This document shows positions 1-64,000 of a stretch of DNA of 64,000 nucleotides, piece by piece. The stretch covers positions 30,326,184-30,390,183 of the forward strand of contig NC_037596.1 of assembly GCF_003073045.1 (NCBI RefSeq). Direction: 5' to 3'. Positions within the stretch are counted from its first letter, which is position 1; each line of letters starts with the position of its first letter. The translations under genes were made by a program, and so were the position numbers. Origin of the DNA: Pomacea canaliculata (lineage: Eukaryota > Mollusca > Gastropoda > Architaenioglossa > Ampullariidae). The notes under the pieces were generated by a model. It made no database searches and was not told the origin of the DNA. It saw nothing but the letters and a program-made list of their open reading frames with translations.

Positions 1-1017
1 CTCCTGAATAACCATAAAACTCACAGGGATACGGCGTTGATTTTGGTTTTCCAACCAAAGCGCCAATAATCTGTCCATCTCAATAATAAGCCCACTACGT
101 TGCTTTGTTATCACTGTCGCTGTAAGTCGGAATGAGTGTCGTAACCACGAAACGACGTAACTCGATACCGTCGTAACCCGAGGACTACCTGTATATGTCC
201 ACCTTTCTCAGCATTTCAATATAACAGTACTTTAATAATATGTACTCCCCTAGAAAATGTATGTTGGTATGCGCGATAACGTTTTCGGTAATACAAATTA
301 TGCCCATATGCAGTAAGTTAAAATTACGAAAACAACAATTATTCTAAAATCAGAACTTTAAATCTTTAGACTGGTTAACGATGGTTAAAATGGAATGAAG
401 AAAAAATAAAATAGCGAGTGAAGAAAACGATTAATAGTGATTAGAATTCGATCACGCTTACCCGAAAGAGGGGTCCTTCGTCTATTCGAATTCTTACAAG
501 CCAAAACTTCTTCATTAGCTCATCCTTTGAAATTTCATGGAAGGACAATGTTGGACATTTATAGGCCTTAACTGTACGTTGAGGTACACAGCAAATTCGA
601 TTATCATTTTTATTTGTAAGAACCCTCATGCTTGAAGAATGCTAGGAGTATAAACAGCAGACAGCAAAACCTGAAGTGGCCTCACATACTTGCTGGGTGA
701 AGTTCGTAACGTGCTGGGTGAAGGTCGTCTGCATGCATAATTCTCCGAAATAGCGGATAAGTATCCCTGGAACATCTCTCATACTTACTAAAACAATAAT
801 GTCAATGCATGAATCTCCAAAAGCGTGTATTCGAACGAATAACCAACTCACCGATTAGAAAGACAAAAAAAAAAAACAAAAAAAAAAAAAAAAAAAAAAA
901 ATGACATGATAGTGTCTATTGTAAATCAACAGAGGAACAGAAATGTTTTGATTTTCAAGTCTGTAGGTAATAAGATTTGCTGTAGCTCGTTACGAAATCC
1001 CTTTCATGGTTGATTAG
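1..1017 (+). other. Intron 1 of gene A (3' part)
   Basis: No coding exon seen. From about 740 onward it matches the 3' part of intron 1 in genes B, D and E (for example the stretch before 850 and the block before the acceptor at 1017). A poly(A) run lies at about 866-900. Nothing recognised in bases 1-640. Confidence 0.6.
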
Positions 1018-1856
1018 ATGCACAGCTGCAAGTCCGGCTTGTGAATGGAACTGCCCCGTGGAATGGTCTCCTTGAGGTGTTGTACAGAGGAACATGGAGT
1101 CCAGTGCGTTGCCAAAGCTTTAGAAAACAAGAGACACAGGTGGTCTGCAGGATGCTGGGCTTCAACACGTGTGTAATGTTTTGTGATCTTGCGCCTATCT
1201 GCTGTGCAGTTATATTTGTTTTTTCATGTTATATTCACGATAAACAGACAATATACTACAGTTTCTTAAGCGGTCATTTTACTTTCGTCTTATTCTAACC
1301 ACTGAGCTCCATACCGATTCGAGATCTTTTTATATAAGATGCAATAAGATAAAAATGTTGATGCAAAAGCACTTGTGTGTCTGTGTGTAAGTGTGTGATT
1401 TGTTTACAAACATTAAATGGGACAATTAAGTAATATCAAAAGCAAGTAGACATAAAATAATGAAACAAGTTTATAAATATGTCGTTTGTACTAATTAACA
1501 AATATCGACTAATTTAGTCTATTATTAATTACAGATAATAAAAGAAATGCGCATGCATCCATATTGTTTTGTGAAAAGTGTTGATTTTGACTGCGACTTG
1601 TGAGTATATATTAAAATATCCTTTTGTTAAGTCGGTTAATTCTATAGATAAAAACAGACAAATGCACAAACATACCTTTTGTCAAACAGGTCGCAAGTTT
1701 ATACCGCTTCCATAGAGAAATTGGCCATCAGCTTCAACGATATCCTGTTTAACCTGAGGTGTACAGGCGAGGAGACCAGCTTAGAGAAGTGTAGTGATAC
1801 AGAGATTAGCAGTAACGCCTGGTGCCGCAATATCGTTGCTATCACCTGCAACTCAA
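1018..1856 (+). CDS. Gene A SRCR1 domain (exons 1018-1168 and 1690-1856)
   Basis: The first exon reads VRLVNGTAPWNG, LEVLYRGTW and VVCRMLGFNT, the standard N-terminal half of an SRCR domain. The second continues LRCTGEETSLEKC and ends AITCNS, the C-terminal half with paired cysteines. Phases fit (1 in, 2 between, 1 out). The first cysteine is displaced by one residue (PVRC, where paralogs have TVC), which may disturb the first disulphide. The intron donor is GTGTGTAAT. Confidence 0.82.
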
Positions 1857-4800
1857 GTAAGAATCTGTTGTTTCTATTCTGTTGTTTGTTGTGTCGCATT
1901 ATGTATCCTTAAATGGAGAAAAAGAAACATTGACGCATTTACCGTTTTTTATGAGAGATTTCCTTACAAAAGAGATATCAAGCATGCAAGAATATCTAGA
2001 GATTAGGTAAAACACATGATGTATCTTCACAACAATTAAAATGATAGGACTTAACAATATTGCAACGAATCTGAATTATATAAATGACTTTTTTCCTCTT
2101 TGTTGATGTAGAAACTGTTTTGTCTGCACAAATCAGCAAACGTATAAAGATCTAGTAAATATCTGACGACTTGTTACAGAAAACATACAAGTGCGATTGA
2201 TGGATATTCACGACATCGCACCTAACAGACTTGAGGTAAAGATACACATCGGAGTTGGTGAATGGCAGACACTGTGTGTGTTGTCTAACCTCACTGCCAG
2301 GGTCGTCTGTAGACAGCTCGGCTTACCATGGTAAGTTCTTTTCTCCTGTTAATGAACTAGTCTGTAAAAGGATGATGAATAGATTTACTGAAATTACACA
2401 GTTTAATTGAATGAACTATCAACCTTGCTAATCATTAAATGCTGATTTTGAAACTTTACATTTTACACACACAGCTAAACACATGTGTAACAATGTTCAC
2501 CTGTTACTCCATCCATCCATTTCTTCTTTATTCTCAATATATCCCTTTAGAAGGAAAATGCTTGACATGAGTTACTTTAGATGTAACAAAATATATCTTA
2601 TATATTTATATACAGTAGTGCAATAAATAAATATCTATCTACATAAATACTGGTCTATGAATGCAGACTGTTGTCGACTGAATTATACCATGATCTACTT
2701 ATTTATCTAACCTTGCACGATACGGACGCATAGCATAAAAGTTCTTCTGAGTTAAGAACACCTGAAGCATTTTAATTAAGCATTAATTATTATCAGAACA
2801 ATTGTTTTAAGCAAAAGGTAATATGCAATGTGTAGGCTTAGTGCGAGGACGTTTGTATATGAAGACTTTACGATGCGTGGTCATTTCTCACCTTGCCTTG
2901 GGAATGAGACTAGCATCATTGAGTGTCAGCATCAGAAGTCTAGTTACGGACTCTGCCATGATTACAACATCATTTGCACTGACTGTAAGAACTTCTATTT
3001 TACAAAAGTAAAACTCATCAACGTTTGTGCAATTTGTATGTTAGATTTAACGAATGAAATTACCTGTTTTGCATATGTAATACAGAAATAAAATATTGTA
3101 ACTGTTTCCAGTCTCATATTCCACTAAATGTGTAAATCTTTTCCGCAAATGCAACCAACTAAAGGGATGCAACTTTATATTTTAAACAAATTGCTACTAC
3201 TGCCTATTTAACCGTATATGCTTTATTTTATTATTCTATTTTAATTTGAAATTCTTTTTATAATCTAAATATTTTAAAAAATGCACTAGGTGATAAGTCT
3301 TATCTTTATACTCCTCTTCTACCTTTTTTATATATGGTTCTTACCCATACTGGTTTTTTTACCCTGTCACTTCATTTGTAGAGGGCCGGTAGTTCGGCGT
3401 TGTTGTTAGTTTTGGCGGGATCGGCATGCGAAGAAGTGACGGAAAGTTACGATCGCGAAAAGATCGCAAGTCTTACCCCTTCCCAGAGGTATATAGGGCA
3501 GAGCTGAGACGAAAGTGGAGAGGAGGCGTCGGCTGAGAGAGATGTGACATGTGACAGTAAGGGACAGACTGACTTTTAGCGCCTCTGGCGATGTGGAGCA
3601 GCCGTGGCCATTGTACTAGCCTTTGTATTAAAGAGTTGTGCAACTGATGACAAGCTCCTGCCTTTCTGGTTTGAGTGCTGGACTGTTGTGGTCATTGTTC
3701 AACCCCCCCCCCATTCGGTTACACATTCAATAAAAATGAGGTTCAGTTTGAGTCACACCTAATATCATTTTAGAAACCTAACGGAAAAAGAATAATTAAT
3801 ATCGTTTATGTTAAATAAAGAAAATATAATAATTGATTAGAAAAAACAAAAAGATTTTATTTTTTGATGCCGTGAGTAAAAAAAGGGGGTATCGATGTAA
3901 TACTTTGCTCTGCTTAACAGGCGTTTATTACATTTTTTGCTGTAGAACATGTAAGGAGTGATAGACATGACGTAGTTAGCCACATCTTTCTGCCGACAAA
4001 AATTAATTTTTAGTTTAATGCCGTTAACAATTTCAAGTGTTTTTTACAGCTCCTGTCAACATCCACACAAATAGTGGCAGTTATCCTTTAATGGAGGAAA
4101 CAAATGCTACTTTAAAGTGTGCGAGCGATGAGCGGTCTGATGTAATAAAGTACACGTGGCCAGAAAATGCAGGCGGGTTCCCTGATGGCAGTAGCCTGAT
4201 CATCACTAGAGTGACTAGGGAACATCATGGAAGGCGAGTGAGGTGTGAGGTGATGTACAGTGATGGGGAAGTTGTCTCCAGCGACAGAATGCAATTACAG
4301 GTTTACTGTGAGTATTGGGATCCACCTGCAATGAATGGTGTGAAAATGTGTTGTCTTATTCAGCGTTTCAAGTTAAAGATTCGCTAAATACGGACTAAAA
4401 AAAAAAATAAGTGACTAGGCTACTAGTGAAAAAGGTTTATGTACATGCTGTCATTAGTTGATCTTTTTTTCAGTGCGTGCGTGTGTTTGTATGTGTCTAT
4501 GCAAAGCTTTGAAGAGGTGTCAACAGAAATGGTTATTTTGTTTAAAGGGAGATGTCAAAAATAAATAAAGTCCACTCTCAGACACCTTAGTCTGATTGAA
4601 TAGATGATATGTGCGACGAATCACGTTCTATCGGCTTGTTTACAGATCGCCCGGTTATCAGGATAACACGGAGTGACAATCAGGGTCAGCCACTGTCCAC
4701 CTACACTGAGGTCATCAAGGGTCACAATGTGACGTTTGTGTGTGACGCTGACAGCAACCCGCCTCCTGCTTCCATCACGTGGTCAGGGAAAGTAAACAGC

Positions 4801-4942
4801 ACTACTGGGGAGCTACACATCATAGCAGCAGAGCAGACGACACACGACGGTAACTACACGTGTACCGTGGTCACTGAAACAGTTGATGATGACGAACGTC
4901 TCCCACTGACAGCATCTGACCAGCTTGCTATTATCATTAAAG
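1018..4942 (+). CDS. Gene A: SRCR-SRCR-Ig-Ig receptor-like gene (5' end outside window; carries a stop)
   Basis: Exons deduced by splice sites, phase and paralog comparison: 1018-1168, 1690-1856, 2180-2330, 2818-2984, 4050-4307, 4646-4942 (about 397 codons). The order is SRCR1 (two exons), SRCR2 (two exons), IgA, IgB. The signal-peptide exon must lie upstream, since genes B, D and E place it 2-3 kb before the first SRCR exon. The product would be an extracellular recognition protein; the ligand is unknown. An in-frame TAA at 2819-2821, right after the exon-4 acceptor, would end translation inside SRCR2, so the gene may be a recent pseudogene or allele. A downstream terminal exon is possible at 9973-10133. 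Exon identification is strong; gene function is uncertain. Confidence 0.72.
2180..2984 (+). CDS. Gene A SRCR2 domain (exons 2180-2330 and 2818-2984), with premature TAA
   Basis: The first exon ends with LTARVVCRQLGLPW, typical of the SRCR middle; the second carries CLGNETSIIECQ and the last cysteines. Joining TG|G across the intron gives tryptophan, and the next codon is TAA (2819-2821), where genes B and D have TAT. The remaining frame of the exon is open, so the lesion looks recent or is a sequence error. Confidence 0.72.
3377..3723. mobile_element. Solo-LTR-like insertion in gene A intron
   Basis: The 347-bp insert starts TGTAGAGGG and ends GGTTACA, the TG...CA ends of an LTR. It is flanked by CATT on both sides (3373-3376 and 3724-3727). 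Genes B and D lack it at the same intron position, reading straight through CTTCATT. A TATATAG box (about 3491) and a GTATTAAAG stretch near the 3' end fit an LTR promoter and polyadenylation region. No internal coding part remains. Confidence 0.75.
4050..4307 (+). CDS. Gene A IgA domain exon
   Basis: A 258-nt exon in phase 1-1 encoding one Ig domain: core cysteines in NATLKC and RVRCEV, core tryptophan in [10 protein letters not shown]. It starts after TTTTTACAG and ends before GTGAGT. NAT is a possible N-glycosylation site. Confidence 0.85.
4646..4942 (+). CDS. Gene A IgB domain exon
   Basis: A 297-nt exon in phase 1-1 encoding an I-set-like Ig domain: [19 protein letters not shown] supplies the first core cysteine and the tryptophan, and [10 protein letters not shown] supplies the second cysteine with the YxC motif. 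Acidic DDD residues lie near the C-terminal end. Donor is AAAG|GTAATA. Confidence 0.87.
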
Positions 4943-5483
4943 GTAATATTGTCTTTATATCTCTCGCAACGATACGTATTGTATATTATCTGCCAGTGAT
5001 AAGAGATACTGTATTTAGAAACACAGTCTTTTTTGTTTTGTTTGTAAAAATGTCATAGAAAGAATGTAGATTTTACTCACTATGTAATTAGTCCTGTTTT
5101 CTTGATATTTTTAAGTTTTTAGTGAAGAAGCATAGTTATAAGCACACGCTACAAAAACTATACAGTGAAAGTAGTTAATGCACTTTCACATTATTATCTG
5201 TCGTTACCAGCATATTTAAACTTCTGTTATTGTTTTAGCAGCATATTGCTAAAATAATTATTAAAATCCAAGGGTGTGGTCCTTGTGAACCTAAAGCAAC
5301 AGAGCAAGTTAAAAGATATTCTGTACTGTTCTGTGGAAAAATCTTTGCAGTTTATCGCGTTTTCGATTCTTCAGAAAAAAAGAAAGAGACATTAAGTGAT
5401 TTCATTAGAGAATCAATTTGCTACATTTATAGATAAAACACCCTTATGGTTGAATAACTGGAAAATCAAAATGAAAACAGGTA

Positions 5484-6348
5484 CAGTGATACCTCGGTTC
5501 TCGAACATAATTCGTTCCGGGAGGACGGTCGAGAACCAAATTGTTCGAGAACCGAAGCAATGAAACCCATAGGAAATAATGGAAACTGGATTAATTCGTT
5601 CCAAGCCCCAGAAAATGCCTATTTACTGGCCTAATTTGTATATAATATGTAGAAAAACATGAGTTTCAACAAGAAATAAGAAATAAAAGTGTATTTATTA
5701 AAACAAAAAACAAAAAAATAAAATGTACTGTACAGTACAGTACAGTAAATTGTGTTTCATTTACTGTACCTGTACCAAACTTTATGGCAGGAGGGAATGA
5801 ATGTGGAGGGAGGAGGGAAGGGGGATGTTTATTGTTTTGAAGGGGAGTCCTCCTCAATAAAAACAGAGGGTAACTGCTCTTCGGGTGCTTCTGTTCTCTG
5901 TATCTTTTGCTGAGGAGAATCAGAATCTTGCTCTGCAGTTGCTTGTCTGATTTCTTTACGGAAGAATTTGTCAATTGTTTGCTGTTTTTTTCTCCTTTGC
6001 AAAATTTTGCGGAAAGTGGACATAACATTGTCATTAAAAATGTTAACTGCTCTATTTGCTACCACTTTATCAGTGTGATGTTGTTCAACAAAATTTGCGA
6101 TTTCTGCCCATTTTGCACACATTTCATGACTCTCTCCACAAAAACGTGACTCTCTCTCTCTCTGCACTCACACTGATGACGCAAGCAAGGCGCGCTGGGC
6201 AGAATGAACGCCATTCGGCTCATCTCGGACGTTCGGCTGTTCGAGTTCCAAATATTTGTTCGGATTCCAAGACAAAATATTCTCGAATTTCCTGGTCGAA
6301 TACCGATTTGGTCGAAAGTCAAGGCGTTCGAGAACCGAGGTATCACTG
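5484..6348 (-). mobile_element. pogo/Tigger-type DNA transposon, non-autonomous
   Basis: An 865-bp element with perfect 23-bp terminal inverted repeats (CAGTGATACCTCGG..., 5484-5506 and 6326-6348) and TA target duplications at 5482-5483 and 6349-6350. The paralogous position in the gene C duplicate (about 39372) is empty. A minus-strand reading frame inside resembles the C-terminal part of Tigger-family transposases; most of the transposase is missing. Confidence 0.85.
5829..6167 (-). pseudogene. Tigger-like transposase C-terminal fragment
   Basis: A minus-strand frame of 112 codons with KWAEIANFVEQHH, an FND motif and a basic RRKKQQTIDKFF stretch, as at the C-terminal ends of pogo/Tigger transposases. 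No DDE catalytic core is present, so it is a remnant inside the 865-bp element. Family placement is from memory of conserved motifs. Confidence 0.55.
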
Positions 6349-6740
6349 TACATGCATAGTGAGCGCAAAACTTGTTTTCATAATGACTAGAAGTTACTTA
6401 TGTCGCTGCGTACACCAGTATATCCCTTGCCAAACCTCTAGGGGTACGCGTACCACCGGTTGTGAACCGCGGGTTAGACGGCTTAGTCCCTGGCGTGCAG
6501 CCATACCGCCGGGGTCACGTGGGGTCACATACAGCATCAAAGCATTGACGGCGCAGGGCAACACTTTGTACACACCGGAGCAATTTGATTCGTAAAACAC
6601 ACACACACAAACACACACACACCACACACTCACACACATAGTATATCGTGTACCGATGCTGTCACATGCGTGGAGACATTTTTTTCGACTTTTGAAACTC
6701 CGATCGTAATGACGAGGAACATTTGAAACCTTCCTGCCGT

Positions 6741-8208
6741 GGTTTGCCCTGAGTGAAGGCTATGTTCTGACGACAGATTTCTTCTTTCGATAACGTGCGT
6801 GGGTAAGGATTTCACTTACTCTCTTCTGGCAGGTTGCTATGACAGCGCAGAAAAACATTTTTTGAACATGATGGCTCTGCCTTTAGCGTTTGATACAATT
6901 TGTAATAATATTCATTGATCAGTGAAGAATCACGTTTGATTACGATTAGTTTCTAGCAAAGTTTCGTTTTACATTTCACACATTATTGTGGAGAATCGCA
7001 GGAGTATTTTTATAGCAAGGAATTAAAATATACTCTCGATCATCCAAAATTAAACTTAATTAAATTTGTTTTGGTGCAGAGCTCTAAGCACTTCTGGTTA
7101 ACGAAACATTTAGTGGAATGGTCAGTTTGAAATATTGTACAAGGGAACATGGGGAACAGTCTGCACAGATGCTTTTGGGGAAGAAGAAGCCATTGGGGTC
7201 TGCAGGATGCTTGGCTTCAACAAGTAACATTTTGTTTATGATACTAGAATTTGTTAGCTCAAAGAAGGTAGGCTTACAGTCTGATTAGATAATAACGCCA
7301 TAACGTAATGGTGTGTATTAGTTATCTACATTAAAATAAAATTATTGTTTTTAAAATTCAAGAACTCTAAAACTAGAAGTCTAACATTTTCCTAGTCACC
7401 AACTTAGCTATATACACATTACATCAATGCTGAAAATTCATTGTTATCTGACCATACTATTATCACTTTGTTTGAAGTAGATCAACCGGGAAAACATCAT
7501 GCGTCTGTTTGGCCATCGTTCCTTCCTGTACTGGAGGAGTGGATTTTCTCACTGCTACAGTGATCTTCTTGCTCTGTCGGTAGAGATGTGACTTTTCACT
7601 TGTTGTACTTAAGCAACTTATTCTGGTTTGAATGCTACAAATTTCATAAACGAAACTTTACAAACTATTAATGCGTTTAATCAATTAGAATTTTTAAAAC
7701 TTTTTCTTTAAAAAAGTTCATTGCTCAGAGACTTACACTGAAATAGCAGACCATGAAAGTCATTTGAGTTGAATGTTTCACTCTGTATTTTCTTGTTTCA
7801 GAAATTGTCGGTTATCTCCCTTACCCAAGATGAGGACCTAACACACGTTCGCTCTACATGTGCTACAGTGTTCTACACAAAGAAGTCTACACAATGACAG
7901 AAACTGGGGTCTCCACACACAGCCTACACACAGATTTTAACTAAAGGAACAGGTCGAGGAAGTCATCAGATGAAATCCGGATTAACAACGACTGTGAGAA
8001 CACATCAGACTCTGTGACGACTGATAGCCTTGAAGATATGCTCGTCAATCTTTCAAAGCTTATAATAATACAGGAAAAACAATCTTAGCTTTCAAATAAT
8101 TATAACACTCGAAACGGTATTTGTATACCAAAGAAATGTGAAGACTATCAAAACAAAATATCCAAGATTATTGTAGCTGCTGCAGTATTGTTGTCAGTGA
8201 TAAATAAA
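6741..8208 (+). pseudogene. Decayed SRCR receptor unit, copy 1
   Basis: Remnants in order: the end of a leader exon (to about 6808, start codon deleted compared with 40198); an SRCR first-half exon (7080-7223) with a TAA codon and a one-base frameshift; a possible degenerate transmembrane exon (about 7481-7582, a TGGVDFLTATVIFLLC-like frame); a terminal tail exon starting at 7802 after TGTTTCAG; and an AATAAA at 8203-8208. Copy 2 at 40198-41666 shares both SRCR lesions, so the unit was already dead when duplicated. Confidence 0.6.
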
Positions 8209-9972
8209 TGTTGGTAACAAAACAAACCGCAAAATTTATTACAAAGAGAATGAGTCGACATCCTTGACTCTATGTGTAGATTGAAGACGGTTGAAGGCAT
8301 TAGCCTCTCAATCTTTTTTAATATCTTCTATTTGACTAGCAATTGTGCGTTGATTATTTCCTTCAAGTCACAGATGTAAATTATCTTTAGAAAACAATCT
8401 CTGCAGCAACGTGTGTCGACATTCCATCAGGAGCTCAGCCATCCCTTCATTACTAGATGGTGTGCAACAGTCAAATAAAACCTTTCTGCAGCTGTAACAA
8501 AAATATTCTCACTTGCGACATGCTGTAGCGCCTTACTTGTGCCGAGTACAAAGCTGACAAAGAACGTTAATCAGTGCTACACTATGTACTGTGATTACGT
8601 CCCTTGGTATACTTAATTATAATTTCTAGCTGCGATAATGGTCGCCTGTTGCTGACACAGGTACTCAGCTCAATGATACATGTTGTCTTTGCACGATAGT
8701 CATGATTGTATTCATGTATGAAAACACATCCATACACATATGTATCCGAACTTACAAAGAAAAATCACTTACACAAATTCTTTACGAGTTGTAAACACAA
8801 AGACGGACACAAACATTAAACAGCTGTACTCATAATGTTTCCTGCACTATAAAACACATTGTAAAAACATTGTTGATAATGCGTCTAGAATTGTATCACT
8901 GATCGACCACAACAAAGTTATTCTAGCAAGAGTAAAACAGTGAAAACGTTTGATTTGACAATGTGATCAGTCCGAGCACTTCAAGACCAATCAGTAAAAT
9001 ATTCTAGAGGTTGATATAACAATTGATTGGGTAACACAATTTTATTTGTATAAAAATGTGTCATTATACATTTTGCAATCACTTGTTCAATACTCCTTGT
9101 CTGTTAGTTGTGTTAAGTTGCCTAAGAGATCTGAAATGTAATACCAAACGAGGGTTTAGAAATTTTCAGAAAATGAAAAGTTTGTTGACTTATGAACATA
9201 AAGCACTCAGCATATCGAGCATGTGTCTGAGTAATAGCTGTTGATTATTTAAAAGGGCCAAGGTCCCAGTTGAGATGAATCCTATAAACCAAACATGACT
9301 AGTAATCAGTCACATTATACGTGTGAGGGGAAGTAACTTTGTAGCTAGGGTAACTGCGTCCAGACCCTTAGGGTCTATACAAGTGTGACGCAGACGACTT
9401 CCATTCATAAAGAGATTTCTTTACAAAAGAGTATCTTTCTTTGGATGTATCCATTAATCTTTTATTGCATATTATTATTGTTGTGAGGAGAAAAGATAAT
9501 GTCATTCTCATTTATGGAGACGAAAATCAAACCTAACGAGTGTTGTTACAGACACACTTCACATTTATGCATTTAATAAATACAACTGTTCTTTCCTACC
9601 AACAACAAAATACAAAGACCTACACTTGATTTTTCCTAATTGTTATGCTTCATCTTCGTTTGTTTTCATTTTTAATTGACAAATGATAAGCTATACCAAA
9701 TATGCACAGACAAGTATAGGTAAATTATAATTATTTTACTTCCATGACACATAGGCAGTTTCCCTTTCAGCCTTTAGATTGACTTCTAAAACAATTCTAC
9801 CAGTTACAACCCATGTCTCGACAGTACATATAGAACACCTCTGCAAGTTAAGGTACACAAAGCCAATCCAAAAGCAAGCCAGTGATTTTCTTCTGTCGGT
9901 CACCCATTCATCATTCTTATTATTTAGATAATAATTCAATGTTTCTTTCCAAACATCAAGTAATCTTAACAG
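8209..9972. other. Intergenic, duplicated receptor 3' flank
   Basis: Bases 8220-8700 resemble 32510-33240, 41690-41890 and 57240-57500, apparently the 3' flank of the receptor genes. Nothing recognised in about 8700-9970. Confidence 0.5.
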
Positions 9973-10133
9973 ATTTCTACGTAGAAAACGGGTTGAAAAA
10001 CTATCCTACCCAAGATGAGGACCTAACACACGTTCACTCTGCATGTGCTGAAAGAGCTACAGTGCTCTACACAAAGCAATTCACAGGAAAGAAAGAAACT
10101 AGAACCTTCACACACAGCCTAGATGCAGATTAA
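9973..10133 (+). CDS. Candidate terminal exon encoding a cytoplasmic-tail-like segment
   Basis: After an acceptor (CTTAACAG) a phase-1-compatible frame runs 53 codons to TAA: it includes NYPTQDEDLTHVHSAC, ERATVLYTKQF and THSLDAD. Diverged copies occur at 7802, 41260 and about 56780. It is hydrophilic with tyrosines, consistent with an intracellular tail, but no preceding membrane exon was found, and no inhibitory-type tyrosine motif is clear. It could belong to gene A or be a leftover of another unit. Confidence 0.4.
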
Positions 10134-10390
10134 AGGTTGCTAGCAAAATACAAATCACAAGGACTGTTAATTACAAAGATAATGAGTCCGACATGATTTA
10201 CTCTATGTTTGGATTAGAGACTGTTGTAGACATTAGCCTTTCTCAATCTTCTTTGACATCCTCCATTGTGACAAGTTCTCGCGCCTTGCTTGAGGCACGC
10301 GCAAAGCTGACAATTAAAGAACAATAACCAGTGCTCACGTGTATTACCTGATAGTAGTTCATTGCTTGTTGCTCTTTTGAGGAGCAAAGG

Positions 10391-10840
10391 GCCGCAACAA
10401 CACCTCGCTAGCGGACCCAGTATAGGGCAGCCGCCTTAAGTTGGGCCCAGGTGATTCCGAAGTCCTTTGCCTTGCTCTCTACTGTTCTTTTCCAAGTCTG
10501 CTTTGATCTTTCAACTCTCCTCTTTTCACTGAGTGTTGGAGTCAAGTGCCTGTCTGGCAACGGTGTCATCTGGTTTGCGCAGTGTTTGTCCTATCCAGCC
10601 TCATTTGCTCTTTTGAATTTCTTGGCTGAGGGCCTTCTGGTTGGTTCTTTTTCATAGGCTGCTGTTGAAGATTTTGTCAGGCCATCTTATCCCAAAATAT
10701 CGTGGAGGCATCGGTTGGTAAAGGTTTGGAGCTTGTTGTTGATGGCATTTGTCACTGTCCAGTTTTCAGAGCCATACCACACAGTAGGACTGTCTTCACA
10801 TTGGGTTGTGAAGACAGGAATACATCTGAGCTAAGTCAAA
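10391..10840 (-). mobile_element. LINE 3' fragment (reverse transcriptase C-terminal region), degenerate
   Basis: On the minus strand, broken frames contain INNKLQTFTNR, EKRRVERSKQTWKRTVES and ITWAQLKAAALYWVR, the C-terminal region of a non-LTR retrotransposon polyprotein. The better copy is 42283-43005. It is interrupted by stops. Confidence 0.65.
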
Positions 10841-11150
10841 CTGCAGTAAGTAATCACAGTAGACACTGCTGTCGGCCTGAATACTCGCTTTGAATTCTCC
10901 CTAATGTCACGTGAGATGCAAAGGTTTATTGATCGAATTTTTGTAATTATGTACTAATTGAAATAACATTTTCAAAGTAGTAACGACTGAAAGGCTTAAT
11001 AGTATGACTCGGTTGTGCGTTCATTAGGAAAAATATAAATCCTGGAATAGAAACCAGGTGCAATATTTTGTCCGAGTATCAGGGTCAAAGATAGAAGCGA
11101 ATAGATGAATAGAATAGAGTTTAGCCCTATTTACACTCGGTCATCCAATG

Positions 11151-12445
11151 TGTCGCAAACCTGGGGCGAGGTCCGTAGATTTGGTAGGGGGTGCGATTTC
11201 TATTACCGGTTCAACACACCGTCTATACCCCCACCAAATCCCGTCGACACTTACCGCGTGCTACCACACTAAATTGCTTATTAATTATCAACTTTTAGTT
11301 AGCTCGAGCCCCCAAGCACGCATACCCCAATGAAAACACAAGGCAATTTAGGGTGTTAAAAAGAACGTTAATTATTATTGCCAAACGACAAAGAAAGAAT
11401 ACACAAGAACAGGAGGGTTTATATACTACGTTTTTCTTTATCCTAACTCGTTCTAAAGGTCGTCCCGGTATCTAAATGTTTCCCTTACTCCTGGTCCAGA
11501 TAGCGAGTGAGCCAGATCTAACCTTAAAATTAATTATCACACACCTCTCTGCTCACACACTCTCCCCATACACTCCTTACGCATACGCCACTTAGCTGTG
11601 TCAAGCTTTGGTTGTGTAGGGACTGTCTCGCAGGACACACACACACAACGGTCACTGGTATTGTCCACTGGCTAGCGTCGTATGGAGGTTTCTCTCGCCG
11701 CGCCACAGAAGAAATATTGTTCCAGACTTCGGTCTTCTGTTGACTGGTGCGCGACGAGAGGAGTATGAAGAAGGTGCACCTCAAAAGGTCGCCAGTAGTC
11801 CTGACGACCTCCGCGTGGAACACCGCACCGATCCGGTGGCCGAGCAACTTGTTGAGTTGTTGTTAGTCGAACAAAGTTGCTCTGGCGTACGTGCAGGTAC
11901 GACGGTGAGGCTTAGCTCAGATCTAGGTTGATGTCCTTTTTCTCCGTGGTTTGAAGCAGAAGCCCAGCTAGCCGTTACGACGAAGATCAGGCGAAGTTAC
12001 TCTCCTGCACGCCAGGGACGACGTGTGGCTTAATTTGCCTTCGAGGACGATGTCCTTTTTCGCTCAGAGGTTATTTCGTCTGAAGCTTGGTGGAAGGACA
12101 ACTGCACACAAGACTTGAGACACGAAAGTCACGGAAGTCTTCCCCTCAGAGGTTTTCGCACAAAAGCACAGGTTGTCGTCTAGATCTTTCTTTTCTAGTC
12201 GAAACGCTCAGTTTGTAACTCTCGATCTTTCAGTCCAATAACCGTCTTGTTGCCCAGTCATACCACCTGACACACCACAACCAATCACGCCTCACAGCCA
12301 CCACGAGCTTAAGCTCCCACCCGCACCCGCGTAAATGACGCAATTTCTCTCTATGACGTAATTTCTAGAGAGAGAAATTACGTCATATCTAGAATGAAAT
12401 AGATGTGCAAACACACACTACAGCCCTATCCCACTCTTCACGACA
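11151..12445. mobile_element. LTR-like dispersed element with 5-bp target duplication
   Basis: The 1295-bp element starts TGTCGCAAACC and ends CACGACA, flanked by CAATG on both sides (11146-11150 and 12446-12450). Its first roughly 600 bp recur at 28189-28760, and a diverged relative lies reversed in gene D (52092-53483). It has no coding region. The short inverted TGTCG/CGACA ends and 5-bp duplication favour a solo LTR or LTR-derived element. Confidence 0.65.
12353..12386. repeat. Perfect inverted repeat with CRE-like arms
   Basis: Arms of 14 bp (ATGACGTAATTTCT, 12353-12366 and 12373-12386) around a 6-base loop. Each arm holds a TGACGTAA site. It lies near the end of the LTR-like element at 11151-12445. 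Confidence 0.8.
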
Positions 12446-12966
12446 CAATGTTACATCTGTCTCACATGTTTTTGGTGTTTTCGTGGTGTATCTGTTTACC
12501 GAGGCTCATGTTTTTTAAACTTCCCAGTATCTAAATAAAAACATTGCAATATTTCACTAGCTATGTGCACTATGTATATACATGTCCCATGTGACTGCAT
12601 AGAATAGTCTTAACTTTTACACCAAACTCTGAACTAAGATTTACCCAGTTGTTGATAACATCTCTTTTGTAAAACTATAATATGATACAGGTTTTTCTTC
12701 AGTATCAAGGTGTGGAGGAACTTTGGGTGCAGCAAGTGACTTTTATACAGGCAGCTTCCACGTTCACATCTCTCAACACAAATTCCTGACATTTTGTGTC
12801 AATCGTCCCACTATTACATCGTCACGCAAACGAAGAAAATCGAATAACACTACTTTGGGAGGAGCCCCAAAGCCAGCCTCATCCTCCTTCTTTCTTTCTG
12901 TCAATCTCTGGGACATTTTTGTTAGTTTAGAAAGTTTTAGTTCGCGGAACTTTGTGTTCTTATCTC

Positions 12967-13390
12967 AGGCAAACAATGATGAGTGGATGTCAGAAGTCTT
13001 CCTCTCTCACTTCTGTCTGCTTACTGGCTGCACGTGTATGGTACTGGTGATCTGAGGAGATACAAGAAGTTTCATGGAATATACACACACACGAACAGCT
13101 CTTATTTGAGGCAAACAGGCTCACAAGCGGATGTCAGAAGTCTTCCTCTCTCTCTTCTGTCTGCTCACTGGCTGCACGTGGATGGTACTGATGAGCTGAG
13201 TAGATACAAGAAGTTTCATGGAATATACACTTATGAACAGCTCTTATCTCAGGCAAACAAGCTCACAAGCAGATGTATCAGAAGCCTTCCTCTTTCATGT
13301 GATGCTTTTTCTGCTGTCCGCAAGTAGATGGTACTGTCGAGTCGAGGAGAGACAAGAAGCTTGAAGAAATACACAAACTCACATGGCAGT
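12967..13390. repeat. Tandem repeat, about 142-144 bp period, three copies
   Basis: Units begin with AGGCAAACA at 12967, 13109 and 13251. The third copy is diverged and partial. A + frame from 12983 to 13327 reads through two units with a repeating RSLPLSLLSA...WLHV...KKFHGIYT pattern. No homology recognised; coding status unknown. Confidence 0.7.
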
Positions 13391-16281
13391 ATGGGTAGGG
13401 CTACGACAGTGAACTGTGCAGTATTAACTGTGTAAAGGTAAAGTAGAGATGTCTCATCAATACAAGTCAAAGAACTTACGAGAGCAATCGCATTTGTAAC
13501 ACTTTAACGGAAAAAGACAAATAAAAAAAAGTGTACTGATGTTGTAGAGGCAGATACCTGGAAATACAAGAGAGCACACGAGGGCTAGATTATGTTTTCT
13601 TGGTTTGCCAAAGTAAACTGAAAGCGAATCAACTTTAATAAGAAATGGTTTAAACAATACAGTTTAATATTGTATAATAAACGCGCCATAATTTAGCAGC
13701 TTCACAACTGGTTTGGCATGTTGACCTCATCTACAGTAGCGATGATAAGATGCCACTGAAGTCATCTGTCTTTCAGTAAATATAGACTAAAGCAGAACTT
13801 TCGGTAATTAGAGAGAGAGAGAGGGCAATCATTTAGTTGATTTAAATAGAAATAAACAATTCGAGCTAGAAAAATAACTTTGTATCTATAGTGCTTCAAA
13901 CACTAAGGCAACGCATCAGCACTTCTTGTTGTAAAGAATCTTCCTTTTCTGGAGTCGGTAACAGCAAAATATAAGAAAGATGATACAAAACCTTATTTTA
14001 GAAATTTTGTCCTAACCGCCAAAGACTCCTAAAAACATCAAAGTGAAATACAACAGGACATATGAGTAGACCGATGCAATAATAATAATAACTTCCCAGA
14101 TATGAGATATGAAGGAATGAATCCTGAATTGAAATAGCACCTACAATCCCGGCACCTTGGAAACAAGGGCAGTTCCAGATATAGTAATATATTGAGATAA
14201 TCATACATGTTGAAATAATTTCTCTCACAGACACACAATATATATATATACACATATTTCCAGAAACAATAGATAACAGTCACTAGCACCAATCCAGTGT
14301 TTTATAATAATTATAGAATTTATGTAGAACAGGTAAAACAAAATCTTTCTCTTTCAGCTGAACAAAACTATTATGTTCTTGTGACTGTGTAAACCTGTAA
14401 TGTTTTGAATGGTCATATAATGCGACTGTGCGTGTATCCTCACCTTTCTGGTTTTTTCCTGTTTCAACCTTTACAAGGGTTTAGGTACAGTGTCACACAG
14501 TATCAGATGTGTACAACTGTAGTCTCTAGTCTCTCTACTTTGTGTTTCACGGATATGTGTGAGAAAGGTAAGTCTGTGAACTTCATTGGTGTGTTTGGGT
14601 GTTATCAGGATTGCAGTTCGACTCAATCTAAATCGAGCAGTTCGACTCTCAGTGTGGTGTGTGTCTTGTGACTAATGTCTGACTAATGAAGATTAAGTGT
14701 CTCGACCAACGACATCAGAACACGGTTCAATGAGTATCATCTTCGATCAGTGTGTACAAGAACAAACCATCTTCTCTACAAGTTTCCCGATTAACTAATT
14801 GAAAGAAACCTTTAACTGATGTTAGTGCGTAACGGTACCTGAGTATAAGTGTGGTGTAATTGTTTTGCATTGACGGCGTATTCTGTTTTACTTAAATCAA
14901 ATGAGATATTCATTTCTCTATCTTTTTTCTGTATGTTTCTCTCTTTCTCTCTCTCACTGTTTTAAAACATTTTTTCGTAGACAGACTTTCAGTAAAGGTC
15001 AAGTAGACTATAATAACGGTCGAGAAATCCCGAGGCAAGAGAGTCGCTTTGTCTCCACACTGAGAGCGAAGGGCTGTGTTATCGGCGCATCATTGCTTCT
15101 TCCTGCTAACGAAGCCTCGTTTTAAGGAACAGGAGAGAAAAAAAGATGAAAGTGGCGATAGAAAGTTTATTTCGTAAATCCTGTCTTTGGCTCTTGAACA
15201 CTTTCACTATCACAACGCATCCAGTGAAGTCAAAAACCACGTTATGTCTGTTGAAAAATAAAAGTGAAAGGAAAACTTCCATACAGGAACTAGCAGACAC
15301 TGAAACAATTCTCAACAACACAAACGTTGGGAAAACGCCCTAACAAGTGCAAATAAAACATTAAAAGCGAGACATAAAAGACATATATATGAAATGAGCA
15401 TACACACATATAGAAGGAAAATCCAGAAGAGAAATATTAGTCGGTTTGACATCAATTCGACCACAACAGCCTCCCAAAATAATAACTTAACAGTTTAAGT
15501 CTTAAGAATACAGACAGTTTAATCAGATGATTAACTCAAACTCCAGGAGAAATTACATCAACTATCGTCAATCCTAGAAAAAAAAAGATTTCCAAAGCTC
15601 TTGAAATACCATACACTTAGTTATTATTATACGAGTAACGAAGAAAGATTATCAAGTCGCATTTGTTCTTAGCTTGACAGACATTTAAAGAAATAAAAAG
15701 CAAACAAGTCAGATGTGAAAGCTTGAAATACAGTGACTCGAGAAATAAGTCTTGTGTTTTATATCTGACTACACAGGACGTAGCAGTGCAAGCTGATCAT
15801 TATTTCAAAGGTGGAGTTCAAATCTTAAAAATGAGACATAGTAATCAGTCTCAAAACTGACATAAGTAATTGTATACATTACTCATCAATGATGGTCAAT
15901 ATTTTATGAGAAGTAAGAAAGCAAACATTTAATTGCAGCAGTGTGTCTGTATAAAAGTTTGACTACTTATTTTTAGTTTGGCGTGTTCTCAAACTTAATT
16001 TGTAATATTGTGGTTTTAGCGAAACAAAACTACTATTTTCTTTGAAGAAAGTAGAGAAACTAGTAGAAGGTGAACGTTAAATGTCTCGGATTGTCCTATA
16101 CCAAATTTTAGTATATTGAAAAACAAATTTGGAATCTGATTTCTAACTTCCAAGCAAGAAACCCCTTCAGGACATATCTTTGTCATAAACTCTATTTTGT
16201 AGTATATATTGAAAACCATAGGGTTAGGGTTCCCGAGCACGCAAAAACACTTTTAACCGTCACAGCGTCTAAAACAAAATA
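13391..16281. other. Intergenic DNA, partly duplicated
   Basis: Bases about 13990-14760 resemble 29800-31690 (compare 14688 with 31567, and 14346 with 31190). A CT-rich tract lies near 14940. No gene supported. Confidence 0.5.
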
Positions 16282-16788
16282 CAGTGTTCCCTCGCTACTT
16301 CGCGGTTCATATATCGCGGATTCACTACTTCGCGGTTTTTTTTTTGAGTGAAGTATCGCTCGAAATTTCCGCGCTGGGAATTATCGTTGTACAAAATACC
16401 ATAGATATTTCAACAGGAAAAAGACGAAAAATGTAGCTATATTAGTATTTCTATTAAAATACCATGGTTATTTTGTAGATAGAAAGAAAGAAATAATTGT
16501 GTAACAGAAATCCATTGCTATGCGTAAGCGACGAGCCATGATTGTTATCTCCCATCTCGCAGCCAGTTCGCATCAGTTTTTTGGGTTTCTCTGAGTACAG
16601 TTATAATTTTTTTTACACTAATTTGTTATTGTACTGTATTAATACCATGCTTAATATATTACTTTACACTCACATGATATTGTTTTACATGTATATATTA
16701 TTATTGCATGTATGTCCCTATTTCGCGGAAATTCTTTTATCGCGGCTGATCATAGCACCTATCCCCCGCGATAAACGAGGAAACACTG
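16282..16788. mobile_element. pogo/Tigger-type MITE
   Basis: A 507-bp element with imperfect terminal inverted repeats (CAGTGTTCCCTCG left; CAGTGTTTCCTCG read inward from the right) and TA on each side (16280-16281, 16789-16790). Subterminal TATCGCGG/CCGCGATA motifs repeat at both ends. No transposase. Confidence 0.8.
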
Positions 16789-17138
16789 TAATTGTCAAGA
16801 TTAAAACCAGTCAGACGGCCGGGCTTACATGTTAATTAAGCATGTCCTTGAGCTGTTTTATTGACAGCCACTTACTATGTAGATGAAGTGCAAAGGTAAT
16901 ATGTCAGTGTCTGCGTGTGAGAAAGCAAATAAATGCACAGAAGATATATATTATATCTACACGCAGACTTCTGCGATTTAATTCTGTCACATAAGCAGCG
17001 AGAGAATATTTTTCCCAGTTATTTACATCCTTGTTGTCTGACTTGAAGCATCCACACTGCGGTCTGTGCTCAGTGTCAGCTTTCCAGCCAGACTCTCCTC
17101 ACATCCTCGTCTTCCTGCAAGACATCGCAGCTAACATC
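16789..17138 (+). promoter_or_regulatory. 5' flank and 5' UTR of gene B
   Basis: Bases from about 17020 to the ATG are almost identical to those before the gene D and E leader exons, so they are probably 5' UTR and core promoter. A TATATATTATAT stretch lies near 16945. The transcription start is unknown. Confidence 0.45.
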
Positions 17139-17196
17139 ATGATGCGCTCAGTCCTCAGTGTCTGTGTGATGTTTACTCTTCTACTACAAGGTTTGA
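17139..17196 (+). CDS. Gene B signal-peptide exon
   Basis: Encodes MMRSVLSVCVMFTLLLQGL plus one base; splicing to the next exon adds N-A-Q, so cleavage after alanine is plausible. Donor A|GTAAGT. The first of two adjacent ATGs is used; the frame is the same for both. Matches 46461-46518 and 61029-61086. Confidence 0.85.
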
Positions 17197-20100
17197 GTAA
17201 GTACTCAACTACACTTTGTCTTAATATCGTTATGATGCTGCAATAAGTCCATGCCAGCCCCTGTCGTACTCGTGTGATGACCGACCTTTACAGCATCAGT
17301 AAAGTCAGCGACATGACAGTAGTATCACGTGACCCTGACTAGGCTCATAACAATCTCACCTGCAACATACTTGCATGACTGTTGCTGGTCATCACTGAAG
17401 CCTATATAGTGACACTTGTTCTATGTACTCGGAAAAAGATGCACTGAATGTATACAGCTTAGCAAACAGAAGAAACTCAGTAAAAAGAACGTCGTCCACT
17501 GTCATCTCACTGAAGGGATCAACACAAACAGAGACAGAAGAAATTCCATCAGCCAGGTGAATAATGCAACCTAGGACGACAGTAGAATTCTCAACTGGAA
17601 TGTTGGTGAAGTTTTATCCAAACTAGGTATCCCTGAATTAGTTAAATACCTATAGTAGTTTGATGTGGTATGCATAACTAAACCGTATATAAAGACCAAC
17701 CTTAAGTTACATAACTTTACCGACTACTGTTTGTATTTTGCTCCGGCTAAGAAACTGAGTCATCATGGTAGACCATTCGGGGCTGTTTTAGTCACGGTAA
17801 AGAGACAGGTACATTTATCGAACAAATAAACACTATGATCATATGGAGGTACTTATTACAAACCGAAAGATAATGAAGTTAGATAAAAATGTTATTTTGA
17901 TGTAATCAGGACAAGGATGCCGTTCAATCTGTTTACTTCTGTGCATCCAACGAGCTGTGTAAGGAAGAGATATTCCTGTCTTTAAAAGTCGAAAATAGTG
18001 TAGTCAGAACATCTGCCAGCCACTGACAGTGCGCACGACACGAACAGACCGCGAGAACCCACGTGGAAATGGAAAATAGACCGAAGTGTGGAACGATGAC
18101 AGGGTAAATAAATTTTAAGCAGCACTGAACAATGGAAAAGCCAGAGACAAACTTGCAAATGAGTCCTCCGAAATAGAACAAACTGAGAATGAAACGATTA
18201 ATGTGCTCGTCAACTGCCTACAGAAAGCGGCGACGTGAATGAGGAAAAGGGTTTTTACAGGTAACACAAGAAAGCAGCCAGACTGGTTTCCAGTGTTGTC
18301 CATAGGAATGGGAATCCCATGGGAAACATCCCGTGGGATGGGACGGGATGGGACAGGCATAAATTGCCATGGGATGGGATGGGACGGAATAGAAAAATAT
18401 GTCCCATGGACAACCCTGCTGGTTTCACCAAAAATGCACACAGGAATTAAAATCTTGTTTAAGTAAATACAGATGTCATAGTTCGGATCAGTCTTTATCA
18501 ATCAGTAGAAGCAAGGCAACAGTACTGGAGGCTAGTGATGGAGAAAAAGAGAAGATATAAAAAGGTAAAAGCAAAGAATTTGACAAAGCCAATCACTTAC
18601 CCCAAACTGTTTTGGAAAGTAATAAAATAATGTTTGGGTAACAGGGTGAAAGTACATGTATTACAAAAGATGAATGGATAAATCACTTTAAAGACGTTTT
18701 CCAAGATGATAACCATCAAATACCTGAAGCAGATTGCACAAATTTTGATAATCTGCCTGGAATAGAGGAACTCGACGAGACCATCAGAGAGCGAGGTACA
18801 TACCGCAATACGAGACCTCGAGTCGCAAAGTGTGTGACACAGAGAAAGTGTTAGTATTAGCCTATGAACAGGCAGTTGGCTTTTAAACTAAATACTTTTA
18901 GTAAATTTTTGCTAGCGGGAAATGTATATGTATATAACAGGAAGCTATAATTGTAACCATCTATAAGAAAGGCAATCAGGAGTGCCTGTAACTACAGAGT
19001 TATCTCCCTTGTAAGCGTGGTCTCATGTGTCGGTGTCCTTTATTTATTTGTTGGACATAGTTACAAAGTAATATAGAGAGGTTTATATAAAGCAAGGAAG
19101 GTGCTTTCTCTGAAATGTTTAATACATTTACTTATTCATTCTAGAATAGAAAAAAACATGTTTTTTACTGCTAGGTACAGTTGTTTTTATAAATTGGACA
19201 TGATAGTGTTGTACGTTAATCAACAGAGGAACAGAAATGTTTGATTTTACAGTCTGTAGGTAATATGATTTGCTGTAGCTCGTTACGAATTCACTTTCAT
19301 GGTTGATTAGATGCACAGAGTGAAGTTCGGCTTGTGAATGGAACTGCCCCGTGGAATGGTCTGCTTGAGATGTTGTACAGAGGAACATGGGGCACAGTGT
19401 GTGACTATATGTTTGGGAAACAAGAGACACAGGTGGTCTGCAGGATGCTGGGCTTCAACACGTGTGTAATGTTTTGTGCTCTTGCGCTTACATGCTGTGT
19501 AATTATATTTGTTTTATCATGTTACATTCAAGATAAACAGATAATATACTACAGTTTCTTAAGCGGTCATTTTACTTTCGTCTTATTCTAACCACTGAGC
19601 TCTATACCGATTTGAGATAATCTTTTTATATAAGATACAATAAGATACAAATTTTGATGCAGAGGCACTTGTGTGTCTGTGTGTAAGTGTGTCATTTGTT
19701 TACAAACATTAAAAGGGACAATTAAGTAATATCAAAAGGAAGTAGACATAAAATAATGAAACAAGTTCATAAATATGTCGTTTGTACTGAGTAAAAGAAA
19801 TATTGACTGACTTAGTCTATAACTAAAATCAGACAATAAAAGCAATGCGCCTGCTTGTATATGCGATTTGTTTTCTGTGTTGATTTTGACTGCATCTAAT
19901 CTGTATCTATTAAAATAAGTCGCTACGTTCTATAGATAAAAACAGACAAATGCAAAAACATACCTTTTGTCAAACAGGTCGCACGTTTATATCACGTCGC
20001 TATTAATAGACAGTATGAGCTACAACGATATCATGTTTGGCGACCTGAGGTGTACAGGAGAGGAGACCAGCTTAGAGAAGTGTAACTATACATGGATTAT

Positions 20101-23100
20101 GAGTGACGCCAGGTGCTCCTATGTTGTTGCTATCACCTGCAACTCACGTAAGAATCTGCTGTTTCTATTCTGTTGTTTGCTGTGTCCTCTAATGGAGAAA
20201 AAGAAACATTGACGCATTTACCATTTTAATGCAAGAATTCCTTACAAAAGAGATGTAGACCATGCAAGAATATTCAGAGATTAGGCACAACACATGACGT
20301 ATTTCCACAACAATCAAAATGTTAAGACTTAACTATATTGCAACGCATCTTAATTATGTAAGTGATTTTTGTTTTTTTGTTGATATAGAAACTGTTTTGT
20401 TTGCACGGATACTGAAGTGGAAATACAGATATCGGCAAACATAGAAATAGTGAATATCTCACGGCTTGTTACAGAAAACATACAGGTGCGATTGAACGTC
20501 ATCTCATCTAACAGAGGTGAAGTAGAGATACACATCGGAGTTGGTCATTGGTGGAGACTGTGTGTGTCGACTAACCTCACTGCCAGGGTCGTCTGTAGAC
20601 ACCTCGGCTTACCATGGTAAGTTCTTTTCTCCTGTTAGTGAACGAGTCTGTAAAAGATGATGAATACATTGTACTGAAATAACACAGTTTAAGAGAATGA
20701 ACTATCAACCTGTTGATTTTTAAACTTTACATTTTACACACACAGCTAAACACATGTCTAAACATGTTCACCTGTTACTCCATCCATCCATTCACTCTTT
20801 ACTTGCAATCTATCCCTATCCCTTCAAAACGAAAATGCTCGACATGAGTTACTTCAGATGTAACAAAACAGATCTTATATATTTATATAGTGGAGTCAAT
20901 AAACTCCTGTAATATAGTTGTTATGTTCTCATTAAGAGTATATCTATCTACATAAATACTGATCTTAGAATGCTGACTGTTGTCTGAATTATACCATTAT
21001 CTATTTATTTTTGTAACCTTGCACGATACGGATGCATAGCATAAAAGTTGTTCTGAACTAAGAACACCTGAAGCATTTCAATTAAGCATTAATAATTATC
21101 AGAACAATTGTCTTAAGCAAAAGGTATTCTGCAATGTTTAGGCTTAGTGCGAGGACATTTTTAAATGAAGACGTTTGGATCCGTGGTGATTTCTTATCTT
21201 GCCTGGGGAATGAAACTAGCATCGCTGAGTGTCAGCTTGAGACGTCTCGTGTCTGTCCGGGTTACACCATCACTTGCAGTAACTGTAAGAACTTCTATTT
21301 TATAAAAGTAAAACTCATCAACGTGTGTACAATTTATGTATGTTAGGTTTAACAAATGAAACTACATGTTTTGCATATGAAATACAGAAATAAAATATTG
21401 CATCTGTTTCCAGTCTCATAATCGACTAAATGTGTAAATCTTTTCCGCAAATTCAGCCAAATAAAGGGATGTAACTTTTTTATGAAAAAATGGACCACTG
21501 CTACTGCCTCTTTTACAGTGCATGTTCTACTTTATTATACTATTTTCATTTGAAATTCTTTTTATAATCTAATTTTTTTTTTGAAAATGCACTCGGTGAT
21601 AACTCTTATCTATATACTCTCCTACCTTTTCATACATGAAAACATGAACCTTTCCTACCCTTCCTGTTTTTGTTTTTGTTTGTTTGTTTGTTTGTTTTTT
21701 CCCGTCACTTCATTCAATAATGTTAAGTTTCAGTCACACCCGATATAATTTTAGGACCTAACGAAAGGGTATGATAAAGATCGTTTATGTTAAATTGTCA
21801 TGGACCATCCACAGACACGCGCATTCTTTCCACAAACCAAAATATCCTGATCGCTTGAGGGTGGGCGTACCTTCTTAGAGGCACGAATAATTATTCAATT
21901 CAAATATAATGTCAAATGAAACAAAGGCAAAGTATCCACACTCAAAGATTCACTCCTTCATTCGCCACACAAGATATATTACCAATATATTATCATTCAT
22001 CCAACGTACTATTAAAGTTAACAATAAAATCGACTCTCATAAATATTGTCACTGATGAAGAATAAAACAAACAAAAATGTTCGTTCTTAATGAAACATTA
22101 ACCTTTTATATTAAAGTCTTTGAGACCCTCCCAAGTCCTCTATTCTAATTAGTCCACTGATCTTCTTTCCACGAAGTCTATTTATTATTAAAATAAATGG
22201 TTTTTACGGTACCAACAGTTTACAAGCAGGACGTCTCGGTCTTGCGCATGCGGCCGCCTCCTAGGTGTTTGGCAGGATGATGTTAGATTAGCTGAAGGCC
22301 GGGAGGAAAACCTTTCTCCACGGCGCTTACTCTCAGGCTGTTAAGAACTGTCCCTTCCAGGCGACAGATGGAGGTCGGTGCACCAGTCTTGCACCAAGTT
22401 TTCCGTTCTGGGACCGTTGTTTTCTCGCTCACGCCAGTACTTCACTGTACTGCGGGATGCCCAAGCCACAGAGCTCCCCCACGGTGCGGACACGGACTAC
22501 AGTAACTCACGACCTGTGAAGTACATCCACCTGTAGTTTAACCACGGTATTACTTCCCGTAATACTTTTTTCCGCTGTCGCAGCAATAGCGAGAAAGTCC
22601 CGTGAAAATCCACCAGCTCCCACTTCGGTTCCGCCTTTAGCTCTCTGTCCACCGTTTTCTTCTCTAACGTAATTTTTCCTCTATCTTTTTCGTCACCTTA
22701 TTTTGACATCACAGTTTACGTCATTTGCTCAAGGGCAAACAACTTCCAGCCCACTACGCTAGATCAGATCAACCACGGTTGTCGATCTTCCCTCCTAACC
22801 CCCTCTACTTAGTACTTGTCCGTTACATAAATAAAGAAAATAAATGACTGTTTTAAAAAAAAATACTAATAGCTTATATCATTTTAATGCCGTGAGGAAA
22901 AAAAGAGGGCATTGTTGCAATATTTAGCTAAGCTAAAGAGGCGTTTGTTCATTATAAAATATTTAGTTCCCAAAGACAGATGGAGAGAAACAGAGAGAAA
23001 TATAGATTTAATTACATATTTTGCTTAAGAACGGGTTTTAAGGAGGGGAAAGATGAGGTAGTTGGTTACATCTTTCTGCGGAGGCGAATTAATTTTTAGT

Positions 23101-25207
23101 TTAATGTCGCTAACAGTTTCAAGTGTTTTTTTTTTACAGATCTTGTCAACATCCACACAAACAGTAGCAGGTATCCTTTAATGGAGGAAACAAATGCTAC
23201 TTTAAAGTGTGCGAGCAATGAGCGGTCTGATGTAATAAAGTACACGTGGCCAGAAAATGCAGGCGGGTTCCCTGACGGCAGTAGCCTGATCATCTATAGA
23301 GTGACCAGAAAACATAATGTAAGGCGAGTGAGGTGTGAGGCGATGTCTAGTGATGGTGAAGTTGTCTCCAGTGACACACTGCAATTACAGGTTTACTGTG
23401 AGTATTGGGATCCAGTGACAATGAATGTTATGAATAAGGCCACTTAGTCATCGACATCATATAGTGTCTTTACGTAAATGAGTTTCAAGTTTATCATCCC
23501 ACAGAAAAAAGTGCTTTATGTACAAGCTGTATACCTTGATCTTCTTTCTCTTTTTTTTTATAACCTACATGCAAAGTTAAGTGTGCTTGTATGTTTATAT
23601 GTGTAGCCGACAGAAACTGCTACTTTTGGTTGGAGATAGATGTTAGTAAAAACGAAGACACTTGCCTGATGTATAGATGATAGTTGAGACGAATCACGTG
23701 CTATCGGCTTGTTTACAGATCGCCCGGTTATCAGGATAACACGGAGTGACAATCATGGTCAGCCACTGTCCATCTACTCTGAGGTCATCAAGGGTCACAA
23801 TGTGACGTTTGTGTGTGACGCTGACAGCAACCCGCCTCCTGCTTCCATCACGTGGTCAGGGAAAGTAAACAGCTCTACTGGGGAGTTACACATCATAGCA
23901 GCACAGCAGACGACACACGACGGTATCTACACCTGTACCGTGGTCACTGAGACAGATGATGATGATGATCGTCTACCACTGATGACATCTTACCAATCTG
24001 TATTCATTGTTAAAGGTATTCTTTTCTTTACCTTTTGTTTTTCTCTCTCTTCTGATTGCGTTATTTACACCTTAAACATATTTTTTGTGTATTTGTCCAT
24101 AAAGTTTAATTAACTTGAAAACAAACTAAGTGTATGTGCAAAATGTCTAGAAAAAGTGTAACTTTTACGCTTAGAACATTTTAAGTAGCAAAAAAGACAT
24201 AAGGTAAACAGGTACTATTTCCTGCACAGGAAAAGCTTGCTTTATTGAATGTTAGTAACAATTGCATGCATTTTTAACAGTTTATGTCAACATCCATACA
24301 ACCAGCAGATATCCTTTAATGGAGGAAACAAATGCTACTTTAAAGTGTGAGAGCAATGAGCGGTCTGATGTAATAAAGTACACGTGGCCAGAAAGTGCAG
24401 GCGGGTTCCCTGATGGCAGTAACCTAATCATCACTAGAGTGACCAGGGAACATCATGGAAGGAGAGTGAGGTGTGAGGCGATCTCCAGTGATGGTGAAGT
24501 TGTCTCCAGTGACTCAGAGCAATTACAGGTTTACTGTGAGTATTGGGATCTAGCGGCAATGAATGTTGTGAATAAGGCCACTTAGTCATTGAGAACATTT
24601 AGTCTTAAAGCAAATGAATTTGCGGCCCTATGCTCCACTAGGGTCGATAAGGCTCAAGAGAGATTACCTGAGTTGAGAAAAAAAATACATGTCATTAACT
24701 GTCAAAAAAGTTTTATATTTGAGCTGCCACTATTAGTGAGTCTAACCTCTTTTTTTCGTGTGTGTTAGTGTGTGCGCGCGCGTGCGTGCGTGTGTATTTG
24801 CATGCAAGTGTCAACAGAAACACTTCAGGTTCATAAACTTGTCGAATTCGATATATGATATGTTTCACGAATCACATGCTATCGGCTTGTTTACAGATCG
24901 CCCGATTATCTGGATACGACGGAGTGATAATCAGGGTCAGCCCCTGTCCACCTACACTGAGGTCATCAAGGGTCACAATGTGACGTTTGTGTGTGACGCT
25001 GACAGCAACCCGCCTCCTGCTTCCATCACGTGGTTAGGGAAAGTGAGTAGCACTACTGGGGAGCTACACATCATAGCAGCACAGCAGACGACACACGAAG
25101 ATATTTACACCTGTACCGTGGTGACTGAAAGAAACGGTGATGATGAACGTCTACCACTGAGGGCATCTTCTCAAATTACACTGATCGTTAAAGGTACTAT
25201 TGCACAC

Positions 25208-25238
<31 letters not shown>

Positions 25239-25885
25239 GACACATTGTTTGTCATGAACCAGCTTTTCACGAACTACAGTCCTCTTTCACTACAAGCCTT
25301 ATTACCAGAAACATTTCGAGCCTTACCGCCGTATTTGCCCGTTTTGTATCGAAGACCGAAATTAACTTTAAGAGAGAGCTGAGGTAAGTAAAGTTTTATG
25401 TAATCACATTGTCGGCGGCCTTTACAGACACATTAAGGTCACGTGGGATGTTGAGCTGAGGTTATTTGTTCTGTATACATGAAGACAGATTTTTATAGCA
25501 TTGTAAAATACAATTTTACTTTATTCATTTCCAGAGGCTATTGTTTTTAGAGCTGTTACGATTTAAGAGTATGGTCCTTGTTAACCTAGTAGTGGAGCAA
25601 GTTAAAATCTTTTACCTGAAATTTTACGAAATCTTTACAGGTTGTTGCGTTTTATGGTTCTTCGAGAAATAGAAGAAGACGTGGAATGTTTATCATATCA
25701 GTTTGTTGTATCTAAAGATTACATGTAAACACATGGAGGCTTTTTTTTAGATCACTCCAAATAAGCGACACGGACATTGAGTAAAAGATGTTTTCAGTGG
25801 GAAGTGAACACCAGCAACATCTTTCCAGACTTGAATAACAATGTCAACTGTATGAACGAGTATTTGTGTAACCTGCATGTCACAT
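17139..25885 (+). CDS. Gene B: signal peptide, two SRCR, four Ig domains
   Basis: Exons: 17139-17196 (leader), 19311-19461, 19978-20147 (SRCR1), 20475-20616, 21124-21284 (SRCR2), 23140-23397 (IgA1), 23719-24015 (IgB1), 24281-24535 (IgA2), 24897-25193 (IgB2), 25829-25885 (linker). All junctions fit GT/AG and phase, giving about 615 codons with no internal stop. The product is predicted to enter the secretory pathway and act outside the cell as a recognition protein; the ligand is unknown. The 3' end was not identified: no clear transmembrane exon or stop exon follows. Repeated IgA-IgB pairs indicate duplication within the gene. Gene D is its closest full-length partner. Confidence 0.8.
17585..17860 (+). 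mobile_element. LINE endonuclease relic in intron 1 of gene B
   Basis: Broken frames read NWNVGEVLSKLGIPELVKYL and FTDYCLYFAPAKKLSHHGRPFG, typical of the endonuclease part of a CR1-like LINE. The equivalent relic in gene D lies at about 46680-46960. Confidence 0.6.
18291..18418. mobile_element. hAT-type MITE (128 bp)
   Basis: Ends CAGTGTTGTCCAT and, read inward from the right, CAGGGTTGTCCAT. An 8-bp duplication CTGGTTTC flanks it (18283-18290, 18419-18426). The interior is made of GGGATGGGA repeats. The paralogous intron in gene D (about 47410) lacks it. Confidence 0.85.
18600..19025 (+). mobile_element. LINE reverse-transcriptase relic in intron 1 of gene B
   Basis: Decayed frames include EAIIVTIYKKGNQE followed by NYRVISL, a conserved reverse-transcriptase region of CR1-like elements. 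The same relic occurs in gene D (47400-48000) and gene E (61590-62235), so it predates their duplication. Confidence 0.6.
19311..20147 (+). CDS. Gene B SRCR1 domain (exons 19311-19461 and 19978-20147)
   Basis: Six cysteines in a group-A-like pattern: GTVC, VVCRMLG, LRCTGEE, EKC, ARC and AITC. The frame passes 1-2-1 through the exon borders. The patch 20084-20134 differs strongly from gene D and gene A while the following intron is nearly identical. Confidence 0.85.
20475..21284 (+). CDS. Gene B SRCR2 domain (exons 20475-20616 and 21124-21284)
   Basis: Reads IGVGHWWRLC, LTARVVCRHLGLPW, then YSAMFRLSARTF, CLGNETSIAECQ and ITCSNC. The open frame at the exon-2 start (TAT) is the reference for the TAA seen in gene A. 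Confidence 0.83.
21796..22827. mobile_element. LTR-like insertion in gene B intron
   Basis: A 1032-bp insert starting TGTCATGGACC and ending CCGTTACA, flanked by TAAAT (21791-21795, 22828-22832). The same intron in genes A, C and D reads uninterrupted through GTTAAATAAAG, giving an empty site. No coding region; probably a solo LTR or internally deleted LTR element. Confidence 0.78.
23140..23397 (+). CDS. Gene B IgA1 exon
   Basis: Ig domain of 258 nt, phase 1-1: [14 protein letters not shown] and RVRCEA supply the core residues. It differs from the other IgA copies mainly around RKHNVRR. Confidence 0.86.
23719..24015 (+). CDS. Gene B IgB1 exon
   Basis: Ig domain of 297 nt, phase 1-1, with NVTFVC, ITW and DGIYTC core residues and an acidic DDDD run. 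Donor AAAG|GTATTC. Confidence 0.87.
24281..24535 (+). CDS. Gene B IgA2 exon
   Basis: Same fold as IgA1 but 255 nt, one codon shorter near its start (HTTSRY). LKCESNE is shared with gene D IgA2, suggesting that the second pair arose before B and D split. Confidence 0.86.
24897..25193 (+). CDS. Gene B IgB2 exon
   Basis: 297 nt, phase 1-1, with NVTFVC, ITWLGKV and EDIYTC. It is the most divergent IgB in the window outside its conserved core (IWIRRSD, ERNGDDE). Confidence 0.86.
25205..25237. repeat. (ACA)n microsatellite
   Basis: About ten ACA units just after the IgB2 donor site; intronic. Confidence 0.85.
25829..25885 (+). CDS. Gene B 57-nt linker exon
   Basis: Acceptor TCTTTCCAG, donor ACAT|GTAAGT, phase 1-1. 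It encodes a short segment with VNC and LHVT that matches the 57-nt exon of gene D (55344-55400) in length, phase and several residues. It may start a further extracellular module or stalk. Confidence 0.55.
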
Positions 25886-26348
25886 GTAAGTGTCCAGATG
25901 CTTTCTTTTTAATTGAACTTTATAGACTTTGGTTCAAGTGCGGAGGCTCATTATTCTCCTGGTTACTCAGTCGCTTAGCCTGAAGTTTGTGAGTTTAATT
26001 CCACTTTCTTCTCTTCCATCCCGTCCAGCTGACATGAATACTTCCTAGCATTCCAAGAAATAGAAAATGAGTAGAAAGGTAAGGATAGGCTGCATTTGGC
26101 GTTTGTCTTGCTACAATACTTGCCTAACATTTATTTATTATGTTTCAAGCGCTAGTGCTCACACAAAAACACAGAGAAACATGTGAGAGTACACAGTCAC
26201 CTACAGGAACATTTATGTTTGTGGTAATGTGCATTTATTTAGCTTTTCTTCTTCTATTCCCACGCGTCGGTCAGGCATTTTTAAAATTATGATAGCCGTT
26301 GTTAGACATCCTGCAGACTTAACAGATTTAAACTGTTTAACTTATCAG

Positions 26349-26503
26349 ATACTCAGTCTCGTGTCCTGCTACTGAATGGAACTTGGTCGTGGAAAGGCCG
26401 CCTTGAAATATTGTACACTTGGACATGGAGCAAAGTCTGTGACGAAGGTTTCGAAAAACAAGAGGGGCAGGAGACCTGCAAGATGTTGCTCTTTGACAAG
26501 CCA
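26349..26503 (+). pseudogene. Orphan SRCR first-half exon
   Basis: After acceptor ACTTATCAG, a phase-1 frame reads VLLLNGTWSWKGRLEILY, WSKVCDEGFEKQE and TCKMLLFDK, an SRCR N-terminal half with both expected cysteines. The usual donor is altered, and no leader or partner exon was found nearby. Probably a remnant of another receptor gene, though the frame is still open. Confidence 0.6.
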
Positions 26504-28188
26504 GTAATATTTTATTGTCTTGCGATTATTTGAACTGTAATTGTTTTGTATGTAATACAATCTGTAGGTCAACGAATTTCAGTCTACCACAGCGATTTTA
26601 GTGTTCTTCTAGCTTTCTTTTAATTTAATCCATTTTATATCTCCTCATTAAGTGTGATCTTTTAAAAAGAGCGAGCGTTTTTTGAGTTTGCAGGTGTTTG
26701 CTCGTGCGTGTGTAATCTTCTCAAGAAAAAGAAAAAAAGAAAGTAGTCTTCTTCTGCAAGTGGAATGGCAAGAGGGTTAATAACAACAGAACTGATTTGG
26801 TCAACCTGGCTCTGGATAAGCTGCGAAAATTTTGAAAATGCCAAAATAAACAAACCATGTACTATAGACTAAAATACATATTGCATTTTGCTTATGGTGT
26901 GTCAAGACATTATAATTTATAATTTTGAAGAGATATTGGATAAATTTACCCCAAAAAGAAAAGCAAGTAACCATAAAAAAATAAAAGTTTTCTTTTAAGC
27001 TTGGTGTTGCGCACCGACAGATGTATTTAATATTATAATTAAGTAGTTATCAGTAGTAAAAATAGTTCTCCATGTAAATTAAAACTTTTAGTTGATTCAA
27101 GTTTTCAAATATTTCAAACACATTTTTACCCTCTATGTCCATATACAATTATTCTTTAGTTAAACTTTTATGGCTTCTTGTTAATGCCTTCTGTATTTTA
27201 AATGTTTTTTCATATTAATAAACCTGCCATAAATTATGTAGTTTTATCTACTGAAGTATACTACTTGATTTATCATCTGTATGTCTCATATTAATCTCCT
27301 GTTTGCTAGGATGTGTGCATGAAAGTGCCGTTCATTTCCACGTTTAAAATTTACCATGGCGCTTAGGTTTAGGAAAAGAGTAGATGTCTAGAAATAGTTG
27401 AAAGTGTTTGAAAGGTTGAAAAGATAAAAAGCAGAAACGGATGGACAGTGCCTGTCTCTGTGATACCAGTATCAGTAATTATACACGTACACTATGTCAT
27501 GTACTAAGATGCTTAAGAACTGCACATACCAATATAATAAACAATGCTTCTCTTATCACTGTTCTATGTGTTTTTGAACTGGAATACATGAATGACAAAA
27601 ATAGTGTTAAAATTATTTAAGGGGAGATAAGACATTTTGCCGTGAGACTGATTTGCTTATTACTTATAACTGTCTTTTCGCTAACCAGGGAATTTTAGAA
27701 ATCCTTCTCTTACTTTCTCCTTGTCTCCTGTTTCGTTCGGTCACTGGTACAAAGAACAAAATATATTTCAAAGATACCTCTGTTATAAGAATTGAACTAA
27801 TACAAAGCGATTAAATTGTGTAAAAGATTTATATAGGTAATATTAAAATGTTTTAAAAGATGAAACGTTTGCTCACAGATGAATAGAAAGGACTGTAGGT
27901 GTGTATGAGGGCCATTGTCATTTTGTTGGTGGTACGGCTAGAGGCGATGTGCTATGTATTGCACAAAGAAGAGTTTAATATCAAGACAACTAAACTAACC
28001 TGGGTACACCAGTAAACGATGTATATTCAACAAGCGGGAATGCCAAGACTGACAAGAATAAATACATAAGGGAGAAAACACTGGATTCTTTAGGAATTGT
28101 TCCACTATGGATTATTTCCCCATAGACCCCGCAAACGTTAACCAATCAGGTATTTCGTTGGGTTTGAAAGTAGGCGATGTTTAGTTTT
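26504..28188. other. Intergenic, no gene recognised
   Basis: AT-rich sequence with short unsupported frames only. Confidence 0.5.
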
Positions 28189-28760
28189 TGTCGCAACCCT
28201 GGGGCGAGGTCCGTAGATTTGGTAGGGGGCACGATTTCTATTACCGGCCCGAACACACCGTCTATACCCCCACCAAATCCCGTCGACACTTACCGCGTGC
28301 TACCACACTAAATTGCTTATTATCAACTTTTAGTTAGCTCGAGCCCCCAAGCACGCACATCCCAATGAAAACACGAGGCAATTTAGTGAATTCAAAGAAC
28401 GTTAGTTATTATTACCAAACGACAAAAGAAAGAATACACAATAACAGGTGGGTTTGTACTATGTGTTTCTCTATCCTAACTCGTTCTAAAGGTCGTCCCG
28501 GTATCTAATTGTTTCCCTTACTTCTGGTCCAGATAGCTAGTGAGCCAGATCTAACCTTAAAATTAACTGTCACACACCTCTCTGCTCACACACTCTCCCC
28601 ATACACTCCTCACGCATACGCCACTTAGCTGTGTCAAGCTTTTGCTGTATGGACTTAGTCTCGCAGGACACACACACACACAACGGTCACTTGTACTGCC
28701 CACTGGCTAGCGTCGTATGGAGATTTCTCTCGTCGCGCCACAGAAAAAATATTGTTCCAA
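28189..28760. mobile_element. Partial copy of the 11151-12445 element
   Basis: Starts TGTCGCAACCCTGGGG and follows the 11151 element to about 28760, where similarity stops. No matching end or duplication was found. Confidence 0.7.
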
Positions 28761-28904
28761 TAACAAATGACAAGAATATAATTAACAAAGAGTGCATATA
28801 TATTTATAAGAAGATAGTTTACAAGCATTTCATATGTTATCTCAAAACTTAGCTTTCTGGCTCTTCTCGCTACTGTGCAGGGCGCTGATAACTCCAATAT
28901 TCAC

Positions 28905-29030
28905 ACGTTAAAGTTCACACTGGCTAATGATTCCACTTTTTATATGTTCGTCATTTAAAGTTCACACTTTCCTAATGATTCCATTGTCCACAGCTTCGTC
29001 AGTCAAAGTTCACACCTCCGTAATGATTCA
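28905..29030. repeat. Short tandem repeat, about 55 bp, three degenerate units
   Basis: AAAGTTCACAC followed by CTAATGATTCCA recurs three times with variation. The next 300 bp (to about 29340) are GC-richer and not recognised. Confidence 0.5.
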
Positions 29031-29538
29031 AAGTCCCGTGGATCTTTTAACGTCCTTTCACCGACGGACCTTCTGTCGGCCGCTCTCCGCCTCGCCACCC
29101 AGAAAAGTGAAGTTCTTGCCACTGCTCCCTACTTTGTTCGTTTCTTCCTGTGGGTTTTTCCCCACCGAGAAGGGTGGCCCACAACCACTACCAAAAGGCG
29201 TGGAACAATTATCTCCCCTGGCCGTACGTCAAGCGCGGCCGTCCACGTTAGGTGTCCGGACACCGGAGCTGAGCAGGGCAGCGAGAAGGTTGTCGCGCCA
29301 GCCAGAGATGTGCCAGCTTGGCCCGCCCACGATGTTTTGTCCCTACTTAAACACTCTAATCAAGCATTTGCCCTAACACACTAGCTAAAGATACTAAACA
29401 CACTAAACACCTTAACAAAAAGACAATAAGTAGAAATATATTTTCTACATCTTGTAATTAAATAACTGAGAATGAGAAAAAAAAATCAGTAAGTTAAATT
29501 TTACTGTTTATCTAATAAAATAAATTACTTTTTTGTAG

Positions 29539-34483
<4,945 letters not shown>

Positions 34484-34538
34484 ATGTACAGGCTCATCGC
34501 ATCTTGTCTCATGTGGTTTCTAATGATTCCGCAGTCGG
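34484..34538 (+). CDS. Gene C signal-peptide exon
   Basis: Encodes [18 protein letters not shown] plus one base, a hydrophobic leader ending in phase 1 like the others. Donor G|GTAAGT. The sequence is unrelated to the MMRSV leaders. Confidence 0.78.
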
Positions 34539-37500
34539 GTAAGTTAAAAATGTTTCTTCATGGTGTTCCTTTTAGTGTGTGTGTGTGTGTGTGTGTTGAT
34601 CATCAATATAAGTATTGGTCTCATTAGTGATTAGAATTTACACTGTTGTTCTCTAGATTTTCTTTCTCTTTCTTGTGAGAGGAATACATTCTTAGGAATA
34701 CGTGCCGTATGAATACACAAGACACTAAACCATTGTGATAATAATCTGTTGAAGTAGTTATAAGAAATGACATTCTGATAAAAAAAAAAAACTGACTTTC
34801 ATTTTCTAAAGAAGGTGCATAAAATGCTAGCACATGGTAGAAAGCACACATCTGCGTCATATTGTCAATATTGTTCCCTGTGATTCTAGATACATGCATA
34901 TTGATACAGGAAGGACATGAACAATAAGTAGACATACACTTAATCAGACAGGCATCAATAGATATACGAAAAATACATATGCATAAATATACAAACTGAC
35001 AAACCCAGACATACATTGGTGTTGTAAATATTAAATATTTATAAAATCAGTCTCAAAGGCCAGTGTTGTATATTTCGCAGGACCTCGACACAGGCTGGCG
35101 TCCAATAACACGAGATAATAACATGAGAACTAAAATTTGGAAGTGACGAGATTAGTATCAAGAGCTTAGTGTGAACTCGCTGTTTCTGCACGCGCTCACA
35201 CACACACGCGTATACAACACAGATATACACGCACTCTTACATATCTTTACATACATAACACTCATATACACAAACACTCACACACACACACACACGCACG
35301 CACACACGCCATACATCGTAAGAGACAGTTTTTGAAAACGAAAATATGTCAGCGTATAACACAATAATCAACAAAATCTCACTAACTGAACCAGGAAATA
35401 GTTTCAGTCTATCACAATGATGTGAACAGTCCTGCCTTGTCCAATCAATTTTGTGCGCAATAAGTGTTAATGATATAAGTACAACTTATAAACTAATAAA
35501 ATAGTTTGAGACTGAGTATACGCAAATAGACATATGGATAGAATTTCCAAATATATACATACACAAGACAATGCATTTAATTCAGACAGTTAAAGCTCGA
35601 CTAATTTAAATTTATCAGGGGGCCAGTTGAAGGCGCGTTTGGCTAACGGGACATGGTGGGCAGGACGCCTGGAGGTGTTGTACAACGGGCAATGGAGTAC
35701 AGTGTGTGACGATGAATTTGATAAAAACGATGGTAAGGTGGCCTGTAGGATGCTGGGATTTTACAGGTTTGTAATTTGTTGTTCACTGTCTTTGTATTAC
35801 TCCCATCACATAATTTTTTTTCTAGATAATTTATAAATAAATGTCCTGATTTCTTTCTAACAACCAAAGTTAGCAAACCACATAACGTTTGAACAATGAT
35901 CTTAAAATATAACTTACTTTTTGTTTGGTTCCTTTGTGTTTTCATTAGCTTAACTGTTTTTTGCGAGGTTTGTTTAAAAAAAAATTATCGTCACCGATAA
36001 ATGAAAATCTGTTAATTTTAAATTGAGATAGTAGCGAGTCCTTACTCATCATTCGCAGCCTTCTTGTTTACTGTTGTAGTTTTTTTTATGCTTTGTCCAT
36101 TTAGGTCGCTTGTATGTACGCTTTATATTCTCCAAATGTGTGATAAATCTGACAAGTGCAACATTTTGTTTTCAGTCCCGGAGTATTAGTTGTGGGCTCC
36201 TCTGTATTTGGAGCAGGTTCAGGAGAGATTTTGCTCGACGACCTGGAGTGTAGGGGTACAGAAGCCAGTCTGGAGGAGTGTTATCACAAGGGGTACTATT
36301 CTCACAACTGTGGGCACACAGAAGATGTTGGTGTCGTCTGCAATAATTTAAAGAGTAAGAACTCTTTTTCTTTTATTAAGAGCATGTGACGCACATTTTT
36401 TTTTTCATTTTACAATTGTGTAGACTACTAGACACTACGGTAGTAACCGGCCTTGTGATGGCCGGTTAAATAAAAAAAACCCCAAAATAACAAAGGATGA
36501 AGAGATTATTAAGAAAAAGCGATGTTTTATGTACGTTTCTAGGCGTCAATAACATTTTATTTAGCCTGCGAAGAACACGTAATCTGATTTCTATCAGTCC
36601 ATCCAACATACTATTTAATTGACTATTCTAATAATGCCCATACTCTAAGCTTTGTCACTTCCTAATTAAAAGACTGTAGTGCTTCTCACTAAGGGAGACA
36701 TAAATGATGTTGAACTGAATGCAACAAATTTTAACAGAATTAGTTAAAATACTTCAACTTGTGATTTGCATATCAGGCTAACTTAGCATTTAATCAGTAG
36801 AAGAATAGAGGGTTAACTGTTGATTAAAAACGCAATTTCAGTTTTTTTTTTGTTTTACCGAAGAGGAATACATAATCTGAGCAATATAAATCCGTCTCAC
36901 ATAAAGTTTAAATTTTACAGCATGGGTGGCATGAATAATGTTGAACTGAAAAATTAAGATTTTTCTCAGAATCATGAAAAAAAACCACACGTGAGCTCTT
37001 TACCTTCAAGTGAGGTTTCTTGTGCTTATAGCTAGTACAAGAAACCAGGCTGCAGATTATTTATCACATTGTAACACGTGGTTATGATAACACCTGGTTA
37101 TGATATTGAAAGCTTTCTAATTTATTTCAGTAATATCTTCTTCTAGCAGGTATTTGGCCTTCGGGGGTAACAAGAAAGTGTTATTTTATTTTAAATCAAA
37201 AAAATGCTTACACTGTGAGTATATTAAAAAAAAACATAGTAATGAAGGTTTAGTCAACAATTGCTGAATATATTTTTATAACAATCAGCAGTCCAGCTGA
37301 CAGCTTGTGTATAATTTGTATGTTAGGTTTAACGAATGAAATTACGTTTATGGAATACAGAAATAAAATATTGTAACTGTTTCCAGTCTCATATTTGGCT
37401 AAATGTGTAAATCTTTTCCGAAAATGCAGCAAACTAAAGGATGCAACTTTTTATTTAAAAGAGAAAGACCGCTACTGCTTCTTCCTTAACAGTACATGTT

Positions 37501-38847
37501 TTATTTAATTTATTCTATTTTCATTTGAAATTCTTCGTGTAATTTAAATATTTAAAAAATGGACTCTGTGACAATCTTTATCTTTATATTTATACTCTCC
37601 TTCTACCTTTTCATACATGTTTATGATAAACCTATCTTACTCCTACTGTTTTCTTCTTTTCCCCGGCACTTAATTCAATAATGTTAAGGCTCAGTTTAAG
37701 TCACATAGGTTATAATTTTAGGAACCTAAAAAATGTGAATGATAAACATCGTTCATGTTAAATAAAGAAAATATATCACTTTTTAGAAAAAAATAATAGA
37801 TTTAACTTTTGATTCCGTGAAGATAAAAAGGGCGCATCGTTGCAGTACTTAGCACTGCTAAAGAGGCGTTTACTCATTTTAAAATATTTAGTTACGAGAC
37901 AAAGATTTAATTACATGTTTTGCTTAAGAACATGTAAGGAGAGGATAGACATAAGGTAGTTGGCTGCTGAGGCAAATTAATTTTAAGTTTAATGTCACTA
38001 ACAGTTTCAAGTATTTTTCACAGTTTCTGTCAACATCCACACAAACAGTAGCAGATTTCCTTTCATGGAGGAAACAAATGCTACTTTAAAGTGTGCGAGC
38101 AATGAGCGGTCTGATGTAATAAAGTACACGTGGCCAGAAAATGCAGGCGGGTTCCCTGATGGCAGTAGCCTGATCATCACTAGAGTGACCAGGGAACATC
38201 ATGGAAGCCGAGTGAGGTGTGAGGCGATGTACAGTGATGGTGAAGTTGTCTCCAGTGACACACTGCAATTACAGGTTTACTGTGAGTATTGGGATCCAAC
38301 GGCTATGAATCCTGTGGAAATAATCGCTAAATACGGACTAAAAAGAAAGGGGACTACGCTACTTATGAAAGTCCTTTATGCACAAGCTGTCATTAGTTGA
38401 TTTTTTTCCCTGCCTGCGTGTGTTTGTATGTGTATATGTAAAGCTGTGAACAGGTGTCAGCAGTAATGGTTTTTTTTTTAAGGGAAACACCTAAGTCTGA
38501 TTGAACAGATGATATGTTTGACGAATCACGTGCTATCGGTTTGTTTACAGATCGCCCAGTTATCAGGATAACACGGAGTGACAATCAGAGTCAGCCACTG
38601 TCCACCTACTCTGAGGTCATCAAGGGTCACAATGTGACGTTTGTGTGTGACGCTGACAGCAACCCGCCTCCTGCTTCCATCACGTGGTCAGGGAAAGTAA
38701 ACAGCACTACTGGGGAGCTACACATCATAGCAGCACAGCAGACGACACACGACGGTAACTACACCTGTACCGTGGTCACTCAGACAGATGATGACGATGA
38801 TCGTCTACCACTGATAGCATCTTACCAGCTTGCTTTTATCGTTAAAG
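34484..38847 (+). CDS. Gene C: signal peptide, one SRCR, two Ig domains (chimeric)
   Basis: Exons: 34484-34538 (leader), 35619-35766 and 36176-36354 (SRCR), 38024-38281 (IgA), 38551-38847 (IgB); about 312 codons, no internal stop. The leader and SRCR differ from the other genes, but from about 37305, within the intron before IgA, the DNA follows gene A. Predicted secreted or surface recognition protein. Reading on past the IgB donor would add a short tail ending at 38900, so a secreted form by intron retention is conceivable. The 3' end is otherwise unresolved. Confidence 0.78.
35619..36354 (+). CDS. Gene C SRCR domain (exons 35619-35766 and 36176-36354)
   Basis: The most canonical SRCR here: [23 protein letters not shown], then [23 protein letters not shown] and VGVVCNN, six cysteines (group-A-like). 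The intron sits at the same position and phase as in SRCR1 of genes A, B and D. Confidence 0.9.
36445..36467. repeat. Short hairpin in gene C intron
   Basis: Perfect 8-bp arms AACCGGCC/GGCCGGTT around TTGTGAT. Function unknown. Confidence 0.6.
38024..38281 (+). CDS. Gene C IgA exon
   Basis: 258 nt, phase 1-1, after acceptor TTTTTCACAG. Core residues NATLKC, KYTW and RVRC present; differs from gene A by a few residues only. Confidence 0.87.
38551..38847 (+). CDS. Gene C IgB exon
   Basis: 297 nt, phase 1-1; FVC, ITW and NYTC core residues, DDDDD run. Donor AAAG|GTATTA. Confidence 0.87.
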
Positions 38848-39591
38848 GTATTATTATCTCTCTCTCTCAACGACACGTATTGTATTTTATCTGCCAGTAA
38901 TAAGAGATAATGTATTTAGAAACAGTCCTTTTTTGTCTTTTTTGTTTTGTTTGTAAAAATGTCATCGAAAGAATGTAGATCTTACTCATTATGTAATTAG
39001 ACCTGTTTATCGTGATATTTTTAAGTGTTCAGTGAATAAACATAGTTATAAGCACACGTTATAAAAACTATGCAGGGAGAGTAGTTAATACACCTTTAGA
39101 TTATTATCTGTCGTTACCAGTATATTTAAACTACTCTTATTTTTCTAGCAGCATACTGCTAAAATAATTATTAAAATCCAAGGGTCTGGTTCTTTTGAAA
39201 CTATAGTAGTAGAGCAAGTTAAAAGATACTGTTGTGTGAAAACACTCCTTGCAGAAAACTCTTCAGAAAAAAAGAAAGAGACATTAAGTGATTTCATTAG
39301 AGCCGCATTTTTCTACATGTGTAGATAAAACACTTTCTGGTTGATTAACTGGAGATCATATTGAAAAAAGGTATAGTCAGCGCAAAACTCGCCTATTTTC
39401 ATAAGGGTTAGAAGTTACTTATGTCGCTGCGAACCCCTGTTTAACCCTTGCCACACCCTTAGGGGTACGCGTTGTGAACCGCGGATGTGGACGGCTTCGT
39501 CGCTGGCGTGGGGTCACATACAGCATCAAAACATTGATGGCGCCGGGAAACACTCTGCACACACCGCTGCAATTTGATTCGTAAAAAAAAA

Positions 39592-39665
39592 ACACGCGCA
39601 CACACACACGCGCACGCACACGCACACGCACACGCACACACGCACACGCACACACACACGCACGC
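39592..39665. repeat. (CA/CG)n simple repeat
   Basis: Alternating CACACG tract, longer than the equivalent tract in the gene A copy near 6600. Confidence 0.9.
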
Positions 39666-40197
39666 CTGGAGAAATATTTTCCGATTTTTGAGACTCCGAT
39701 CGTAATAACCAGGAACATTTGAAACCTTCCTGCCGTGGTTTGCCCTGAGTGAAGGCTGGGTTCTGACGACAGAAGTACATCTGAGGTAAGTGAAACAGCA
39801 GTAAGTATCAATGTACAGACCATTGCTGGCCTGAATCATAGGTCACTTTAAATTCACCCTTCGATCACGTGGGATGTAAAGCTTTTTCTAAACACTTTGT
39901 GGACTCGTACTTTAATTTGTAAAGCTATAGAAAGGGTTAGAATCCTTCTTTTTATATGATAAAATAATATAATAATATGATAAAAATTAGACTTATAGAT
40001 AACATACTTACACGAAGGCACACGCACAAACAATCTCTCGCACACACACACACACACAGAGAACTGAGATAAAGATTTATAGATGTGCATAGTATTCTCA
40101 ATCGGAAACAGAAGCTTCAGTGATTACTTACTTTTTCTTTGTTTCCCTATTGACAGAGTTAAACTCGTGCAACTGAAGCAGCAGACACACCATCGAG

Positions 40198-41666
40198 ATG
40201 TTCGTTGTAATTTGTTTCTTTAGTTTTTTTCTTCTTGTGACCACGTGCGTGGGTAAGGTTTTTATTTACTCGCTTCTGGCAGGTTGCTATGACAGCGTAG
40301 ACAGAAACGTTTTTAAACATGATGGCTCTGCCTTTAGTGTTTGATACAATTTGTAATAATGTTCATTGATCAGTGAAGAATCATGTTTGATTACGATTAG
40401 TTTCTAGCAAAGGTTCATTTTACATTTCACACATTATTGTGGAGAATCGAAAGAATAGTTTTATAGCAAGGAATTAAAATATACTCTCGATCCTCCAAAA
40501 TTAAACTTAATTATGTTTTTTTTTTTTTGGTGCAGAACTCTAAGCACTTCTGGTTAACGAAACATTTAATGGAATGGTCAGTTTGAAATATTGTACAAGG
40601 GAACATGGGGCACAGTCTGCAGAGATGGTTGTGGGGAAGAAGAAGCCACTGGGGTCTGCAGGCTGCTTGGCTTCAACAAGTAAGATTTTGTTTATAATAC
40701 TAGAATTTGTTAGCTCAAAGAAGGTAGGCTTACAGTCTGATTAGATAATAACGCCATAACGTAATGGTGTGTATTAGTTATCTACATTAAAACAAAATTA
40801 TTGTTTTTAAAATTCAAGAACTCTAAAACTAGACATCTAACATTTTCCTAGTCACCAACTTAGCTATATACACATTACATCAATGCTGAAAATCCATTGT
40901 TATATAACCATTCCATTATCACTTTGTTTGAAGTAGATCAACCGGGAAAACATCATGCGTCTGTTTGGCCATCGTTCGTTCCTGTACTGGCGGAGTGGTT
41001 TTTCACACTGCTACAGTGATCTTCTTGCTCTGTCGGTAGAGATGTGACTTGATCTCTTGTTGTACTTAAGCAACTTTTTCTGGTTTGATTGCTAGAAATT
41101 TCAGAAACGAAACTTTACAAACTATTAATGCCTTTAATCAATTAGAATTTTTTTTTACTTTTCCTTCAGAAAGCTTCATTGTTCAGAGACTTACAATGAA
41201 ATAGCAGACAGTGAAAGTCTTGTGAGTTGAATTTTTCACTATGTATTTTCCTGTTTCAGAAATTGTCGGTTATCTCCCTTACCCAAGATGAGGACCTAAC
41301 ACACGTTCACTCTGCATGTGCTACAGTGTTCTACACAAAGTAGTCTACACAATGACAGAAACTGAGGTCTCCACACACAGCCTAGACACAGATTCTGACT
41401 AAAGGAACAGGTCGAGGAAGTCATCAGATGAAATCCGGATTAACAACGACTGTGAGAACTCAGCAGACTGTGTGACGACTGATAGCCTTGAAGATATGCT
41501 CGTCAATCTTTCAAAGCTTATAATAATACAGGAAAAACGATCTTAGCTTTCAAATAATTATTACACTCGAAACGGTATTTGTATACCGAAGAAATGTGTA
41601 GACCATCAAAACAAAATATCCAAGATTATTGTAGCTGCTGCAGTATTGCTGTCAGTGATAAATAAA
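40198..41666 (+). pseudogene. Decayed SRCR receptor unit, copy 2
   Basis: An intact-looking leader exon (40198-40252, MFVVICFFSFFLLVTTCV, donor G|GTAAGG), then an SRCR first-half exon (40536-40679) with the same TAA and one-base frameshift as copy 1, a possible degenerate membrane exon (about 40938-41036), a tail exon from 41260 after TGTTTCAG, and AATAAA at 41661-41666. The leader sets its origin as a separate third receptor type. Confidence 0.62.
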
Positions 41667-42282
41667 TGTTGTTAACAAAACACAAACCGCAAAATTTATT
41701 ACAAAGAGAATGAGTCGGCTTCCTTTACTCTATGTGTAGATTGAAGAGGGTTGCGGACATTAGCCTCTCAATCTTTTTTGATATCTTCTATTTGTCTAGC
41801 AATTGTGCGTTGATTATTTCCTTCAAGTCACAGATGTAAATTGTCTTTTGAAAACAATCTCTGCAGCAACGTGTGTCGACATTTCATCAAGATTTTTTAA
41901 GCAAATATTTAATACAGTTGTTCACACGACTTATGTCGTCTACTAGACAAAAGCGATTAACTCGGGGATCAACGTTTCCGCAATTTGGGGAATAGGTACT
42001 GTGATGACCGTTAGTAATAAAAAAAAACCTATTCAGATTGTATTAACATTTTTGCAGGAACATGTGTGTTAACATTGCACATCTTTGTGAAGTGAAAAGT
42101 CTCAATGTATCCCGAATGTTTCAATCTTTGTAAAGGGACTTCACGCCGAACGTGACTCAACCTCCACTGGACATTTTTCTCCGTCAGCGGCGACGCAGTT
42201 CCAGCCTTGAAACACACAAAAGATGTAAACAAAAACACAAAAGGCCATATCACAAAAGACATATTACCACATGTATTACCTG

Positions 42283-43005
42283 ATAGTGCCGCAACAACAC
42301 CTCACTAGCGGACCGGGTATAGGGCAGCCCCCTTCAGTTGGGCCCACGTGGTTCCTATCTCCTTTGCCTCGCTCTCTACTGTTCTTTTCAAAGTCTGCTT
42401 CGGTCTCCCAACTCTTCTCTTTCCCTGAGGGTTCCAGTCAAGTGCCTGCCTGGCAATGGTGTCAGCTGGTTTGCGCAGGGTGTGTCCTATCCAGCCCCTT
42501 TTGCGCTTTTTGATGTTTTGGGAAGGGACATTCTGGTTGGTTCTTTTCGACAGGATGCTGTTGGAGATCTTTTCAGGCCATCTTATTCCCAGAATATGGC
42601 GTAGGTATTGGTTGGTAAAGGTCTGCAGCTTGTTGTTGATGGTGTTTGTACCTCTCTAGGTTTCAGAACCATACAGTAGGACAGATTTGACATTGGTGTT
42701 GAAGATGCGAATCTTACTGATGAAGGACAATGCTCGGGAGTCCCAGATGGAGCGCAGACTCTTGAAAGCATGCCTGGCCTTGTTGATGAGTCTTTTGATG
42801 TCGTCGTCCGCTCCACTGTCCTTGTTGACAATGCTCCACAGATACGTGAAGCGGTCTGTTTCCAGGATGTTCTCTTCTTAAAGTTGGACTGGGAGTTCCT
42901 GCTTGTTGTTGATTCTCATCACTTTGGTCTTCTTTTTGTTGACCTTTAAGCTAGTCTTCTCTGCTTCTTTGGCTAGCTTATACCGTTGTTGTCTTATGTT
43001 TTTTG
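42283..43005 (-). mobile_element. 5'-truncated LINE, reverse-transcriptase C-terminal part
   Basis: Minus-strand frames with few stops read VNKKKTKVMRINNKQELP, ADDDIKRLINKARHAFKSL, INNKLQTFTNQYLRHILG, RGWIGHTLRK and WNPQGKRRVGRPKQTLKR, the order seen at the 3' end of RTE-like LINE polyproteins. Host DNA resumes beyond 43005, consistent with truncated insertion. Confidence 0.8.
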
Positions 43006-46000
43006 TAATCTGCAAAAATTATTGTGTACATCATGAAAAGTAAGCCAATAGGAACTGACCTATAATAAATACCTGTAACATATCAAGTCGTAGACTACGT
43101 CTAAAATTTCTATGCCTGTCTCTTGTATAGCTGTTCGGGAGCATCTGTGGAGAGTGTCCGGCACTGGTTGATATTAATCTCTTGAAGGCATTTGTAATGT
43201 GTGTGCAAAGTCAATGCATATGCTTTTCAGTGTTATATATCCTGTCCTATCTGACTTTGATGTTTTATTTCTATGAGTTTAAGGAGTTTCTTTTCGGTGT
43301 TTGTATTTTCTCGCATGGCAGTTTCCCTTTTGTTTATTTCGAAGTTTTCTTTTTAACAGAATCTAGATGGTACGAATTCAGGATCATGCGTAGTCTGTTA
43401 AAGAGAACAACAAAATTAATAAATAAAACTAGTAGTCTTTCATACAATGGGATCATGAGGATGTAAATTAAAATTTTTCGTGTATGGTAGACTTTTGTCC
43501 CTACTAGATACTTTGTTCTATGTTGTTGACTTTTCTGTGAACGATTCTGATAGCTAAGATTCCGAGGAACATTCGGCAGAATTTCCGATATAAGTTTTCG
43601 CATTAATCGCAACTTTTAGCCGGAAAGTCAAGCATCGTTAGCAGGAAGGAGCACTGATGTGTCGATAATACTGTCGTTGTTGTCAGTGTGGAGACAAGAG
43701 ACGTTCACGCCTCTTTATTCCTGATCTCATCGACTTGACAATTAAAAATCAAACAACCGAATGAACTGTTGTTCATGCATGCAGCTACACATCAGGTCAT
43801 GATTAAAGATTTTAGATACTTTCAAACGTTTCCGCCTGTTGTAAGTCCGGTGCTTAGGGCTAGGAGACGTGTCCATGTTACTCCTTTCCTTCATTGTCTG
43901 AAATGGATACGTAACCACTCTTGTATCCAGTACACACTGTCTGTGTTGTTTTAATACCTTTGCTGGCACCTGCCCTGACTATTTCTCTCAACTGCTCTTT
44001 AGTTAAGTCCCAGCTAGATAACTTTGACCTTTGACCCCCATCTTCTATCATCAGAACAAAACATGGCCACAGGACATTTGGTCATTGTGAATCAAAATAA
44101 TAAAACTATCTCCTTTTCCATTTTTGCCACCTGCCCACTGTTGAATCCTCTAAACGTACACTGAAAACACACCTGTTCCTGAAGCATTAGTAGTAGACCA
44201 TTTCCCATAATGCTTGCCCATTTCTTTCTTTTCCGCTTATTGCTACTTTTCTGTTTGTCTTCCTTTTTTAAAATTATACTTTCACTCTATGTGAATTAGT
44301 TTCTCTTGTTTTTTTTGTATTTTTTAAAATTCATTGTCCGTACTGTGGTTTATCCTTTCGTAGCTCATACTTTGCTTGTTCTTCTGTCTCTCGTATTTTG
44401 TCCATGTCTCGTTCTTGTGCTAAAAAAGGATTTTTTTCGTGTTGACAATCAGAGTACGAGGTTGACTTATATGACACGAAAGTACTAAGGAATAGTGTAT
44501 TACATAGATAGATCCAAATCCACAGACCTTCTGTCACAATTCTGGTTGCTTCTGACTTCGTATCTATGCTTGTCAAATATTCATTACAATAGATGTATGG
44601 AGTTGGTTGTTTTTTTTTTTGAAGGCTACTTTTAGCAGCGAACAGCAAAGCCACCAGAATTTTCAAGTTTTCGTGCATGATAATATTGTGACTATATGTA
44701 AATACACACACGAGCTGTTAAACAAATCTGTGCAGATATTTCTGTAAAGCACTATTTCCTTATATTTCGTACAAAGTGAAACTGTGAAAAAAAAGAGAAA
44801 AAATAGGCATCTTCCTCACAAAATAAATACAAAAGGTATTCACAAGCAATGTTCTGTGATTTATTATCCATTAGACATCATACTGTCTCATTAGGAGGAA
44901 GAGAGCAAACATTTAAATGTGGCAGCATGTCTTCATGACAATGTTGACTGTTGATTTTATATTGGCATGATATGTATTTTCCTACTGGGTTTGGAATTTT
45001 ATTATTTGAAGATGGTTGAAATGTATATAGTGATCTGGTTACCATCACCCGCACTTCGCCGATTTTTCTTTTCCAATTTTTTTAAAGGTTTACATACAGC
45101 TGAGGAACCTAAGGAAAATTTGTTGCAATAAACGAGCATTAAAGCGACTTGTGTGAGCACTGATGAACTCATGTTTGTGGCTCAGCCATGTGTGACGAGT
45201 AAACGCCCTTTTCTCCAAGTATTTGGGAGTTCTAAGGTTCACAGTGTCCGAATTTATATGATTTATGACAAAAATATTTCAAGATGGATTTTGAAACGAA
45301 GATATGTTCCTAAAGGCCTTCTTGCTATTACTCAAGAAATTCGCTCTTTAAGATAATGAAACGAAGATGAAACGATGAAACGTCCTTCATTAGGGTTTAA
45401 AAGTCTAAAGAACTTCCTAGTGTTTAGACATTTTGCTTCTATCAGTGCTCTCTATGGAGTCTCAAGGTTTTATGGTAAGTAATCGCCTGCAACCATCATC
45501 AGTATGTTTGGTCTTGAGTATAATTACACTTTCTGGATTTTCTAGGGATTAGGGCTATTAGTCCTGAGACAATAAGATTAGAAGATTAGCTTGGTCAACG
45601 GAACACTTGTAGAATAAACACTACAGACTTTAACACTGTGGGTCTTTGTGAAATGCCATCGCTTAATCTATTATAGATACCCGCACCCCTCAAAAGAAAG
45701 AATTTAACATTTTTTTTCAAAAAAAAGACATAAAAATTCTATGATGATTTCTAATCAACACATTTTTTTTAATTTATTCTAACTGTAAATTGAAATATCA
45801 TCGTATTTTCTATAAGCGCCACTACTATTACATCAGCGTTATCCCAGGAATTTAATGAGAGCCTCATAAACTTCAGCTGGAAAGTTGTTATTACAAGGTT
45901 GCTTTGTGTTTCTTAAGATGTAATTGATTTCCTTTCTATTCAATATAGATAAACCATTTTTGTTGATGGTCCTATGTGAAAACAATATATGACTTGTATT

Positions 46001-46460
46001 GATACGCACCTTACAACATTTTGTGGTAGTTTACTACCAAAAAGTCTACGAAAAGAAACGAAAGTATATAACCCCATACATATGTACAGGAGATATTAGG
46101 ACTATACAAAGTACACCTGCACCTATCGTGACAGGATGTGAAACAAGCTCTTAGACTATATAAATAAGAACCAATCAGACAGCTGGGTTTTATTAGGCCT
46201 GTCTTTAAACTTTAAACTGTTTAATTGACAACAAATGACCAAACTTTGACTATTGAGATTTAGCACATTCGTGTTGTGTTGAGGAAATGTGTCTGTGTGT
46301 GAGACAGTATGACACATTTCTTAAGAAAATCCTTTTACCGTTATTTACATCCTTGTTGTCTGACTTTAAACATCCACACTGCGGTCTGTGCTCAGTGTCA
46401 GCTTTCCAGCCAGACTCTCCTCACATCCTCGTCTTCCTGCAAGACATCGCAGCTAACATC
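43006..46460 (+). promoter_or_regulatory. Upstream flank of gene D
   Basis: Duplicated as the flank of gene E (58802-61028). A TATATAAATA box is at 46157-46166, and a block nearly identical among genes B, D and E runs from about 46345 to the ATG, probably 5' UTR. No gene seen between 43006 and 46150. Confidence 0.5.
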
Positions 46461-46518
46461 ATGATGCGCTCAGTCCTCAGTGTCTGTGTGATGTTTACTC
46501 TTCTACTACAAGGTTTGA
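46461..46518 (+). CDS. Gene D signal-peptide exon
   Basis: Same 19-residue leader as gene B, phase 1 end, donor A|GTAAGT. The first SRCR exon supplies N-A-Q-R next. Confidence 0.85.
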
Positions 46519-49500
46519 GTAAGTACTCAATTACACTTTGTCTTAATATCGTTATGCTATGATGCTGCAAGAAGACCATGCCACCCCCTGTAGTACTCGT
46601 GTGATGACCGACCTTTACAGCATCAGTCAAGTCAGCGGCATGACTGGCTTATCACGTGACCCTGACTAGGTGACAGAAGCAACTCCATCACCAGGGGAAT
46701 AATGCAACCTATGAGAACATTAGAATACTTAATGTTGGTGGAGTTTTAACTAAACTAGGAATCACTGACTTTGTTAAATACCTATAGTAGTTAACTGACT
46801 CGTATATTGAGACCAGCCTCCAGTTACACAAGTCTACCGAGTATTGTTTGCATTTTGCTCCGGCTAAGAAACTGAGTCATCATGGTAGACCATCCGGTGC
46901 TGTTTTAGTAATGGTAAAGAGAAACGTACATTTATCGAACAAATAAACACTATAATATTATGGAGGTACTTATCATTAACCGAAAGATAATGAAGTTAGC
47001 TAAAGATGTTATTTTGATGTAATCAGGACAAGGATGCTGTTCAATCTGTTTAATGTTTTAGGTTACTTCTGTGCACCAAACGAGCTGTGTAAGGAAGAGA
47101 TATTCCTGTCTTTAAAAGTCGAAAGTAATGTACAGTCAGAACATCTGACAATCTCACTGACAATACGCACGACACGAACAGACCGCGAGAACCCACGTGG
47201 AAATGGAAAATAGACCGAAAAAGTAGTGTGGTACGGTGACAGAGTAAATGTTTCTTTAAGCAGCACTAAACACGGGAAAAGCCGGAGAAGATCTTGCAAA
47301 TGCGTCTTCCGGAATAGAAACAAAATGTGCATCAAGTGATTGGTCTGTTCGTGAACTGTCTAGAGTAAGCGGTGACATGTATGAGGAAAAAGTTTTTACA
47401 GGTAACCGCAAAAATGATAACTATCATATACCTGAAGTAGATTGCACACATCTTGATAATCTGCCTGAAATAGAGGAACTCGATGAGACCATTAGAGAGA
47501 GCGAGGTACATACCGCAATACGAAACCTCAAGTCGCAAAGTGTGTGGCACAGATAAAGTGTTTGTAGAATGTTGACATCAGCTGATGAACAGACAGTTGG
47601 CTTTTCAACTAAATATTTGTAGTCAATTTTTTTCTAGCAGGAAATGTCTATGTATATAAAATGAAGCTATAATTGTAACCATCTATAACAAAGGCAATCA
47701 CGAGTGCCACAGTAACTACAGAGTTATCTCCCTTCTAAGCGTGGTGGGGAAATGCTACTCATCAAGATTAAAGAGAACATTACATCAGTAACTTAAAAAA
47801 AAAAACCCAAGCTTTTACCTGAAACGTAAGCAGTCTTTAGGAAGGGCTATCCAACAACAGATAATATATTCTCATTGTGTGATGTGTGTAAGAAATATCT
47901 CAGTCAACAGGTCAAACGGTTTGCAAGGTTAGTGGATAGGGGCGTGTGACTCTGTCCAACAGGCAACATTCCTGACAGCCCTAATTATCTCTAATTATTT
48001 ACTAAGACAACAATAAATGTATGAATCTCCAAAAGCAAGTATTCGAAAGAATAACCAACTGACCGATAACAAAGAGAGAATACAGAAACTATTTTTGGCC
48101 ATTATTTTTCTTTTCCTGTATTCTTCAGATTTTTCATGTATCACAGCATTTAAAACATTGCATTTGGGCCAGACGATAAACATCATTGCAATATTTGTGA
48201 TGACATGCATTTATTCAGCTTTTCTTTTTGTGATCTCATGCGTCTGTGTCCTTTATTACTTTTATGTTTGACAGAGTTACAATGTAATATAGAGAGGTTT
48301 ATATAAAGCAAGTGCTTTCTCTGAAATGTGTAATACATTTACTTATTCATTCTAGAATAGAAAAAAAAAAGAAGATTTTTTACTGCTAGGTACAGTTGTT
48401 TTCATAAATTGGAGATGAGAGTGTCTCTTACGTAAATCAACAGAGGAACAGAAATGTTTTGATTTTCCAGTCTGTAGGTAATAAGATTTGCTGTAGCTCG
48501 TTACGAATTCACTTTCATCGTTGATTAGATGCACAGCGTGAAGTCCGGCTTGTGAATGGAACTGCCCCGTGGAATGGCCGCCTTGAGATGTTGTACAGAG
48601 GAAGATGGCGCACGGTGTGTGGTGATGGGTTTAGGAAACAAGATGCACAGGTGGTCTGCAGGAAGCTGGGCTACAACACGTGTGTAATGTTTTGTGATCT
48701 AATGTGCTGTGCAATTATATTTGTTTTTTCATGTTATATTGATGATAAACAGATGATATACTACAGTTTCTTAAGCGGTCATTTTACTTTCGTCTTATTC
48801 TAACCACTGAGCTCCATACCGATTCCAGATAATCTTTTTATATAAGATACAGTAAAAAAAATGTTGATACAACGCACTTACGCCTCTGTGTGTAAGTGTG
48901 TGATTTCTTTACAAACATTAAAAGGGACAATTAAGTAATATTAAAAACAATTAGACACAAAATAATGAAACAAGTTCATAAATATGTCGTTTGTACTGAT
49001 TAAAAAATATTGACTAACATAGTCTAATAAGACAGATAATGAAAGCAATGCGCCTGCAAATCGTTTTCTGAAAAAAGTGTTGATTTTGACTGCATTATTC
49101 TGTATCTATTAAAATAAGTCGGTACATTCTATAGATAAAAACAGACAAATGCACAAACATACCTTTTGTCAAACAGGTCGCACGTTTATACCACGTCGCT
49201 ATTAATAGACAGTGGGGGCTACAACTATATCGGGTTTGTCAACCTGAGGTGTACAGGCGAGGAGACCAGCTTAGATCAGTGTGGTCATATATGGGTTACC
49301 GGGACCCTGTCGTGCTCCCTTGTCATTGCTATCACTTGCAACTCAGGTAAGAATCTGTTGTTTCTATTCTGTTGTTTGCTGTGTAGCATTATGTATCCTC
49401 AAATGGAGTAAAATAAAACATTGACACATTTACTATTTTTTTTATGCAAGAAATCCTTACAAAAGAGATATCAAGCATGCAAGAATATCTCGAGATTAGG

Positions 49501-52500
49501 TAAAACACCTGGTGTATTTTCACAACAATTAAAATGTTTAGACTTTACAATATTGCAACGTATCTTAATTATATAAATGATTTTTGTCTTTCTGTTCATA
49601 AAGAAAGTCTTTTGTCTGTACAGATACTGAAGTGGCAATGTACAGGCAATTGCAAACTTATAGTGAATATCTGACGACTTGTTACAGAAAACGTACAAGT
49701 GCGATTAAATGTCATCTCACCTAACAGAGGTCGTGTAGAGGTAGACATCGGAGTTGGTTATTGGCGGACAGTGTGTGTGTCGTCTAACCTCACTGCCAGG
49801 GTCGTCTGTAGACAGCTCGGCTTAGCATGGTAAGTTCTTTTCTCCTGTTAGTGAACGTGTCTAAGAAAGAATGATGAATAGATTCTACTGAAATTACACA
49901 GTTTTAGGGAATGAACTATCAACCTTGCTAATCATTAAATACTGATTTTGAAACTTTACATTTTACACACACAGCTAAACTCATGTGTAAACATGTTCAC
50001 CTGTTACTCCATCCTTCATTCATTCTTTACTTACAATCTATCCCTATGCCTTTGAAACGACAATACTTGACATGAGTTACTTCAGATGTAACAAAACAGA
50101 TCTTATATATTTATATAGTGGAATAAATGCCTGTAATACAGTTGTTATGTTCTCATTAAGAAAATATCTATCTACATAAATACTGATGTGTGAATGCAGA
50201 CTGTTGTCGTCTCAATTATACCATGATCTGTTTATTTATCTAACCTTGTGCGATACACATGCATAGCATACAAGTTCTTCTGAATTAAGAACACCTGAAG
50301 CATTTTAATGAAGCATTACTAATTATCAGAACAATTGTTTTAAGCAAAAGGTATTCTGCAATGTTTAGGCTTGGTGCCAGGACGTTTGTATATAGAGACG
50401 GTTGGATCGCTGCTGATTTCCCATCTTGCCTTGGGAATGAGACTAGCATCACTGAGTGTCAGCTTGAGACGTCTATTTACAGCCACTGCCATGATTACAC
50501 CATCACTTGCAGTGACTGTAAGAACTTTGTTTCATAAAAGTAAAACTCATCAACGTGTGTACAATTTGTATGTTGGGATTAACGAATGAAACTAAATGTT
50601 TTGCATATGGAAAACAGAAATAAAATACTATAACTATTTCCGGTCTCATATTAGGCTAAATGTTTAAATTGTTTCCACAAATACAATCAACTAAACGGAT
50701 GCAACTTTCTATTTAAAAAAAAAGACCGCTACTCTTGTTTTTTCAACAGTACATGTTTTACTTCATTTAATCTAATTTTATTCTGTTTTCATTTCAAATT
50801 CTTTTTATAATCTAAATATTTTTGTTAAATGCACTCGGTGACAAGTCTTATCTATATACTCTCCTTCTAACTTTTCGTACATGTTATGATAACCCTGTCT
50901 TACCCTTGCTGGTTGTTTTTTTTTTTCATCACTTCATTTAATAATGTTAAGGTTCAGTATTAGTCACACCTGGTATAATTTTAGGGACCTAACCTAAAGG
51001 AATGATAAATATCGTTTATGTTAAATAAAGAAAATAAATGACTGTTCGAAAAAAAAAACTAATAGCTTTAATTTTTTTTAATGCCGTGAGAAAAGATTGG
51101 ACATTGGTGCAATATTTAAAGAGGCGTTAGTTCATTATGAAATATTGAGTTACGAAACAGAGATGGGGGGATAGAGAGAGAGAGAATGAGAGATTTAATT
51201 ACATATTTTGCTTAAAAACGTCTTATAAGGAGCGGAAAGATACATGGTCGTTGGATACATCTTTTGTGGAGGCGAATTAATTTTTTTTAGTTTAATGTCG
51301 CTAACAAATTGAAGTGTGTTTTACAGATATTGTCAACATCCATACAAATAGTAGCAGATATCCGTTAATGGATGAAACCAATGCTACTTTAAAGTGTGCG
51401 AGCAATGAGCGGTCTGGTGTAATAAAGTACACGTGGCCAGAAAATGCAGGCGGGTTCCCTGATGGCAGTAGCCTGATCATCACTACAGTGACCAGGGAAC
51501 ATAATGGAAGCCGAGTGAGGTGTGAGGCGATGTACAGTGATGGTGAAGTTGACTCCAGTGACACACTGCAATTACAGGTTTACTGTGAGTATTGGGATCC
51601 AATGACAATGAATGTGTGGGTGTGTGCTCGTGTGGACGTCTACTGGCGTGAACTGTCAATAAATGTATAAAATGAAGATTAAGACATTTGTCTCACTGAA
51701 TCGATGAGATGTCCTACGAATCACGTGCTGTAGGCTTGTTTACAGATCGCCCAGTTATCACGATAACACGGAGTGATAATCAGGGTCAGCCACTGTCCAC
51801 CTACACTGAGGTCATCAAGGGTCACAATGTGACGTTTGTGTGTGACGCTGACAGCAACCCGCCTCCTGCTTCCATCACGTGGTCAGGGAAAGTAAACAGC
51901 ACTACTGGGGAGCTACACATCATAGCAGCACAGCAGACGACACACGACGGTAACTACACCTGTACCGTGGTCACTGAGACAGTTGATGATGATGATCGCC
52001 TTCCGCTGATCGCTTCTTACCAGCTTGCTTTTATCGTTAAAGGTATCCTTATCCTTACCTCTCTATCTTTTTCTTTCTTTAACTCTCTCTGTGTCACAAA
52101 AGAGTAGTGATAATGCTATTTTGTGAGGTTTGCACTTTTGCTCTATTCACGAGACAGTCAGACGTGCTGGCAAACTGATCGACGGAAAGAGGGCGTTGCG
52201 GCCGTTTGAGTAAGAGCAATCATCGCATTAAGTGTATGTTCGCTAATTAAAAGACCGCTTACGTCATGACGGTCGCACAACATAGGACTGCAGGCCACTA
52301 GTGACGTAACAGACGTACCTCCAGGGACAATACGCACCTTGATTACGATTTAGAGAAGGATTAGATTGTCACAACGGGAGCTAGGAAAGGAAACCAGACA
52401 ATTAGGCATCGTAATTATACGAAGAGGCTGATGGGAAGTCTTGTCATACACTAGCTGTGATGTGTGATTAGTTGTAATGGTAGGTCATGTGGTATGACTG

Positions 52501-55400
52501 GCCAATCGCATGCATTTACGGCCACAAGCCTGCCTTTTAATATTGGCGTTTGACCCCAAAACGACGCTTGTCGCTACGGATCCTTGGAGAGTAAGCATCG
52601 AAAAGGACTTCACAACTCAAGTCTTCGCTACCTCGGGTGTCAGCTATCACCAGTCACACAAAAGACGTGGGGTCAGGGACAGGGACCAATAGAGTCAAAG
52701 CCCACTCATCAAACTGAGTGTAAAAGTGACTTTTGTCCCTGCGAACTCCTGAGCAACTCTTTGCATCGTAGTGGAAAAGTTGCTCTGGTCACAAGAGTCG
52801 GCGCTGATTCTACTTTGAGGAACTCCAGGCCTACTGGTGACGGAACCAAGGTGCACGTGGTGCACGGGGAAGATTCGTGTGAGAATTCGTCCTAATCTTC
52901 TACACCGCACATCTCTCGTCGGGGTGCCGGACAACAGAAGACAAAAGTAACTGAACTTCATTTCTTCTCTGACGTGTCGAGAGAGTCCTGCATACAACAA
53001 GAACCATTGTGCGAAATCGCAAGTGCCAGTTGCGTGTGTCCATCAGAGACTAACATTGCACACAACAAAGGCACTTGGGTCAAGCTGTGGTGTATGTGTT
53101 TTGTACGGAATGAGTGAGCGTGTAGTGGTACGAGTGTAGTAGTTAATAATAGATTGACTCACTAGATTTCTGGATTAGTATTAAGGAGAATAATTAGTAT
53201 TAACGAGACACCATAGATAACTTGCCAAAATAGGGAATAAATTCATTTGTATATGTGCATGTTTGTTTTTTTTATTCCTTTGTCATTTTGTAATCTGTAT
53301 AATACTCTCGATGATTAATAACTTTCTTTAAACACTTAATTTCCTTGAGTTATTCATTAGAGCTATGCGTGCTCGGGGGCTCGATCTCATTATAAATGTA
53401 ATAATCAATTTAGTGTAAGTTCACTTGGTAAATGTCGGGCTGAGTTGTTAGAGGTAGCTAGAGTTTTATCAGCCGAGGTGACACTCTGCTGTTTGCTTTA
53501 ATAACACATTTTATAAAATTAATTTTTATCTGTTCATACATTTTGACTTATCTTAAAGAACTTAAGTGTAGGTGACAAATATATGTAACAAGTATAGGTA
53601 GTATACCTTTGTTTGCATAGATCGTTTTAAATGGAGCAGACAGACATAACTTGTTGGCTTTTAGTAGCTGTGTAGGCAAATTTCATTGAATGTTGCTAAC
53701 AATTTCACGTGTTTGTAACAGTTTCTGTCAAGATCCATACAAACAGTAGCAGATATCCTTTAATGGAGGAAACAAAAGCTACTTTAAAGTGTGAGAGCAA
53801 TGAGCGGTCTGATGTAATAAAGTACACGTGGCCAGAAAATGCAGGCGGGTTCCCTGATGGCAGTAGCCTGATCATCACTAGAGTGACCAGGGAACATCAT
53901 GGAAACCGAGTGAGGTGTGAGGCGATGTCTAGTGATGGTGAAGTTGTCTCCAGTGACAGACTGCAATTACAGGTTTACTGTGAGTATTGGGATCCGACAA
54001 CAGTGAATGTTATGAATAAAGATACTTAGTGATCGATAGCATTTGGTCTTCTTAAGGAAATGAGTTTAACGTTTAAGAGCGCTATTACTTGAGTGAAGAC
54101 TAAACACGTGACTAGACGACGGTAGAAAGGGTTTGATGTACAAACTGTCATTAGGGGGTTTCATCTTGCTTTTTCTGTGTGTGAGTATGTGTGTGTGTGT
54201 GTGTAAATTATCTATGCCATGAAAAATAACTACTCCTGGACCAGATACCTTTCTGATTCAATAGATGATATGTTGGACAAATCACGTTCTATCGGCTTGT
54301 TTACAGATCGCCCGGTTATCAGGATAACACGGAGTGACAATCAGGGTCATCCACTGTCCATCTTCACTGAGGTCATCAAGGGTCACAATGTGACGTTTGT
54401 GTGTGACGCTGACAGCAACCCGCCTCCTGCTTCCATCACGTGGTCAGGGAAAGTAAACAGCACTACTGGGGAGCTACACATCATAGCAGCACAGCAGACG
54501 ACACACGAAGGTATCTACACCTGTACCGTGGTCACTGAGACAGTTGATGATGATGATCGTCTACCACTGTCGACAACTCATCAACTTGGTTTCATCATTA
54601 AAGGTATTCTAAGGCATTTACTCACCTCTCTCACACACACACACACACACAGATTAACATTTTGTATTTTCTGCCAGGTTTGGAAACACCTTCAGATATT
54701 TCGCGAAACACGGTCATTTTCTCGCTTTTATTCTAAGCCTTATAATCAGGAACATTTTGAGTCTATCGGCGACACTTTTTCATGTACATCATGGGTTTTA
54801 CAACATGACACAATGCTGAGGTAAGGGAAACAGCAATTAATCAAAGCAGAGATAATTACTTATCCTATGGTCACGTGAGATTTAATTTTCTTGTATCTAC
54901 ATTTTAAACTTATGGTTACTTATGTTTGTTATGTCTTTGTCTTTGCAGTCCTTTAAAAAGACGTCACATAAATTACAGGAAGTGTAGTGAATACATTTTT
55001 AGATTATTATCTTTGATAACCAGCATACTTAACCCATTCTTTCAGTAATAACAGTATATTGTGTCTCCTCCCATATAAAGATTTATGGGAAACTATAGTG
55101 TTGATAGAGATATTCTTTCTTGACCTGTAAAAAATCTCTTTGCAGGTTACTGTGTGTTTTTGTTTGTTCTTTATTGAAAAAGAACGAGACCTGGAGTGAT
55201 TTCAACAGCGCAGCATTTGTCTCCACGTGCAGTTGACATTGCCAAAGGTTGATGAATTTGAGTGCATGAATAGACGACAGGGTCCGTGAGTTAACCTTAC
55301 ATCTAAGTTTTTTTTTAAGTTAACTCCAGCATTATCTCTCCAGACTTTGATGACAAAGTCAACTGTGTGAGTGAGCCCTTATTTAACGTGCACGTGACAG
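46461..55400 (+). CDS. Gene D: signal peptide, two SRCR, four Ig domains
   Basis: Exons: 46461-46518 (leader), 48529-48679, 49177-49346 (SRCR1), 49688-49829, 50351-50517 (SRCR2), 51327-51584 (IgA1), 51746-52042 (IgB1), 53722-53979 (IgA2), 54307-54603 (IgB2), 55344-55400 (linker). About 618 codons, phases consistent, no internal stop. The order equals gene B. Possible last exons follow at 55854 and 56016, with AATAAA near 56238. Predicted extracellular recognition protein; secreted or membrane-bound is undecided. Confidence 0.82.
46680..48000 (+). mobile_element. Decayed CR1-like LINE in intron 1 of gene D
   Basis: The endonuclease relic (about 46680-46960, AKKLSHHGRPSG) is followed by reverse-transcriptase relics (47400-48000: EAIIVTIYNKGNH, NYRVISLLSVVGKCYSS, YPTTDNIFSL, DSVQQATFLTALI). 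Stops and frameshifts throughout. Confidence 0.68.
48529..49346 (+). CDS. Gene D SRCR1 domain (exons 48529-48679 and 49177-49346)
   Basis: Six cysteines: RTVC, VVCRKLG, LRCTGEE, DQC, LSC and AITC. The patch 49283-49333 is strongly changed from gene B and is mostly non-synonymous. Confidence 0.86.
49688..50517 (+). CDS. Gene D SRCR2 domain (exons 49688-49829 and 50351-50517)
   Basis: Reads IGVGYWRTVC, LTARVVCRQLGLAW, YSAMFRLGARTF, CLGNETSITECQ and ITCSDC. Open throughout. Confidence 0.84.
51327..51584 (+). CDS. Gene D IgA1 exon
   Basis: 258 nt, phase 1-1; NATLKC, IKYTW, RVRC. Differences from other copies include SGVIKY and GEVDSSD. Confidence 0.87.
51746..52042 (+). CDS. Gene D IgB1 exon
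   Basis: 297 nt, phase 1-1; FVC, ITWSGK, NYTC. Almost identical to gene C IgB. Confidence 0.88.
52092..53483. mobile_element. LTR-like insertion between the Ig pairs of gene D
   Basis: A 1392-bp insert with ends TGTCAC and GTGACA, flanked by CTCTG (52087-52091, 53484-53488). The same intron in gene B is only 265 bp. The right part, read in reverse, resembles the 11151 element near its CAATTTAGTG segment, so this is an inverted relative of that family. Confidence 0.65.
53722..53979 (+). CDS. Gene D IgA2 exon
   Basis: 258 nt, phase 1-1; KATLKCESNE, IKYTW, RVRC. The glycosylation motif NAT of other copies is lost (KAT). Confidence 0.87.
54307..54603 (+). CDS. Gene D IgB2 exon
   Basis: 297 nt, phase 1-1; FVC, ITWSGK, IYTC. 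Donor AAAG|GTATTC. Confidence 0.87.
55344..55400 (+). CDS. Gene D 57-nt linker exon
   Basis: Acceptor TCTCTCCAG, donor ACAG|GTAAGT, phase 1-1. Encodes DFDDKVNCVSEPLFNVHVT. Same length and phase as 25829-25885 in gene B. Confidence 0.6.
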
Positions 55401-55853
55401 GTAAGTATCCAGACACTGGTTGTTTGCCTCTAAGTACATAAGTAAGAAATGGTCCACGGGGAGAGTCTTGACCCTGTCAGTTTAATGTTAAAGGTCTACT
55501 TGATCATGTGGAGTGAATTCCACATCCTCCTGCCCTATAACGTCCATCCTACACAAAGTCCCGAGCATGTTGAAGAACATATAAGTACCACAAACTAAAG
55601 GTTAGGTTCTATCTTGCAATTGCTTTGTCAAGATGTGATAACATATTTATAAAACTTATTCTTAATGTTCAAAACTATACAGGCACACGCACGGAAATAT
55701 GACCGAAAGAGAAAATCATAGTTTGAAACTAGCAGTAGTAGTTTATGGATGTTGTCGAACGAGTGTTCCAATCTTGTTTTGTACTAAGCCGTTGGTTCTA
55801 TTTTCTTTGTGTGAGATCACGACCAGCCTCCTCAGCCTCTTGTTCTCGTTTAG

Positions 55854-56242
55854 GCGAACAGACTCCACGAGTCACATTCGTTCAGCAAAACCATCACTTC
55901 CAGAATTTGTGCACCTGGTACGAGGTAGTGCTCTTTACATTTTTATATTTCGGTAACAGTAAGCTGTATTAAATTATTTTAAATGAGATCACATTGTGTC
56001 TCTCTACCTTTTCAGGACATGCTCTACTTCGTGATCTACAGTTTCTTAACCAGTGATAAGTGAAGAAGAGGAGGCTCAAAACTGCAGCAAAAGAAAAAAA
56101 AAACATTCAGATTGTCACAAGCAATTTTTTAATTTATTGTAAAGATATCGAGAGGCATGTCCAATCTCTGCCTAATGGTAATTGAAATGCTGGAAAATGA
56201 AAGCTACAACTGATTTGAGCGAGGTGACTGAGGAGGAAATAA
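55854..56242 (+). CDS. Possible 3' exons and polyadenylation signal of gene D
   Basis: After CTCGTTTAG a phase-compatible frame reads GEQTPRVTFVQQNHHFQN, then CTWYE, and either splices at GAG|GTAGTG or reads on to TAA at about 55970 through a short hydrophobic stretch. A second acceptor at 56015 opens a short frame to a stop. AATAAA lies near 56238. Which form is used cannot be decided. Confidence 0.35.
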
Positions 56243-58550
56243 AGATTGTAGAGTAAAATGAGACTGTGTGCTTTGTAATGTTAAGAAATGAGTAATTAAA
56301 TTATCGCATAATGAGAAAGATGATATTTTTTTCGTGTTTTAAAGATCTCACACATTAATCTGACATCAGCTCAAGAGATTCTGAGCCTTCTGTGATATCA
56401 ATGACACATTCTGGATAGAGGGGACCTTACAGAAATAAAAGTTAAATACCACATTCGGACAATGCTTTAATGGACAGGTGCAGACTTTGTCTTCTGATTT
56501 GTATTTTACAAATTGTTAGTACTTGATTATATGAACAAATAAATATCGTACTAGCATCGCAGTAACTAAAAGAGAATATTTCATTACTGATTGTCAAATT
56601 GTATTTTATGGTTCGTGCACAACACAAGTGCAAGAAATATATGGAAAAGTTTAAACTGTCAACACATACCTCAACAAAAAAATAAAACAAAAAGCAGGCG
56701 AGGTAATACACAAGTAAGCTGAACTCTAGCCTACGAATTTCTGGATATAATAACTAGCAGTTATCTCCTCTGATCCACAGTTAGGATTTAACATACATAC
56801 ACTCTGAATGTGAAAGATTTGCAGGGCTCTACACCAAGTAATACACACTCACACAAACAATAAAAACTGGGATTTCAGCACACCCTGTATTATTATTAGT
56901 AGGACAGGTAAAACAAGTCTCTCACGCATAACGAATTTCCGACTTTTAGCGGCCTCATCACGGTTCCCACGATGAAAGTACTGACCAAGACCCAGTGTTA
57001 GAGGTCAAACAGGGGAGGGACTCACTCAGAGAGAAGATGAGCGCCTCTACATGTATAAGTTCAGAGAAATGACTGGCAGAGAAGAAACCTAATGCCCGAA
57101 AAGGTGGATTAACATGGACCACGCTCCCCATCAGCAAATTTCAGTGACTGAGAACTTGAAGGAATGACACTCATAGAACAAGAAATAAATTCTTAACTTT
57201 TGAATAATGGCAACACCCGAACTGATATTTTACAATAATATAAGACTGGAGTATTTGCTGTTGTGGATTTATCGGAGATAAATAAAAACCATTCGCAAAA
57301 TTCTTTAATATTCTGTAGTGAGTACTGTGATATGTCCCTTGGCATAGGGCGATGCAATTTCTTGCGGGACGCTATAAATAATGGTGTTGAACAGGTACTC
57401 AGGTCAAAGCTTCATGTGTTTGCACGATAGGGCTGCTAGGTCCATCTTAGCATCTAAGCTTGAAACTTTGCCATCATAATTAATTCTACTGCCGGCAGCT
57501 AGCTTTATGCGCTTTGACATAAGCAATCAGTTTAACACTATCGCCGTTAAACAAACATACACATATCGTACATGTGTATACAAAAGAGTGCGTACACAAA
57601 AAACAGACACATCTACAAACGAGTATGAAAGACAAAAAGGAAACAATCTACTTAAAATATTTTTTAAAAGTAGGTCCTGAGGTCAGACATAATCATTCCA
57701 TGTGGTACTTGTATCCCAGACCCTGGGGAAAGAGAAGTAAGACGAGAGGTATCCGATGTCAAACCTGGCACATGCATATCAAACAAAAACCGCGAGGAGT
57801 TATAACAAAAAATTGGTTAAAGATAAGGTTGACACAAGGGATTGGAGAGACACACTGAGATGAGAAGATTTTAATAAATCAAGCAGGTGTTAAATGTTGT
57901 GGAGCCTCTAACTTTTCTTGCACATAACGGAATTCTTGTCTCTAAGATCCAAATGGTTATATACCTCAGACAATCTTATCATATTGGAGTTCATTATCCT
58001 GTCCTTTTATTTTGTACAGCTGCAAAGTGTTGTTTTAGAGTGAATTTAATGTTCATATAAGACACGTTGCCTGCACATGTGTAAAGACATTATGATCATC
58101 GCACAAAATAAATGTTATTACACACAAGTTACACACAAGTATCATTACATACTGTACATTTCTAGTGTAGAATCCACGTCAGGATTAGTGTTTGATCGGA
58201 TACAACTAAAAGCTAAACTCTCAAGGGATTAGTGTCAAGGATGCTCGAGCACACACACACACACAAGCGCACGCACGCAGTACAAAAGATAGTTTAAGTC
58301 TTTATAGGATGCCATGCCCAAACTAAGAGATGAGCGTATGACAAAAGTTCGATCCCTAAATAAGTGTAAAATAATTTTATTCTTTTTCCGATATTTGTTG
58401 AAGATATGTGACATTAAATGTCCATAAATGTAGTTTAACAGATAGCTGCTCATCTAGTTCTTGTGCCTGTAAAACGTCGACTTTATGTCAGTGAAATCTT
58501 ACAGTCGTCACGATTAGAAAAATTCTTTCAGCAACAGTTATATATTGCTG
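56243..58550. other. Gene D downstream region
   Basis: A decayed copy of the tail exon lies near 56780-56852 (in-frame TAG), followed by the conserved receptor 3' flank with AATAAA at 57281-57286. Nothing recognised in about 57530-58550. Confidence 0.45.
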
Positions 58551-58805
58551 TTAATCTGTAATCCCCAGATACGTGAAGCAGTCTGTTCCCAGGATGTTCT
58601 TTCCTTGAAGATGGATTGGGAGTTCCTGTTTGTTGTTGATTCTCATCACTTTGGTCTTCTTTCTGTTGACCTTTACGCCAGTCTTGTCTGCTTCTTCAGC
58701 TAGCTTACTCAGTTCGTTTTCTACATGTTGTTGCCGATGAGACAGAAGACACAGAAGGTCCACTGGGTACCAGTGTTGTTGATTATGTTTTGTTCTAATC
58801 TGCAA
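58551..58805 (-). mobile_element. LINE reverse-transcriptase fragment
   Basis: An 84-codon minus-strand frame with VDLLCLLSHRQQHVENELS, KTGVKVNRKKTKVMRINN and TYLGI, the region after the YxDD-type active site of LINE reverse transcriptases. It is the duplicate of the 5' part of 42283-43005; the remainder is lost. Confidence 0.8.
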
Positions 58806-61028
58806 AAAATATTATTTACATCATGAAAAGTGAGCCAATAGTAACTGACCTATGATTAATACCTATAACAAATCAAGTCGTACACTACGTCTAAGATTTC
58901 TTTGCCTGTCTCTTGTATAACTGTTCGGGAGCATCTCTGGGGAGTATCCGGCACTGGCTGATATTTGTCTCTTGCAAGTATTTGTAATATGTGGAGATAG
59001 TCAATGCATACACTTTTCTGTGTTATATATCCTGTCCTATCTGACTTTGATGTTTTATTTCTATAAGATTAAGGAATTTTCTTTCAGTGTTTGTTTTTCT
59101 CGTATGGAAGTTTTCCTTTTCTTTATTTCAAGTTTGTTTTTCAACAAAATCTAGATGGCACGAATCACGATCATGAGTGCTCTGTTAAAGAACACACCAA
59201 AATTATTAAAATAAAACTAGTAGTCTGTATTACAGGGCGAATGAGGATGTACATTAAATTTTTTTGTGTATTGTACACTTTTCGTTGCACCAACATTTGT
59301 CCCTACTAGATTATTTGTTCTCTATTGTTAGTGTAAATGATTGTGAAAGCTAAGATTTCTAGGAACCTATGGCAGAATGTCCGATACAAGCTTCAGTATT
59401 AATCGCCACTTTAAGTCGAAAGTCAAGCATCGTTAGCAGGAAGAATCACTGATGTGTCGATAATACTGTCGTTGTTGTCAGTGTGGACACAAGCGACGTT
59501 CACGCCTCTTCCTTCCTGATGACATCGACTGGACACTCAGATATCACACAACCGAATAAACCGTTGGTCCTGCATGCAGCTGCACATGTCATGATTAAAG
59601 ATTTTAGACACTTTCAAAGCTTTGTGGTGTTTAGGGCTAGGAGACGGGTCCATGTTACTCCTTTCCTTCATTGTCTGAAATGGCTACGCAGTCACTCTTG
59701 TATCCAGTACACACTGTCCGTGCTGTGTTTTAATACCTTTGCTAGCACCTGCCCTGATTATTTATCTGAACTTCTCTTCCCTTAAGTCCCAGTTAGATAA
59801 CTTTGCTGTTTGACCCCCGTCTTCTATCATCAGAGCAACATATGGCCACAGGACTTTTAGTTATTGTGCATCGGAACTCTCTCCTTTTTTAATATTCGCC
59901 ACCTACCCACTGTTGAATCCTCTAAACGTTCACTGATAACACACCTCATCCTTAAGCATTAGTAGTAGACCATTTCCCATAATGCTTGTCCATTTATTCC
60001 GCAGTTTCTTCCTTTTCCGTTTATTGCTCCTTTTCTGCTTGTCTTCCTTTTGTAAGATTATACTTTCACTCTAAGCGAATTAGTTTCTCTTTGTGTTTTT
60101 TTGTATTTTTTAAAATTCATTGTCGGTACTGTGGTTTCTCCTTTCGTAGCTCATTCGTTGTTTGTTTCTTCTTCTGTCTCTCGTAAGTTGTCCATGTCTC
60201 GTTCTTTTGCTAAAGAAGGATGTTTTTCTTGTTGACTATGAAAGTAGGAGGTTGACTTATATGACACGAAACTAGCAGTTTATTACATAGATAGATCCCA
60301 ATCCACAAACATTTTATACACAATTCTGGCCGCTTCTGACTTCGTATCTATGCTTAACAACTATTCATTGCAATAGATGTATTAAGTTTTCTTCTGTCGG
60401 CTACTTTTAGCAGCTAATAACAAAGCCACCACAATTTGCAAGTTTTCATGCACGATAATATTGTGACAACATGCAAACATACACACAAGCTGCTAAACAA
60501 ATCCGTGCCATTATTTCTGTAAAACACTATTTCCTTACATTTTGTACAAAGTAAAACTGCGAAAAGTGAGAAAAAAATGTAGGCATCGTCCTCACAAACT
60601 AAATTGGTCAGGAAATACAAAAGGTATTAAAAAGCAATGTTTTGTGATATGTTCAGGAGATGTTATGACTACACAAACTACACCTGCACCTATAACCGTG
60701 ATAGGATGTGAAACAAACGCTTAGACTATATCAATAAAACCGATCACAAGCTGGGTTTTATGAGGCCTATCTTTAAACTTTAAACTGTTTAATTGACAAC
60801 AAATGACTAAAATTTGACTTTTGAGATTTAGCGCATTCGTGTTGTGTTGAGGAAATGTGTCTGTGTGTGAGACAGTACGACACATTTCTTTAGAAAATCC
60901 TTTTCCCGTTATTAACTTCCTTGTTGTCTGACTTAAAACATCCACACTGCGGTCTGTGCTCAGTGTCAGCTTTCCAGCCAGACTCTCCTCACATCCTCGT
61001 CTTCCTGCAAGACATCGCAGCTAACATC
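58806..61028 (+). promoter_or_regulatory. Upstream flank of gene E
   Basis: Duplicate of the gene D flank. A TATATCAATA box lies at 60727-60736, and the conserved 5' UTR-like block starts near 60910. No other gene supported. Confidence 0.5.
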
Positions 61029-64000
61029 ATGATGCGCTCAGTCCTCAGTGTCTGTGTGATGTTTACTCTTCTACTACAAGGTTTGAGTAAGTACTCAATT
61101 ACACTTTGTCTTAACATAGTTATGATATGATGCTACAAGAAGACCATGCCAGCCCCTGTAGTACTCGTGTGATGACCGACCTTTACAGCATCAGTAAAGT
61201 CAGCGGCTTGACTGTCGTATCACGTGACCATGACTAGTCTCCTAACAAGGTCACGTGCAACATGCAACATCCTATGAGGGTTCAGGACAGAAGTGGCTCA
61301 TCTGTTCCAATACTTGCATGACGTTTTCTGGTCATTACTGAAGCGTATATAGTGACACTTGTTCTATGTACTTATATAAAGATGAAACGAATGTATGACA
61401 GCAAATAGCTGCCACATTTATCTACCAGCCAACGGGTGTCAGTCAACACACGCCTCAACAATCACAACAAACTCAGTAAATAGGACGTCGGCCACTGTCA
61501 TCTCACTGAAGATATCAACACATAAAGTGGCGAGTGAAGGAGAAAAGAGAAGATAAAAATACAAAAAGCAGAGAATTTCAAAAAGCAAATCAGTTACCCA
61601 AAACTGTTTTGTAAAGTGATTAAAGGTGGGTAAAAGTGAAAAACTACTACCGGGTGAAAATATTACAAATGATGAATGGATGAAGTCCTTTTCCAAGATG
61701 AGAACCCTCATATACCGAAAGTAGATTGCACAAATTTTGATAATCAGTCTGGAATAGAGGAACTCAATGAGACCATTAGAGAGAGCGAGGTACATACCGC
61801 AATACGAAACCTCAAGTCGCAAAGTGTGTGACACAGATAAAGTGTTTGTATTAGCCGATGAATAGGCATTTGACATTTTAACTAAATATTTTAATTCAAT
61901 TTTTACTAGCGGAAAATGTCCAGATATATAAAATAAAGCTATAATTGTACCAATATATGAGTAAGGCAATCGAGAGTGCCCTGTAACTACAGAGGTACCT
62001 CCCTTCTAAGCGTGGTGGGGAAATGCTACTCATCAATATGAAATACAAGATTATATCGTTTGCTTGAAATAAACAAGTTGAAAGGAAAACTGGCTTTGGG
62101 AAGATATTCTCATTGTATGCTGTGATTAAAAAACAAATCTGATTAAACAGACCAGACGGTATTCATGGTTTGTGGATAAGGGCGTATGACTGTTTAACAA
62201 GCAACATTACTGAGAGCCCTAATTATCTCTGGAACATCTCTCCTTTTTACTAAAACAATAATGTCAATGTATGAATCTCTAAAAGCATGTATTTGAACGA
62301 ATAACCAACTCACCATTGAGAGAGACAGAAATCGTTTTTCGCCATTATTTTTTTCTTTTTCTCTTCTTGAGATTTGTTTTGTATCACAGCATTTGAACCT
62401 GTGCATTTGGGCCAGCAGATAAAGATCATTGCGATATTTATTTTGACATGCGTTTATTCAGCTTTTCTTTTTGTGATCTCATGCGTCAGTGTCCTTTGTT
62501 ACTTATTTCTTAGACATAGTTACAATGTAAATAAAGAGAGGTTTATATAAAGCAAGTAAGCGCTTCCTATGATGTATGAAATGTCTAATACAGCGGTTCT
62601 CAACCTGTGGGGCGCGACCCCCTGGGGGGTCGCGACGTGCCTACAAGGGGGTCGCGAAGGTGGTCATTTTTTAACAGTTTCTTATACCGGTATTAGTGAA
62701 ATTAGTTTACATTGTGTAACCGAGTGGTGCGGGGGCTCAAACTCCAAATCTCTTCTCCCTATTCAAGTACACTGTCTCGGCAATGCAGTGACTTCTCACT
62801 TCCAAAACTCAAAACACAATCCCCCTTTCAACAATTAAGCCTCCAATCTCCCTCCTCTCGCCTTTTCACCGACCTAGCTGGCTAAAGGCCTATTCCCACG
62901 CTGCAATATTTCTTGTACAAGAACTTGCGCATAGACAGCTTAGTGCAATGCGTCCTATTCCCACGTAGCAAGGCCACACAAGTGTCTTGCGAACTGACGT
63001 CATCCGCACACTGCATTGTGGGAAGTTAACAATATGGCAGCCTACATCGAAGACGAGATACTTTTCGAAGCAACTGTGGCGACTCTAGTTATTTTACATG
63101 AAGAGGAGAGAGAGAAGAAGAGAGAAAAAAAGATGTGGGTGAGGGAGTGGGTAGCTCGAAGGAACCGATTCGGAGCTTATTCGTGTCTGCTTAAAGAAAT
63201 ATCGTCAGAAGATTCACGGGAGTGCAGACGCTTTTTGCGAATGTCGTCTGCCACATTTTATGATCTGCTTCATTTAATCGAGCCTGCAATTCGCAGACAA
63301 GACACATGAGACAGTGTATACAAGCAGAAGAAAGACTGGCAGTGACCCTGATAATTTTCCCACATCGCAATCATCTTCACGCAGTTCTCCTCCGACCACA
63401 TGGCCATTGTTGATGTGAAAAAGGAGCCTACTGTGTTCAAGCATTCCGATTGGCTACAGCTCTACAAAGTAGGTCGTCCATGCGGGAAAATAGAAACGCG
63501 CTCTATATCTTGCAACCCAGCGACAAGGCCTCTCTGCGTGCAGTGTGCACAACTCGACAAGGCCTTGCGGGGGCTGCAAACCCCGCAAAGTGCCCAACAT
63601 TGCAACGTGGGAATAGGCCTTAAGGGGGGTCGCGGACGTACCGGTGTTCGTCAGGAGGGGCGTCACAAGTAAAAGGTTGAGAACCGCTGGTCTAATACAT
63701 TTAGTTATTCATTCTAGAATAGAAAAAAAGTTGTTTACTGTTAGGTACAGTTGTTTTGATAATTGGATAATTTGATCAATTGGACATGATAGTGTTGTAC
63801 GTAAATCAACAGATGAACACAAATGTTTTGATTTTCAAGTTGGTAGGTAATATGATTTGCTGTAGCTCCTTACGAATTGACTTTCATGGTTGATTAGATG
63901 CACAGCTGCAAGTCCGGCTGATGGGTGGAAATGCCCCGTGGAATGGCCACCTTGAGATGTTGTACAACGGAACATGGAGCTCAGTCTGTGTCAATGGGTT
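61029..64000 (+). CDS. Gene E: SRCR receptor gene, truncated by the window edge
   Basis: The leader exon 61029-61086 matches genes B and D. The first SRCR exon starts at 63898 and continues past 64000: VRLMGGNAPWNGHLEMLY and NGTWSSVCVNG are visible. Intron 1 is 2.8 kb and contains a LINE relic and a nested transposon pair. The remaining domains are outside the window; by analogy with B and D they should include a second SRCR and Ig pairs. Confidence 0.8.
61590..62235 (+). mobile_element. LINE relic in intron 1 of gene E
   Basis: Decayed reverse-transcriptase segment corresponding to 47400-48000 of gene D; the endonuclease part is missing here. Confidence 0.55.
62886..63620 (+). mobile_element. 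PIF/Harbinger-type element nested in the hAT element
   Basis: Terminal inverted repeats (AGGCCTATTCCCACG) with TAA on both sides (62883-62885, 63621-63623). It carries the start of a Harbinger-like transposase frame and is internally deleted. Confidence 0.85.
63016..63309 (+). pseudogene. Harbinger transposase N-terminal fragment
   Basis: The frame contains RNRFGAYSCLLKEI, CRRFLRMSSATFYDLL and EPAIRRQDT, as near the N-terminus of PIF/Harbinger transposases. A codon-level break follows, with EERLAVTL in an adjacent frame; the catalytic region is missing. Confidence 0.75.

Follow-up and report, generated by a model that had tools for sequence, protein, structure and literature searches.

The window analysed here is a stretch of 64,000 nucleotides of the Pomacea canaliculata genome (NC_037596.1, positions 30,326,184 to 30,390,183). 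It holds genes A to D, and the proteins are built as signal peptide, SRCR1, SRCR2 and then one or two Ig1-Ig2 pairs. The exon under study is the C-half exon of SRCR1 in gene B. The features are as follows.

1032..1169, + strand, gene A SRCR1 N-half
1690..1856, + strand, gene A SRCR1 C-half exon, 167 bases
2179..2331, + strand, gene A SRCR2 N-half
2825..2980, + strand, gene A SRCR2 C-half
4055..4944, + strand, gene A Ig1-Ig2 pair
17139..17190, + strand, gene B predicted signal-peptide exon MMRSVLSVCVMFTLLLQ, splice end predicted
19311..19461, + strand, gene B SRCR1 N-half exon, splice ends predicted (own HMM, 109 bits over 19325-19462)
19978..20147, + strand, gene B SRCR1 C-half exon, phase 1-1, 170 bases (exon under study)
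20000..20044, + strand, gene B hypervariable patch 1 (NG86, site models, multiple alignment)
20045..20083, + strand, gene B conserved core LRCTGEETSLEKC between patches 1 and 2
20084..20128, + strand, gene B hypervariable patch 2 (NG86, site models, multiple alignment)
20474..20617, + strand, gene B SRCR2 N-half
21125..21283, + strand, gene B SRCR2 C-half
23145..23399, + strand, gene B Ig1, conserved
23718..24017, + strand, gene B Ig2, conserved
24286..24537, + strand, gene B second Ig1
24896..25195, + strand, gene B second Ig2
35636..36344, + strand, gene C divergent SRCR in two exons, joining predicted; canonical cation motif kept (DD, LDD, HNC..TED)
38029..38849, + strand, Ig1-Ig2 pair downstream of the gene C SRCR
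46461..46512, + strand, gene D predicted signal-peptide exon, splice end predicted
48543..48680, + strand, gene D SRCR1 N-half
49177..49346, + strand, gene D SRCR1 C-half exon, homologue of gene B 19978..20147
49687..49830, + strand, gene D SRCR2 N-half
50352..50513, + strand, gene D SRCR2 C-half
51332..52044, + strand, gene D first Ig1-Ig2 pair
53727..54605, + strand, gene D second Ig1-Ig2 pair

Of eight genes inspected, six share the signal-peptide exon: B, D and four from the tile. It was not found for gene A, which has only 1031 upstream bases in the window, nor for one tile gene. A search for membrane segments and a comparison of the 3' parts of the genes gave nothing clear, only two hydrophobic stretches. 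The encoded protein is probably of a secreted or surface type with the architecture SRCR1-SRCR2-Ig.

With the gene B exons joined, both SRCR domains scored above the curated cut-off of PF00530 (SRCR1, 70.8 bits; SRCR2, 39.2 bits; cut-off, 26.1), the two Pfam matches standing at 1.3e-19 and 8.9e-10. By these matches, the exon at 19978-20147 encodes the C-terminal half of SRCR1. Ig2 passed the Pfam cut-offs of Ig_3 (36.7 bits; cut-off 30), Ig_2 (33.0; 27) and ig (25.2; 21.8), and Ig1 stayed below cut-off, with 17.6 bits to Ig_3 as its best score. Searched against phages, the exon peptide had no match, as expected.

Of 49 candidate matches, 40 scored as copies of the SRCR1 C-half exon, which gives at least 40 such exons. 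All 40 scored copies lie on C7 at 29.56-30.58 Mb on the + strand, in a tandem array of ~1 Mb. The exon is open with intact splice sites in 39 of the 40; in g29759 the reading frame and the acceptor are broken. The 39 open exons are 164, 167, 170, 179 or 182 bases long, all in frame, and one exon cysteine is absent from three main-clade copies (g29684, g29896 and g30103). Two copies, g29930 and g29998, may be alleles remaining in the assembly. Seven of the 40 copies (g29562, g29602, g29948, g29959, g30022, g30043 and g30052) were placed by eye in a more diverged clade; they were checked for an open frame and excluded from dN/dS.

The NG86 set thus held 32 copies, with g29759 and the seven diverged copies left out. 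The near-duplicate g29998 was included in this set, in the first count of non-overlapping pairs and in the counts of patch peptides and acidic pairs; it was excluded from the site models, the multiple alignment and the run-length, Mantel, PHI and AU tests. The multiple alignment and the run-length conversion test used 29 copies (g29998, g29678 and g29723 out). The Mantel comparisons of intron and patch histories used 27, 18 and 24 copies, and PHI on introns and the segment trees used 27. For the SRCR1 N-half (N1) there were 20 copies and for the SRCR2 N-half (N2) 26, of which 25 entered the models; these exons were picked by text pattern, and both sets consist of unbroken exons within range. 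The SRCR2 C-half (C2, 8 copies), Ig1 and Ig2 (20 each) came from the window and the tile only, at own-model thresholds of > 55, > 160 and > 180 bits, respectively, which excluded weaker matches.

The sequence-only reading had reported 21 differences in 51 bases between genes B (20084-20134) and D (49283-49333), and a single difference in the first 38 bases of the adjoining intron (20148-20185 and 49347-49384). Our recount gave exactly these figures. The gene A patch, described as different again, differs from B at 14 and from D at 20 of the 51 positions. Exon divergence does exceed intron divergence, but the size of the contrast had been overstated, because no other part of the intron is as conserved as these 38 bases. 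When more of each intron is compared, the two genes differ at 30 of 226 positions on the right (0.133) and 19 of 221 on the left (0.086), so that the contrast is about 0.41 to 0.11 and not 0.41 to 0.03. Patch 2 carries 17 nonsynonymous and 4 synonymous changes between B and D, over 35 nonsynonymous and 10 synonymous sites. This is near the neutral share, and the B-D pair alone is therefore no evidence of selection. The hypervariable patch itself is real, but it is neither single, as the exon holds two, nor unique to the SRCR1 C-half.

Diversifying selection had been one of two sources proposed for this variation, and codon-based dN/dS and site tests across the paralogues strongly supported it. 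First, NG86 omega in the 32 copies was 1.75 in patch 1 and 2.23 in patch 2, with 0.88 in the head, 0.72 in the core and 0.63 in the tail of the exon; p in the introns was 0.142 and 0.110 in the same comparison. The pN exceeded pS in the patches in 16 of 16 non-overlapping pairs, and in 15 of 15 when g29998 was left out. In addition, the site models rejected neutrality on every tree used. For M2a against M1a (31 copies), 2dL was 122 on the exon tree, 163 on the left-intron tree and 139 on the right-intron tree, with a selected class of omega 3.9-5.2 at 31-46% of codons, and M8 against M8a was concordant. The highest 2dL in null simulations was 17.1 in 20 runs on one tree and 9.5 in 20 mosaic runs. 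The other SRCR half-exons behaved alike (N1, 2dL 81 and 142; N2, 84 and 107; C2, 55 on 8 copies). Finally, the Ig domains served as an internal control. Both Ig1 and Ig2 are conserved, with omega 0.57 each in 20 copies and a dS similar to that of SRCR; behind main-type SRCR1 (13 copies each), omega was 0.56 for Ig1 and 0.50 for Ig2. A weak site-model signal was present even in the Ig exons (2dL 7.7 and 15.7). In SRCR1 of gene B, each of the six cysteines had a posterior of 0.00 for selection. After duplication, selection thus promoted amino-acid replacement at a restricted number of sites in SRCR1 and SRCR2, while the Ig domains, the SRCR1 core and the cysteines were for the most part conserved. 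Silent divergence remained close to that of the introns.

The silent sites bear on two other explanations. In one, a germline mutation hot spot makes the patches mutate faster without any selection. In the other, the second source proposed by the sequence-only reading, the patches were imported as blocks by conversion from other copies or distant donors, and their divergence did not come from selected point changes. Pairwise pS in the 32 copies was 0.193 in the patches and 0.094 in the core, about a twofold difference, and the patch value was also above the introns, as either explanation would have it. Divergence at fourfold sites, counted only for codon pairs sharing their first two bases, pointed the other way, at 0.09 in the patches against 0.148 elsewhere. 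Upstream parts of the left intron reached a divergence of 0.29 in the multiple alignment, near the patch values. Silent sites in the patches are thus not clearly accelerated. An omega well above 1 is impossible from mutation rate alone, and nearly every copy keeps its frame and its cysteines despite the variation. We consider a hot spot highly improbable. A pairwise count of indels (1.10 gaps per pair in the exon and 3.05 in the intron, with 0.33 and 0.31, respectively, in multiples of three) was discarded, because naive DNA alignment of the patches creates false gap pairs.

The history of the segments speaks for conversion. Trees of the left intron, the 5' part of the exon, its 3' part and the right intron rejected one another in 12 of 12 AU tests (P <= 8.2e-5). 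The left and right introns shared no common history (Mantel r -0.18); patch 1 tracked the left intron (0.50, P 0.0005), and patch 2 tracked the core (0.47) and had a weak link to the right intron (0.27). Other tests disagreed. The run-length conversion test flagged 2 of 406 pairs, neither run covering a patch, and PHI on introns was not significant (P 0.85, 0.17 and 0.20 on 15, 42 and 57 sites). PHI on the whole region went in the direction opposite to recombination, a result that is uninformative because the hypervariable sites cluster in the exon. A search for donor segments elsewhere in the genome found no match outside the array for the B and D patches, and the best partner besides the query itself was at 86% for B and 81% for D, all inside the array. 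The 32 copies carry 30 and 31 distinct peptides in the two patches, and patch omega exceeds 1; both speak against block import. Conversion as the source of patch variation is thus largely refuted by the fourfold sites, the run-length test and the donor search, and block import without selected point changes is improbable. Exchange of segments between copies is probable nonetheless. Given that silent sites are not clearly accelerated and that the B and D patches have no outside donor, we took selection on point changes to be the main driver.

In SRCR1, 20 of 102 sites had a posterior above 0.95 for selection. We mapped the cation/ligand site by alignment to SALSA SRCR8 (D1019, D1020, D1058, D1059, N1081 and E1086), in which E1086 had no equivalent. 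Selected sites comprised 4 of the 5 mappable residues and 16 of the 97 others (Fisher P 0.005), under an alignment that places patch 2 differently from the phmmer alignment. In none of 20 copies were both Asp-Asp positions acidic, and one of the 20 had D, E, N or Q at D1019, D1020 and D1058. Gene C, which retains the canonical cation motif, lies outside this 20-copy set. As judged by alignment, the selected positions of SRCR1 thus include four of the five mappable residues, and the acidic pair is retained in none of the tested copies. These tandem copies show positive selection at sites of a binding face as the alignment defines it. The best reading is that a former metal-binding face may have turned into a hypervariable binding face.

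Given these results, we think it likely that the locus is a germline-encoded row of SRCR-Ig genes for recognition proteins, with SRCR sites that selection diversified after duplication. At least 40 of the SRCR1 exons stand in a tandem array. Selection then favoured amino-acid change at a limited number of SRCR positions while the Ig domains, the cysteines and the core were largely held. Copies probably also swap segments, so that the left intron and patch 1 make up one partly reassorted unit and the core, patch 2 and the right intron another. Each copy would present a different binding face, most likely to microbial or parasite surfaces, and the Ig domains may form a constant stem or effector part. 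Since selection repeatedly altered the likely binding surface and left the rest of the gene similar, the row resembles an inherited recognition library. An immune function of the array is the one we infer.

A combinatorial germline repertoire would go further, and we regard it as a doubtful extension. Here half-domain cassettes would be swapped among the ~40 copies, with the core as the exchange point, and then tuned by selection; one cassette would join the left intron to patch 1, and the other would consist of the core, patch 2 and the right intron. If so, each snail lineage would have its own set of SRCR binding faces on the former metal-binding site. The same selected array might instead serve reproduction, in gamete or oviduct recognition, or self-recognition, and not defence. 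Reproductive proteins likewise evolve fast, which speaks for this alternative. Littorina oviducts contain an SRCR protein with a species-specific structure, but as described in PMC8614816 it is built differently (TSP1, two SRCR and a C-type lectin). In the passage of a review (PMC9178244), an SRCR and two-Ig lectin of P. canaliculata is grouped with soluble immune factors. Neither report is a test of the array, and we judge a reproductive or self-recognition role to be unlikely.

The likely reading, selected diversification of germline recognition proteins, would add a hypervariable germline-coded family to the molluscan ones, in an invasive snail that transmits nematode parasites. It suggests that the SRCR cation face can turn into a specificity-determining surface. 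It also provides testable residues and an internal contrast, as gene C in the same window has its cation motif intact.

FREP-type lectins (VIgL) have Ig domains first and a C-terminal lectin-type domain after them. The order SRCR, SRCR, Ig, Ig in the array, as read short of the C-terminal end, is the reverse. Sea urchin 185/333 and SRCR and snail FREP are also large or diversified immune families (PMC10855680 among the sources), with another domain make-up; Pomacea has no occurrence in the main text of PMC10855680. A literature search over titles and abstract openings found no description of the array. A close likeness in domain combination and species is the SRCR and two-Ig lectin known from Pomacea canaliculata (Gorbushin 2019, Dev Comp Immunol 94:35-58, via PMC9178244); the review passage on it concerns a single lectin and mentions no tandem array, hypervariability or loss of the cation site. 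The SRCR domains here belong to the same family as those of SALSA/DMBT1, MARCO and CD163, as judged by Pfam and PDB sequence matches. The cation site is conserved in those proteins, whereas SRCR1 of the array no longer has it intact: in none of 20 copies is each of the two Asp positions acidic. The SRCR cation face has been proposed as a general ligand site, and the variable sites of the array fall in the ligand-binding region described for SALSA (both PMC7043408, in the part consulted). In MARCO, positive selection was reported in a mammal data set at three sites (BEB 0.70-0.98), two of which adjoin the WGTVCDD motif, a likeness to SRCR1 here (PMC4491621, in the part consulted). Those three sites in mammals compare with 20 sites at a posterior over 0.95, out of 102 in SRCR1, among the paralogues of a single tandem array.

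The exon under study belongs to gene B, one of four SRCR-Ig genes (A to D) in the window, and its parts are as follows.

19978-20147, plus strand: exon for the C-half of the first SRCR domain (SRCR1)
20000-20044, plus strand: patch 1
20045-20083, plus strand: core
20084-20128, plus strand: patch 2

This exon encodes the second half of SRCR1 and scored 70.8 bits against PF00530 once joined with the upstream exon. With our own HMMs, genes A, B and D read SRCR1 N-half, SRCR1 C-half, SRCR2 N-half, SRCR2 C-half, Ig1 and Ig2, with an extra Ig pair in B and D. An upstream signal-peptide exon was common to six of the eight genes examined (B, D and four array genes outside the window). The SRCR of gene C is more divergent. 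In A, B and C, an SRCR exon resembling an N-half but with no obvious partner lies 1-2.2 kb 3' of the final Ig exon (window 7114-7221, 26363-26494 and 40570-40677), and the surrounding frame holds stops in A and C.

We searched the genome (440,159,624 bases, 24 contigs) for the exon and scored 40 matches out of 49 candidates. All 40 were on the plus strand of NC_037596.1 (C7) at 29.56-30.58 Mb, with a median spacing of 22.5 kb (39 of the 40). Of the 40 copies read, 39 are open and in frame with splice sites kept; only g29759 (at 29,759 kb) has a broken acceptor and frame. The copies at C7:29930507 and C7:29998188, 68 kb apart, are nearly identical across exon and introns; either one was duplicated very recently, or an allele was left unmerged in the assembly. 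In the latter copy, part of the N-half exon reads out of frame. SRCR exons also occur in other clusters (at least 197 matches, with 150 of the 1495 candidates scored). Dense ones are located at C1 7.75-8.0 Mb, C1 3.01-3.07 Mb, C11 12.6-13.5 Mb and C13 13.77-13.84 Mb, and in some clusters one exon holds the whole domain.

The sequence-only reading had proposed diversifying selection or patch replacement by conversion, because genes B and D differ more in the exon than in the adjoining intron. Its counts were exact on recount (21/51 exon and 1/38 intron differences). The exon does exceed the intron, but the 38 bases compared are the intron start, its most conserved part; B and D differ by 13.3% over 226 aligned bases of the right flanking intron and 8.6% over 221 of the left. 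Most patch 2 changes between B and D do alter amino acids (17 nonsynonymous, 4 synonymous), but over 35 and 10 sites this is about the neutral share. The selection claim rests on the whole array, the B-D pair by itself being near that share.

Across 32 copies, the whole exon gave dN 0.268 and dS 0.179; divergence in the flanking introns was 0.142 and 0.110. Omega (dN/dS) exceeded 1 in patch 1 (1.75) and patch 2 (2.23), against 0.88, 0.72 and 0.63 in head, core and tail. Diversity in 15-base steps (29 copies) peaked at 0.34 and 0.37 either side of a trough of 0.05; it was 0.03-0.11 over the first ~120 bases of the right intron and up to 0.29 in places in the left. The intron start after the exon (window 20143-20187) is unusually conserved, at 0.03-0.08 per step vs the intron average of 0.11. 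Site models, run with code written for this analysis on 31 copies, favored M2a over M1a under three trees (twice the log-likelihood gain, 2dL, 122, 163 and 139). Omega was 3.9-5.2 at 31-46% of codons, and 13 codons exceeded a posterior of 0.95 with the exon tree. We ran 40 null simulations, half of them (20) under mosaic histories, and the highest 2dL among them was 17.1. In addition, pN exceeded pS in the patches in 16/16 non-overlapping pairs (pooled counts, binomial P 1.3e-5), and in 15/15 when g29998 was left out (P 3.7e-5). These results bear out the proposed selection.

A mutation hot spot or imported blocks could also have made the patches diverse. Fourfold-site divergence was measured on 21 and 13 codon columns, using only codon pairs identical at positions 1 and 2. 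It was lower in the patches than elsewhere (0.09 vs 0.148), which argues against both. However, NG86 pS ran in the opposite direction (0.193 in the patches vs 0.094 in the core).

The other SRCR halves gave 2dL of 81-142 (SRCR1 N-half), 84-107 (SRCR2 N-half) and 55 (SRCR2 C-half). In contrast, Ig1 and Ig2 each had an omega of 0.57 (dS 0.109 and 0.132; 20 copies each), and 0.56 and 0.50 in the 13 copies behind main-type SRCR1, the less diverged clade. Their 2dL of 7.7 and 15.7 fell inside the null range, simulated for the SRCR1 exon. The signal is thus centred on the SRCR domains.

Reassortment of segments between copies is probable. Trees of the left intron, exon 5' part, exon 3' part and right intron rejected one another in 12/12 AU tests (P <= 8.2e-5). 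In Mantel tests (27 copies), patch 1 correlated with the left intron (0.50) and patch 2 with the core (0.47) and weakly with the right intron (0.27); values were 0.23 (P 0.05) between the patches and -0.18 between the introns. Three results weigh against reassortment: PHI found no significant recombination signal in the introns (15, 42 and 57 usable sites), a run-length conversion test flagged 2/406 pairs, and signal in the right intron was low, its two halves correlating at just 0.18 (P 0.12). Donors elsewhere in the genome, as the conversion proposal had envisaged, did not appear at the search's reach for the B and D patches: the 21 and 3 matches were all on C7 inside the array.

According to the available part of PMC7043408, SALSA SRCR8 binds cations, and via them ligands, through D1019, D1020, D1058, D1059, N1081 and E1086; binding is lost when D1019 or D1020 is mutated, and MARCO, CD6 and CD163 share the surface. 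We placed these residues on SRCR1 via CD163 domain 7, the correspondence being our own, from spacing and motif. Four of the five mappable residues (not D1059) had posteriors above 0.95, vs 16/97 other residues (Fisher P 0.005), as did 8/17 sites within two residues of them vs 12/85 elsewhere (P 0.005). The phmmer alignment sets patch 2 otherwise: it pairs N1081 with D89, whose posterior does not exceed 0.95, and E1086 with Y94, whose posterior does, and the count becomes 4/6. Of 20 copies, none carries acidic residues at the first two cation-site positions together, and 5 to 8 different residues occur at each of the five mapped positions. The SRCR of gene C (window 35636-36344) keeps the canonical cation motif complete, adjoining hypervariable genes that lost it. 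In space, the selected sites would form one face.

The large tandem array, its intact frames, and the contrast between a rapidly changing, probable ligand-binding face and a conserved scaffold and Ig stem are compatible with a recognition repertoire encoded in the germline, for which defence would be the simplest role. The main rival, that the array serves reproduction, would assign the same genes another role. As for the recognition repertoire, our literature search, with subscription journals mostly outside its reach, found no paper on the SRCR-Ig array or its hypervariability. The domain combination itself is already in print for P. canaliculata: a review, in the part available (PMC9178244), describes a lectin that combines SRCR with two Ig domains. 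In MARCO, two of the three selected sites reported in the available part of PMC4491621 also adjoin the cation motif, as in the SRCR1 array.
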